Shown here one piece after another: positions 1-52,318 of a stretch of DNA of 52,318 nucleotides; the first letter of the stretch is position 1; every line of letters begins with the position of its first letter. Source of the DNA: Candidatus Magnetaquicoccus inordinatus (lineage in GTDB: Bacteria > Pseudomonadota > Magnetococcia > Magnetococcales > Magnetaquicoccaceae); the NCBI RefSeq assembly GCF_004217665.1, contig NZ_RXIU01000006.1, positions 1-52,318 on the forward strand, read 5' to 3'. The translations under genes were made by a program, and so were the position numbers. The notes under the pieces were generated by a model that did no database searches, was not told the DNA's origin, and saw only the letters and a program-made list of their open reading frames with translations.

Positions 1-2
1 TG

Positions 3-77
3 AGGAAATTGGCAAATGCGCTTGCCCTGGGCACCCCGCAAGAAGTGCTTGCCGAGCCCTTGATCGGTGTGCTATAG
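3..77 (+). CDS. C-terminal tail of an unidentified protein (partial)
   Basis: An open frame entering from the left edge encodes 24 residues ending LAEPLIGVL before a TAG stop at 75-77. The other two forward frames either stop early or run into the next gene out of frame. The tail is too short to assign to a family. It ends 33 bases before the TetR gene, so the two might be cotranscribed. Low confidence. Confidence 0.4.
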   Translation, partial: RKLANALALGTPQEVLAEPLIGVL

Positions 78-110
78 CTGCATCTCACCTTTCCTTTATT
101 GCGATTATCC

Positions 111-749
111 ATGACCAACTCTCCTCCCCAACGTGGCCGACCACGCGACCCCAAACGGTTCAAACGGGTCATGGAAGCGGCTACCAGGCAGTTTTGTGAA
201 CAGGGCTACGAACGTACCAGTATCGATTCGGTCGCCCAGGAGGCTGCTGTTTCTAAAGTCACCATCTACAGCTATTTTTCCACCAAAGAACAGCTCTTCG
301 AGGCGGTGGTCGGCAGCTATTCCGATCAGGTCTTCGCCAACCTTCCCCCCGAACTCCTTGACCCCCAACAACCAGAACGGGCTTTAACCCATATCGGTGA
401 ACAATTCCTGCACCTGATCTTTTCCGAAGAGGCTATCGGGATCTTTCGCGCCCTGATTGGCAGCGCCACGCAACAGAATACCGCCTGCCAACTCTTCTTT
501 CGTCGTGGTCCAGAAGATATCATGCGCCAGGTTGCCCAATATATGCACGCCGCCCAACAAGCCAACTCCCTCACCATCAACGATCCCCTTACCGCCGCCG
601 ACCATTTTCTCTCCCTGCTTATGGGGCGCGCCCATCTTCTGGCCCTCTTCGGCCTCGCCTCTCCTACCCCGGAACAAAAACAGACCATCCTGCAACAGAG
701 CCTCTCCCTCTTCCTCAACGCCTGCCGCAAAACTTCTCTCCCCTCCTAA
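111..749 (+). CDS. TetR/AcrR-family transcriptional repressor
   Basis: This 212-residue protein is a typical TetR-family repressor. Residues about 13-60 form the helix-turn-helix domain, with the family pattern of a GRPRD start, a QFCEQGYERTSID stretch and VSKVTIYSYFSTKEQLF. The remaining all-helical part is the ligand-binding and dimerisation domain. An upstream in-frame TTG exists at 99, but ATG 111 is preferred because it begins directly before the conserved domain. It lies upstream of, and in the same direction as, a tripartite efflux operon. A near-perfect palindrome sits between them, so it most likely represses that operon until an efflux substrate binds. The ligand cannot be read from the sequence. 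Confidence 0.9.
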   Translation: MTNSPPQRGRPRDPKRFKRVMEAATRQFCEQGYERTSIDSVAQEAAVSKVTIYSYFSTKEQLFEAVVGSYSDQVFANLPPELLDPQQPERALTHIGEQFLHLIFSEEAIGIFRALIGSATQQNTACQLFFRRGPEDIMRQVAQYMHAAQQANSLTINDPLTAADHFLSLLMGRAHLLALFGLASPTPEQKQTILQQSLSLFLNACRKTSLPS

Positions 750-785
750 AAATGCTCTTGACGCGGGCAAAAGATTCTGCCAGCA

Positions 786-811
786 TATATTGTACCATAC
801 GGTACAGTATA
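786..811. promoter_or_regulatory. Probable TetR operator
   Basis: A 26-base near-palindrome whose core TGTACC-ATAC-GGTACA is flanked by TATA on both sides. It lies in the only gap between the TetR gene and the efflux operon and ends 16 bases before the preferred start of the first efflux gene. Size and symmetry fit a TetR dimer site. A possible -35 (TTGACG, 758-763) lies upstream, but no well-spaced -10 was found, so the exact promoter is unresolved. Confidence 0.65.
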
Positions 812-827
812 TAAAATGGAGCCGCAT

Positions 828-2285
828 ATGCTGCCAGCACATCTCCTGCACGCTCTCCTACTCGGCACGGTTCTCCTGCTCAATGGCTGCAGCGGCAGCT
901 CTCACCTGCTGCCCGCACTGCCAACCAGCAACCAGTTTCGTCACGCTCCAGAAGATCCCTCCTTGACTGCTGCTGCCAGCGAGTGGTGGCAGCTCTTTGC
1001 CGATCCACGCCTGGTTCAACTGCTGCAACGGACTGCTACCGCCAACTCCGACGTGCGTATCGCCGTGCAACGGCTCCGACAGGCTCGGCAAGGGGTCATA
1101 GCCAACAGTGCCGCTCTGTGGCCGGCACTGGATCTCCACGCCGCCCACTCCGATGCCCGCACGGGCCTGCCCAACAGCATCAAACAGGGGGGGATGCCGG
1201 ATCTGCAGCGCCAACAGATTGCTCTCTCTGCCCAATGGGAGCTCGATCTTTTTGGAGGCAGGCAAGCAGCAGTACAGGCCGCCGAAGAGGATGAGGCTGC
1301 TGCCCGCTATGGCGTCGCCGGAGCACAACTGCTGGCCATCAGTGAAACAGCCCGTCACTATCTGCGCTGGCATGCCCTGCAAGAGCGTCTGCAACTGCTG
1401 CAACAGTTGCTGGCCAACCAACAAGAGCAGCGGGATCGTTTGCACAGCCAACTGCGCGAAGGTTTGGTAAGCGAAAGGGAATTCCAACTTGCCGAAGCAG
1501 AATTGAGTAATCTTGCCGCCTTGCTGCCTGCCCTGCACAGCCAGGCAGCACTCAGCGAACAGCGTATGGCCCTGCTCAGCGGCAGCGACCCCTCTGTGCC
1601 ACTTCCGGAAATAGAATACAGCCCCCCGTTCCCACTGCAGCAACTCCCGGAATTTTCCCCCGGACAACCGGCTGCCCTGCTGCAACGACGGCCCGATCTG
1701 CTGGCGGCAGAACGGGAGCTGGCGGCCGCCTCTGCCCGATGGCAAGAGGCACGCTCCCAAATCTTTCCAAAAATTTTGTTGAGCGCCCTTTTTGGGCGAC
1801 AAGCCCTGACCATCAACCACACTCTGCAACCGGCCACCTCCCCCTTCTCCACTGTTGCCGCCAGCTTTACCCTGCCTCTGCTGCATGCCGGTGCCATCCA
1901 GGCCAATAGCGAAGCCCACAGCGCCCGCGAACAAGAGCTCTGGCTGGAATATGAAAAAAAGCTGCATCAGGCCATTGAAGAGGTAGAAAATCTGCTCCTG
2001 GCGCTCCGGAATAACAAACAGAGCGTGCAACACTATCAAGCCACACTGCAGGCCAGACAACAGGTGCAAGAGCGTGCGGCCTCACTGTTGCGCGAAGGGC
2101 AAAGCGGATTGCTCCCCTATCTGGAAGCACAACGCGGCCTGCTCAATGCCGCTTTGAATATGAATGAAAGCAAGATGCAGCAGGCCATGCTGACTGTACA
2201 ACTCTTTACCGCTTTAGGTGGGGGTTGGCAAAACTTGCCACAACCCCACGATATGGCTTCGACATCACAGGAATTGCAACCATGA
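828..2285 (+). CDS. RND efflux outer-membrane lipoprotein (NodT/OprM-type)
   Basis: A 485-residue outer-membrane channel of the TolC/OEP superfamily, the exit duct of a tripartite pump. The start at 828 is chosen because GGAG at 818-821 is well placed for it. It yields a lipoprotein signal: a hydrophobic stretch ending in the lipobox LLNGC, so the mature protein would be lipid-anchored. Two OEP repeats follow, with the family patterns DWW-like SEWWQLFADPRL near the N terminus, WELDLFGG in the first half, and QRRPDLLAAERELAAA in the second. An in-frame ATG at 816 would add four residues. It is the first gene of the efflux operon; its stop overlaps the next start in an ATGA junction. Substrate unknown. 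Confidence 0.92.
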   Translation: MLPAHLLHALLLGTVLLLNGCSGSSHLLPALPTSNQFRHAPEDPSLTAAASEWWQLFADPRLVQLLQRTATANSDVRIAVQRLRQARQGVIANSAALWPALDLHAAHSDARTGLPNSIKQGGMPDLQRQQIALSAQWELDLFGGRQAAVQAAEEDEAAARYGVAGAQLLAISETARHYLRWHALQERLQLLQQLLANQQEQRDRLHSQLREGLVSEREFQLAEAELSNLAALLPALHSQAALSEQRMALLSGSDPSVPLPEIEYSPPFPLQQLPEFSPGQPAALLQRRPDLLAAERELAAASARWQEARSQIFPKILLSALFGRQALTINHTLQPATSPFSTVAASFTLPLLHAGAIQANSEAHSAREQELWLEYEKKLHQAIEEVENLLLALRNNKQSVQHYQATLQARQQVQERAASLLREGQSGLLPYLEAQRGLLNAALNMNESKMQQAMLTVQLFTALGGGWQNLPQPHDMASTSQELQP

Positions 2286-3394
2286 ATCACCCATACTCTG
2301 TGCTTGCCTTGCTGCTTGCCCTCTCTCTGCTTCCTGCATGCAAAGAAGAGAAGGCTGTGCGACAACAAAACAAAATGGTGCAAGTGGTGACGGTGCATCC
2401 CACCCCATTACACACAAAAAAGAGTACACTCGGAACTGTGCGCGCCCGCTACGAAAGTGAACTCTCCTTTCGTACCGATGGCAAAATTGTTGCCCGCCTG
2501 GTGGAGGTCGGTGACCACGTGCAGGCTGGGCAGATTTTGGCCCGTCTGGATCCCTCTGATCATGAATTGGCTCTGCAAGCGGCAGAAGATCAACTGCGTG
2601 TCGCCCAGATCGATGCCAAACAGGCCTCCGTCGATGAGGCGCGTCTACAACGCTTATTGCGTGATCGTTCGGTGGCCGATGCCGACCACGAACGGCAAAA
2701 AGCCAAAGCCGCTGCTGCCGCCGCCCAACAGGCACAAGCCAAACGGCAACGCGATTTGGCCGACCATCAACATGCCTATACCACCCTGACCGCCCATCGA
2801 GCAGGCATCATAACCTCTGTGCGCTTTGAAAGTGGGCAAATGGTCAACGAAGGTCAGCCCATAGTGACGTTAGCCAGCCCGGATGAATGGGAGATGGTTG
2901 TCGATCTGCCAGAGAGTGTGGTCGCCCAGAACAAGCCACTGCAGGCGGTCGCCCGCTTCTGGGTAAACTCTCTACCGGAAACACCCCTGGTTCTGCGCGA
3001 ACTGGCGGCACAAGCTGCTCCCACTTCTGGAACCTTTCGCAGCCGCTTCCGCATGCCACAAGAGGCGGCATTGCGTCAAGCAGGATTACGCCTTGGCATG
3101 AGTGCAACTGTCCATCTGGAGAGCCAGGATGGCCCCCTGGCCAGCCCACTGCCAGCCAGCGCCCTGCTGAAAAACAGTGCTGCCCCCTTTGTCTGGATCG
3201 TGGTCAACGGCTCGCAACTGCAACAGCGTCCGGTTACTCTGCTCCGTCAGGAAAACGATTCTGTCTGGCTCGATGGCTTACAGGAAGGTGAGCAGGTGGT
3301 GGTAACCGGCGGCTTCAAATTGGACGCTGCCCTGCCGGTACAAGCGATTAACAGCGACCCGTCGCGGCTGACGCAGAGGAGTGTCAGCCCATGA
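2282..3394 (+). CDS. RND efflux periplasmic adaptor (HlyD/AcrA family lipoprotein)
   Basis: A 370-residue membrane-fusion protein that bridges the inner-membrane pump and the outer-membrane channel. ATG 2282 overlaps the upstream stop and gives a lipoprotein signal peptide ending LLPAC. The first half of the lipoyl-like barrel-sandwich domain contains VGDHVQAGQILARLDPSD. A helical hairpin rich in Ala and Gln follows (about residues 85-150), then the second barrel half with TAHRAGIITSV and a beta-barrel/membrane-proximal part. An upstream in-frame ATG at 2225 would add 19 residues inside the preceding gene and is less likely. Its 3 prime end overlaps the pump gene by four bases, implying translational coupling. 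Confidence 0.92.
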   Translation: MNHPYSVLALLLALSLLPACKEEKAVRQQNKMVQVVTVHPTPLHTKKSTLGTVRARYESELSFRTDGKIVARLVEVGDHVQAGQILARLDPSDHELALQAAEDQLRVAQIDAKQASVDEARLQRLLRDRSVADADHERQKAKAAAAAAQQAQAKRQRDLADHQHAYTTLTAHRAGIITSVRFESGQMVNEGQPIVTLASPDEWEMVVDLPESVVAQNKPLQAVARFWVNSLPETPLVLRELAAQAAPTSGTFRSRFRMPQEAALRQAGLRLGMSATVHLESQDGPLASPLPASALLKNSAAPFVWIVVNGSQLQQRPVTLLRQENDSVWLDGLQEGEQVVVTGGFKLDAALPVQAINSDPSRLTQRSVSP

Positions 3395-6300
3395 ACCGCT
3401 TCAATCTTTCCCATTGGGCGGTGACCCATCCCGCTGTACTGCTCTATTTGCTGCTGACCACACTCCTGGCTGGTTTGCTCTCCTATCTGCAGTTGGGGCG
3501 CTCGGAAGATCCTCTGTTTAATGTACCGATGATGACTGCCCAAGTGATCTGGCCAGGGGCCAGCGCCCGCGAGGTCCAGGATCATCTGCTCAACCGCATG
3601 GAAAAACCTCTACAAGAGTTGGAAGGTTTTGATTTTGTGCGCACCTTTGCCCGCCAGGGCCATGGCGCACTGACCCTGCGCCTGAAAGGTCGCCTCAGCA
3701 AACAGGAGTTTGAATCTTCATGGTACCAGGCCAGAAAAAAGATCGGCGATATTCGCCACCAATTTCCAGAAGGGGTGCAGGGACCGTTCTACAACGATGA
3801 ATATAATGATGTCTATATGGCTCTCTTGGCCCTGCACGGAGAAGGATACTCCCCGGCACAACTGCTGGAACAGGCAGAGCTGCTCAAAAAAGAGCTGCAA
3901 ACGCTCCCCACCATCAGCAAGGTGGATATTCTGGGCAAACAGGCTGAAAAAATCCATATCGACATCTCCAGCCGCCGCCTCGCCGCTTTGGGTATCTCCC
4001 CCTTCAGCCTGATGGATACTCTTTCCCAACAAAATCAACTCAAACCGGCTGGCATGCTGGATACGAATGATGACCGCATCTTTACCCGGGTCAGCGGCAG
4101 TCTGCACACTCTGCAGGATGTGGCCGAACTGCCCATTGCTGTCGGCGGAGGCCTGCTGCCACTGGCTGAAATCGCCTCTATCTCTTCCGGGTATCAGGAT
4201 CCCCCCAACTATGTGATTCGCCATAACGGCCAACAGGTGCTGACCATCGGTGTCACCATGCACAATCGCGCCAATATTCTGCGTGCAGGGACGCAACTGG
4301 ATGCACTCCTTGATCGTTATCGCCCCACACTTGCCACCGGCTTGACCCTGGAAAAATATGCTGATCAACCAACTGTGGTCGCTGAATCGGTCTGGGAGTT
4401 TGAAAAATCTTTCCTGGAGGCATTGGCTATTGTCTTGGCTGTCTCCTTCTATGCCCTGGGACGCCATGCCGGAATTGTCGTGGCTGCCTCAATCCCCTTG
4501 GTACTTGGTCTGGTCTTGATCGTCATGAAGGCCGCCGGCTGGAATCTGGATCGTATCTCCCTCGGCTCCTTGATCATCGCCCTCGGCCTGCTGGTCGATG
4601 ATGCCATTATTGCCGTGGAGATGATGGTGGTCAAAATTGAACAGGGATGGGATCGTCTGCAGGCCGCCTCCTTCGCCTATCAATCCACCGCCTTCCCCAT
4701 GCTGACCGGTACCCTGGTCACCATCGCCGGTTTTATGCCGGTCGGTTTTGCCCAATCCATCGCTGGCGAATATGCCGGAGGCATCTTTTGGATCGTCGGT
4801 ATCGCTCTGCTGGCCTCCTGGTTGGTGGCCGTACTCTTCACACCCTTTCTGGGCGTGCGCCTGCTGCCCGCCAGTACGCAGCAGGCAGAGACTATCGATC
4901 TGTATGCCTCCCCCCTCTATCAACGCCTGCGCCAACTGATTATTTTGGCGGTGCGCCATCGTACACTCACCCTTGCTTGCACCCTCCTGCTTTTTATCGC
5001 TGCCGCTTTTGGCATCACCTTTGTACAACAACAGTTTTTTCCTACCGCCTCCCGCCCCGAATTGTTGATTGAACTGCGTCTGCGTGAAGGGGCCTCTTTT
5101 AGCGCCCTCACAGAGCAGGTCAGGCAAATGGAAAAACTGCTGGGTCAGGAAAAAGATGTCCCCTATTTTACCGCCTACCTGGGTGCAGGTTCACCGCGCT
5201 TTTATATGTCTCTGGAACCGGAACTGCCCAACCCAGGCTATGCACAATTTGTGGTGATGACCAGCGGCAGCGACGCCCGAGAAGCCTTGCGCCAGCGTCT
5301 GCTCACCCTCTTTGCCCAGGATGAGGCTTTTCCCAAAATACGTGCGCGGGTATTGCGTCTGGAATTTGGACCACCAGTCGGCTTTCCGGTGCAGTTTCGT
5401 ATTATTGGCCCAGACAGCAACATGGTACGTGAAATTGCCTACCAGGTCCGCGACAAGGTCCGCCAATCGCCTTTGGTTCGCGATACCCAACTGGATTGGA
5501 ACGAGCAGGTGCGTATCCAACGCATCCAGATCGATCAACAACGGGCACGTCTATTGGGAATAAGCAGCAGCGATGTGGCCAACCTGATGCAAGCCATCCA
5601 AAATGGCCTACCCATCAGCCAAATTCGCCGTGGTGAAGAGCTGATTGATCTGGTTTTACGCAGCGACAGCGCCGAACGGGCAAATGGCGCCCAACTGCTG
5701 GACACACCTCTGCTGCTCCGCTCCGGGGAGAGCATCACCTTGGGACAATTTGCCCAGTTGCAGAACGATTTTGAAGAACCGGTCCTCTGGCGACGCAACC
5801 GCAACATGGCCATCACGGTACGCAGCGACCTGGTCGATGGTGTCCAGGGCCCCTATGCCACCGAAAGCATCTGGCCCTCCCTGGAATCGATTCGTGCCTC
5901 TCTTCCCCCCGGCTACCGCATCGAAACAGGAGGAGCCATAGAAGAGAGCGAAAAGGCCAATCAGGCATTGATGGCGGTATTTCCGCTCATGTTTTTGGTC
6001 ATGCTGACCATTCTGATGGCGCAATTGCACAGTTTTCCCCTGATGTGGATGGTCTTCATGACCGCCCCATTGGGGTTGATCGGTGTGGTACCGGCGTTAT
6101 TGCTGTTTAATGCCCCCTTTGGCTTTGTGGCCTTGCTGGGGGTTATTGCCCTCGGCGGCATGATCATGCGCAACTCGGTGATCCTGGCCGATCAAATTGA
6201 ACAGGAGATTCAAGCCGGCTCCTCTGCTTGGTCAGCCATTATCGAAGCCACTGTGCGCCGTTCCCGTCCGGTCCTGCTCACCGCTGCAGCCGCCATTTTG

Positions 6301-6471
6301 GCCATGATTCCCCTTTCGCGCAGTATCTTTTGGGGACCAATGGCTATCGCCATCATGGGCGGATTGGTCATCGCCACTCTGTTGACTCTGGCATTTCTCC
6401 CGGCCCTTTATGCCACCTGGTTTGCTGTCCATGAAGAGCAAACAACGGCACACCAGGGCCAGAAGGCTTGA
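3391..6471 (+). CDS. RND-family multidrug efflux transporter (AcrB-like)
   Basis: A 1026-residue inner-membrane proton-driven pump, the usual length for HAE1-type RND proteins. The first transmembrane helix is at about residues 13-33, followed by a large periplasmic porter domain, six central helices, a second periplasmic domain, and a final helix group. The adjacent aspartates D403 and D404 in LLVDDAI on helix 4 match the proton-relay pair of AcrB. The second half carries FVALLGVIALGGMIMRNSV and RPVLLTAAAAILAMIPL, both family signatures. It completes the operon with the channel and adaptor genes and the TetR repressor upstream. The sequence resembles less-studied HAE1 pumps more than AcrB itself, so the substrate range is not assigned. 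Confidence 0.95.
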   Translation: MNRFNLSHWAVTHPAVLLYLLLTTLLAGLLSYLQLGRSEDPLFNVPMMTAQVIWPGASAREVQDHLLNRMEKPLQELEGFDFVRTFARQGHGALTLRLKGRLSKQEFESSWYQARKKIGDIRHQFPEGVQGPFYNDEYNDVYMALLALHGEGYSPAQLLEQAELLKKELQTLPTISKVDILGKQAEKIHIDISSRRLAALGISPFSLMDTLSQQNQLKPAGMLDTNDDRIFTRVSGSLHTLQDVAELPIAVGGGLLPLAEIASISSGYQDPPNYVIRHNGQQVLTIGVTMHNRANILRAGTQLDALLDRYRPTLATGLTLEKYADQPTVVAESVWEFEKSFLEALAIVLAVSFYALGRHAGIVVAASIPLVLGLVLIVMKAAGWNLDRISLGSLIIALGLLVDDAIIAVEMMVVKIEQGWDRLQAASFAYQSTAFPMLTGTLVTIAGFMPVGFAQSIAGEYAGGIFWIVGIALLASWLVAVLFTPFLGVRLLPASTQQAETIDLYASPLYQRLRQLIILAVRHRTLTLACTLLLFIAAAFGITFVQQQFFPTASRPELLIELRLREGASFSALTEQVRQMEKLLGQEKDVPYFTAYLGAGSPRFYMSLEPELPNPGYAQFVVMTSGSDAREALRQRLLTLFAQDEAFPKIRARVLRLEFGPPVGFPVQFRIIGPDSNMVREIAYQVRDKVRQSPLVRDTQLDWNEQVRIQRIQIDQQRARLLGISSSDVANLMQAIQNGLPISQIRRGEELIDLVLRSDSAERANGAQLLDTPLLLRSGESITLGQFAQLQNDFEEPVLWRRNRNMAITVRSDLVDGVQGPYATESIWPSLESIRASLPPGYRIETGGAIEESEKANQALMAVFPLMFLVMLTILMAQLHSFPLMWMVFMTAPLGLIGVVPALLLFNAPFGFVALLGVIALGGMIMRNSVILADQIEQEIQAGSSAWSAIIEATVRRSRPVLLTAAAAILAMIPLSRSIFWGPMAIAIMGGLVIATLLTLAFLPALYATWFAVHEEQTTAHQGQKA

Positions 6472-6543
6472 TCAAACTGAGCGCGATGATTATCCTGGGG
6501 CAATTTTTGCGACAACCTGCAACCCTGTTTGAGGAAAAATGCC

Positions 6544-7152
6544 ATGTCCACGCTGATTGATCTGCTGCGCCACGGAGAACCAGAGGGGGGACCGATGTAT
6601 CGTGGTTCATTGGATGATCCGCTCAGCAGCACCGGCTGGCAGCAGATGGAGAAGGCTATCCAGAATCATCCCACTTGGCAGGCAATTTATACCTCGCCTT
6701 TGCAGCGTTGTGCCCATTTTGCTGAAGCTCTGGCCAAACGCCTCTCGTTGCCTTTGATCCGCGAAGAGAGGTTTCGTGAGATGCACTTTGGCGACTGGGA
6801 AGGCAAAACCAGCACCTTCCTTCTGGAACAGGATGGACAGCGTCTCACCAGCTTCTGGCGGGATCCACTGCAGAATACGCCACCCAACGGTGAACCGTTG
6901 CAGCAGTTTCAGCAACGTGTTCTGGGCGGATGGGAAGATATGCTCGCCCAACATCCCGATCAATCCCTGCTGCTGGTCGCCCACAGTGGGGTCATTCGCA
7001 TGCTTTTGGGTGCCATCGTCCTCAATATGCCCTTGAACAACCTCTCCCGCATCGTCGTGGACTATGCGGGTTTAAGTCGCGTAAGGGTCGATCATGTTGG
7101 CGGCGCACCCCTGCCACGCCTGCTGTTCCACGCAGCCCCTTATCCCACCTGA
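6544..7152 (+). CDS. Histidine phosphatase family protein (CobC/PhoE-like)
   Basis: A 202-residue member of the phosphoglycerate-mutase-like histidine phosphatase superfamily. The catalytic LLRHGEP motif is at the N terminus (H10), the supporting arginine is in the YTSPLQRC region, and the second catalytic histidine is in LLVAHSGVIRM. The length fits alpha-ribazole phosphatase (CobC) and general small-molecule phosphatases; nothing nearby relates to cobalamin, so the substrate stays open. ATG 6544 is chosen for GAGG at 6531-6534. The gene starts 72 bases after the efflux pump and may be read through from that operon. It converges with the metal exporter on the other strand. Confidence 0.85.
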   Translation: MSTLIDLLRHGEPEGGPMYRGSLDDPLSSTGWQQMEKAIQNHPTWQAIYTSPLQRCAHFAEALAKRLSLPLIREERFREMHFGDWEGKTSTFLLEQDGQRLTSFWRDPLQNTPPNGEPLQQFQQRVLGGWEDMLAQHPDQSLLLVAHSGVIRMLLGAIVLNMPLNNLSRIVVDYAGLSRVRVDHVGGAPLPRLLFHAAPYPT

Positions 7153-7196
7153 AACACAAACCACAGCGTCACCCACAAGCGCCACAAGCATCCTGA

Positions 7197-8315
7197 TCAG
7201 GCACAACTGCGGCAGTGGTTGACCTCCACCAAGATATGGTCCAAACCGGCTATATCTTTGAGAAGCACCTTATATTCATCCGCAGAGCGCAGTTGATGGG
7301 TAACCAAAGAGACGATACAAGCATGGCTGAGCGGGCCCACCCGCCAGACATGCAGATCGGTGATCTCACAGTCTCCCCCCGCACGTAAACACTCTGCCAC
7401 ATGATCCCGTAATGGTTGATTGTCTTCCGCATCCAGTAGGGTTTTGGCACTGTTGCGAATCAAGCCATAGGCCCAAACCGCAATCACTACCGACCCTACC
7501 ACTCCCATCAGCGGATCCATCCATACCCAACCAAGAGTCATCCCACAAATCAAGGCCACTATCGCCGTCAACGAGGTCAAAGCATCCGCCAAAACATGCA
7601 GATAGGCTCCACGTAAATTGTGATCCTGATGCTCCAATTGATAAACAGCAGCGGTTTCTCCCTGCCCCATTGGCTTTGCAGAATCCTCCTGGTGGTCGTG
7701 ATGCTCATCATGGGCGTGATGGTCATCATGGGCGTGGTGAGCATCATGGTCGTGATGGTCATCATGGGCATGGTGAGTATCATGGTCGTGGTGAGCATGA
7801 TGGGCATGGTGCTCGTGATGATCGTGCGCATGCCCATGTGCGTGACCATGGCCATGGTCATGGGCTCCCCCCAACAACCAAGCACACAACAGATTCACCA
7901 CCAATCCAGTTACCGCAACCAGCAAGGCGGTCGAAAACTCCACCGGGATAGGGGCAACCAAACGCTGCAACGATTCGATAGCCATCAACAAGGAGACAAT
8001 ACTTAACGCAATAGCGCTGGCAAATCCTCCCAGAGGACCAGCCTTGCCAGAACCAAAGGTAAAGCGGGGATTGCTGGCATGACGGCGAGCAAATACATAG
8101 GTAAAAGCGGTCAATCCCAGAGCGGCAGCGTGGGTTCCCATATGCCAGCCATCTGCCGTCAAGGCCATAGAGCCGGTTGTATAGCCCACAATCAACTCCA
8201 CCACCATGGTCACCAAGGTAATGGCGATGACCCAATAGGTCCGCCGTTCGGCAGCTTGTTGTTCTCCCAGACCAAAATGGTGTTGATGTTGCCACAAGGC
8301 ATGCGCGTGTTGCAT
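7197..8315 (-). CDS. dmeF: Cation-diffusion-facilitator metal exporter, DmeF type (Co/Ni-like)
   Basis: A 372-residue inner-membrane metal/proton antiporter. It has six transmembrane segments with the CDF helix-2 site ALTADGWHMGTH, where the ADGWH...H form is characteristic of DmeF/RcnA-like exporters rather than the DxxHxxxD of zinc exporters. A histidine- and aspartate-rich loop of about 65 residues (around 150-215) lies between helices 4 and 5 and could gather metal. The C-terminal cytoplasmic domain contains TDLHVWRVGPLSHAC. ATG 8315 has GGGAG six bases upstream. A MerR-family-type operator precedes it. DmeF proteins usually export Co(II) or Ni(II), but the operator type points towards Cd/Pb/Zn/Co responses, so the metal is uncertain. 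Confidence 0.9.
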   Translation of the reverse strand: MQHAHALWQHQHHFGLGEQQAAERRTYWVIAITLVTMVVELIVGYTTGSMALTADGWHMGTHAAALGLTAFTYVFARRHASNPRFTFGSGKAGPLGGFASAIALSIVSLLMAIESLQRLVAPIPVEFSTALLVAVTGLVVNLLCAWLLGGAHDHGHGHAHGHAHDHHEHHAHHAHHDHDTHHAHDDHHDHDAHHAHDDHHAHDEHHDHQEDSAKPMGQGETAAVYQLEHQDHNLRGAYLHVLADALTSLTAIVALICGMTLGWVWMDPLMGVVGSVVIAVWAYGLIRNSAKTLLDAEDNQPLRDHVAECLRAGGDCEITDLHVWRVGPLSHACIVSLVTHQLRSADEYKVLLKDIAGLDHILVEVNHCRSCA

Positions 8316-8364
8316 CGGACACTCCCTTTTTGCAAAAGTGTGACAAAGAGAGCTGTCCGTTTAC

Positions 8365-8385
8365 ACCCTATAGTTGCTACAGGGT
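8365..8385 (-). promoter_or_regulatory. MerR-family (CadR/PbrR/ZntR-like) operator-promoter of the metal exporter
   Basis: On the plus strand it reads ACCCTATAG, three bases, CTACAGGGT, an inverted repeat closely resembling operators recognised by CadR/PbrR-type MerR activators. On the minus strand it lies directly behind TTGACC (8388-8383), with a weak -10-like TAAACG (8363-8358) at a 19-base spacing. The lengthened spacer is the hallmark of MerR-activated promoters. It is 50 bases upstream of the exporter start. No MerR-family gene is in the window, so the activator would act in trans. Confidence 0.75.
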
Positions 8386-8458
8386 CAAGGAATCTTACAC
8401 AAAACTGAAAAAAAATGGCAATGAGATGTAAATACACCACCCTCCCAAGCTGAGGAGT

Positions 8459-8481
8459 ACCAGGGAGTGGCTCTCCCTGGT
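8459..8481. repeat. Short perfect inverted repeat (hairpin)
   Basis: ACCAGGGAG and CTCCCTGGT form a perfect nine-base stem with a five-base loop. No T-tract follows on either strand, so it is not a canonical rho-independent terminator. It could end transcripts from the small minus-strand ORF or be a protein site; role unknown. Confidence 0.5.
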
Positions 8482-8840
8482 CCCCAAACCGCTTATCAAA
8501 GCAGAGTATTCATTCAACAGAGCATTATGAATGACACCAGGAGAGCGCACCTCCTTGTTTCAAAGCTCAAACTCAGCTCTGCAACATCTGCATCCAAAGA
8601 AAATGTCCTGCTCAGCAGAATGGCTACTCGCTTACTGGTGTTTTCACGCGAGGTTTTGGACGTTCCATTAAATGCTTCATGCGCTTGGACTGAGACTGGG
8701 CAGCTATCTGCTCCAGTTTTAGTTTTGCTTTGTGCATTTGTGCATCAGATCTACCTGTTTTTACTGGTTCTGCCACACTTATTCTCCCTCCATGAAAGTC
8801 CATTCCAGAATATTAATGCCAAAAAACACACAAAACGGCG

Positions 8841-9002
8841 TTATTGTTGCGGTTGAGCCACTCTTGGCCGCGGTTTGTTGATCATCTGTTTTACTTTGGC
8901 CGTCTGCAAGCGCGCCTCTGCTTGATCTTTGCGCGCCTCAGCGCGTTCTGAGGCTGCTTTCAGAACATTTTTGATTCTTGTCAACGGTACCGGCTTTGCC
9001 AT
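8841..9002 (-). CDS. Small basic helical protein, 53 residues
   Basis: A short gene encoding a 53-residue Lys/Arg/Ala/Glu-rich protein that begins MAKPVPLTRIKNVL and ends in a Pro/Gln tail. The middle (about residues 8-40) looks like a single charged amphipathic helix, with repeated AEAR and no membrane segment or signal peptide. The main support is a strong ribosome binding site, AAGGAG about seven bases before the ATG. It lies downstream of and on the same strand as the giant repeat protein, separated by a strong hairpin. I do not recognise a family. It might be a chaperone-like or regulatory partner of the secretion locus, but only position suggests that. Confidence 0.6.
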   Translation of the reverse strand: MAKPVPLTRIKNVLKAASERAEARKDQAEARLQTAKVKQMINKPRPRVAQPQQ

Positions 9003-9039
9003 CTGTTTCTCCTTCAGAAATATGAGAAGTGATTCATAA

Positions 9040-9070
9040 GCCGGGTCGTTGCATCACGCAACGACCCGGC
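9040..9070 (-). terminator. GC-rich hairpin after the giant repeat gene
   Basis: A perfect 13-base stem (GCCGGGTCGTTGC with its complement) and a five-base loop, located 47 bases after the stop of the repeat protein. There is no strong T-tract on the minus-strand side, so it may be a weak or Rho-assisted terminator, or a processing/stabilising structure that lets a low level of transcript through to the 53-residue ORF. Confidence 0.6.
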
Positions 9071-9116
9071 GCGCTAACTCTAAGAAAAACAACGAATAAA
9101 GCGGATCATACCTGCA

Positions 9117-12100
9117 TTATGACCATTGCTCCACAGTACCATCGGCATGTGTGGTTGTTCCTGTACCATCAGCCTGCCATGAATAGCTGGTTCCATCGGC
9201 CGCAGTGAAAATACCGGAACCATCGGCGTTATAAACACCGATAGAGCCATCTGCACCATTGTAGGTTCCAGAACCATCAGCATTCCAACTACCAGAAGAT
9301 CCATCTGCTCCTGTCCAGGTGCCATTCCCCTCTGCATCCCAGGAACTGCTCGAACCATCGGCACCGTTAGAATAACCGGAACCATCGGCATTGAGCACAC
9401 TGGAACTGCCATCCGCTCCATACCATTCATAGGAACCATCGGCTCCCACCGTCTCCACAGATCCATCTGCATAGGTGGTGGTACATGAACCATCCTCGGC
9501 ATAAGCATAGCTGTTGCCATCACTATCTGTGCTGAAGCTGGTACCATCCTCATTAAACTGGTCTGTTGTCCCATCTGCATTGGTAAAGCTGCCGGTTTCG
9601 CAACTTTCCTGATCGCACGTACCACCATCAGCATCGGTATAGTTCCAGTTGCCTTGCCCATCCCAGGCACTGGTAGAACCATCCGCATAGGTCATACTGC
9701 CTGATCCATCCGCATTAAATACACCATTGGTGCCGTCAACACTGCTCCAACTTCCTGATCCATCGGCATTCCAGGTGCTGGTGTTGCCTTGGGCATCACT
9801 CCAACTTCCTGAACCATCGGCATTCCAAGTGCTGGTTGAGCCATCAGCATAGGTCATGGAACCGTTCCCTTGGCCATCCCAAGTCGAGGAACTACCATCG
9901 GCATAACTGGTCGACCCAGAACCATCCGCATTCCATGTACTGGAGTTGCCACTCGCATCATGGAATGATCCCGATCCATCGGCATTGTACACTGTGGAAG
10001 TACCATCCGCGCCATGATAGCTGTACGATCCATCAGCTCCCCATGCAGCCGAATTGCCTTCCGCATCTGTCCAGGATCCTGAGCCATCGGCACCCCATGT
10101 AGACTGCGCACCATCCGCTCCAGCCCATGTCGCATTACCCTCTGCATCCCAGCCATAGGATGAACCATCGGCATAGCTGCTGGAACCAGAACCGTCCGCA
10201 TTCCAGACACTAGAGTTGCCTTGCCCATCATTCCAGCTACCTGAGCCATCCGGCGACACAGTATAGGAACCTCCATCTGCACCTTGCCACTGATATGTTC
10301 CGTCAGCAGCAACCGTCTCTACTGAACCATCTGCATAGGTGGTAGCGGTAGAACCATCGGCGTTGTAGGTATATGTGTTTCCATTTTCATCGGTATGGCT
10401 AGATGATCCATCCTCATTGACAGTGTCAACACTTCCATCGGGCTGCGGATATTGACCAGGCTCTTCATAGGAACCAACCGGTTCTTGCTCTGCATCGGGA
10501 TTGGCTGGATCTGTATAGGTGTACTCACCTTCACTGTTCCACTCTTCCACCACCCCATTGGGATAGGTGATAGAACCGGAGCCATCTTCCCCATCAAAAG
10601 TACCTGACTGGCCAGTTTCGGCATCCTGCCACTGTCCCTCTCCTTCTCCATCCCAAGAAGCAGAAAATTTGCCATCCGAGAATGAACCAGAATCATCGTC
10701 ACCCTGAGTCCAGGTCACCTCACCATCCGTTCCCCCGCTGTTGCCAGCATCATCATACCAGCCTGACTCATCCTTGCCGTCACTCCAACCGCCACCACCC
10801 TCTCCATCACCATAGTCAGTGGAACCATCGGAGTTGAATTGACCCCAGGAACCATCATCCGCTGTCCAGCCTCCATTACCCTCGCCATCCTCCCAACCCG
10901 TGTTGCCCTTACCATCATCATAGGTTGTGGATCCATCCTGTTCATAGGTTGCCGTTTCACCGTCACTGCCTTCATAGGAATAGTTGCCTTGGGCATCCCA
11001 GCTCTCTTTATCCCCATCGGCACTCTCAATGCTTCCGGAACCATCTGGTTTGTAAGAGTATTCATTACCCTCCGGATCGGTATGACTGCTGGAACCATCG
11101 GGATTGAATTGATCGGTGGAACCATCCGCATTGGTAAACTCACCTTTTTCATAATCCTCTGGTGAATAATTCTCACCATCAACTGTATAGGTGACCTCTG
11201 CCCCGCTCCATGACTCAACAGATCCATCGGCATGGGTAATACTGCCGGAACCATCGGCACTCCAGGTTCCAGATGATCCATCGGCATTGCTCCATGAACC
11301 ATTACCTTGCTCATCCCAAGAAGATGAGTTGCCTTCTGCATCATGCCAACTACCAGAACCATCGGCATTCCAATTGCCTTGTGAACCATCTGCCATCGTA
11401 TACCCACCGGATCCATCCGCATTGTGATAACCGGATGATCCATCCTCAGTTGACCAATGACCAGAGCCATCGGCGTTCCAGCTTCCCGAGTTGCCCTGAC
11501 CATCATTCCAGGATGAAGAACCATCAGCACTCCATGAATATGTGGATCCGTCTGCTCCATTGTAGGTACCATTGCCTTGCCCATCCCACGACGAGGAGGA
11601 ACCATCGGCAAAATTGCTGGAACCCGATCCATCAGCATTCCAGACTGAGGAGTTGCCTTGATCATCTGACCAAGAACCTGAGCCATCTGGATTATTTGTA
11701 TACTGCGTCTCCGAAACAGAATCGCTCTCGACAGAAGGAGGCACCTCTCCATCCATCGGAGGCTTGCCGTCTCCATCCATCGGTGACTGACCGTCTCCAT
11801 CCATCGGAGGCTTCTCCTCGCCTTCCATAGGTGGCTTGCCATCCCCATCCATCGGAGGCTTGCCATCTCCATCCATCGGTGGTTGGCCTTCTCCATCCAT
11901 CGGAGGCTTACCATCTCCATCCATCGGTGGTTGGCCTTCTCCATCCATCGGTGGCTTCTCCTCGCCTTCCATCGGTGGCTGGCCTTCCCCATCCATCGGA
12001 GGTTTCTCCTCGCCTTCCATCGGTGGCTTGCCGTCTCCATCCATCGGTGGTTGGCCTTCTCCATCCATCGGAGGTTTCTCCTCGCCTTCCATCGGTGGCT

Positions 12101-12743
12101 GGCCGTCTCCATCCATCGGAGGTTTCTCCTCGCCTTCCATCGGTGGCTGGCCGTCTCCATCCATCGGTGGCTGGCCGTCTCCATCCATCGGTGGCTGGCC
12201 GTCTCCATCCATCGGCGGCTTCTCCTCGCCTTCCACCTGTGGCTGGCCTTCTCCATCCATCGGAGGCGGTGGCGCGTCACCATCTACCGGAGGTGGCGGT
12301 GCTGTCATATCTCCAGCAGGTGGTGGGGGAGGAGGCGCATCTCCATCAACAGGTGGAGGCGGTGGAATATCGGAAAATTCATCTGCTGGTGGCGGTGGAA
12401 TATCGGAAAACTCATCAGCCGGAGGGGGAATATAAGCCTCCTCGCCAATTGGTTGCACATCGACAGGCTCTCCTCCCTCATACGGCAGGGGGGTATCCAT
12501 CCCCTCAGGAGGTGGGGGCAACTCCTCACCAGTTTCCATCGGCGGCATATCTACACCCTCGCCGACTGGAGGCGGCGGCACACCGAGATCTTGGCCAGAA
12601 GAGCTACCCAAATCTTCTCCCGCTACCGGAATATCAGCAGCCACTGAGGCCAAATCACCACCAATCATGGCCGGGGCAATACGATCTTCCAATTGCTCCA
12701 CTTTACCAGAAACAACTTTTTTCTTATCTTTGTCTTTAGACAC
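9117..12743 (-). CDS. Giant repetitive secreted/surface protein with LEDRIAP leader
   Basis: A 1208-residue acidic protein starting at a GTG preceded by AAGGAG at seven bases. Residues 1-25 are a lysine-rich leader followed by KVEQLEDRIAPA, with no hydrophobic signal peptide. Residues about 55-160 are proline-rich, 160-335 are 22 tandem eight-residue PPM(D/E)G-type units, and about 345-1208 are nine-residue units of the form xA(D/Q)G(S/N)x(S/G)x(W/Y/F). The nine-residue part includes about three copies of a longer super-repeat, the last with cysteines. A DG turn every nine residues suggests an extended beta-solenoid, loosely like RTX beta-rolls but with a different consensus. Its neighbours encode HlyD, TolC and M50 proteins, so it is probably their export client and perhaps an adhesin. 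No catalytic domain is visible. Confidence 0.85.
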   Translation of the reverse strand: MSKDKDKKKVVSGKVEQLEDRIAPAMIGGDLASVAADIPVAGEDLGSSSGQDLGVPPPPVGEGVDMPPMETGEELPPPPEGMDTPLPYEGGEPVDVQPIGEEAYIPPPADEFSDIPPPPADEFSDIPPPPPVDGDAPPPPPPAGDMTAPPPPVDGDAPPPPMDGEGQPQVEGEEKPPMDGDGQPPMDGDGQPPMDGDGQPPMEGEEKPPMDGDGQPPMEGEEKPPMDGEGQPPMDGDGKPPMEGEEKPPMDGEGQPPMEGEEKPPMDGEGQPPMDGDGKPPMDGEGQPPMDGDGKPPMDGDGKPPMEGEEKPPMDGDGQSPMDGDGKPPMDGEVPPSVESDSVSETQYTNNPDGSGSWSDDQGNSSVWNADGSGSSNFADGSSSSWDGQGNGTYNGADGSTYSWSADGSSSWNDGQGNSGSWNADGSGHWSTEDGSSGYHNADGSGGYTMADGSQGNWNADGSGSWHDAEGNSSSWDEQGNGSWSNADGSSGTWSADGSGSITHADGSVESWSGAEVTYTVDGENYSPEDYEKGEFTNADGSTDQFNPDGSSSHTDPEGNEYSYKPDGSGSIESADGDKESWDAQGNYSYEGSDGETATYEQDGSTTYDDGKGNTGWEDGEGNGGWTADDGSWGQFNSDGSTDYGDGEGGGGWSDGKDESGWYDDAGNSGGTDGEVTWTQGDDDSGSFSDGKFSASWDGEGEGQWQDAETGQSGTFDGEDGSGSITYPNGVVEEWNSEGEYTYTDPANPDAEQEPVGSYEEPGQYPQPDGSVDTVNEDGSSSHTDENGNTYTYNADGSTATTYADGSVETVAADGTYQWQGADGGSYTVSPDGSGSWNDGQGNSSVWNADGSGSSSYADGSSYGWDAEGNATWAGADGAQSTWGADGSGSWTDAEGNSAAWGADGSYSYHGADGTSTVYNADGSGSFHDASGNSSTWNADGSGSTSYADGSSSTWDGQGNGSMTYADGSTSTWNADGSGSWSDAQGNTSTWNADGSGSWSSVDGTNGVFNADGSGSMTYADGSTSAWDGQGNWNYTDADGGTCDQESCETGSFTNADGTTDQFNEDGTSFSTDSDGNSYAYAEDGSCTTTYADGSVETVGADGSYEWYGADGSSSVLNADGSGYSNGADGSSSSWDAEGNGTWTGADGSSGSWNADGSGTYNGADGSIGVYNADGSGIFTAADGTSYSWQADGTGTTTHADGTVEQWS
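9120..11700 (-). repeat. 27-bp degenerate coding repeat array (nine-residue units)
   Basis: About 90 degenerate units of nine codons fill the C-terminal two thirds of the giant protein. Each unit centres on DG or QG followed by Ser/Asn and usually an aromatic residue. The strict nine-residue spacing is visible where the text reads NADGSGSWSDAQGNTSTW. Three longer blocks (EVTYTVDG, EYTYTDPA and NWNYTDAD regions) break the array at roughly even distances and resemble each other, giving a higher-order repeat of roughly 250-300 residues. Confidence 0.8.
11739..12266 (-). repeat. 24-bp tandem repeat, 22 units, coding
   Basis: An uninterrupted array of 22 units of 24 bases, each coding for eight residues such as PPMDGDGQ, PPMDGEGK or PPMEGEEK. 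The three variants are shuffled rather than ordered, as expected from unequal crossing-over or replication slippage. Unit length is a multiple of three, so length changes keep the reading frame. A variable-number tandem repeat inside the proline-rich stalk is likely. Confidence 0.9.
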
Positions 12744-13117
12744 AACTAATCTCCTTATATGCTAAGATATTATGCAAGAAATAACATGAGCAATGGAAAT
12801 TGTTCACCAATCAGGGAAAATTGCACGTGAAAAAAACCAGCATACCGGCCTCCAAAGCTGATAGCAGCACGCAAGCAATGATTAATTTTCTAGACAGCAG
12901 AGAGAGAAAGCGAATGCAGCGAACCCCTACGCTTCGATGCACCGCATGAACGGCGGGAAATTAGCGGTAGGAAGATGAATAAAAGGTCAACACGATGTTT
13001 TGCCCCCTCAGACAAAAAAGACGATAGAGTACTGCTACCCATCAAACTACAGGTAGTAAGTATAGCACACACAAAGATGTTCTTTGCAATAAAAAAACAC
13101 TCTTCGCAATAAATTTT
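12744..13117. other. Gap between the PilZ-like gene and the giant repeat gene
   Basis: No convincing gene. The minus strand holds a possible weak promoter for the repeat gene: TATACT at 13064-13059 with TTGCAA at 13089-13084, though the 19-base spacer is long. A 12-base direct repeat, CTTTGCAATAAA (13082-13093) and CTTCGCAATAAA (13102-13113), lies just after the PilZ-like gene. The leader of the repeat gene would be more than 300 bases long if this promoter is used. A 60-codon GTG-initiated frame (13072-12890) lacks a ribosome site and is not accepted. Confidence 0.45.
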
Positions 13118-13420
13118 TCATGATCCATTGAGAAACAACACTCCCACACCACTCTCCACCACACGGACAATGCGGCAAGCCATGGTTAAGCGTTCACCGT
13201 GCAACTCTTCTACCATATAGCCGTTTGCACCTGCCAAAGAGGAATCCACTTGCCCAATGTCCATAGCCATGAAAAAACCGGTTGCATTCAAGTTGGTTGC
13301 CTGTCCAGAAACAACTCTGCCATCATCCAGATGCAGAACCACATCCTTGTCATAGGGTACACGGATCATCCGTACCCGACGCACCGCAGAGTCATCCGTT
13401 TCCTTTTCAATCTCACTCAT
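13118..13420 (-). CDS. PilZ-like domain protein
   Basis: A 100-residue single-domain protein resembling PilZ, the common cyclic-di-GMP receptor fold. An arginine-rich RRVRMIR segment at residues 14-20 stands where the RxxxR motif is expected, and NLNATG stands where (D/N)xSxxG is expected. Both are imperfect: the arginine spacing is off and Asn replaces Ser. Binding of c-di-GMP is therefore plausible but not assured. The start overlaps the last codons of the TolC-like gene by eight bases, so it belongs to the secretion operon. By analogy with c-di-GMP control of other giant adhesins, it may regulate export or surface retention of the repeat protein. Confidence 0.65.
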   Translation of the reverse strand: MSEIEKETDDSAVRRVRMIRVPYDKDVVLHLDDGRVVSGQATNLNATGFFMAMDIGQVDSSLAGANGYMVEELHGERLTMACRIVRVVESGVGVLFLNGS

Positions 13421-14867
13421 ATGTCCTCTCCAAATCTTCTGGTCCTTTGCCTGCTGCCAAATCCAAAGCAGCCATGGCTGTCAGATATGCGGCCAATGCC
13501 GAGGTATAGGTATTACGGGTAGTTGTCAAGAGATCCAGGGCATTAAGCACATCGGTGGCTGTACCCAACTGCTCGCGATAACGCAACTGATTGACACGAT
13601 AGTTTTCCTCGGCTTGCTGCAGAGATTTTTTGACCACTTCCAAACGTAGAGCCGATTCTTGCGCCGTCAAAAATGCCTTGCGTGTCTCCAGTAGCACAGT
13701 CTGCAATAGATCATCGTAAGTAATGCGATTTTTGTTGGTTGTGGCCTTGGCGGCAGAAACCTCTTGAGCCGTCTGCCCCCAGTTCCAGGCTGTCCAGTTC
13801 ATCGTCAATAATGCTGTGGTTTTACTGTCTCGATCACGATAATCTGCCTCCTGTGCATTCCAGTTATAGGCAAGAGAAAAATCCATCGTCGGAGAGGTGG
13901 CTGCTGCTGTACTCTTTTCAGTCAATTCACCCACTTCCACATCCAATTTAGCTTTTTCCAAATCTTTTCTGTGTATTTTGGCATGCGCATAGGCATCTTC
14001 GAGTGTCCACGGCAGCTTTTCCCATGCCAGCTCACCATTGGTTTCCAGAGAATGGTTCAAAGAGCGACGCATCAACCGATTCAACTCAGAACGGGCCAAC
14101 TCTACCTGATTTTGCGCAGTAATCAGAGCTTGCTCACCTTGGGCAACCCGCACATTGGCCTGTAACACCTCATTGCGCCACATTCGCCCCTCCCGAAAAA
14201 ATGAACGAGCATTGTTTTCCAGTTGACGCAGTCTGACTAAGGTATCCTCAGCCTCTTTCAACAACAGCTTTTTTTCCAATAAAGAGTACCAAGCTGTTTT
14301 TACATCCTTGATCAAAGTACGAGCGGTATGCAACAGATCCAAACGCGCTTGCGTCTCCTGCAATTCTGCTGATTTCCAATTATTCCACAGCGCTCCACCT
14401 TTATAAATAGGCTGGGTCATGGTGACGGTGGTATCATAAGTGATACCATCCGTGCCCCCGGTATTGCGCATAATGTCAGATCGTTTACTGATCAAGCTCA
14501 TTGTGGGCAGCATTTTTCGGAAGGAAGCAGATGCGGTTAACTGCTTGTTCTGCAATTGCAACTCTTTTGAAACCAAACCCAGATTGTCACGCAAAGCAAT
14601 CGCCAAAATCTCCTCCAGTGTCATGGCATCTTGATTGGCCATTCCACGCATCGCAGATCCCTCACCCTTTGCTGCAACAGGGATCGCTTGTTGTACACTC
14701 TGCCTTTCCGATGCAGAACTCTCCGAAACCTCATCCGTCAATAAAGCCTGCATATTTTCTGCAATAATACTATCTGCCCCAGATTCATGTAGCGCATTTG
14801 CATAGAGTGATGTGCTCTGCCATGCAGCCAACAGCATGACACTGCACCAGCCAATAACCGATTTCAT
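13413..14867 (-). CDS. TolC-family outer-membrane efflux protein
   Basis: A 484-residue outer-membrane channel protein. ATG 14867 is chosen because AGGAGG lies six bases upstream and it gives a standard Sec signal peptide (MKSVIGWCSVMLLAAW...). The mature part shows two OEP repeats: TLEEILAIALRDNLGL near residue 90, and a second TolC-type helical repeat with LEDAYAHAKIHRKDLEKAKLDVEV. Long coiled helices and YKGGALWNNWKSAELQETQA are typical of the family. No lipobox is present, unlike the NodT-type channel at 828. Its start overlaps the HlyD stop by four bases and its end overlaps the PilZ-like gene. It is the probable exit channel for the secretion locus. Confidence 0.9.
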   Translation of the reverse strand: MKSVIGWCSVMLLAAWQSTSLYANALHESGADSIIAENMQALLTDEVSESSASERQSVQQAIPVAAKGEGSAMRGMANQDAMTLEEILAIALRDNLGLVSKELQLQNKQLTASASFRKMLPTMSLISKRSDIMRNTGGTDGITYDTTVTMTQPIYKGGALWNNWKSAELQETQARLDLLHTARTLIKDVKTAWYSLLEKKLLLKEAEDTLVRLRQLENNARSFFREGRMWRNEVLQANVRVAQGEQALITAQNQVELARSELNRLMRRSLNHSLETNGELAWEKLPWTLEDAYAHAKIHRKDLEKAKLDVEVGELTEKSTAAATSPTMDFSLAYNWNAQEADYRDRDSKTTALLTMNWTAWNWGQTAQEVSAAKATTNKNRITYDDLLQTVLLETRKAFLTAQESALRLEVVKKSLQQAEENYRVNQLRYREQLGTATDVLNALDLLTTTRNTYTSALAAYLTAMAALDLAAGKGPEDLERTYE

Positions 14868-15697
14868 GGTTTTCCTCCTGGCTGACTCACCTTCCATCGT
14901 TCCAAGGTCACATAACGCCCGGTCATCAATTGGCCAGGATTAGGGATAATCCGCCACATCACCCGACGCAAGCCACTGGCCGCATCTACCAGAGGCAAAA
15001 TAGTCCGCGCCTTGGCTGTACCAACCCGCTGACCTTCAAGCAAAACTGCGGTCTCCATACCAACCTGCAATCCAGAGAGTGAGTCAGGAGGTACATCCAT
15101 ACTGACTTCCAATTGGCTCATATCCACCAATTCCAAAACCGGGGCTCCCGCTCCGATCCACTCTCCCAAATGTGCTGTCACCTTGGCCACTACTCCATCA
15201 AACGGAGCCAACATTTTAGTCCCTTCCACAGCCAAACGGGCAGCCTCCCTTTCGGCCTTTCCCTGATCAACACCTATCCGTCCCTGAATGATCGCAAACT
15301 CGCCCTCTTTCAACGCCATATCAGCCAACACATTTTCCGCATACAAACGCTTGTTCTTTTCCTGTGCATGGACCGCTTGTTGCAATTTTAGCTGTGCATT
15401 GGCAAGTGCAGCATCGGCCTTCGCCAACTGTTGCAGTACAACTGCATCGTCAATGCGAGCCAACAGCATACCTTTTTTTACCTCCGCACCCTCCAATGGT
15501 ATGGAGACAACCACACCCGACTGGGTAAAACCCAGTTTGGATTGACTGACCGGCAATACCACCCCCCGTAAATGGATAGTCGCATCACCATTTTCTGCCG
15601 CTCTCGCACTGACTGTTGACCCAAACAACATGATACCTGCCAAGGCCATGAATACTACCCGCTGCGTGCATCGCCTCTGTTGTAATGGTCTATCCAT
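14864..15697 (-). CDS. Periplasmic adaptor (HlyD/RND membrane-fusion family)
   Basis: A 277-residue membrane-fusion protein, small for the family. ATG 15697 has AGGAGG ten bases upstream; further in-frame GTG starts up to 15727 are possible. A Sec signal or signal anchor (VVFMALAGIMLFGSTVSARA) is followed by the lipoyl-like barrel (residues about 50-80, VSIPLEGAEVKKGMLLARID), a short helical hairpin (about 80-145), the second barrel half (MLAPFDGVVAKVTAHLGEWI) and a beta-barrel. It overlaps the TolC-like gene by four bases. In this operon it would be a periplasmic connector between the inner-membrane HlyD fusions and TolC. Confidence 0.88.
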   Translation of the reverse strand: MDRPLQQRRCTQRVVFMALAGIMLFGSTVSARAAENGDATIHLRGVVLPVSQSKLGFTQSGVVVSIPLEGAEVKKGMLLARIDDAVVLQQLAKADAALANAQLKLQQAVHAQEKNKRLYAENVLADMALKEGEFAIIQGRIGVDQGKAEREAARLAVEGTKMLAPFDGVVAKVTAHLGEWIGAGAPVLELVDMSQLEVSMDVPPDSLSGLQVGMETAVLLEGQRVGTAKARTILPLVDAASGLRRVMWRIIPNPGQLMTGRYVTLERWKVSQPGGKP

Positions 15698-15760
15698 TAA
15701 CCTCACCCCTCCTGTTTGAGTGCACACTAAAACTCCCTATCTGGATGACACGCATGAAAA

Positions 15761-17836
15761 TCAAATCCATAAATCTGTGCGAAATGTTGTCCGCAAAGGA
15801 CGCAAAAGATGTGCCCATAATGGCGCCGACTCCCCTTCAATCTTGACACTTCCTGTCGTATCCAACAGTGGAGGAGTCACGCCTTCTGGAATGATCATAT
15901 CGATACGTACCTGGAAAAGACGATTGGGACCATCTTTTTTGGTCACCGGGGTAATACTCTGTACCAGTCCAGAAAAGATTCTTTCTGGAGATCCACTCAA
16001 ACGAATACGCGCGGGATCACCCTCACGCACCACGGAAAGATCCGACTGGGCGAGCAAGACATTGATCCGTCTTTGCCGCAACGGCACAAGACTTATCACT
16101 GTTTCGCCTCGAGCAACATAACGACCACGCATTACCTGTGGTGGTGGTGCTTCCACTTGCCACTCGCCTGGTGGTATCAAAACCGACATCTGACCCCTGC
16201 GCCCCTGCAATCCCGATAGCTGCTCCTGCATTTTGTTGATTTGAAGGGCCACCTGCAACAGTTTGGCCCGATCACTCTGCACCAAAGCGCTATTGCGCTT
16301 GATCTCCATCCCTTCCAACTGGGCTTGGGTCCGGCCCATTTCCAACTCCAACTCAGGAGAAACCACAGTAAACAGACTCTCCCCCGCCTTGCCGATCAAC
16401 AAACGATTCTCCTGGTAGGCAATCTGCTCAATAAAACCACTCTCTGGAGCATGCACAGCCACTATATCGGCGTCCACCATACCAGTAGTCAACACCAGAA
16501 TACGTGGCTGCCAAGCAAACAAAGCCCATACCAGCAACAGGCCAAAAACAGACGAATATACACGCCGTTGCGGGGTGGAAAACATTTTTGTCATGATCCA
16601 CTCCTTCAAGGTTGCCACCCAACTTCCAGTCATCAATTTTGCCAACTTAAAAACAAGCAACAAAAAAATCAGAATGCCCCAGAAACCATAGATATCAGCA
16701 ACAGCACCATATCCCAATAGAGCCAAACCACCCAACATGATGGTCAGATACACGACAATCAACAATCCATAATAAAAATAGATCTTCTTCTCCCGATGAT
16801 CCACGTCAAAGGGTGGTGGCACATCCAAATGCAACAGATGTTTCTTCAAGGAGAAAGAAAACCAGTCGATGGCATTTTGCCGCAGATTGGGTATTTCCAA
16901 ATGATCGCTCAGTATATAATAACCATCAAACTTCATAAGCGGATTCAAGTTCAGAAACAGAGAGGAAGCGGTGGCAACAGTTACCAGAATGAATGAAATC
17001 CGTCCTATAAAAGAGTCCACATCGGTCATGGTCCAAATAAAGACGGCAAAGGCACACAAAATCAGTTCCACCCAAACCCCAGCCAATGCCACATACAATT
17101 TATGACGATTATTCTCAAACAACCAAGCATCGTTGACATTGGCATATAAACAGGGTTGAAAGGCCAACAACAGCACACCCATGTCATCCACGTCACCACC
17201 AAAATGACGACATGTTAAACCGTGGCCCATTTCATGAACCGCAATGGCACTGAGAATGATCAACCACACGGTCAGCGCATTCTCTCCACTTTGCTGCGAA
17301 AAGAAAAACACCCTCTCAAAATCGGCAGTAAAACGATCCCACTGTAGCAAAACCACAGCAACTGCTACTGCTATCAACACTATCGAAGCATACACACCTT
17401 GCGGCGTCCACAACCAACGCAGATAGGGAAGCACCCGGTCCAGAGTGAGGCTGGGATCATGCAAATGAAAGCGCATATTCAATAAAGATCCCTTGGCCTG
17501 CAAAAAACGTCCTTTTCTCTGGGCCCGCAATTTTTCTAAAAAGGCTGCTTTCTCCTCCTCTTGTGTGCGCTGTAACAGTTGGAAATCCTTTGCCGAACGA
17601 ATTAAATCCAGCAAAGCCTCCTTGTCATACGCATACTCTTCGCTGGCCTCATCAAACGCCTCCAACAAAGCATCCAGATCCTTTTGACCATCAAACAGGG
17701 TCAACATCAGATATTGCGCTTCACTGAAACGGTAATATGCCTGTTTGTCGGGCTCTTTAATTACATATGTAATTTCATTCCGCTGAACCAAACGGCGAAT
17801 TTTTAATACATCACGCAAAGGGGCTGGAGCTGCCAT
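15761..17836 (-). CDS. PqqD-like domain / M50 site-2-protease / HlyD fusion protein
   Basis: A 691-residue inner-membrane protein with three parts. Residues about 8-95 resemble a PqqD-like winged-helix domain (YYRFSEAQYLMLTLFDG pattern). Residues about 140-430 are a polytopic M50 metalloprotease with zinc ligands and catalytic glutamate in HEMGH (H201, E202, H205) and the second motif NPLMKFDG (D304). Residues about 435-690 are a HlyD-like periplasmic part with a coiled hairpin and barrel halves. ATG 17836 is chosen over an upstream frame start at 17866 because AGGAG precedes it and the previous gene stops two bases earlier. All M50 catalytic residues are present, so cleavage is plausible; the substrate is inferred to be the repeat protein. 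Related M50-HlyD fusions occur near peptide or protein export genes. Confidence 0.85.
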   Translation of the reverse strand: MAAPAPLRDVLKIRRLVQRNEITYVIKEPDKQAYYRFSEAQYLMLTLFDGQKDLDALLEAFDEASEEYAYDKEALLDLIRSAKDFQLLQRTQEEEKAAFLEKLRAQRKGRFLQAKGSLLNMRFHLHDPSLTLDRVLPYLRWLWTPQGVYASIVLIAVAVAVVLLQWDRFTADFERVFFFSQQSGENALTVWLIILSAIAVHEMGHGLTCRHFGGDVDDMGVLLLAFQPCLYANVNDAWLFENNRHKLYVALAGVWVELILCAFAVFIWTMTDVDSFIGRISFILVTVATASSLFLNLNPLMKFDGYYILSDHLEIPNLRQNAIDWFSFSLKKHLLHLDVPPPFDVDHREKKIYFYYGLLIVVYLTIMLGGLALLGYGAVADIYGFWGILIFLLLVFKLAKLMTGSWVATLKEWIMTKMFSTPQRRVYSSVFGLLLVWALFAWQPRILVLTTGMVDADIVAVHAPESGFIEQIAYQENRLLIGKAGESLFTVVSPELELEMGRTQAQLEGMEIKRNSALVQSDRAKLLQVALQINKMQEQLSGLQGRRGQMSVLIPPGEWQVEAPPPQVMRGRYVARGETVISLVPLRQRRINVLLAQSDLSVVREGDPARIRLSGSPERIFSGLVQSITPVTKKDGPNRLFQVRIDMIIPEGVTPPLLDTTGSVKIEGESAPLWAHLLRPLRTTFRTDLWI

Positions 17837-17838
17837 GC

Positions 17839-20400
17839 TTAACTCCTGGCAATCCAGAAAGACCAAAGATTAACTACCCTTCGCCAAAAGCGCGTCATGA
17901 CCGATACCTCAGGAGTGCTGATAGATGCTCGACCTGTCATGCCAGGCAACAAAGGCACATCCTTCTCCAATACCCGCACCTCAGCAATAAACCCCTCTGC
18001 TTGCGTTTTGTCGGTCACCCCTTTTTCCAAAGCCTCGGTCGGAACAGTATAGGCACGACCCACATGGAGCACTTCACCACGAAATCCTTGTCCAGGACGG
18101 GATTTCAAAACACCATGAACGGATTGTCCGCTACGCACATCGCTCACATCCTCTTCAGGAAGCTGGATCACCACAGTAAAATTATCGGGATTGGCAATGC
18201 GCAAGATTTCATTGCCCAATCCCAGTTCACGACCAACCAGTTCTTCAGTACGTGCGGTGAGAATAACGCCCGAGAGAGGGGCGCGAATCTCCACCTGTTC
18301 CATATCCAATTTTGCTTGTTCCCATGCTGCCTTGGCAGCCAAACGGTCGATGAGCGCCCGACTCAGAGCCGATGCATCTGAAGCAGCCTTGGCCTCGATA
18401 ATTTGCCGATCCAACAGCGCCAATTTGGTTTCTGCTTCCACTAAACGCAACCGAATGGGCATCTCGTCAATCTTGGCCAACACATCCCCGGCTTGAACTT
18501 GATCCCCCTCTTTTACCAGTGTCTTTTGAATGCGACCTGCCACCCGCAGATAGACCCCTTGTCCAAAACGGGAATCCACAACGCAATCACCGCTGACCGA
18601 ACGAAAGATCGGCAAATGATGTAATCCAGTCGCTATTGCTGTACCTGCCAAAAGCAACGCTACCCGTTTCCGCCAACCTACTGCCCATTTTTTTCCGCTG
18701 TCCCCCAAACGACTCATTACGGAAGAGAAAGGGATACGTTTGAAAAGACTAGCATTGCGCAGCGCAACCGTAATCTGTGTTGCCAGAATGGAGATCATGT
18801 CCGATTTTGTACCACTGGCAAAATGTTTGCGGTCGCTTTCCAACCATAACACCCCCAGTATCCCCTCTGTGTCAGCCAAAGGCATCGACCAAGCGGCAAC
18901 CGAACCGCGTTGTGCTAAAAACTCTGTCCAAGGCGTCTCTTTTCCTTGTTGCTCCCGTAAAGCCATAAGATCGGGAATATAACTCAAACGTTTAGCCTGT
19001 CGAACCTGCTCCAGCAATGCCAAGAGAGCACTCTGCCAAGAGACACTGGCATCCACCTTTACTCCACCAGAAAGCATCGCCAAAAACAGTGCATTGCTGG
19101 TTTCATCCACCAATGCAATTGCGGCGTGCGAGATCTCAGCCAACTCTCCAGAAAGCGTCACCGCCAGCAGCAACACCTCATCCATATCTACCGAAGCACT
19201 GATTTGCCGGGAGAGTTCCATTAAGGTGTTCATCTCCTTGACCCGGCTCTCGCTTTCCAACAAACGGGCATTGCGCACCGCTACGGAAGCCGACAAAGCC
19301 AAATCTTCAGCCAAACGTTGATCTTCTTCAGTAAAACGCTTTTGATAACCAGAGTGTTTATTGATAATCTGAATGGCCCCAAAAGCGGAACCTTGCTCGG
19401 AAAGAGGAACGCAAATCATCGATTCTGTTTTGAAGTTTGACCGCTTATCCACCTGCGCATCAAAACGACTATCCAAAGCACAATTGAGAACCACATCTGC
19501 TTTATTGGAAGATATGACTTGGCCCACAATGCCTTGCCCAAGTGGCAAACGCAACCCCAGAATGCGACCTTTGGCTGGACCCTCTGCCTGATGGCAAATA
19601 TTGGTTCCCGATCGTTCGTCAGTCAACCATAGGGAACCGGCTTCGGCATTCATGGTACTTAAAACTTTGGCAAAAATCTCTGTCATCACCTGCTTTAAGC
19701 CACCAGAACTTTGTACAAACTCACGGGTCAAATCCCGGGCAAACCGAAAATATTGCACCTCCCGCTGCATGGCGCTGACCTGCTCGGTTCGGTTATCGCT
19801 CTCTAACTGCTGTTGCCTGGCATTGCGGACAGCAATGGCAGCCGATAAGGCCAAATCTTCAACCAAGCGCAGATCATCTTCAGTAAACTGCTTTTGAATC
19901 CCGGATCGCTTGTTGATAATTTGCAGAGCCCCAAACGCAACCCCTTTATCGGCAAGGGGAATACAGATCATGGACTCTGTTTTGAAATGGGATTTTTGAT
20001 CGACATCGGCACTGAAACGGGCATCCTTTGCACAATCCAACACCACATCCATTGTGTTTTTGGCAATTACTTGACCAACAATTCCCTGACCAAGTGGCAG
20101 GCGCAACCCCAAAATCTTGGCTTTTGCCGGCCCCTCTGCCTGATGACAGATATTGGTTTTAGTCGCCGCATCGGTAATCCACAATGATCCGGCTTCCGCA
20201 TCCATTGTCGTCAAGACTTTGGCGAAAACGGCGGACATCACCTTCTTCATCCCACCGCTACTTTGAACAAACTCTCTGGTCAGATCTCTGGAAAAGCGCA
20301 GATAACGCACCTCTCTTTGCAAATCATCCATCGAACCCATACCAGTAGATACAACAGCAGACTCACTAGACAGTATAGCAACTGGTGTCGAAACAGTCAT
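17839..20400 (-). CDS. Triple-GAF sensor fused to a HlyD-type adaptor
   Basis: An 853-residue protein. Residues 28-195 and 211-380 are two very similar GAF domains (184-residue offset, shared LGLRLPLGQGIVGQVI), each ending in NK...FTE(D/E)D, resembling the NKFDE motif of cyclic-nucleotide-binding GAFs. Residues about 390-550 are a diverged third GAF. A transmembrane helix at about 578-593 leads to a periplasmic HlyD-like domain (barrel half VKEGDQVQAGDVLAKID at about 629-645, helical hairpin, second half and beta-barrel to the end). It is the first gene of the secretion operon, two bases before the M50 fusion. The arrangement would let a cytoplasmic small molecule control a periplasmic conduit. 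The ligand is unknown. Confidence 0.85.
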   Translation of the reverse strand: MTVSTPVAILSSESAVVSTGMGSMDDLQREVRYLRFSRDLTREFVQSSGGMKKVMSAVFAKVLTTMDAEAGSLWITDAATKTNICHQAEGPAKAKILGLRLPLGQGIVGQVIAKNTMDVVLDCAKDARFSADVDQKSHFKTESMICIPLADKGVAFGALQIINKRSGIQKQFTEDDLRLVEDLALSAAIAVRNARQQQLESDNRTEQVSAMQREVQYFRFARDLTREFVQSSGGLKQVMTEIFAKVLSTMNAEAGSLWLTDERSGTNICHQAEGPAKGRILGLRLPLGQGIVGQVISSNKADVVLNCALDSRFDAQVDKRSNFKTESMICVPLSEQGSAFGAIQIINKHSGYQKRFTEEDQRLAEDLALSASVAVRNARLLESESRVKEMNTLMELSRQISASVDMDEVLLLAVTLSGELAEISHAAIALVDETSNALFLAMLSGGVKVDASVSWQSALLALLEQVRQAKRLSYIPDLMALREQQGKETPWTEFLAQRGSVAAWSMPLADTEGILGVLWLESDRKHFASGTKSDMISILATQITVALRNASLFKRIPFSSVMSRLGDSGKKWAVGWRKRVALLLAGTAIATGLHHLPIFRSVSGDCVVDSRFGQGVYLRVAGRIQKTLVKEGDQVQAGDVLAKIDEMPIRLRLVEAETKLALLDRQIIEAKAASDASALSRALIDRLAAKAAWEQAKLDMEQVEIRAPLSGVILTARTEELVGRELGLGNEILRIANPDNFTVVIQLPEEDVSDVRSGQSVHGVLKSRPGQGFRGEVLHVGRAYTVPTEALEKGVTDKTQAEGFIAEVRVLEKDVPLLPGMTGRASISTPEVSVMTRFWRRVVNLWSFWIARS

Positions 20401-20506
20401 TCAATCCCCCCCCCAATCCCTGGTTGCTCCACCAGAACCAGTAACAATAGGTTGCTACTGGCAACGGCAATCTTTTCCTATTGAACAACTTCAACATCTT
20501 TTTTAC

Positions 20507-20547
20507 TGTAATAAATAATTATAATACAAAAAAAATTATTTATTACA
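20507..20547. repeat. AT-rich 14-bp inverted repeat upstream of the secretion operon
   Basis: TGTAATAAATAATT (20507-20520) and its perfect complement (20534-20547) flank a 13-base loop. It is 107-147 bases upstream of the GAF-HlyD start. Either a cruciform/hairpin in the leader or a dimer binding site is possible. No GC clamp, so a terminator is unlikely. Confidence 0.6.
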
Positions 20548-20777
20548 AGATCCTGCAACAAACCAAACTCTCGAAGCAAAAGAATAACGCACCCCTTTCC
20601 CTGTTATTTTTTTCAATAGAGGCAACTATTTCCAGACTTGAACAGCCACATCTCTGCATAGTCACCACAACCAGCAAAAACAGCACCCACCCTCACAATC
20701 GCATCCGCACGACCAATAAAGCTCCTCATTCTGTTCAAAAACAGTCAAAACCTTCCCTCGCAATACACTCTTCCTAG

Positions 20778-20833
20778 ACAGCAATATAGCACTGTGTTGA
20801 ACAGCAATATAGCACTATCTTGAGCAGCAATAT
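20778..20833. repeat. Three direct repeats with exact 23-bp spacing
   Basis: ACAGCAATATAGCACT occurs at 20778-20793 and 20801-20816, and a shorter copy (GCAGCAATAT) at 20824-20833. Starts are exactly 23 bases apart, about two helical turns, so bound proteins would face roughly the same side. Iteron-like operator sites for a regulator of one of the flanking operons are a reasonable reading; a replication origin is unlikely without dnaA/rep neighbours. Confidence 0.6.
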
Positions 20834-21213
20834 CCATACCATGGATTTTTGAGTTTTAGCGATATGATCAACAAGCTGTTTTTTTCTGCGTTTGCAGGGT
20901 GCTGAACCACGGCAGCAATCCTCGAACAAATTGCTGAAAATTCTCTTTATCGACACCGACCCATCCAAACATGCCAAAATCCTTGCTGCCAGCACACCCA
21001 ACACCATCGTGCCCACCCTCTATCCAGATGGTATATAACATTTTAGTCATGTACTAAACAGTGATAGCACGTCTCTGCCATCTCTCTCTATTCCCAGGCC
21101 GGATACTTCTCTTTTTACTGAATCTCCGACATAATACCCCCATACAATATCATAGGAGATCTTCTGCAAGATCCTGCCCTGATACCCTTTCCTGTCTTCC
21201 GAAAGACTGAAAC

Positions 21214-23181
21214 ATGGGGCTTGCCACCGACATCATTATCATCGTCATTGCCGCCCTGCTCGGCGGCACGATGGCCCATATCCTCCGCCAGCCCCTGATT
21301 ATCGGCTATATTCTGGCCGGTATCGTAGTCGGACCCCATACCGGTGGCATCACGGTTACCCAAATCCATGATATCGAACTGCTGGCTGAAATCGGTGTCG
21401 CTCTGCTCCTGTTCGCCCTGGGCCTGGAATTCTCCTTCAAAGAACTGCGACCAGTGCGCAAAATCGCTTTGCTGGGCACCCCCTTGCAGATGCTCCTCTC
21501 CATGCTGCTCGGCTATGGCGCCGCTCGCCTCTGCGGCCTGGATTGGCTGCCCAGCCTCTGGTTTGCCGCCATGTGCTCCCTCTCCAGCACCATGGTCATC
21601 TTGAAAACCTTGATGAACCAAGGATGGCTGGGCACCCTCTCCAGTCGGGTCATGATCGGCCTGCTCATCGTCCAGGACTTGGCTGTGGTGCCCATGCTGA
21701 TCATTTTGCCGCAACTCAATCAGGCGGAGCTCAATTATACTGTTCTGGCCCTCGCCGCCGCCAAAGCGACCCTCTTTTTGATCGGCATGCTACTGGTCGG
21801 GGTGCGTCTCATCCCCTGGTTGCTGCGCCGCGTCGCCCAATGGAACTCTCGGGAGATCTTTTCTCTCACCTTGCTCGCTGTCGGTCTCGGCGTGGGCTAT
21901 ATCACCTATCTCTCTGGACTCTCCTTCGCCCTGGGTGCCTTCGTCGCCGGCATGGTCCTGGGCGGTTCCCACTTCGGACACCAGGCACTCAGCGACATTA
22001 CCCCAGTCCGTGACCTCTTTGCCATGCTCTTCTTCGTCTCCGTCGGCATGATGCTCGATCCCCTCTACCTCCTTAACAACGCCTCCATTGTTCTTATCCT
22101 GGTGCTCCTGGTCACCATCGGCAAATCCGCCATTCTGATTCTGATCAGCCACCTCTTCGGCTATGGCAATGTGATCCCCTTGGCCGTCGGACTCGGACTG
22201 TTCCAAATCGGAGAGTTTGCCTTCGTCTTGGCCAAAACCGGCCACTCCCTCGGAACCTTTAACGACGACACCTACTCCCTCTTCCTCTCGGTCACCATCG
22301 TCACTATGCTGCTGACCCCAACCCTCTCCGGGTTGACCACACCACTCTATGCCTTCTGGAAAAAAAAGAGAAAAAAACCACCCCTCGCCACCTTCAATAT
22401 CACACAAAAAGAGCTCAAAGAGCATACCCTGATTATCGGTGGTGGGCGCGTCGGTCAACAAATCGCCACCCTGCTCAAACAGATCTCCTCACCCTGTCTG
22501 ATTATCGAAATCGATCAAAGGCGAGTTGACTCCTTGGCCAAGTCGGGCATGCCCACACTCTTTGGAGACGCAACACAGGAACTGCTCCTGGATGTTGCCA
22601 AAATTCACACCGCCTCACTGCTCCTGATCACCATCCCTGATCTGAACATCGCCTCCTTGATCATCGCGCAAGCAAGAAAATATAACCCCACCATCGCTAT
22701 CGTTGCCCAGGTTTCCGCCTTGGACCAGTTTCAAGCACTGCAGCAAGCCGGTGTACAACAGTTGGTCTGGCCACACCTGGAAACCGGGCTGGAGATGTCA
22801 CGCCGCGCCCTCGCTCTGCTGCATACACCACCCTCCCTGATTCACCAACTGACAACCGAAGCCAGAAACCGCCTTTCTGCCTCTCTCTGTCCCAACCTGG
22901 ATCCCCATCCACAACTGGGCCATTTTCCGCAACTCTTTGACATGGAATGGATCACCATCCCCAACCACTCCCAACTCGCCCACCACTCAATCAGCGGTCT
23001 GGCTGTCCGCTCCTCTCTCGGTGTCTCCATTGTCGCCTTGCTGCGTCAACAACAACTCCACGTCAACCCAGAAGCCAATTTTATATTGGCAGAAGGAGAC
23101 TCTCTCGCTATCATCGGCAGTCAAGAGGCCAGAAACTCCTTTCGCAATTATGTTGCATCCGCCATACACAAAGGAGAATAA
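21214..23181 (+). CDS. CPA2 cation:proton antiporter with RCK domains (KefB/YbaL-like)
   Basis: A 655-residue membrane transporter. The N-terminal part (about 1-385) is a Na/H-exchanger-type core with 12 or so helices, including [31 protein letters not shown] and [15 protein letters not shown] TrkA-N/RCK nucleotide-binding domain follows (about 405-520, [15 protein letters not shown] with a GxGxxG-like loop), then a TrkA-C-type domain at the end (about 560-650). This layout matches potassium- or proton-coupled KefB/YbaL/RosB-like exchangers. No strong ribosome site precedes the ATG. It is followed four bases later by the DUF3124 gene and probably cotranscribed with it. Role in K+ efflux or pH stress is inferred from the family. 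Confidence 0.9.
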
Positions 23182-23184
23182 ATC

Positions 23185-23712
23185 ATGATTACTCCGTCCC
23201 AACCGCACTCTCTCCGCATCTTTGCCCTGGCATTATTCCTGCTGGTTACCGACGCCCAAGCCATGGAAAATCCCCCCTTAGCCATGGGACAAATGGTGTA
23301 TGTTCCGGTTTACTCTTCTGTGCTCTATGGAAATGTCAACGAACGCGGACAAGCCAAAGAGATTCTGCTCTCTGCGATGTTGAGTGTGCGCAATACCGAC
23401 CCCGTGCACGGTATGACCATTCAATCAGTCACCTATTATGATACCCATGGTACACGCTTACGCGAATATCTGAACCAACCAAAAGCTTTGAAACCAATGG
23501 GATCTGCCGATTTTTTTGTGGAATACAGAGAGCGCTCTGGAGGAACGGGAGCCAACTTTGTGGTCACTTGGCGGGCAGAGCGCCCCATCAATCAACCCAT
23601 CATGGAAACAGTCCATCTCTTTAGCTGGGGAGCCCAATCGCAATCCTTTATCAGTCGCGGTCAGGTCATCCGCCCTGCACAGGAAAATGAATCCCCAATA
23701 AAACAGCCTTAA
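23185..23712 (+). CDS. DUF3124 family exported protein
   Basis: A 175-residue protein with a Sec-type signal peptide (cleavage near TDAQA, residue 28) and a DUF3124 domain. Family features seen are GQMVYVPVYSSVLYG, LSVRNTDPVHGMTI and a YYDTHG block, then FFVEYRERSGGTGANF. AAGGAG lies eight bases before the ATG, and the antiporter stop is three bases upstream, so the two genes form one unit. Function is unknown; the fold is likely an all-beta periplasmic domain. Confidence 0.88.
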   Translation: MITPSQPHSLRIFALALFLLVTDAQAMENPPLAMGQMVYVPVYSSVLYGNVNERGQAKEILLSAMLSVRNTDPVHGMTIQSVTYYDTHGTRLREYLNQPKALKPMGSADFFVEYRERSGGTGANFVVTWRAERPINQPIMETVHLFSWGAQSQSFISRGQVIRPAQENESPIKQP

Positions 23713-23805
23713 AAAAATACAACTTTGTATCTGGATGGATAAAAGATGAGCGCAAGATAAAACACAGTTTAGCCAGTACCGGCATCTCCGGTCTCTGCTC
23801 AGGAA

Positions 23806-23838
23806 GGATGAGAGAAAACACAATGTTTCCCCTCATCC
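23806..23838. terminator. Possible bidirectional terminator between convergent genes
   Basis: GGATGAG and CTCATCC form a seven-base outer stem with a small AAAC/GTTT inner stem. It sits between the stops of the convergent DUF3124 and LprI/FGE genes, where a two-way terminator is expected. There is no long T-tract, so support is modest. Confidence 0.3.
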
Positions 23839-23859
23839 CCCATCCCGAACCCTCTCTCT

Positions 23860-24915
23860 TCACCGTGGTCCCTGCACCGCCACCTCGCGCACCAAACGAA
23901 AACTGCCATTGCCACGCGGACGATCATTGGGCCAGTCGCTATGAATGGCCGTGCAACGCAGATTGCGTGCCTCACTGCCCCAGGAACCACCGCGAAAAAC
24001 CCGTAAACCACTGCCCACATCCCGATTGACCGGATTGGGCAGTATCGCCTGCGGCGTAGCATAAAAATCATTGCTATAGGCATCTTCCACCCACTCCCAA
24101 CCATTGCCACTCATATCATGCAGACCCAAACCATTGGGACGCTTTTGACCTACCGGATGCGGATGCCGACCGCTGTTGCTTCGATACCAAGCCAAAGTCG
24201 CCAGATCCTCACCTCCAGCATACAGCTCCTCCTTGCCACCACTGCGACAGGCATACTCCCACTCGGCACTGCTGGGCAAACGATAGCGAACATTGTTGAT
24301 CAACTCATTCTTTTCAATAAATTGCTGCACATCCAGCCAGGAAACATTATCCACCGGATAGTTCTCGCCCAAGGCATAACGCGAGGGATTTTTACCCATC
24401 AACCGTTTCCACTCCCCTTGTGACACCTCATATTTGCCCAACCAAAATCCATCCACCCGTACCGTATGAGCTGGCGTCTCATCATCCCGACACTCACCAC
24501 TCCATGAACCACAACCCATTTGGAAAGTGCCTCCAGGAACCCAGACAAAAACAATCCCGGTCACCGGATCCTGCCACTCTTGCCCGGCGGCTGTACCATA
24601 TTCCATCATCACACCAAAACGGCTCTGCAACGCCTGCAACCGATAATTTTGCAGGCTTTTTACACAACTTATATCACAACAACGTTTACGCTCCGCCAAC
24701 CAGCTCTCCTGTTCTGCACGAATGGCGGCATCTCCCCTCTCCAAAATGCGTTGGTACAAATGGGTGATCGCCCTCTCTTGTGACAACAGCTCTGGATCCT
24801 GGCAGACCATCATTTCGGCAGCAACCAACGCCTGCTTGCAGTCACTCTCCTGCCCGCGAGCACTGCCCATTAAAACTCCCCAAAGCAGCCCTGCTACAAC
24901 CAGTAAACGAACCAT
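23860..24915 (-). CDS. LprI-like domain fused to a formylglycine-generating-enzyme (SUMF1) domain
   Basis: A 351-residue exported protein. ATG 24915 has GGAG seven bases upstream and opens a Sec signal peptide (to about residue 21). Residues about 25-95 match the LprI/DUF1311 lysozyme-inhibitor pattern with paired cysteines (SDCKQAL, MVCQDPELL, WLAERKRCC, CVKSLQ). Residues about 115-345 are a FGE-sulfatase/SUMF1 domain with VWVPGGTFQMGC, LGKYEVSQGEWKRLMG, YRLPSSAEWEYACR and FRGGSW. The usual GNVWEW is GNGWEW here, and the ending is GNGSFRLVR. Only one of the two active-site cysteines of true FGE seems present, so a binding or structural role, as in many bacterial SUMF1 proteins, is more likely than formylglycine formation. 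Confidence 0.88.
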   Translation of the reverse strand: MVRLLVVAGLLWGVLMGSARGQESDCKQALVAAEMMVCQDPELLSQERAITHLYQRILERGDAAIRAEQESWLAERKRCCDISCVKSLQNYRLQALQSRFGVMMEYGTAAGQEWQDPVTGIVFVWVPGGTFQMGCGSWSGECRDDETPAHTVRVDGFWLGKYEVSQGEWKRLMGKNPSRYALGENYPVDNVSWLDVQQFIEKNELINNVRYRLPSSAEWEYACRSGGKEELYAGGEDLATLAWYRSNSGRHPHPVGQKRPNGLGLHDMSGNGWEWVEDAYSNDFYATPQAILPNPVNRDVGSGLRVFRGGSWGSEARNLRCTAIHSDWPNDRPRGNGSFRLVREVAVQGPR

Positions 24916-25020
24916 GTTTCCGCTCCTTTCCCCAGCACTAAAGAACCGTTAAACAAGATTGTCCGACTGATCCACTGCTACAACAATATAATTTTCATTC
25001 TATTTTTATAGGAATAAATT

Positions 25021-25677
25021 TCAACTTTCTCGATTATTGAACAATCGCAACAGATTAAAAGCATTGCTCCCTGCCGGGGTGAGAGCATAGGATTTGTCAT
25101 CCGGTTGATGCAGCAATCCCGCCTCCTTGAGGGTGCGCAAATGAAACATGGTCTTGGTATGGTCATCAATCTCCAAGGCTTGGCTGATGTCGGTCATGCG
25201 CAGCAAAGGGGCACACCCCATCAACTCAATGATGCGGCGACGGATGGGATTGGCCAGAGAAGTCAAGGTCTTGTCCAGATTACACGCCACAATCTGCCGC
25301 TCAAAACGGGCCTCTTCCAAAGAACGCTTGATCACCGCCACCAACTCCTCTACCCGAAACGGCTTGGAGAGATAGTCCGATGCCCCCTTGCGAATCGCCT
25401 GCACCGCCGTATTCACCGTCGCATAGGCGGTCATGATAATATATCTGGTTTGATTGTTAAAACGACGCATCTCCAGCATGGTATCGATACCATCCTGTCC
25501 CGGCATGATCAGGTCCAATAAAATCACATCAAAACGCTGCGCAGACATCAGATGGATCCCCTCTGCACCTGATGCCGCTGTCACCACCTGAAACCCCTCA
25601 TACTCCAATACGGCCGACAAATTATCGCGCAACTCCGCTTCATCATCGACAATCAAAACCTGTGACCGACTGCTCAT
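25021..25677 (-). CDS. Response regulator with ArsR-like winged-helix output
   Basis: A 218-residue protein. The receiver domain (residues about 5-120) has the acidic pair VDDE, the phosphoacceptor aspartate in ILLDLIMP, the conserved threonine in MTAY and the lysine in SKPF. The C-terminal part (about 135-212) looks like an ArsR-type winged helix (LANPIRRRIIELM, MTDISQALEI, FHLRTLKEAGLL). This output type is uncommon among response regulators, which usually carry OmpR, NarL or NtrC domains. ATG 25677 follows GGAG by nine bases. The kinase gene upstream overlaps it by 35 bases, so the pair is cotranslated and almost certainly cognate. Confidence 0.88.
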   Translation of the reverse strand: MSSRSQVLIVDDEAELRDNLSAVLEYEGFQVVTAASGAEGIHLMSAQRFDVILLDLIMPGQDGIDTMLEMRRFNNQTRYIIMTAYATVNTAVQAIRKGASDYLSKPFRVEELVAVIKRSLEEARFERQIVACNLDKTLTSLANPIRRRIIELMGCAPLLRMTDISQALEIDDHTKTMFHLRTLKEAGLLHQPDDKSYALTPAGSNAFNLLRLFNNRES

Positions 25678-27706
25678 CAAAATGCACTCCTATCCCAGCG
25701 GGACATAACGGCAAGCGTAGTGTCGCCCGCACGCCACCACCAGAGCCATTGACTACCTCAAGAGTTCCCCCATGCTGACGCAGGATACTATAACAAATCG
25801 GCAAACCCAAGCCTACCCCCAACCCTGAACGCTTGGTGGTAAAAAAAGGCTCAAAAATTTTTGGTAAAATCTCCGCCGCAATCCCACTCCCTTGATCCAC
25901 CACCTCTGCCTCGATCCACTCCTCTTCCTGGCGCACTGTCACCCACACAGGAGAGCCTGCTGCCGAGGCATCCAAGGCATTTTGCAGCAAATTGCGAAAC
26001 ACCTGTCCGATTTTTACCCGGTCCCCCACCAGCATCATCCGCTCTGGAAGTTGCAAAATAATTTCCGGCGTACTCCCCTCCAACTGTACCAGAGCCAAGA
26101 TCTCATTGAGCTCCTCACACAAATCAAACTCCTGCCAATCCGGTTGCCCACTCCAGGAGTAGGCCAACATCTCCCGGGCTACGCGCGTCGCACGGCTGAT
26201 ATTGCCCTCCACCTGCCGCAAGCGATGTTCCAAAGCTCCCTGCAGCAACTCATTGGGCAACAATAATCGAATGTTATGCAACCCCATCCCCGCCGTCGCC
26301 AACGGATTATTAATCTCATGCGCCACCCGTACTGCAAACTGACCGATTCCAGACATCTTTTCTGCCACAATCAGCATCCGACGCAACTCCGAACGCTCGC
26401 GCAAGGCGGTCAACAACTGTTTCATGGCATTCAACAAGCGATCCTGCGGCGAGCGCTCCTGCACGGTCAACGCCAGATCATCCTGTGCCAAACGCTCTGC
26501 CATATCCGCCACATGCCGCTCTGCCTGCACCAGACGGTGCACCGCCAATCGCAAGCGCCCAAACTCATCACTGGTCGCACTTGCCTCCTGCTCCTCGCCA
26601 GGAGCAATCTCGCCCAAGGCCACCGCCTCCAACTTTTCCACCACCCAACGCAAACCGCGATGCACATCCTGGGCAATCCTCCAGGACATCACAACACCAA
26701 TCAGGATGCTCAACCCAAGAATGATCAACAATATCCAAGTGGCAACACGAAATTCCCGTTCCGATTGCTCCTTGGCCTCGCGCATCAAATGTTCACTGCT
26801 CTGCAACAAAATTTGCAGCTCCGCACGCAAGCGCACCATCAATGGCCACCCTTGATCATGCGACAAACGGGTGGCACGCAAATTACCGCGCTCCTGACTG
26901 AGCAGATGCAACTGCTTGGAGATCTCCAAATAGGCTTGAATACTCTTTTCCCAGTTCTCTATCCCGGAATGGCTCCTCTCCTGCAACAACGGCAAAACGC
27001 TTTGATACAATTGTTGCAACTCTCTTTCACTGTCTGCCACCCGCACAAGCAGTTGTTCAATACGAGTTTCATCTGTGGCCAGCAACAGATTCAACTCCTG
27101 ATTGAACATTTTTTTCAATACGCGCTGCATCTCCCGCAGCAGGCGCAACCGCTCCAATTGCTTGCTCGGATCAAACGAGCCATTGCTCTCCTCTTCTGCT
27201 TCCAGGTGCCGGAGCAATTGATCCAATGCCGACTCTGCCCGTGACATGGCCAACTGCCCCTCTTGTTCGGCTAACTGTGCCGCACGCACGTTGGAGTTGA
27301 GCAGTCCCAGGCGTTGCACCTCCAGATCAATGGAGATCACTTGGGCTACCAACACTTCGATACGTTGCACAATCCGCCGCTCTTCATCCCCCAAAGTGTG
27401 CAACAGATGCAGTTGATCCAACGCCCGCCGCACCTGCTCGGCATGACAGGCCATCTCCCCGGCAAAGTGCATCATCTCATCCTGCTCAATCAACAGTATG
27501 ATACTGCGCTCGGCATTGGAGACACCCAACAGACTCTTCTCCAACAAGGCTACCAGACGCACCTTTTCCATATCCTCGGCAACCAACAAATTGACCCGCT
27601 CATTCAATTGGCCGAGCATGGTCACCGCCAGCAACGCCGATACCATCAAACACACCAACAAAAAACTGAAACCACTGTACAGACGAACGCGAATGGAGAG
27701 AGCCAT
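25643..27706 (-). CDS. Membrane sensor histidine kinase
   Basis: A 687-residue kinase. Transmembrane helix 1 (about 10-30) and helix 2 (about 335-355) enclose a long all-helical periplasmic sensor of roughly 300 residues, similar in style to four-helix-bundle MCP-type sensors. A HAMP-like segment follows, then the HisKA motif RVAHEINNPLATAG, and a HATPase domain with NLLQNALDA, VDQGSGI and GVGLGLPI. The HEINNP form is typical of NtrB/HK4-like kinases. A GTG at 27715 is an alternative start; both overlap or abut the upstream hybrid kinase stop. It is the likely direct phosphodonor of the ArsR-type regulator. Confidence 0.9.
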   Translation of the reverse strand: MALSIRVRLYSGFSFLLVCLMVSALLAVTMLGQLNERVNLLVAEDMEKVRLVALLEKSLLGVSNAERSIILLIEQDEMMHFAGEMACHAEQVRRALDQLHLLHTLGDEERRIVQRIEVLVAQVISIDLEVQRLGLLNSNVRAAQLAEQEGQLAMSRAESALDQLLRHLEAEEESNGSFDPSKQLERLRLLREMQRVLKKMFNQELNLLLATDETRIEQLLVRVADSERELQQLYQSVLPLLQERSHSGIENWEKSIQAYLEISKQLHLLSQERGNLRATRLSHDQGWPLMVRLRAELQILLQSSEHLMREAKEQSEREFRVATWILLIILGLSILIGVVMSWRIAQDVHRGLRWVVEKLEAVALGEIAPGEEQEASATSDEFGRLRLAVHRLVQAERHVADMAERLAQDDLALTVQERSPQDRLLNAMKQLLTALRERSELRRMLIVAEKMSGIGQFAVRVAHEINNPLATAGMGLHNIRLLLPNELLQGALEHRLRQVEGNISRATRVAREMLAYSWSGQPDWQEFDLCEELNEILALVQLEGSTPEIILQLPERMMLVGDRVKIGQVFRNLLQNALDASAAGSPVWVTVRQEEEWIEAEVVDQGSGIAAEILPKIFEPFFTTKRSGLGVGLGLPICYSILRQHGGTLEVVNGSGGGVRATLRLPLCPAGIGVHFDEQSVTGFDCR

Positions 27707-27711
27707 GCCTC

Positions 27712-30700
27712 TCACACCTGGGAAGAATAGAGTTGCAGTGTGGTAAAAGGGCGATTGTGCTGTACACTATCAGCAATCTGCTGCACCACTCGTAAAAAGG
27801 TCTGTTTGTCTATCGGTTTGGTCAAATGATCATTACAACCGGCAGAAAGGCTTTCCGCCCGTTTGGCCAACGAAGCATGGGCACTCAAAGCAATAATAAT
27901 GGCAGGAGTCACTCCCTGTTGCTTTTCCCACAGTCGAATCGCCTGCGTTGCTGCATAGCCATCCATCACCGGCATTTGGATATCCATCAAGATCAAATCA
28001 AAACGTTGCGTGCGCACCTTTTCCACCGCCTGCTGCCCATCCGCAACGATGGTCAAACGATGACCCGTGCTCTTCAAATAAATCCGAAACAGAGTCTGAT
28101 TGTCCAACCGATCCTCTGCCAACAAAATATCCAGAATGCGATTTCCTTGATCCAGTTGTCGATCCTGCTCCGACTGTGGAGACTGGGTTACAGGAAGAGG
28201 CTGAATCGGCAAAGAAAAAGAAAAGGTACTCCCCTCCCCCAAACGACTCTCGACACTGATCTGCCCCCCCATCATCTCCACCAGGCGGCGACAAATCGCC
28301 AAACCCAAACCGGTCCCCCCATAGCGACGAGTGATCCCGGAATCGGCTTGGGTAAATCGTTTAAAAATATGCTCCATATGTTCCGGGGCAATGCCGATCC
28401 CACTGTCACGCACCCGAAACATCAACTGATTCTCCTGCACCGGATCACGCAATACCTCAACTGTCACCCCACCCTCGTGGGTAAATTTGATGGCATTACC
28501 CAACAAATTGATCAAAATCTGCCGCACCCGGCCATCATCACCATACATCTGTTCAGGAATATTTTTGGCAATCTCCTCCTGCAACACAATTTGACTGTTT
28601 TCAACCGCCATCCGCATCAAAGCTGTGGTCTCTTCCACAACCTGGCGCGGCGAATAGATCACCTCCGACAAAACAAAGCGACCGGACTCAATGCGCGAAA
28701 AATCCAAAACATCATTGATCACCCCCAACAACGCCTTCCCGGAACGGTGCATCATGCGCACCATCTCCCGCTGCTCCTCCTCCAAAGCACTTTCCAACAA
28801 CAGATCCGACATCCCCAAAACAACATTCATTGGCGTGCGAATCTCATGGCTCATCGCTGCCAGAAAATCTCCTTTGGCTTGATTGGCTGCTTCAGCTTGC
28901 TTTTTGGCTACCGCCAACTCGGCCACCGCCCGCACCCGCTTACTGATATCCATCGCCACCGTACACAGCGCATATGGCACCTCATCATCGGTCAACAGAG
29001 GAAAAGTAATCAATAAATAGGTGTGACGCTCTCCATCCGGGTGCAACAGCTCTTCCTCCGCCTGAACCGGCGCCAAGCGCGTCAAAGCCTGTTGATCCAT
29101 CTCCAGCAAACGCTGCACCACCTTCGGCGAATGGTGATCACGCAAATTCCAACCACTCTCCGCCACCTCTGAGACCGCAAAAATCCGTCCATATTGCCGA
29201 TTGACCTGCAATACATGTCCCTGCAAATCCTTCAACATTACCAGCAACGGCGTGTGGTTGAGAATATCCTTGAGTCGGCGTTCACTCTCGCGCAGCGATT
29301 TTTCCATCGCCTTGCGCAAAGAGATATCCTGTAAAGCGATGACAACCCCAGAAGGGGTCATCTCCGGTTGAATGGCGGTCACCAACCAGTGCACCGGCAC
29401 CTGTCTTTGGTCACGGGTAATCAACAACCCCTCATTTTCTCTCTGTTTACCGTCACGGATGGTCCGATCAATCGGCGAATCACCCTCTTCATAAGCGCTG
29501 CCATCCCAACGCCGACAGTGAAACAGCAAGTTGACAGGATTGCCGATCACCTCTTCCTGACGATAACCAGTCAATGACAAAGCCGCTGAATTGACAAAAA
29601 TACAGCGCCCCTCTGTATCCCCTCCCAACACCCCTTCACCCAAACTTTCCAGTAATATATTGCGCACCCCCAAACGTTTGGTCTCTGCCAATGCCCGCAG
29701 CAGCAGCTTTTTGCCGCGATGCAGACGCAAGGCCACCAACAAGGCAGTCACCAGCAAGGCCACCAACACCATAAGAATGATAAAAGTATATTTATCAAAT
29801 ATATCCTGCCAATCAAAATCAATCCGATCAGGATTGGCCCGCAAGCGCGTCATCACCGCCTCAACCGATTGATAATTGGCCGGCGGGGAAAAACCATAAT
29901 AGTGACCATCCTTGGCTGGCAAAGAGTCAGGAGTGATCTCCAGCAAGGCCAGCGTCACCTCCTTGACCAACGTGTCCGGCAAATCCGGCATGGCCGCAAA
30001 AGGCCATTCAGGATAGAGATCCGTGGATAACAGCAACGGAAATGTGCTTGGCCCCTGCATGTTGAGTATGCGAATCTCCTGCAGATCCAGTCGATTCTCC
30101 TGCAGCAAATTTTCTAAAATCCCGGTACGCACAAAGCCTGCATCCACCCGACGCGACAACACCTCCGGTACCACCTTGGCATGCGGCATTCCGGTATAGC
30201 GCATCGCCAACTCCCGGCCAGCATCCACTCCGGCCTTGCGCAAACTCCAGGCCTGCATCAAATATCCACCCAGCGAACGTTCATCTACGGCTGCAACTTT
30301 TTTGCCCTTTAGATCCGACAATTGCTGCAGATCATAACGATCCGAACGCACAAAAATGACCCCACCAAATTGGGTGACTGGATGCCCTTCCGCCACGGAC
30401 ATCAAAGTGACCATAGGGGTAATGTGTATGCGACTGCGCAACAGGATAAAATGTTCTGGATTGGTCAGGATAAAATCGACTTCGCCTCGTGCGGCAGCGC
30501 GATCCAAATCGGAAAAAAAGAAGGGGATAATCTGAAAATGTTTGCCAGGAATCCGGGCGGTTAACCATTCAGCCGTCGCAGACCAAAATGCCAACGTCTC
30601 TGCCGGAGTACGAAATGAGAGCACACCGATGCGTACCTCTTCCACTGCCCACAGTGTGTGAGGAAAAAAAAGGCTTGCCAGCAACCACAAGAAAAAAAAC

Positions 30701-30714
30701 AGACGACCAGCCAT
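27712..30714 (-). CDS. Hybrid histidine kinase with PhnD-like periplasmic sensor
   Basis: A 1000-residue hybrid kinase. After a signal peptide come a PhnD/TtrS-like solute-binding domain (about 25-290, VRIGVLSFRTP, VDFILTNPEHF, LKGKKVAAVDERSLGGYL), one transmembrane helix (about 308-330), two PAS domains (about 350-470 and 480-600), HisKA (AAMSHEIRTPMN), HATPase_c (LLGNAIKFTHEG, GGTGLGLAI) and a C-terminal receiver with ILMDIQMPVMDG. ATG 30714 is chosen for GGGGAG eight bases upstream. The sensor type in relatives binds small oxyanions such as tetrathionate or phosphonate-like ligands; the ligand here is unknown. The gene is followed at once by a second kinase and a regulator, implying a phosphorelay or two-kinase integration. 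Confidence 0.9.
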   Translation of the reverse strand: MAGRLFFFLWLLASLFFPHTLWAVEEVRIGVLSFRTPAETLAFWSATAEWLTARIPGKHFQIIPFFFSDLDRAAARGEVDFILTNPEHFILLRSRIHITPMVTLMSVAEGHPVTQFGGVIFVRSDRYDLQQLSDLKGKKVAAVDERSLGGYLMQAWSLRKAGVDAGRELAMRYTGMPHAKVVPEVLSRRVDAGFVRTGILENLLQENRLDLQEIRILNMQGPSTFPLLLSTDLYPEWPFAAMPDLPDTLVKEVTLALLEITPDSLPAKDGHYYGFSPPANYQSVEAVMTRLRANPDRIDFDWQDIFDKYTFIILMVLVALLVTALLVALRLHRGKKLLLRALAETKRLGVRNILLESLGEGVLGGDTEGRCIFVNSAALSLTGYRQEEVIGNPVNLLFHCRRWDGSAYEEGDSPIDRTIRDGKQRENEGLLITRDQRQVPVHWLVTAIQPEMTPSGVVIALQDISLRKAMEKSLRESERRLKDILNHTPLLVMLKDLQGHVLQVNRQYGRIFAVSEVAESGWNLRDHHSPKVVQRLLEMDQQALTRLAPVQAEEELLHPDGERHTYLLITFPLLTDDEVPYALCTVAMDISKRVRAVAELAVAKKQAEAANQAKGDFLAAMSHEIRTPMNVVLGMSDLLLESALEEEQREMVRMMHRSGKALLGVINDVLDFSRIESGRFVLSEVIYSPRQVVEETTALMRMAVENSQIVLQEEIAKNIPEQMYGDDGRVRQILINLLGNAIKFTHEGGVTVEVLRDPVQENQLMFRVRDSGIGIAPEHMEHIFKRFTQADSGITRRYGGTGLGLAICRRLVEMMGGQISVESRLGEGSTFSFSLPIQPLPVTQSPQSEQDRQLDQGNRILDILLAEDRLDNQTLFRIYLKSTGHRLTIVADGQQAVEKVRTQRFDLILMDIQMPVMDGYAATQAIRLWEKQQGVTPAIIIALSAHASLAKRAESLSAGCNDHLTKPIDKQTFLRVVQQIADSVQHNRPFTTLQLYSSQV

Positions 30715-30927
30715 TACCACTTCTCCCCATTGCCTGCAGCAGATGCCCACCCTGCAACCTCAACAAAATCAGGCTACCCACCTTGGCAATGGCAGCAGTT
30801 GGAAAAATGTCATTATCCGGTCATGCAGCATAACAAATCATCACAGACAAAGTAAATCGCCCCAACAGCATTTTCTGCCGAAAAGCAAAGAAAAACCTCT
30901 CCAATGTTTCAATAAGCACAATTATCA

Positions 30928-32391
30928 CTACTCCTCAACCTCCTTGTCCGTGACCAACGGCAACCAGACTGTCACCAACAACCCCCCTTCCGCCCGGTTT
31001 TGCGCCAGGATGCGGCCACCATGCTCTTGCACCACCCGTGCCGCAATGGCCAACCCCAAACCAAATCGCCCTCCCTCCTGGGCTCGTGACTCCTCCACGC
31101 GATAAAACGGATAAAAAATCCGCTGCAACTCCTCCTCCGGTACACCCGGTCCCTGGTCGGCAACTGCAAAACAGGCCTGTTGATCCTGGCACTGCAAAGA
31201 GACCTCTACCACACCCTGTTGTCCTGAATGGTGCAACGCATTGCGCACCAGATTATCAATCACCGAACGCAATTCACTGCCATTGGCCCACAAGAGAGCA
31301 TTGCTTGCCAATTGCTCACGAATAGTGACCCCAGGATGACGTTCTACCTCAAAACGGGCATCCGCCAATACCAGGCGAATCATCTCCGGCAGATCCACCA
31401 AGACATCACGACGCCCTTCCCCCGCAGACAAAGGACGAGAAACCACGATAATCTGCCCAATCAACTCATCCAAACGCTCCAACTCCAACGCCATGCGGAG
31501 CAAATTTTCATCCGCCTCCGGATGAGCCTGCTCCAGCAAACCCAAAGCCACCCGTAAGCGCGCCAATGGCGAACGCAACTCATGGGATACATCACGCAAC
31601 AATCTCTGCCGGGCATGAAACATCTCTTCCAACTGCTGGGCCATGAAATGAAAATCCCGCTCCAGATCATTCAATTCATCAGGAATGCGCCCGCGCACAA
31701 AAGAGACCCGTTCTCCCCAATCACCACGCGCTATCGTCTTGGCCATCCGCCGCAACCGACGAATCGGTCGGGTAAAATGGCCGGCAAGCACAAATACTGC
31801 CAACGCACTCAAAAATACTACCCCCAAAGGCAGCAAAGGATATTCACTGCTGATCCGTCGCCATAACGGTGGGGGGGGCATCATGACCACCTTGTACAGA
31901 CGTTGCTGGCTGTCGCGCACCAAAAACGGCAGATGCGGTGGCGGATAGAGACGACGCTCCAACTCCTCAGCGTTGTCATGATTTTGCACCAGCTTCTCAG
32001 CTCCCGTTTGCCCCTCTCCCTTCAAGCGTGCTTGCAACTCAACTACCAGACCTCTTTCCACAGACCACTGCCGCTCTCCTGACCCGGCACGGCGCAAATG
32101 GCGCAACACCTCCTCTGGAACAGGACGCGCCAAAATATCTTGATTCTCCTCGGTCAGCAGCAAAATCTCTTTTTGCAGCAAAGAAGCAAGCAGCTTTTCT
32201 CTGGCAGCCTCCACCCCTTTCTGCTCCACAAGCAGCGCCAATTGGCGCCGCTCCTGCTGCACCTGCCGCAACTGCTGGTGCATAAGCTGATCCATCTCGG
32301 GACGCAAATGGTGACCTATCCAGAAGACGACACTGCTGATGAGCAATATCGTCAACAAAAAGGAGAAAAACAGCTTCAAAAACAACCGCAT
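30928..32391 (-). CDS. CpxA-like sensor histidine kinase
   Basis: A 487-residue kinase with a first helix at residues about 5-27, a periplasmic domain to about 185, a second helix (about 187-207), HAMP (FTRPIRRLRRMAKTIA), HisKA (RDVSHELRSPLARLRVALG), and HATPase with NLVRNALHHS, VADQGPGV and GRFGLGLAIA. The HELRSPLARL motif is typical of CpxA/PfeS/RstB-class kinases. It starts three bases after the cognate regulator stop, downstream of mdtABC. Like BaeSR next to mdtABC in E. coli, it is well placed to sense envelope stress and set pump expression, but the sequence is more CpxA-like than BaeS-like. Confidence 0.9.
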   Translation of the reverse strand: MRLFLKLFFSFLLTILLISSVVFWIGHHLRPEMDQLMHQQLRQVQQERRQLALLVEQKGVEAAREKLLASLLQKEILLLTEENQDILARPVPEEVLRHLRRAGSGERQWSVERGLVVELQARLKGEGQTGAEKLVQNHDNAEELERRLYPPPHLPFLVRDSQQRLYKVVMMPPPPLWRRISSEYPLLPLGVVFLSALAVFVLAGHFTRPIRRLRRMAKTIARGDWGERVSFVRGRIPDELNDLERDFHFMAQQLEEMFHARQRLLRDVSHELRSPLARLRVALGLLEQAHPEADENLLRMALELERLDELIGQIIVVSRPLSAGEGRRDVLVDLPEMIRLVLADARFEVERHPGVTIREQLASNALLWANGSELRSVIDNLVRNALHHSGQQGVVEVSLQCQDQQACFAVADQGPGVPEEELQRIFYPFYRVEESRAQEGGRFGLGLAIAARVVQEHGGRILAQNRAEGGLLVTVWLPLVTDKEVEE

Positions 32392-32394
32392 TGC

Positions 32395-33114
32395 CTACTC
32401 CTCAACCGGCAAAGCATACAGATAACCCACACCCCTCACCGTCACAATTTCTGCCTTGCCCCCTTTGACCGCCGCCAGTTTGCGCCGCAAATTGCTGATA
32501 TGAATATCCACACTGCGATCATAACTGGTCAGCTTGCGTCCCAACCCTTTCTGGCATAACAACTCCTTGCTCACCGCCTCCCCGGCTCGTTGCAGCAAAA
32601 GCTTTAACAGGGAAAACTCCGCCGAAGTCAACTCCAGACTCTTCCCCGACAAGGTTGCCAAATGCGAAGCTGCATACAGCTTCATCGCTCCCACCTGTAA
32701 TACAGAGCTGTTTTGCGCACTCTCCGTATTGGGCTGCACCCGCCGCAACACCGCCCTTACCCGCGCTACCAACACTTTGGGATTGCACGGCTTGGTCAAA
32801 TAATCATCGGCTCCCCCCTCCAACCCCAAAATGCTATGGCTGTCATCGCCACGTGCCGTCAACATCAATACCGGTACTGCGCTCACCTTGCGCAAGCGCT
32901 TGAGAACCTCAAAGCCATTGACCCGGGGCAGCATCAGATCGAGAATGATGGCGTCAAAAGGCTGGTTGAGAGCACACTCCAAGGCAGCCTCGCCATCAAA
33001 TACGCTTTGACAACGAAAACCCTCGGTGGTCAAATAGCGCTGCAACATGGCGCATAACTCCTGATCATCATCAACCAATAACAGGATAGGTGGATCATTC
33101 TCCATACTCTTCAT
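32395..33114 (-). CDS. CpxR-like OmpR-family response regulator
   Basis: A 239-residue regulator. The receiver has VDDD, the phosphoacceptor in ILDLMLPRVNG, MLTARGDD and TKPCNP. The C-terminal OmpR-type winged helix contains LLQRAGEAVSKELLCQ and the stretch LTSYDRSVDIHISNLRRKL, the latter being typical of CpxR proteins. ATG 33114 is used; an in-frame ATG nine bases later is also possible. It is 99 bases after mdtC and immediately before its kinase, so pump and regulators probably form one operon or two linked ones. Confidence 0.92.
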   Translation of the reverse strand: MKSMENDPPILLLVDDDQELCAMLQRYLTTEGFRCQSVFDGEAALECALNQPFDAIILDLMLPRVNGFEVLKRLRKVSAVPVLMLTARGDDSHSILGLEGGADDYLTKPCNPKVLVARVRAVLRRVQPNTESAQNSSVLQVGAMKLYAASHLATLSGKSLELTSAEFSLLKLLLQRAGEAVSKELLCQKGLGRKLTSYDRSVDIHISNLRRKLAAVKGGKAEIVTVRGVGYLYALPVEE

Positions 33115-33213
33115 CCCCGATCATTTCGGCAGCACAAAGCTGACCAACTGGCACATTGGCATATTTTGGCGGCATTGTATCGTGCGCAAAGGTTTGGAAA
33201 CAGAGGCAATATG

Positions 33214-36200
33214 TTAAGAATTGTAAGTGGTCGGCTGCCGCCGTCCACGCACATACCAACGCAAACGATCCAGATAGAGATAGACCACCGGCGTGGTATA
33301 GAGGGTAAGCAGTTGACTCAATATCAAACCACCAACAATCGAGATCCCCAATGGAAAACGCATCTCCGAGCCCTCCCCCTGCCCCATGGTCAAGGGCAAG
33401 GCACCCAATAACGCCGCCATGGTGGTCATCAAAATAGGTCGCAGCCGCAACAAACAAGCCTGACGAATCGCCTCCAACGGAGAAACCTGCTGCTGGCGCT
33501 CTAAATCCAGTGCAAAATCAATCATCAAGATGGCATTTTTCTTGACAATACCAATCAACAATACCACACCAATCATCGCCATCAGATTAAACTCATTGCC
33601 ACTGATCATTAATGCCAACAAGGCGCCCACCCCCGCCGAAGGCAAGGTAGACAATATGGTCAATGGATGGATAAAACTCTCATACAACATGCCCAAGACG
33701 ATATAAACCGACAACAAAGCCGCCAAAATCAACCAAGGCTGACTCTCCAAAGAGGCTTGAAACACCTTGGCGGTGCCTTGAAACCCTCCTTGCACCGTGG
33801 TTCCCAAACGGGCAAAGCTCTCTTCAATGGCCTGGGTAGCCTGGGATAGACTGACTCCGCCAGCCAAATTGAAGGAGATGGTGGAAGCGGCAAACAAACC
33901 TTGATGGTTGACCGCCAACGGCGCCACACTTTGGCTGATCGTACTTATCGCACTCAATGGCACCTGCTGGCCACTGCTATTGGTAATGTGCAAAGTGTTC
34001 AGCGACTGTGGATCTTGCACAAAAGAGGGTGCAGCTTCCATCACCACCCGATATTGATTCAGAGGGGTATAGATGGTCGATACCAGACGCTGGCCATAGG
34101 CATCGTTCAAGGTCAGATCCATCAGACGCGGTGTCACCCCCTTGCGGGAGGCGTTGGCACGATCCAGTTGAATATATGTGGAAATACCTCGTTCATTCTG
34201 ATCACTCGACACATCCGCCAGTTGCGGCAACTCACTCAAAGCCTGACGAATCTTGGGCTCCCAAAAACGCAGCTCCTCCAAATCACTTGATTGTAATGTA
34301 TATTGATAGGTTCCACTCCCTTGGCGCCCCCCCACACGAATCTCCTGTGCCGGTTGCAGCATCATGGTGGATCCGGCCACCCGCGCCAATTGACCGCGTA
34401 AACGACCCATCACCTGCTCGATATTGCCCCGCTCCTGGCGCGGCTTCAGGCCAGCAAACATCACCCCACTGTTGCGCTGCCCCCCTCCGGTAAAGGCCAC
34501 CACATGTGCAACTGCCGGATCCTGACCAATAATCCGACTATACTCCTCCACCTTGTTGCGCATTGCCTGAAAAGAGATCCCCTGATCCCCTTGAATGGTG
34601 CCAATCAAACGAGCAATATCCTGCTGCGGAAAAAATCCTTTGGGAATGGTAATATACAGATAGACATTCAAGGCAATGGTGGCCAGCAAGACCAGCAAAG
34701 TCAAAAAAGGGTGTCGCAAGACGATGGCCAAAGTGCGTGCATAAAATGCCAAGACCGCCCCAAAAATGGCTCCATACTCGGATCGATTATCAGCGCCTGC
34801 CCCACTGTGCGCCCCCTTGGCGCGTAACAATCGGGCACACATCGCCGGAGTGGTGGTCAACGAAACCAGCAACGACACCAATACCGCTATACTCAAAGTC
34901 ACCGCAAATTCCCGAAACAACCGCCCGACAATCCCCCCCATGGCCAGAATGGGAATAAAAACCGCCACCAACGACACACTCATCGACAAAACTGTAAAGC
35001 CCACCTCGCGCACCCCCTGCAGCGTGGCCTGCATCGGGCTCATCCCCTTTTCCAAATAGCGGGAGACATTCTCTAAAACCACAATGGCATCATCGACCAC
35101 AAAACCGGTGGCAATGGTCAAGGCCATCAGCGACAAATTATCCAAGCTATAGCCAAACAGATACATAAAACCAAAGGTGCCCATCAAGGAAACCGGCACC
35201 GCGACCGTGGGAATCAATGCCGCCCGCACATTGCGCAAAAAGAGAAACACCACCAAAATCACCAGCACAATGGCCAACAACAACCCCTGTTCCACCTCTG
35301 CCAATGAAGCGCGAATGGTCGGGGTACGATCCATCAAGACTGTCAACTCGATGGAACTGGGAAGAATACTGTGCAACGACGGCACCAAATCACGAATTCG
35401 CCCAACCGTTTCGATGATATTGGCTCCCGGTTGACGCGAGATAATCAGCAACACCGCCGGCTTGCCATCTGCCATCCCGGCATTGCGCATATCCTGTACC
35501 GAATCCACCACCTCCGCCACATCAGCCAAACGCACCGGCGCCTGTTTGCGCCAAGTAATAATTATCGGACGATAATCTGCCGCCACCCGCGCTTGATCGT
35601 TGGCATCGAGACTCCATTGCCGCTCTCCTTGCTCGACAACACCTTTGGGGCGATTGGCATTGGTTGCGGCAATGGCACTGCGTACCTCCTCAAAACCAAT
35701 GCCGGCAGCGTGCAACTTTCCCGGATCCAGTTCGACTCGTACCGCCGGCAAAGAGCTCCCCCCCAAACTGACCTGCCCTACCCCTTGCACCTGTGCCAAC
35801 TTTTGCGCCAGTACGGTGGCCGCCACATCATACATCTCCCCCTGGCTCTTACTCTCCGAGGTCAAGGAGAGTACCATGATCGGCATATCCGCCGGATTGA
35901 CTTTGCGGAAGCTGGGGTTGGAAGGAAGGTTGGGCGGCAAAAGGGCGCGAGCGGCATTGATGGCCGCCTGCACATCGCGTGCTGCCCCATCAATATTTCG
36001 GCTTAAATCAAATTGCAGAATAATTCGGGTACTGCCCAAAGTGCTTTGTGAGGTAATTTCACTCAACCCGGCAATACGTCCTAAAGTACGCTCCAAAGGG
36101 GTAGCCACAATGGCCGCCATGGTCTCTGGACTGGCTCCTGGCAATCCCGCCGACACCGATATGGTCGGAAAATCAACCTGTGGCAGTGGCGCCACCGGCA

Positions 36201-36294
36201 ACAAACGAAACCCCAACCAGCCCGCCAACAAAATGGCCATAGTCAACAAAGAGGTGGCCACCGGTCGCTGCACAAACAGTACCGAAGGGTTCAC
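33214..36294 (-). CDS. mdtC: RND multidrug efflux subunit, MdtC-like
   Basis: A 1026-residue RND transporter. GTG 36294 overlaps the mdtB stop in a GTGA junction with GGAG eight bases before it, and gives the family N terminus [21 protein letters not shown]. The proton-relay aspartates D401 and D402 lie in [12 protein letters not shown]. Two large periplasmic loops and the signatures [23 protein letters not shown] and [19 protein letters not shown] match the MdtB/MdtC subfamily. In characterised systems MdtB and MdtC form a B2C heterotrimer, which fits the tandem gene pair here. Confidence 0.93.
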
Positions 36295-39200
36295 TGCAGC
36301 GACTCCCTGAAGACAAAATTGGCTTGCCGCCACCTGTGCAGTCGCTCCGCCCAGGCAGCAAAAGTCAGATAAATCACCGGTGTGGTAAATAAAGTGACCA
36401 GTTGACTGAGCAACAATCCTCCCACCATGGTCACTCCCAACGGTTGCCGCAACTCTGAACCGGCTCCCCCGCCTAACATCAACGGCAAAGCGGCAAACAG
36501 GGCGGACAAAGTGGTCATCAAAATGGGCCGAAAACGCAACAGACAGGCTTGATAAATCGCCTCTCTGGCTGTCAAGCCCCTCTGTCGCTGCGCCTGCAAA
36601 GCAAAATCAATGATCAAAATAGCATTTTTTTTGACTATTCCGATCAAAAGAACAATCCCGATAATCGCCGTAATTCCCAACTCCATATCGGCCAGCAGCA
36701 AGGCCAGCAAAGCCCCCACACCAGCCGAAGGCAGCGTGGAAAGAATGGTCACCGGATGAATATAGCTTTCATAGAGCACCCCCAAGACAATATACATGGT
36801 GACAATGGCCGCCAGTATCAACCACAGCTCATTGGCCAACGCCACCCGAAAGGCATGGGCAGCCCCCAAAAAGGTGATCTGGATATGCGCCGGCACAGCG
36901 ATCTCTTCTCGGACCGCCTCAATAGCCTGCACCGCGGCCCCCAAAGAGGAGTCTGCAGCCACATTAAAAGAGAGACTGACGGCAGGAAATTGACCCTGCC
37001 GCTGCAACACCAAGGGTGCCAAACGCTCTTCAACACGCGCCACAGCACTCAAGGGAACCAAAGAGCCATTGGCCGCTGTGACTCGCAAACCATCCAGCAT
37101 CGCCAGCCCCTGTTGCGCCCCCCCTTTGGCCTCCAAAACCACGCGATATTGATTGGCTTGGGTAAAAACGGTAGAGATCAAACGTTGGCCAAAGGCATCA
37201 TACAATGCGTTATCAATCGCTGCCGCAGTCACCCCCAAACGGCCCGCAGCATCGCGATCAATCACCAGATAGGCCTGCAACCCCTCCTCTTGTTGATCAC
37301 TGGTGACATCGCGTAATGCCGGCTCCTGCGACAGACGCTCCAACAAGCGCGGCGTCCACAGCGCCAGATCCTCCTGGCTTGGCGATTCCAAAGTAAACTG
37401 ATAACGGGTACGGCTGATTCGCTCTTCGATGGTTAAATCCTGAACCGGTTGCAGATAGAGCATAACCCCCGGCACTTGCGCCACACGCTGCTGCAATCGC
37501 GCCAACACAGTTGCCAACGACTCCCCCTGACGCTCTGCCCGTGCATGCAGAGCAATCAAAAAACGGCCACTGTTGAGCGTGATATTGGTGCCATCCACTC
37601 CGATATGGCTGGTCAACCCCTTCACTGCGGGATCGGCCAACAACTGACGGCTCAACTGCTGGTGAAAATCGGCCATGGCTGCAAACGAGCTCGCAGCGGG
37701 TGCCTGACTGATTCCTTGCAACAAACCGCTATCCTCTTGCGGAAAAAAGCCTTTGGGAATGATCACCGCCAACCATACTGTCAACAGCAAAGTTGCCACA
37801 GCCAGCAACAGGGTACTTTTCTGATGATCCAGAACCCAGCCCAACCAGCGACCATAACCGGTAATGATCCGTTGACTCCACACTCCCTGCCCAGCAGACT
37901 CTGACTCAGCCACACCCTTCTCTAACAGCCGTGCGCACATCATCGGTGTCAAGGTCAACGACACCAAAGCGGAAATCAATATGGCCACAGCCAGGGTAAT
38001 GGCAAATTCCCGAAACAGACGTCCCACCACATCTGCCATAAAAAGCAATGGAATCAACACCGCAATCAGCGAAAAGGTCAGCGAGACAATCGTGAAGGCG
38101 ATCTCCCGCGAACCATCCAAAGCCGCCTGCAGAGGTGACTTGCCCTCTTCACGATGGCGGGAGATATTTTCGATTACCACAATGGCATCATCAACCACAA
38201 ACCCACTGGCAATGGTCAAAGCCATCAATGTCAGATTATTGATGGAAAAATCGGCCAAATACATCAGCGCAAAGGTGCCAATCAAGGACAAGGGCACAGC
38301 AATGCCCGGAATCACAGTAGCCTTAATATTGCGCAAAAACAGCAATATAACCATCACCACCAAGGCCACCGCCAACAGCAACTCAAATTGTACATCACTG
38401 ACCGCCGCCCGAATCGTCAAGGTGCGATCACTGGCCTCCAGCAGATCCACACTGCCCGGCAACGACGCCCGCAAACGTGGCAACAGCTCTTTCACCCGAT
38501 CTGCCACCTGGATGACATTGGCACCCGGTTGCCGCTGTATCTGGAGAATAATGGCTGGTTCCAAACCAGACCAGGCGGCCAAACGGCTGTTTTCCGCCCC
38601 CTCTATCACTTCGGCAACATCCTGCAGATGAATCGCTGCCCCGTTGCGATAGGCTATGACAATCTGCGCAAACTCCTGGGCCGATTTGATCTGATCATTG
38701 GCATCTATAGTGCTCGCCCGGCTGGGACCATCAAAACTGCCTTTGGGTTGATTGACGTTGGCATTGGCAATAGCCAGTCGCAACTCTTCCCAACCCATCC
38801 CATAAGCAGCCAGCGCCGAAGGATTGACCTGCACCCGCAAAGCGGGGCGTTGACCACCGCTCAACGTCACCAAACCGACCCCTGAGAGTTGCGAAATCTT
38901 TTGTGCCACCCGTGTCTCCACCAGATCCTGCACCCGAGGCAGCGGCAAAGTACGAGAGGTTACCGCCAAGGTGAGAATCGGTGCATCCGCCGGATTGACC
39001 TTGTAATAAATGGGTGGCGCTGGCAGATCAGTGGGCAACAGATTGGCGGCAGCATTTATCGCCGCCTGCACCTGTTGCTCGGCCACATCCAACGTCAGAT
39101 GCAAACTGAATTGTAAAGTAATCAGGGAGGAGCCCCCCGAACTGGTCGAAGAGAGACGATTCAAACCAGGCATCTGTCCAAATTGCCGCTCCAACGGTGC

Positions 39201-39392
39201 AGTAATCGAGGAGGCAATCACCTCTGGACTAGCCCCCGGATAGAGGGTAATCACCTGCACCGTGGGATAATCCACCTCCGGCAAGGCCGATAACGGCAAC
39301 AAACGAAAGGCCAAAAGACCGGCTAAAAAGATGGCGGCCATCAACAAAGTGGTCGCCACCGGCCGCAAAATAAACAAACGCGAAGGATTCAT
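36291..39392 (-). CDS. mdtB: RND multidrug efflux subunit, MdtB-like
   Basis: A 1033-residue RND transporter starting [18 protein letters not shown]. The proton-relay pair D401 and D402 lies in [12 protein letters not shown]. It shares with the downstream gene the conserved motifs [20 protein letters not shown] and [19 protein letters not shown], so the two are paralogous subunits. It begins three bases after mdtA ends. The order mdtA-mdtB-mdtC is that of enterobacteria; which of the two RND genes is B and which is C is assigned by position and overall likeness. Confidence 0.93.
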
Positions 39393-39395
39393 CGC

Positions 39396-40781
39396 CTAGC
39401 CTCCCCCGGCAGCCCCCTTTCGTGGCTCGTTGGCGCCTCCTTGCCCACCTTTGCGCTCTTTTTTGCCTTCACCCCCTGCTTTGCCGCCTCCCGCTCCACC
39501 ACCCTTGTCGGCTCCCCCTTCGTTTGCCGGTTCCTGAATCCGACTTCCCTCCCGCAATTTATCCACACCCGCTACCACTATCTTTTCTCCAGCCTGCAAC
39601 CCCTCATCAATGGCCGTCACCTCTCCCTGCACCGGCCCCGGTTTGACCATCTGCTGGGTCACGGTTTGATCCTCCTGCACCCGGAAAACATATGTTCCTT
39701 TGCGACTCCTCTGCAACGCTGCCGACGGAATCAATAAAGCCGCAGGACGCTCCTCCAAAACAAGAGAAACATTGACAAATTGATTAGGAAAAAGCCTTCC
39801 CTCTTCATTGGCAAATTCTGCCTTCAGTTTGACCGTGCCGGTACTGCTGTCAATCTGGTTGTCCAAAGTCAGCAGCTTGCCTTCTGCCAAACGGTTTTTG
39901 CGCTCTCGATCAAAAAGGATCACCTTGAGAGGGTTGCCCTTCTGCCAATAGGGCAATAAACGGGGCAGTTGATCTTCGGCCAGGGTAAACAACACCTGAA
40001 TCGGTCGAATCTGGGCAATAGCGACCAAACCATTGGCATCACTTTGGCGAATCATGTTTCCCGGATCCACCTGATGCAATCCAGCTATTCCAGTGATCGG
40101 GGCAGTAATGCGCGTGTAGGAAAGCTGTAAAGCAGCACTCTCCACCAATGCCTGATCCACCTGGACACTGCCTTGATATTGCTGCACCAACGACAACTGC
40201 GTATCGGCCTGCTGCCTGGACACCGAGTCCTCCTTGAGCAAAGTGCGATAGCGTTGGGCATCACGTTGGGCATTGGCCAACAGAGCCTGGTCACGCAACA
40301 ACTGCCCCTTGGCCTGCTCCAATTGAATCTGAAAAGGTTTGGCATCGATCTCCGCCAGCAATTGCCCCGCTTCGACCAACTCCCCTTCCTTGAAAGCATA
40401 GCGTAGCAGCGGACCATCCACACGACTGCGTACCACCACCCATTGGCCAGGAGTAACTGTACCAAGGGCATCCAGTTGTATCGGAATCGCACCCGTAGTC
40501 ACCACAGCGGTCACCACCGGAATCGGCCCTCCCTTGCCACGCCCCTCTCCCTTCCCCCCCTTTCCAGCCTCCTCACGCTTTTCACCTTTGCCAGACCACA
40601 GCAGGGTGAGTTGCGGCCATTGTTGCCAGGCAGTCCCAAGCAACAACAACAGTATGAGCCCAACAAACCAGCGCCACCGGGAGTGGCGCGGATCAGGCTT
40701 GCCAGGAGTGCCATGATCTGCAGCCCCACGCACCTCTAACGCAGAGTCATGCACTCTCTGCTCCTCTTGTTGTACTGCCAT
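39396..40781 (-). CDS. mdtA: RND periplasmic adaptor, MdtA-like
   Basis: A 461-residue membrane-fusion protein. ATG 40781 has AGGAGG seven bases upstream. A cytoplasmic start and a signal-anchor helix (WRWFVGLILLLLLGTAW, about 36-52) are followed by a Lys/Gly-rich linker and the canonical domains: LDALGTVTPGQWVVVRSRVDG, KEGELVEAGQLLAEIDAKPF, RITAPITGIAGLHQVDPGN and IPSAALQRSRKGTYVFRV. The last 45 or so residues are an unusual Gly/Lys-rich tail. No outer-membrane channel gene is in this operon, so a TolC-type protein encoded elsewhere (for example at 828 or 13413) must complete the pump. Confidence 0.92.
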   Translation of the reverse strand: MAVQQEEQRVHDSALEVRGAADHGTPGKPDPRHSRWRWFVGLILLLLLGTAWQQWPQLTLLWSGKGEKREEAGKGGKGEGRGKGGPIPVVTAVVTTGAIPIQLDALGTVTPGQWVVVRSRVDGPLLRYAFKEGELVEAGQLLAEIDAKPFQIQLEQAKGQLLRDQALLANAQRDAQRYRTLLKEDSVSRQQADTQLSLVQQYQGSVQVDQALVESAALQLSYTRITAPITGIAGLHQVDPGNMIRQSDANGLVAIAQIRPIQVLFTLAEDQLPRLLPYWQKGNPLKVILFDRERKNRLAEGKLLTLDNQIDSSTGTVKLKAEFANEEGRLFPNQFVNVSLVLEERPAALLIPSAALQRSRKGTYVFRVQEDQTVTQQMVKPGPVQGEVTAIDEGLQAGEKIVVAGVDKLREGSRIQEPANEGGADKGGGAGGGKAGGEGKKERKGGQGGANEPRKGAAGGG

Positions 40782-40948
40782 TGCTTCGCCTCCTCCTCAC
40801 ACCTGCCCTGCTGCATCTGCCACAACAAACTCTCCATCAACCTGATTTATAGAACTTTTATTGGTGAAAACAATCCGCACCCAGAGAGCAAGCCAGCCAA
40901 GAAAAATATAATAGCGCATTGTTTCCTGAATAGAGTAGAATCGGCATT

Positions 40949-40963
40949 GTAAATAATTGTAGC
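40949..40963. promoter_or_regulatory. Candidate CpxR-type binding site
   Basis: GTAAA, five bases, GTAGC matches the CpxR box (GTAAA-N5-GTAAA) in eight of ten positions. It lies in the 220-base divergent region between mdtA and the Sel1-repeat gene, whose operons a CpxR-like regulator encoded nearby could plausibly control. A short match of this kind can occur by chance. Confidence 0.35.
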
Positions 40964-41001
40964 GAAATCTCCACTCTTGAACCTCCAGGAAGGCACTGGC
41001 A

Positions 41002-41805
41002 ATGCGAGATAACGATAAACAGAGCGTTTTTTCAGCAATCATCTGTGGTACAACCTTGTCCGCCCTACTCTATGTTGCGCCTTTGCTCGCTGCCGAACCA
41101 CACACGCCAGCAGCCATTCAGGAAGCAGCAGCACAAGGAGATGCCCGCGCCCAAGCCACCCTGGGTGAAATGTATCACTCTGGAACAGGTGTCGTCCGCA
41201 ATGCCCAAGAAGCAGCAAAATGGTTTTTGAAAGCCGCAGAACAGGGCAACAGCAGTGCCCAATTCAGCCTGGGTCTGCTCTACGAACTGGGCGACGGTGT
41301 GCCCCAGGATGCCAGCAAGGCAGCAGAATGGTTCCGTAAAGCGGCCGAAGAGGGCAACAGTGTCGCGCAATCCAGTCTGGGCCGCCGCTACAGTGAAGGA
41401 GATGGACTCCCCCAGGACAGAAATGAATCACTGCGCTGGTTTCGCAAGGCGGCCGAGCAAGGGGATGATCTGGCACAATTCACTCTGGGTGAAATGTATG
41501 AAAATGGTGAAGGGGTAGCACAAAACAGCCAGGAAGCGGCCCACTGGTATCAAAAAGCCGCCGCGCAAAACAATCCTGACGCCCAATACCGTCTGTCGCT
41601 ACTGCACGAACAGGGCAAAGGAGTCGCCAAAGATTTGCAGATGGCCTATTTTTGGCTCTCCTTGGCCAGCAAACATGCCCATTACAGCGAAACCAATGCT
41701 CCCCAATTGCAGGCAGCCAAAAATGCGCTGCGTAAACATCTGCAACCAGCGCAAAGAGAAGAGGCAGAAACTCGTGCCGACAATTGGCAACCGGGCAAAC
41801 CCTAG
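41002..41805 (+). CDS. Exported Sel1-like repeat protein
   Basis: A 267-residue protein with a signal peptide ending near LLAAEPH (about residue 30) and five or six tandem 36-residue Sel1-like repeats. The repeats read as A-x-LG-x-(M/L)Y-x-x-G-x-GV-x-(Q/R)(N/D) with A-x-x-W(F/Y)-x-KAA, for example AQFSLGLLYELGDGVPQD. The solenoid spans residues about 38-225 and a charged helix closes the protein. Such proteins serve as periplasmic or outer-membrane protein-protein scaffolds. It is divergent from mdtABC and stands alone. No partner is evident. Confidence 0.9.
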   Translation: MRDNDKQSVFSAIICGTTLSALLYVAPLLAAEPHTPAAIQEAAAQGDARAQATLGEMYHSGTGVVRNAQEAAKWFLKAAEQGNSSAQFSLGLLYELGDGVPQDASKAAEWFRKAAEEGNSVAQSSLGRRYSEGDGLPQDRNESLRWFRKAAEQGDDLAQFTLGEMYENGEGVAQNSQEAAHWYQKAAAQNNPDAQYRLSLLHEQGKGVAKDLQMAYFWLSLASKHAHYSETNAPQLQAAKNALRKHLQPAQREEAETRADNWQPGKP

Positions 41806-41880
41806 TCCCTGCCCAACACATAAAATTTCGGCATCTCCTGTTGTGTCCTGTTGTGGCAGCCAACCTGCTCCCGCAACCCT

Positions 41881-42456
41881 CTACCGCGACGCTGCCAGCA
41901 ACTGTTGCACAGAGATGAACTGTGCCAACGCCTGGATAATAGCCTGCTGGGTCTCCACGCGATAGCAATCACCGGCAGTGGAACGGGCCCGATTCAGCCA
42001 CAGCTCGCCAGCAGCCAATTCGGCCAAAAAACGACCTCTTTGTAAACGATTCATACCAGCACTCAAAGAGCTCCTGGTGTGAATCAAAGGTAACAACCAC
42101 TGGCTGTGAATCTCCTCCAACTCATGCAAAATTGCGGGCAAACCCATAGCCGCCGCCGCGTTGTGCAACTGTTGCAAGGCATCGATACACTCGCGCAAAG
42201 CCTCTGCTGAGACAGTAGCGCCAGCAGCACTCTCCTCTGCACCGCTTATGCTCTCTGCCCACAGAGGTTGCGGTTGGGCGCGCCACAAAAGGTTGAGCCC
42301 GCCAGCCACCAGAACAGCCAGCAGGCAAAGCTGCCAGGTATCTGGCCACTGCGCACTCTCTGCCAGCGGTTTGGCCGCCGCCAGCAGTGCCAGCAACAGT
42401 GCCAACAAGGTGCCCAAGGGAGCAAAAATCTGTTTATTCACCAGAGCCTCCTTCAT
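41881..42456 (-). CDS. Uncharacterised membrane-anchored protein
   Basis: A 191-residue protein of no family I recognise. Two N-terminal hydrophobic segments (about 12-30, LGTLLALLLALLAAA, and 40-58, LCLLAVLVAGGLNLLW) would place the rest in the cytoplasm or periplasm. The remaining 130 residues are predicted mostly helical, with Ala, Leu and Gln prominent. ATG 42456 overlaps the OPT transporter stop (ATGA); a GTG at 42441 with AAGGAGG five bases before it is an equally good start. Coupling suggests a role tied to the OPT transporter, but nothing else supports it. Confidence 0.7.
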   Translation of the reverse strand: MKEALVNKQIFAPLGTLLALLLALLAAAKPLAESAQWPDTWQLCLLAVLVAGGLNLLWRAQPQPLWAESISGAEESAAGATVSAEALRECIDALQQLHNAAAAMGLPAILHELEEIHSQWLLPLIHTRSSLSAGMNRLQRGRFLAELAAGELWLNRARSTAGDCYRVETQQAIIQALAQFISVQQLLAASR

Positions 42457-44201
42457 CCTCCTCCCATGTGCCAAAAAGCCTCGGCAACGCCAATCAACGC
42501 TTCACCAATGATCAACCCGGCAGCAACAGGCACCAGCACACCCTCTGCATAGGCATAACCACGAATTTTTTCGATGCGCATCTGCGCCAAACAGCCCAAA
42601 CCATAGGTCAAGGTGATGGAAAAGGGCAGATACATGGCCAAACCGACCATGATACCCAAACCTCCCACCGGAGTTCCCTCCAGCACCATGCCTGCCACTC
42701 CTCCGAGAATAAATTTATCCAGCGGAATCTGCTGCTTTTGCACCGCCTCGATCACTTCGGCCAAGGCGCTGGCTTGCGGAGCAGGCAAAGAGCTGTTGGG
42801 ACCAAATCCCCCCCCAGCGCTGCCACCTCCCTGCCACAAGGCATAAATCACCGCAAAGGCTACCACCACTCCGATCCAGGAGAGGGAAAACTCCAAAGCC
42901 TGCTGTTGCAAGGGACGGTTACCCACCAAAAAACCGGTTTTCAGATCCTGCATCATGTCGGCACTTTGTCCCACCGCCACACTGATGGCTATCCCCATTG
43001 CCAAGGCAGCCACCACCTCGCCACCCAGCAAAGCCATGGTCAAGGCCACCGACACCAGAGTCATGCCCGACATCGGCGAGATATCGGTCATCCCGGTCGC
43101 CTGCGCGACAATCAAACCTGCGATACCCAGCCACAGGGTACCCACCAGAGTCGCCAGCAAAATCCGCCATAACGGTACATCGACTGCCGTGCTCCAGGAG
43201 GCAAAAAAGAGCAAAAGCATCGCTCCCAACAAACCAGACAACAGCAACCATGGGGAGATTTCGTTGCTCTTGGCTCCCTGCGCTCGGGACTCACCCACCG
43301 CCTGCGCTACGGAACGCAGTGCGGCAACGATAATGGGCAGAGTCAGCAACATGGCCATGATGGCAGCGCCAATCAAAACCCCAATCCCCAACGGTCGCAA
43401 TGACTTGTTATAAATAAATTCAACAAGTTCCGCATTAGCCAACTGGGGATTGAGCCAGGAAGCATGAACCATCCACGGGGCAATGATCCACCAGGCGGCC
43501 ACTCCACCGAAAAAAAAGGGCAAACCGCCTCGTCCCGCCAGCAAACCGGAAGCAAAGGTCAAAGGTGAAAGATAGAGAGCGGCAGAGAGATAGCTTGGCA
43601 ACAGACCAAAACTCAATGACAGCTCATCATTTTCAATCACCCCCGGCCAATTGAGCCAACCAGAGAGCAGCAACAGTTTCCAGGCAGCTCCAATGGCACA
43701 TCCATAAGCGAGCAGAGTTACCTTCTCGCTCCCCGCCGCCCCAGAGCGCAAAATGGTGGCCACCGCCGTGCCGGTGGGAAAGCGCAGACGATCGATTTCG
43801 ATCATTTTCCGCCGCAAGGGAATGATCAAAACCACACCCAATAAAGCTCCCCCCACCCCGGCAGCCAATAATGGCCAGGGGGAAAAGGAACCAATAGTCT
43901 TGTTACTCTGCAATAAAAACAGGGTCGGCAGGGTAAAAACCACCCCGGAACCTGCTGTCACGATGGCTGCGGCAATGGTTTGGTTGAGATTGTTTTCAAT
44001 CACGGTACCCCGCCAGGAGCGCCCCCGCAACAGCACAAAACCAATCAAAGCGGCAATGGCCGAGGCACTGATGGCAAAACCCAATTTGAGAGCCGAATAG
44101 ATCAGGGCGACATTCAACAATATTCCGCTGACAATCCCCAACGCCAGAGCCTGCCAGGTCAACTCCCGATAGGGTTGCTGCCACTCTTCACTGCTGTGCA
44201 C
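42453..44201 (-). CDS. OPT-family oligopeptide/metal-chelate transporter
   Basis: A 582-residue integral membrane protein with about 14 hydrophobic segments. The opening YRELTWQALALGIVSGILLN and YSALKLGF, then ENNLNQTIAAAIVTAGSGVVFTLP split over helices, and MSGMTLVSVALTMALLGGE, MMQDLKTGFLVG are typical of the OPT superfamily. Bacterial members import peptides or siderophore-like metal chelates, possibly also other amino-acid derivatives. The substrate is not readable. It is cotranscribed with the small membrane protein downstream and divergent from the CpdA-like gene. Confidence 0.9.
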   Translation of the reverse strand: MHSSEEWQQPYRELTWQALALGIVSGILLNVALIYSALKLGFAISASAIAALIGFVLLRGRSWRGTVIENNLNQTIAAAIVTAGSGVVFTLPTLFLLQSNKTIGSFSPWPLLAAGVGGALLGVVLIIPLRRKMIEIDRLRFPTGTAVATILRSGAAGSEKVTLLAYGCAIGAAWKLLLLSGWLNWPGVIENDELSLSFGLLPSYLSAALYLSPLTFASGLLAGRGGLPFFFGGVAAWWIIAPWMVHASWLNPQLANAELVEFIYNKSLRPLGIGVLIGAAIMAMLLTLPIIVAALRSVAQAVGESRAQGAKSNEISPWLLLSGLLGAMLLLFFASWSTAVDVPLWRILLATLVGTLWLGIAGLIVAQATGMTDISPMSGMTLVSVALTMALLGGEVVAALAMGIAISVAVGQSADMMQDLKTGFLVGNRPLQQQALEFSLSWIGVVVAFAVIYALWQGGGSAGGGFGPNSSLPAPQASALAEVIEAVQKQQIPLDKFILGGVAGMVLEGTPVGGLGIMVGLAMYLPFSITLTYGLGCLAQMRIEKIRGYAYAEGVLVPVAAGLIIGEALIGVAEAFWHMGGG

Positions 44202-44349
44202 GACTGCTCCTCCCTTCTGTCATTGTGCAACCTCCGCCAAGAATTGGCCCTCACCTCATCACTGCCATTTTTTGGATGGTGGCCATTACCGACGGGATGG
44301 TTCACCTCTTTCTCTTGATTTGCAAGGATTGATCATGTGCACTGCTCCG

Positions 44350-44421
44350 GAAAAAATCTGTGCAACCCTTTCTTGCCGAAAGAAAACAAGCCGAGTACAA
44401 TGTTGCACAGTAGATTTTTTC
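44350..44421. repeat. Long imperfect inverted repeat with A- and T-tracts
   Basis: The left arm GAAAAAATCTGTGCAAC (44350-44366) pairs with the right arm at 44402-44421, which has a three-base insertion. A nested CTTTC/GAAAG hairpin lies in the loop. The A-tract before and T-tract after the stem resemble a bidirectional intrinsic terminator, yet it stands in a divergent region (OPT gene start 44201, next gene start 44447) where no annotated gene ends. It may be a leader attenuator of the CpdA-like gene or the end of a small RNA. Confidence 0.5.
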
Positions 44422-44446
44422 ACTGGTTGCGTTGGAGATCTGACCC

Positions 44447-45208
44447 ATGCTCTCTGTTTTGCAGTTTTCTGACTGTCATCTGTTGGCTGATCCCCAGGAA
44501 AGGTTGTACGGAGCCGATCCAGAACAATGCCTGCAACAGGTATTACAGGCAGCCCAGCCCTGGGCAGCCCGCAGCCATATGGCTATTATCAGCGGAGATC
44601 TGACCCAACATGGTGAAGCCGCTGCCTATCAACAACTCAATACGATGTTTTCCGCCCTTGGCTGTCCGGTCTATAGCGTACCCGGAAACCATGACTGCCC
44701 GGAAACCATGGAAAAACTCTTTAACGGAACAGCGCTGCACTGGCAACCCTCTCTGACTTTACAGGGTTGGCACTTTCTTTTTCTCAACGCTGTGCTTCCC
44801 AAACAGGATGCAGGAGAGGTGAGCGCTGCACAATTAGAACATTTGCAGCAGCAGTTGGAGCAGCTTCCGCCTCTGCCCACCGCACTCGTCCTGCACCACC
44901 ATCCCCGACCCACCGATAGCAGTTGGATGGAACAGATGGCGTTGCGTAACTCTGAAGAGTTGTTCACCCTGCTTGCAGGCTATCCACAGGTCGCTTTGAT
45001 ACTCTTCGGACATATCCATCAGCCATTCGATACACTCTATCGCTCTATTCGCCTGCTTGGCACTCCCTCCACCTGTGTGCAATTTGCCCATGGTACCAGT
45101 AAACCAGAGTTTATTCATGATCGGTTCGCTTTCCGTTGGCTGCATCTGCATGCCGACGGCACGATAGAGACAGATCTGGTCTGGATCACTCCCCAGAAAG
45201 CACTCTAG
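44447..45208 (+). CDS. CpdA-like metallophosphoesterase (probable cyclic-nucleotide phosphodiesterase)
   Basis: A 253-residue calcineurin-like phosphoesterase. All family metal-binding motifs are present in order: DxH (FSDCHLL), GD (IISGDLTQHGE), GNH(D/E) (VPGNHDCPE), a histidine block (LVLHHHPRP) and GHxH (LFGHIHQP). This pattern and length match class III cAMP phosphodiesterases such as CpdA. ATG 44447 follows GGAG by nine bases. Hydrolysis of cAMP is the best guess; other small phosphodiester substrates cannot be excluded. It heads a four-gene cluster with tiny gaps or overlaps. Confidence 0.88.
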   Translation: MLSVLQFSDCHLLADPQERLYGADPEQCLQQVLQAAQPWAARSHMAIISGDLTQHGEAAAYQQLNTMFSALGCPVYSVPGNHDCPETMEKLFNGTALHWQPSLTLQGWHFLFLNAVLPKQDAGEVSAAQLEHLQQQLEQLPPLPTALVLHHHPRPTDSSWMEQMALRNSEELFTLLAGYPQVALILFGHIHQPFDTLYRSIRLLGTPSTCVQFAHGTSKPEFIHDRFAFRWLHLHADGTIETDLVWITPQKAL

Positions 45209-45217
45209 AGACTATTC

Positions 45218-45580
45218 ATGCCCACAAGAAAAATTTCCATACTCGTCTGCATCAATGAACGCTTTAGCGATCGTCCCTCTTGTGGTGTGCAGGGCAGCGC
45301 AAAACTGGCCAAACAGTTAGAATACAAACTGCAGGAAGCGGGTCTGCCAATCCCCGTTGAACCGATTGGCTGTTTTGGGCGTTGCCATGAAGGCCCCAAC
45401 CTGCGCATCGCCCCTGGCGGTGCATTTTTTACCGAAATGAACAGTGCCAGGCTGGATGATGTGGTTGCTGCCGTGGCAGCAATAATCCATCCTCCTGCAC
45501 AACCCGCAACGTGCACTGACCCCCTTCTTGCCAGCCTATCAGGAGCCAGCGATGAATCAACTCACCACTCTGACCGCTGA
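45218..45580 (+). CDS. Thioredoxin-like [2Fe-2S] ferredoxin
   Basis: A 120-residue protein. Four cysteines, C11, C22 (after ten residues), C52 and C56 (CFGRC), follow the spacing of thioredoxin-like 2Fe-2S ferredoxins. The flanking VCINERFSDRPSCG and IGCFGRCHEGPNLRIAPGG fit that family, whose members often appear as (2Fe-2S) ferredoxin domain proteins near various redox genes. The last 30 residues are low-complexity and overlap the next gene by 29 bases. Redox partner unknown. Confidence 0.85.
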   Translation: MPTRKISILVCINERFSDRPSCGVQGSAKLAKQLEYKLQEAGLPIPVEPIGCFGRCHEGPNLRIAPGGAFFTEMNSARLDDVVAAVAAIIHPPAQPATCTDPLLASLSGASDESTHHSDR

Positions 45581-46073
45581 TATTACGCAACTGACCAGGG
45601 ATGCCATCGTCAATGCGGCCAACGCCTCCCTGCTAGGCGGGAGCGGGGTGGATGGCGCCATCCATCGCGCCGGAGGTCCAGCCATCCTGGAAGCCTGTCA
45701 AGAGATTCGGCGCACGCTCTATCCCCAAGGCTTGCCTCCCGGAGAAGCGGTCGTCACCACCGGCGGCAATTTGCCCTCAGCGCTGGTGATTCATACGGCC
45801 GGCCCCATTTATGATAGCGATCCCGATCCGCATGGACACCTGGCCAGTTGTTATCGACGCTGTCTGGAGCTGGCCTTGGCACAAAACGCCAAAACAATCG
45901 CTTTTCCGGGAATCAGCACCGGCGTCTATGGCTTTCCCAAAGAGGCAGCAGCCCAAATCGCCATCGCGACTATCCGCAGCTTTTTTGCCCAACATCCTGA
46001 CGCCAATATGCAGGTCACCTTGGTGGCTTTTTCTGCAACTGATGAGCAGATTTTGCAACAGCACCTGCCATGA
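45552..46073 (+). CDS. Macro-domain protein (O-acetyl-ADP-ribose deacetylase type)
   Basis: A 173-residue single macro domain. ATG 45552 has AGGAG six bases upstream and lies inside the ferredoxin gene end. Motifs for ADP-ribose binding and catalysis are intact: DAIVNAANASLLGGSGVDG, AIHRAGGPAI and GISTGVYGFP. This is the MacroD/YmdB-like group that removes acetyl from O-acetyl-ADP-ribose or ADP-ribose from protein side chains. No ADP-ribosyltransferase is nearby, so a housekeeping role is likely. The stop overlaps the next start (ATGA). Confidence 0.9.
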   Translation: MNQLTTLTADITQLTRDAIVNAANASLLGGSGVDGAIHRAGGPAILEACQEIRRTLYPQGLPPGEAVVTTGGNLPSALVIHTAGPIYDSDPDPHGHLASCYRRCLELALAQNAKTIAFPGISTGVYGFPKEAAAQIAIATIRSFFAQHPDANMQVTLVAFSATDEQILQQHLP

Positions 46074-47113
46074 AACATTCTCTCTCTCAGTTATATCACT
46101 CTTTGTGCCTGAGCTGCTTGCTGCTGCTTACCGCGTGCCAAGGACTCCCCGTCGCCTCGTCCCTGAATCCTGCAGAGACGCTGTGGCAAACCGACAGCCC
46201 GCCTACCATCCTGGACAGCCGCAACCATAAACAACTGAATCCTGCTGCTCTTTTGCCAGAACTCCTGAAGGCCGATGTGATCTATTTGGGAGAAGAGCAT
46301 GATAACCCGCACCACCATCAGATACAGTTGGCAGTGCTGCAACAACTCCTGCAACACGGCAAAAAGCCCCTTATCGGCTTTGAGTTTTTCTCCAGAGAGC
46401 AAACCCCTTGGTTGATGCACTATACGGTCGGCAAACCCTCCAGCCTGCCCATTAAACAGCCGTTGGATCCGGATCAACAGTTGCGTGTACAGTTGGGATG
46501 GGAAAAACGAGAGGATTGGTCCTACTATTTTCCACTTCTGCAACTGGCACGACAGCAGCATCTGACCATATTTGGTGCCGATCTGCCAGAGGGATTGCGG
46601 CTGCGCTTGACACGTGAGGGATTGCAATCCCTCACCCCACTTGAACGCTCTCTGTGGAGGCAAACCCCTTTTCAACATGCGGATTATCAACAACTGATGC
46701 GCGATAAATTGGCGCAAGCCCATTGTGGCATGGCCTCGGAAAGCTTGTTGGATCGACTCTATGAAACCTGGCTGGCACGCAATGAGGCCATGGCGCAAAG
46801 CATTGTTGCAATGAGTGAAAACAATGATTCTCCCATAGTCATCATCGTCGGTGCCGGTCATGTCACCCATAATATGGGGATCTATGAGCGCGTCCACGCT
46901 CTGCGCCCGCAACTGCGTCAACTCAACCTGGGCTTGATCAGTGGTTCATGGGAGGAGTTTGTCTCCTCGTTGCCCTTGCCAACCCTGCATATCGGTTCAA
47001 CCAGCTTTCTCCCCGCACATGAAATGCTCTGGTTGACCCCTGCCAGTGCCGAGAGCAGTGATCACTGCGCCGCATGGAGCAAAGCAAAAGCAGACAAGCC
47101 CGCTCAACAGTAA
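46070..47113 (+). CDS. ChaN-family iron-regulated lipoprotein
   Basis: A 347-residue protein with a lipoprotein signal ending LLLTAC (residue 23) and a ChaN/haem-binding uptake-like domain. Family features are VIYLGEEHDNPHHHQIQ, PLIGFEFFSREQT, a DLPEGLR helix and VIIVGAGHVTHNMG. ChaN-type proteins bind haem as dimers in other bacteria and are often iron-repressed; haem binding here is inferred. It is translationally coupled to the macro-domain gene. Confidence 0.87.
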   Translation: MKHSLSQLYHSLCLSCLLLLTACQGLPVASSLNPAETLWQTDSPPTILDSRNHKQLNPAALLPELLKADVIYLGEEHDNPHHHQIQLAVLQQLLQHGKKPLIGFEFFSREQTPWLMHYTVGKPSSLPIKQPLDPDQQLRVQLGWEKREDWSYYFPLLQLARQQHLTIFGADLPEGLRLRLTREGLQSLTPLERSLWRQTPFQHADYQQLMRDKLAQAHCGMASESLLDRLYETWLARNEAMAQSIVAMSENNDSPIVIIVGAGHVTHNMGIYERVHALRPQLRQLNLGLISGSWEEFVSSLPLPTLHIGSTSFLPAHEMLWLTPASAESSDHCAAWSKAKADKPAQQ

Positions 47114-47296
47114 CATCCTTGACGAAAAATGATGGCCAAATGCAGATGATCCACACTTGATATTTTAGCGAATCTGGCGTATTTGAAGATGTGGCAGATA
47201 TTGCATGTTTTCAGAAAGCAGGATCTTCTGGTGACAACTGACCGCCAATGACTAATGGTTCGTTCTCTTGGCAATAGACAGAAAGGAGCGCAGGAA

Positions 47297-48310
47297 GTGG
47301 TACCACTTTCTCTGAACAAGACAAAGCGTATGCCGCCCTGGACCTTGGCTGTCGCCAATCTGGCCTTGTTGCTGTTGATTATTTTTGTTGGCTTTTTATC
47401 GGTTTCTCGTTCGGATCCAAACCGTTCTGGCATGTTGGTGGCATCGATCCAGCGCGCTTTAGGTGTCAAAGGAGCCGCTGCACCACAAGCGCTCGGAGAA
47501 GCAGTAGATGATCCAATCGGTTTTCCGCAAAAAATAGCTCTGTTGCACCAAATCACCCCGTTGGTCGATCGGCGTTTGGCTGAGGTGGAGACCACGAAAG
47601 AGGGATTTTTTATGCGTATGGATCTGGACACCGTTTTTGTCCCCGGCACCCTCTTAATGCGTCCAGAGATTCGTCACCGTCTGCGTTCGATGGCCACTCT
47701 GCTGGCCAGCCTGGAAAATTTATTGCATGTCACGGGATATATCGATTCTCCCGCGCAACCGGCAACCAGTAAAAAAGAGGGCGGTAAAGCATCTGCAGAA
47801 GGTGGAACACACTCCGCGACCAGCAGCGCACGGGGTGGCGGCACAGAAACAGGTGGCAACTCGCGGTCTGCGGGTACTCTAGCGCTGACGACCCAACTGC
47901 AACAGGTCTCAGCCCTCAGCCCCCCACCCAGCACCCCAGCAAGTGCGACTGGTGCGGCTCCCCCTGCTGCTGAGAGTGCCAACGCAACTGCTGGAAAAGG
48001 CAATGACAAGTCACAGGCAATCGCCCTGCTCAACAATAATCCGGCCTTGGCCCATGCGGTAGCACTCGCAGAATTTTTTGTTTCTGAAGGAAACATTCCT
48101 GCCTGGCGTATCCGCACCGAAGGCAAAGCGGCCAGCGCTACTGGTAGCAGCGATAGCAAGAACAATGCGCCAGCGGAATCTGCTGCCATTAAAAACACTC
48201 ACTTGGGGCAGTCCAAACGTATAGAGATTCGTATTGCCCGGGAAACACTTTCTGCTGAAGTCAGCACGCCGAAACAAAAAACGGATGCACCTGCGGCAAG
48301 CAAGCATTAA
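47297..48310 (+). CDS. MotB/OmpA-like protein with split peptidoglycan-binding domain
   Basis: A 337-residue protein. GTG 47297 is preferred because AAAGGAG lies eight bases upstream; an ATG at 47255 is in frame but has no ribosome site. One helix (WTLAVANLALLLLIIFVGFL, about 16-35) resembles the MotB anchor but lacks its proton-channel aspartate. The OmpA-like domain is split: the first half is at DTVFVPGTLLMRPEIR and VTGYIDS, and the second at ALAEFFVSEGNIPAWRI and GQSKRIEIRI. Between them is a roughly 100-residue Ala/Ser/Gly/Pro insert. The usual GRxxNRR motif is GQSKR, so peptidoglycan binding may be weakened. It precedes an MCP and CheA, suggesting a chemosensory or surface-motility complex. 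Confidence 0.7.
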   Translation: MVPLSLNKTKRMPPWTLAVANLALLLLIIFVGFLSVSRSDPNRSGMLVASIQRALGVKGAAAPQALGEAVDDPIGFPQKIALLHQITPLVDRRLAEVETTKEGFFMRMDLDTVFVPGTLLMRPEIRHRLRSMATLLASLENLLHVTGYIDSPAQPATSKKEGGKASAEGGTHSATSSARGGGTETGGNSRSAGTLALTTQLQQVSALSPPPSTPASATGAAPPAAESANATAGKGNDKSQAIALLNNNPALAHAVALAEFFVSEGNIPAWRIRTEGKAASATGSSDSKNNAPAESAAIKNTHLGQSKRIEIRIARETLSAEVSTPKQKTDAPAASKH

Positions 48311-48348
48311 TGGATCAGCAAGGCAGTTAACAAGGTAGAGGTATCGAG

Positions 48349-50565
48349 ATGTTGGGGACAATGAGGCTCAAAACGCAACTGTATATGTTGACGGCTGTAC
48401 TGTTAACCATTCTGGTTATCACCAGTCTGATCGGTATTCTGCGCTCTCCGAGCGGCAATGAGGATTCATCTGCTCTCCTGGATGCAGTGATGCCTTTGAC
48501 AGATACCCTGGCAACCGTTCGGGCCAACCAAATGGAACAAGCGGTCCAAATTGAACGGGCTTTGCGCACCATTCGCGCCCTTGGCGGCGTCAAAGGTCGT
48601 GATGCCGTGACTCAAAAAGCTGAAGAGGAAGGCCCTGGTCGTTTATCAGCCAGCATGAAAGTAGAGCGTGGACTAAGCAAACCCACTGATGGCAGCCGTG
48701 AGGAACGACGTGATTCAGCCGATGGCAGCTCTTCCAGCGATGGCGTGCAACGTGCTGAAAGCGATTTCAAACGTTTGGTATCTCAGGTTGCCGATGGTGT
48801 ACGCAAAGGCCAGGATATGCTCCGCGACGGAATCAGCCGTGCCAGTCGCAGCGGAGATAAAAGTGCCCAAGAGTTGAATGCCTTGGCCGACTCTTTGCGT
48901 AACATCGAAAAAGATGCTGGCGAATACAGTAAATTGGGTGCCTATGTTTTTGAATTGCTGCGCAGCAATCGGCAAAATGAAGCCACCGATTTGACAGAAA
49001 AATTGACCGGGAAAAGACGGGATCTGGATCGTTTGCTGGAACAGGCAACCGCTGAAACTCGTAAAACTCTCCAGCATATCACAAGCGCAGCGCAGCAGGG
49101 ACGCTCTTCACTGCTCGGCTCACTTCTGGTTCCGGGTATTGGACTCCTGATTGGTTTGATTATCTCCTTTGTATTGATCCGCAACATTGGTTCCAATGCC
49201 GGTTGCGATCCGGGCTCCATTCGTCAGGTAGCCGAAGCGATTGCCGATGGCAACTTTTTGGTGGAAATGGGGCGCAACGCCAGCAGCGACAACAGTGTGA
49301 ATCGTGCCGTACAACGCATGGTGGAAAGCCTGAACGAAATGTTTCGGGATATTAGCCAGGATGCCAGCAAGTTGCGGCAATCGGCAACTGAGTTGGCCAA
49401 TGCGGCACGTGAATTGACCAGTGGCGCCGATCAGTTGAACAACCAATCCACCTCGACTACTGGGGTGGTGACCAATATGAATAGCAACATGCAGACTATT
49501 TTGGCCACCACGGAGCGGATGACCAACAATATGAAAACTGTTTCGGCCTCTGCTGAACAGATCAGTGCCAATATGAATACCATCTCTTCGGCTGCCGAAG
49601 AGGCCAATATCAATTTGAGTTCGGTGGCACAATCCAGCGAACGGGCCAGCCGTAACATGGAGCAGGTGCGTGACACCTCACAACGAACTGGACAATCGGT
49701 GAGCACGGTTGCCAGCTCGGTTGAAGAGTTGACTGCCTCCATCAGCGAAGTGCGTCTGCGTTGCGAAAGTGCCTCCAAAGAGGCAGAAGAGGCCAAGCGC
49801 AATGCTCAGGACACCTTTGGAGTCATGCAAAAGTTGGGTGTTTCAGCACAAGAGATCGGTAAAGTGGTCGCGGTCATCAGCAATATTGCAGAACAGACCA
49901 ATATTTTGGCCTTGAACGCCTCGATTGAGGCGGCTGGTGCCGGGGAAGCGGGTAAGGGCTTTGCTGTGGTGGCCAACGAGGTCAAAGAGTTGGCGCGCCA
50001 GACCAGCGAAGCAACACGGATGATTTCGGAAAAGATTGCCCAAATCCAGGACACCACCAACGCTGCCGGTATCGCCACCCAACAGGTTGGGGAAATCATC
50101 AAGCGTTTGAGCGGTGCCAATGGGGAGATTCTGCAGGCGGTGGATGAACAGAGCCGCACTGTCTCTGAAATCTCCCATTCAATGGTGGAGGTGTCGGCTG
50201 AGACAGCCGCAGTCACCAAACGGGTTGTCGATGCCTCTACGGGCATTGGTGAGGTGTCACGCAATGTCCAGGAGATCTCTTCCGGTATTGATGAGGTGAC
50301 CCGCAATGTCGTTGAAGCCTCCTCAGGAGTCGATGGCATGACCCAATCATTGATGGAAGTCTCTTCGGTAAGTGCGGAAATTTCGCGTCATATTGCCGAA
50401 ACCTCCAAAGTAGCCGGTTCGATGGAAAAGGGCATAATCGAGGTGAAGCGTACCGTAGATATAATTGATAAAAAGAGTAAAACCGTCGGCAAACAAGTCG
50501 AAACCATTACCGCCATCACGGCAGACTTGGACAAGACGTTGAGCCGGTTGCGAATCCAGGAATAG
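48349..50565 (+). CDS. Methyl-accepting chemotaxis protein
   Basis: A 738-residue chemoreceptor. The first helix (about 10-28) and second (about 258-280, [18 protein letters not shown]) bracket a periplasmic domain of about 225 residues, with a low-complexity Ser/Asp/Arg-rich stretch in the first third. A HAMP-like segment ([16 protein letters not shown]) and a long coiled coil follow, with the signalling tip [20 protein letters not shown] and [17 protein letters not shown]. No C-terminal CheR/CheB pentapeptide. It has AGAGG seven bases before the ATG and lies 59 bases before cheA, so the two probably form one operon. Confidence 0.92.
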
Positions 50566-50624
50566 AATCTGGGAAGGCATGGATTTCCCGAATCTGCTTT
50601 TGTTTCTGCTGATGGAGAAAGAGA

Positions 50625-52318
50625 ATGGCGGAAGAAGATGAAGAACTACTAGCGATGTTTGTCCAGGAGTCGACAGAACACCTGGAAAACATCGAGCCCA
50701 ATCTGTTGATCCTGGAAGAGCGTGGTGCGGCCACTGACCCGGAAATCATCAATAGCCTGTTCCGGGGTGTGCACTCCATAAAAGGTTCTGCCGGCTTTTT
50801 TGGTTTGACAGCAATTTCCAAACTAAGCCACACCATGGAAAATCTGTTGGGTAAGGTGCGCGACAAGAGCATCGAACCCACTTCAGAGGTCTCTGACAGC
50901 TTGCTTTCCGCCTTGGACAAGCTGAAAACCATGGTGCACGATGTCATCAACAGTGAAGCGGTGGATGCCTCTGCCGAAGTGGCTGCCATCTTGGCCATTC
51001 TGGAACGCTCTGGCCATGCGGTACCCAGTGCGCCACCACCACCAAAACCAGCCGAGGCAGCACCGGCAGCGGAAGCTCCTCCTCCTGCGACGGCAGCCCC
51101 TGCGGCAGCAGAGCCTACCAGCACTGCGGTAGCCAGTTTGGCTGGCGCTGAACCGTTTGTTCTGGAAAACTATACCAACGTGGTCAGCGAGGCGCTGAAA
51201 GAAAATCGCAAATTCTATGAATTGCGACTGGAAGTGCTGCTGGATGACGAAAAAGAACGAAAAGATTTTGTTAATCAATTCAGTCAATTGGTAGAATCGG
51301 TGGGTACGGTGGTGGATTTCAAACCGGCCCTGGGTTCAGGAGGCTCTGTTCCGACTCTGCCAGACAAAAATTTACGCATCCTGGTTTCGTCGGTACTGAC
51401 TCCCGATCTGTTGCAAGACATAGTACAACTGAAACCGCAAGCCATTCAGCCGGTTGCCATTCCCACCGCCTTGGTCAACAAGTTGGCGCCTCCGGTTCCG
51501 GTCAGCAAACCGACCGTCCCTGAGGTGGTTGAACCGGAGCCGGTGCGTGCGGTTGCCAAGGCCAAATCCTCGACCCACTCTTCGCGATTGGTGAAACCGC
51601 GAGCAGATTTGGGAGCCGCTGGCAGCAGCGGACGCACCGAAGACAAGGCAAAAGCCGGACAGCCCACAGTGGAAGAGACGCTGCGCGTGAGTGTGGCCTT
51701 GTTGGATGAGTTGATCAATATGGCCGGCGAGTTGGTGTTGACCCGTAACCAGTTGATCCGCGCCACCTCCAGCTTTGTGGCACAATCGCCCCATCTCGCC
51801 TCTCTGGTACAAAGCATCGACTCGGTCACCAGCCGTATTCACGGCAAGGTGATGCAGGCACGCATGCAGCCGGTCAACGTGGTCTTTAATAAATTTCCCC
51901 GCATTGTGCGCGATTTGGCCCTCAAACTGGGTAAAAAGATCGATCTGGAGGTGCGGGGCGGTGATGTGGAGTTGGACAAGTCGGTGATCGAACATCTCTC
52001 CGACCCCTTGACCCATATGATCCGTAACGTGGCCGATCATGCTATTGAGCTGCCCAAAGATCGGGTATCGATTGGCAAGCCGGAAGCCGGTAAAGTGGAG
52101 TTGGCAGCCTACCATGAAAATGGCATGGTCAATATTGCCTTGATTGACGATGGTGCCGGTATTGATTCGGAAAGGATCAAAGTCAAAGCCATTGAGAAGG
52201 GGTTGATCACCGAAGCGCGTGGCGCAGAGATGAGTGAGGAAGAGCTGCTCGATCTGATTTTTGCTCCTGGATTTTCGATGGCCAAAAAGGTCTCGGATGT
52301 TTCGGGGCGCGGTGTAGG
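50625..52318 (+). CDS. cheA: Chemotaxis histidine kinase CheA (N-terminal 564 codons, cut by window end)
   Basis: The open frame runs off the right edge without a stop. GGAG is seven bases before ATG 50625. P1 (Hpt) has the phosphorylated histidine H50 in HSIKGSAGFFG. A Pro/Ala linker (about 134-166) and a middle regulatory or P2-like region follow, then P3 dimerisation helices (LRVSVALLDELINMAGELVL), and P4 with the N box HMIRNVADHAIE, the G1 box DDGAGID and FSMAKKVSDVSGRGV. The N box differs from the usual RNSVDHGIE, but kinase activity is expected. The P5 domain lies beyond the window. Confidence 0.92.
   Translation, partial: MAEEDEELLAMFVQESTEHLENIEPNLLILEERGAATDPEIINSLFRGVHSIKGSAGFFGLTAISKLSHTMENLLGKVRDKSIEPTSEVSDSLLSALDKLKTMVHDVINSEAVDASAEVAAILAILERSGHAVPSAPPPPKPAEAAPAAEAPPPATAAPAAAEPTSTAVASLAGAEPFVLENYTNVVSEALKENRKFYELRLEVLLDDEKERKDFVNQFSQLVESVGTVVDFKPALGSGGSVPTLPDKNLRILVSSVLTPDLLQDIVQLKPQAIQPVAIPTALVNKLAPPVPVSKPTVPEVVEPEPVRAVAKAKSSTHSSRLVKPRADLGAAGSSGRTEDKAKAGQPTVEETLRVSVALLDELINMAGELVLTRNQLIRATSSFVAQSPHLASLVQSIDSVTSRIHGKVMQARMQPVNVVFNKFPRIVRDLALKLGKKIDLEVRGGDVELDKSVIEHLSDPLTHMIRNVADHAIELPKDRVSIGKPEAGKVELAAYHENGMVNIALIDDGAGIDSERIKVKAIEKGLITEARGAEMSEEELLDLIFAPGFSMAKKVSDVSGRGV

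Follow-up and report, generated by a model that had tools for sequence, protein, structure and literature searches.

We report that an operon of Candidatus Magnetaquicoccus inordinatus probably encodes a dedicated apparatus for the export and processing of proteins that carry an N-terminal, non-hydrophobic signal of the LExR type. The operon lies in the window, by which we mean the whole stretch of DNA analyzed (52,318 nt; GCF_004217665.1, contig NZ_RXIU01000006.1, positions 1 to 52,318). Its central gene encodes a chain in which an RRE/PqqD-like domain, an M50 protease and a HlyD adaptor domain are joined. The link between this family of M50-HlyD proteins and LExR-tagged clients is strong, and the RRE-M50-HlyD protein is the best candidate so far for the machine that recognizes the tag.

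The plus strand at 15761-17836 is closed by many stops, and its reverse complement forms a single open frame (coordinates of all features are given in the table). The ATG at 17836 is directly preceded by AGGAG, no ribosome-binding site stands before an upstream TTG, and orthologs align from the ATG, which bears out the start given in a preliminary description of this DNA. The three-domain architecture proposed there holds as well: all three domains are supported independently by sequence profiles and by predicted fold. The chain belongs to a widespread, poorly named family that ranges over Magnetococcales, Planctomycetota, Verrucomicrobiota, and gamma- and alphaproteobacteria and has several paralogs in the window's own genome; in NCBIfam, no model naming M50-HlyD or SecA-like proteins was passed at its cut-off.

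Features of the export operon in the window
Feature	Coordinates	Strand	Evidence
GAF–HlyD adaptor, 853 aa, upstream operon gene	17839..20400	-	Pfam GAF in 3 stretches and HlyD_D23
RRE/PqqD–M50–HlyD protein, 691 aa	15761..17836	-	open frame, domain profiles, model, AGGAG start
N-terminal RRE/PqqD-like winged-helix domain (residues 5-84)	17585..17824	-	AF2, Foldseek, profile against PDB
HExxH zinc motif (residues 201-205)	17222..17236	-	H201, E202, H205 invariant in 64 members
NPLMKFDGYY motif, third zinc ligand D304 (residues 298-307)	16916..16945	-	alignment of 64 members
HlyD/membrane-fusion adaptor domain with alpha-hairpin (residues 445-670)	15827..16504	-	PF16576/PF13437; Foldseek MacA, MexA
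HlyD/RND_mfp adaptor	14864..15697	-	TIGR01730 124.9 bits, above cut-off; ATG with AGGAGG
TolC-type outer-membrane channel (OEP)	13413..14867	-	PF02321 1.2e-45; AGGAGG start
Small PilZ-like protein, 100 aa, likely c-di-GMP receptor	13118..13420	-	PilZ 19.4 bits, below 22.5 cut-off
Repeat surface protein, proposed client, 1208 aa	9117..12743	-	GTG start with AAGGAG; same neighbor in Magnetococcales relatives
LEDRIAPAM export-signal motif of client	12666..12692	-	pattern search within order; LExR signal table

At the N terminus, Pfam PqqD gave no match to the query by itself; among 64 relatives, 16 match PF05402 (PqqD; best 6.5e-8), and its cut-off is passed by the N-terminal domain of a paralog from the same genome. 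When the domain profile was compared with PDB sequences, the top four of 177,635 were TfuB1, TbiB1, PqqD and PqqCD (E 0.005-0.058). Modeled alone with AlphaFold2 (AF2), residues 5-84 (pLDDT 91, pTM 0.81) form a three-stranded sheet and a winged-helix trio, with three strands and three helices in the order found in PqqD. In a Foldseek search of the PDB, ranks 1-5 went to leader-bound TbiB1 (prob 1.00, TM 0.59-0.71, E 0.006-0.035), rank 7 to PqqD and ranks 6, 8 and 10 to the RRE-bearing sactipeptide enzyme entries 5wgg and 5why; the E-values, from 0.006 upward, are modest, as a domain of this small size would lead one to expect. This ranking is consistent and agrees with the independent PDB profile search and with the Pfam hits in relatives. 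Profile and structure comparison with PqqD/RRE folds has returned TbiB1 and PqqD, and the PqqD-type winged helix described earlier is recovered by profile search, Foldseek and family scan alike. The domain is less conserved than the rest of the chain, only R4 of its profile reaching 90%.

By its sequence, the M50 domain has an intact active site with every motif in place, and proteolysis is predicted. In all 64 relatives H201, E202, H205, N296, N298, D304, D311 and N317-L318 are unchanged, upholding the zinc site of H201-E202-H205 and D304 that had been read from the DNA. As in M50 proteases, HExxH sits on a membrane helix (184-211) of the full-chain AlphaFold2 model (mean pLDDT 87, built on an alignment of 64 relatives), and an NxxPxxxxDG motif with the third zinc ligand is present: N296/N298 and D304-G305 are invariant, and within NPLMKFDGYY the residues N298 and M301-Y307 are invariant while P299 and L300 are conserved in at least 90% of the 64 members. 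PF02163 scores 28.2 bits in the query against a cut-off of 27.2 and is matched by 63 of the 64 relatives. In the C-terminal part, the lipoyl, barrel and hairpin fold of a HlyD/MFP adaptor is seen both in the Pfam matches (PF16576/PF13437) and in Foldseek matches of the model to MacA and MexA (E down to 2e-12), confirming the adaptor previously assigned to this region.

The operon runs on one strand in the order GAF-HlyD, RRE-M50-HlyD, HlyD, TolC, PilZ-like protein and repeat protein, bounded upstream by a divergent gene at 21214. Close Magnetococcales relatives keep this order, and the GAF-HlyD gene is syntenic in relatives. A Pfam domain scan found no ABC, RND or MFS pump within the operon; an Rfam scan of the window gave no match, and promoter-scan hits were no more frequent than in shuffles. 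The PilZ-like gene suggests c-di-GMP control of the export unit, and the cut-off of 22.5 is passed by orthologs of its product at L009 (22.6) and L012 (25.9). Relatives also keep this gene between TolC and the client. Elsewhere in the window, on the minus strand, are genes for an FGE-sulfatase-domain protein (23860-24915), a hybrid histidine kinase with a phosphonate-binding periplasmic domain (27712-30750) and two AcrB-type pumps (33214-39392).

The repeat protein opens with VSKDKDKKKVVSGKVEQLEDRIAPAMIGG, where V is the GTG start; its N terminus reads ...VEQLEDRIAPAM, and its signal stretch is KVEQLEDRIAPAM. This start is a variant form of LExRxLLA, the export signal of planctomycetes and of LEPR-XLL proteins. 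In the body of the protein, NADGSGSW-type repeats with a Pfam Tcp10_C match come after a spacer rich in proline (PPMDGDG repeats). Of 48 genomes of the order, 8 have the LEDRIAPAM pattern, and the reversed pattern, run as a control, gave 0; in 6 of these 8 the signal lies on the same contig as a P0001 ortholog. Signals at related loci are LEDRIAPA in Magnetococcales, LEPRIMLS in Neptunomonas/Neptuniibacter, LEPRIAPA in two neighboring proteins of a Chthoniobacter-like verrucomicrobium, and, in planctomycetes, LENRILMS and LEPRILLS among others; several belong to the NCBIfam LEPR-XLL domain, and all resemble RRLxxExLExRxLLA. Aligning 47 signals, two or three of which (from short frames) are doubtful, gives the consensus basic stretch, hydrophobic-E, LExR, [IVTM], [ALM], [LPF], [ASD], [AGM]. 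No hydrophobic signal peptide was found in the region checked of any genuine client, the sole exception being a spurious frame of L119. The LEPR-XLL model NF012209 (cut-off 17) matched neither the window client nor any protein in genomes with LExRx[MLA]FD[GA]A clients; it is passed by the clients of the same-genome paralogs at C9 and C223, and the window's own genome holds clients of all three signal classes (IAPA, LLS, FDGA).

RRLxxExLExRxLLA, the planctomycete signal, was reportedly put forward in 2004 as likely to direct export. It is already regarded as a signal for export: in Tuwongella immobilis it is present in 8 of the 10 longest proteins, and of the 20 carriers detected, 8 were found only in the SDS fraction (PMC8567305). 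Among the genomes surveyed here, LEPR-XLL open frames of 19,427 and 14,920 codons (G061:C115:112865-; G006:C1:2731726-) are very large for bacteria.

The signal and the M50-HlyD gene occur together. Among 200 genomes drawn from the window's phylum, 33 had LEPR-XLL above cut-off, and all 33 contained a full-length M50-HlyD gene (E below 1e-100 among the matches listed). Outside the window's order, the gene was present in 13/13 LEPR-XLL genomes vs 30/152 overall (p ~ 5e-11, the genomes of one genus not being independent), and a second sample of 190 genomes gave 2/2. LEPR giants of thousands of codons directly adjoin M50 genes. At 10 of 13 M50-HlyD loci from LEPR-XLL-negative genomes, a large protein whose LExR signal is divergent (mostly LE[PQA]Rx[MLA]FD[GA]A) is adjacent or near; at the remaining three, large frames are cut by the stretch end, one of these loci holding what we take to be a DUF4347-like sequence, as in other clients. 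Near the N terminus of large frames at M50 loci the motif was found 36 times, against 0.48 in shuffles, which rules out chance occurrence. A client is visible at 28 of 59 M50 loci over 15 kb, and many loci, above all on short planctomycete contigs, have none in view. The repeat protein was well chosen as a partner in the preliminary description: its LEDRIAPA stretch is one form of a signal that spans phyla and is linked genetically to the M50-HlyD family. On the M50 tree, the three signal classes change 4 times vs 16.9 when shuffled, which agrees with recognition and also with plain joint inheritance of whole operons. For two LEDRIAPAM proteins (G057:C26:35105, L154; G133:C220:3942, L155), the sequence read around them holds no M50-HlyD gene, and a single apparatus may therefore serve several clients at unlinked loci.

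Of 35 well-flanked M50 loci, 30 have HlyD neighbors and 17 have SecA-like genes. In 25 genomes, 13 of 14 short SecAs adjoin a listed M50-HlyD gene, the neighbor of the fourteenth being outside the count. Four short SecAs that were tested retain the DEAD domain, the preprotein-binding domain and part of the P-loop domains and lack SecA_SW (wing/scaffold) and SEC-C, both of which the same genome's housekeeping SecA possesses. These paralogs of ~640-760 aa occur almost only beside M50-HlyD (for instance L083:8239-10398, L024:12120-14045 and L131:7048-9045). At the same-genome paralog loci G000:C9 (L083) and G000:C223 (L084, L127), a reduced SecA directly follows M50-HlyD; G000:C223 also has a client frame of 7,312 codons and a gene for a two-partner (ShlB-type) porin. 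The window operon contains no dedicated SecA, genome G041, with a window-type locus, has housekeeping SecA only, and FDGA-type loci have no SecA-like gene. SecA was accordingly rejected as a general partner for the window type, a dedicated SecA being absent from the window operon and from G041. Type I secretion was likewise rejected, with no ABC in the window operon and Walker A plus an LSGGQ signature at only 1 of 73 M50 loci.

We propose that the signal would be bound by RRE and cut by M50 and that the client would pass through HlyD–TolC. On the strength of its fold and the genetic linkage, the cytoplasmic RRE/PqqD domain may capture the client signal as RRE domains capture RiPP leaders. The client N terminus would then be passed to the M50 membrane domain and, given the invariant active site, cut at or just after the motif. 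As their families and co-location suggest, the periplasmic HlyD part, GAF-HlyD and the second HlyD would dock on TolC, yielding a duct across the envelope through which the repeat protein, still unfolded, would reach the cell surface. The preliminary description had combined recognition, proteolysis and conduit in one chain; the domains are indeed joined there, but the conduit would also need GAF-HlyD, the second HlyD and TolC. In one large branch of the family, the reduced SecA ATPase probably supplies the push. Window- and FDGA-type loci are without it, so housekeeping SecA or another force would have to serve them, and this missing motor in the window branch is the main hole in the mechanism. 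More tentatively, and with considerable doubt, one can envisage an undescribed trans-envelope secretion system, handling LExR-tagged clients as long as many thousands of residues, in which RRE–M50–HlyD would combine the roles of signal receptor, signal peptidase and inner-membrane gate; in the branch that has it, the SecA stripped of its wing/scaffold would bypass SecYEG and drive clients through this gate directly to TolC or a two-partner-type porin.

A strictly conserved active site would suit an enzyme engaged in maturation only, with clients crossing the inner membrane otherwise and M50-HlyD trimming the signal before handing them to TolC or retaining them at the surface, much as an anchored processing peptidase would. 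A dedicated motor is missing from many loci, among them that of the window, as this reading would have it, but client N termini offer no hydrophobic signal usable by Sec, and the N-terminal RRE-type domain and the SecA-like motors at about half of the well-flanked loci fit an export entry; we consider it unlikely. M50 proteases are classically regulatory, and the GAF domains and PilZ-like protein of the operon would be at home in an envelope sensor, where HlyD would sense secretion status, a site-2-type M50 protease would release a regulator, and the GAF and PilZ proteins would set expression of an otherwise ordinary export pump. Such a role seems improbable to us: no sigma/anti-sigma gene was found among the neighbors examined, the operon lacks the inner-membrane pump of an ordinary exporter, and the RRE fold and the LExR linkage would be left unexplained.

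The lower conservation of the RRE domain, finally, might mark it as a structural relic or dimerization module, with SecA or HlyD reading the signal and M50 serving as a membrane scaffold only. Yet M50 keeps its catalytic residues unchanged over several phyla, and window-like loci have no accessory SecA, which therefore cannot be the general signal reader; we judge this explanation very improbable.

Since 2004, LExRxLLA/LEPR-XLL has been viewed as a novel signal for export. Some of the largest proteins in bacteria carry it, and it has no known reader. Tying it to one gene family that unites a leader-binding fold, an intact intramembrane protease and an adaptor makes the question directly testable and would connect protein secretion with leader recognition of the RiPP type. 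The reduced SecA found next to many M50-HlyD genes suggests that a Sec motor has been recruited to a new gate. Every part belongs to a known family, and the architecture is visible by domain scan. Our search of the open-licence literature turned up no machine that couples an intramembrane protease with a leader-binding fold and an adaptor, and none that recognizes the LExR/LEPR-XLL signal, although a closed-access report may describe one. We know of no M50 protease that acts as a secretion entry point.

The N terminus shares its fold with the leader-binding domains of TbiB1 and PqqD, and its best structural matches are RRE–leader complexes; unlike in those proteins, the domain here shares one chain with a membrane protease and an export adaptor, and its leader binding is putative. 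The best NCBIfam match is the daptide intramembrane metalloprotease NF041824 (184 bits, below its cut-off of 300 bits; E 4.5e-54, residues 31-421 of the 701-aa frame), which spans part of the N-terminal region and the M50 core. This model of 379 positions has no HlyD part, and the clients of daptide systems are peptides, whereas those proposed for M50-HlyD are large surface proteins. The adaptor has the alpha-hairpin fold of HlyD, MacA and MexA, and the window operon includes a TolC gene; such adaptors usually partner ABC, RND or MFS pumps, but here the adaptor is fused to a protease. The client signals are like those of LEPR-XLL (PF07595, NF012209), with LExR-x-[ALM]-[LPF]-[ASD], which was previously known as a motif alone. 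HlyD plus TolC and huge repeat substrates recall type I secretion, which has an ABC motor where the window operon has none, and the LExR signal is N-terminal. In many M50-HlyD relatives, a dedicated SecA paralog for selected surface proteins recalls accessory Sec (SecA2), although the motor here is without wing/scaffold and SEC-C and the window operon has none. Since it dispenses with the type I ABC and, in the window, with the SecA of accessory Sec, we rate this apparatus, with its predicted function, as a new kind.
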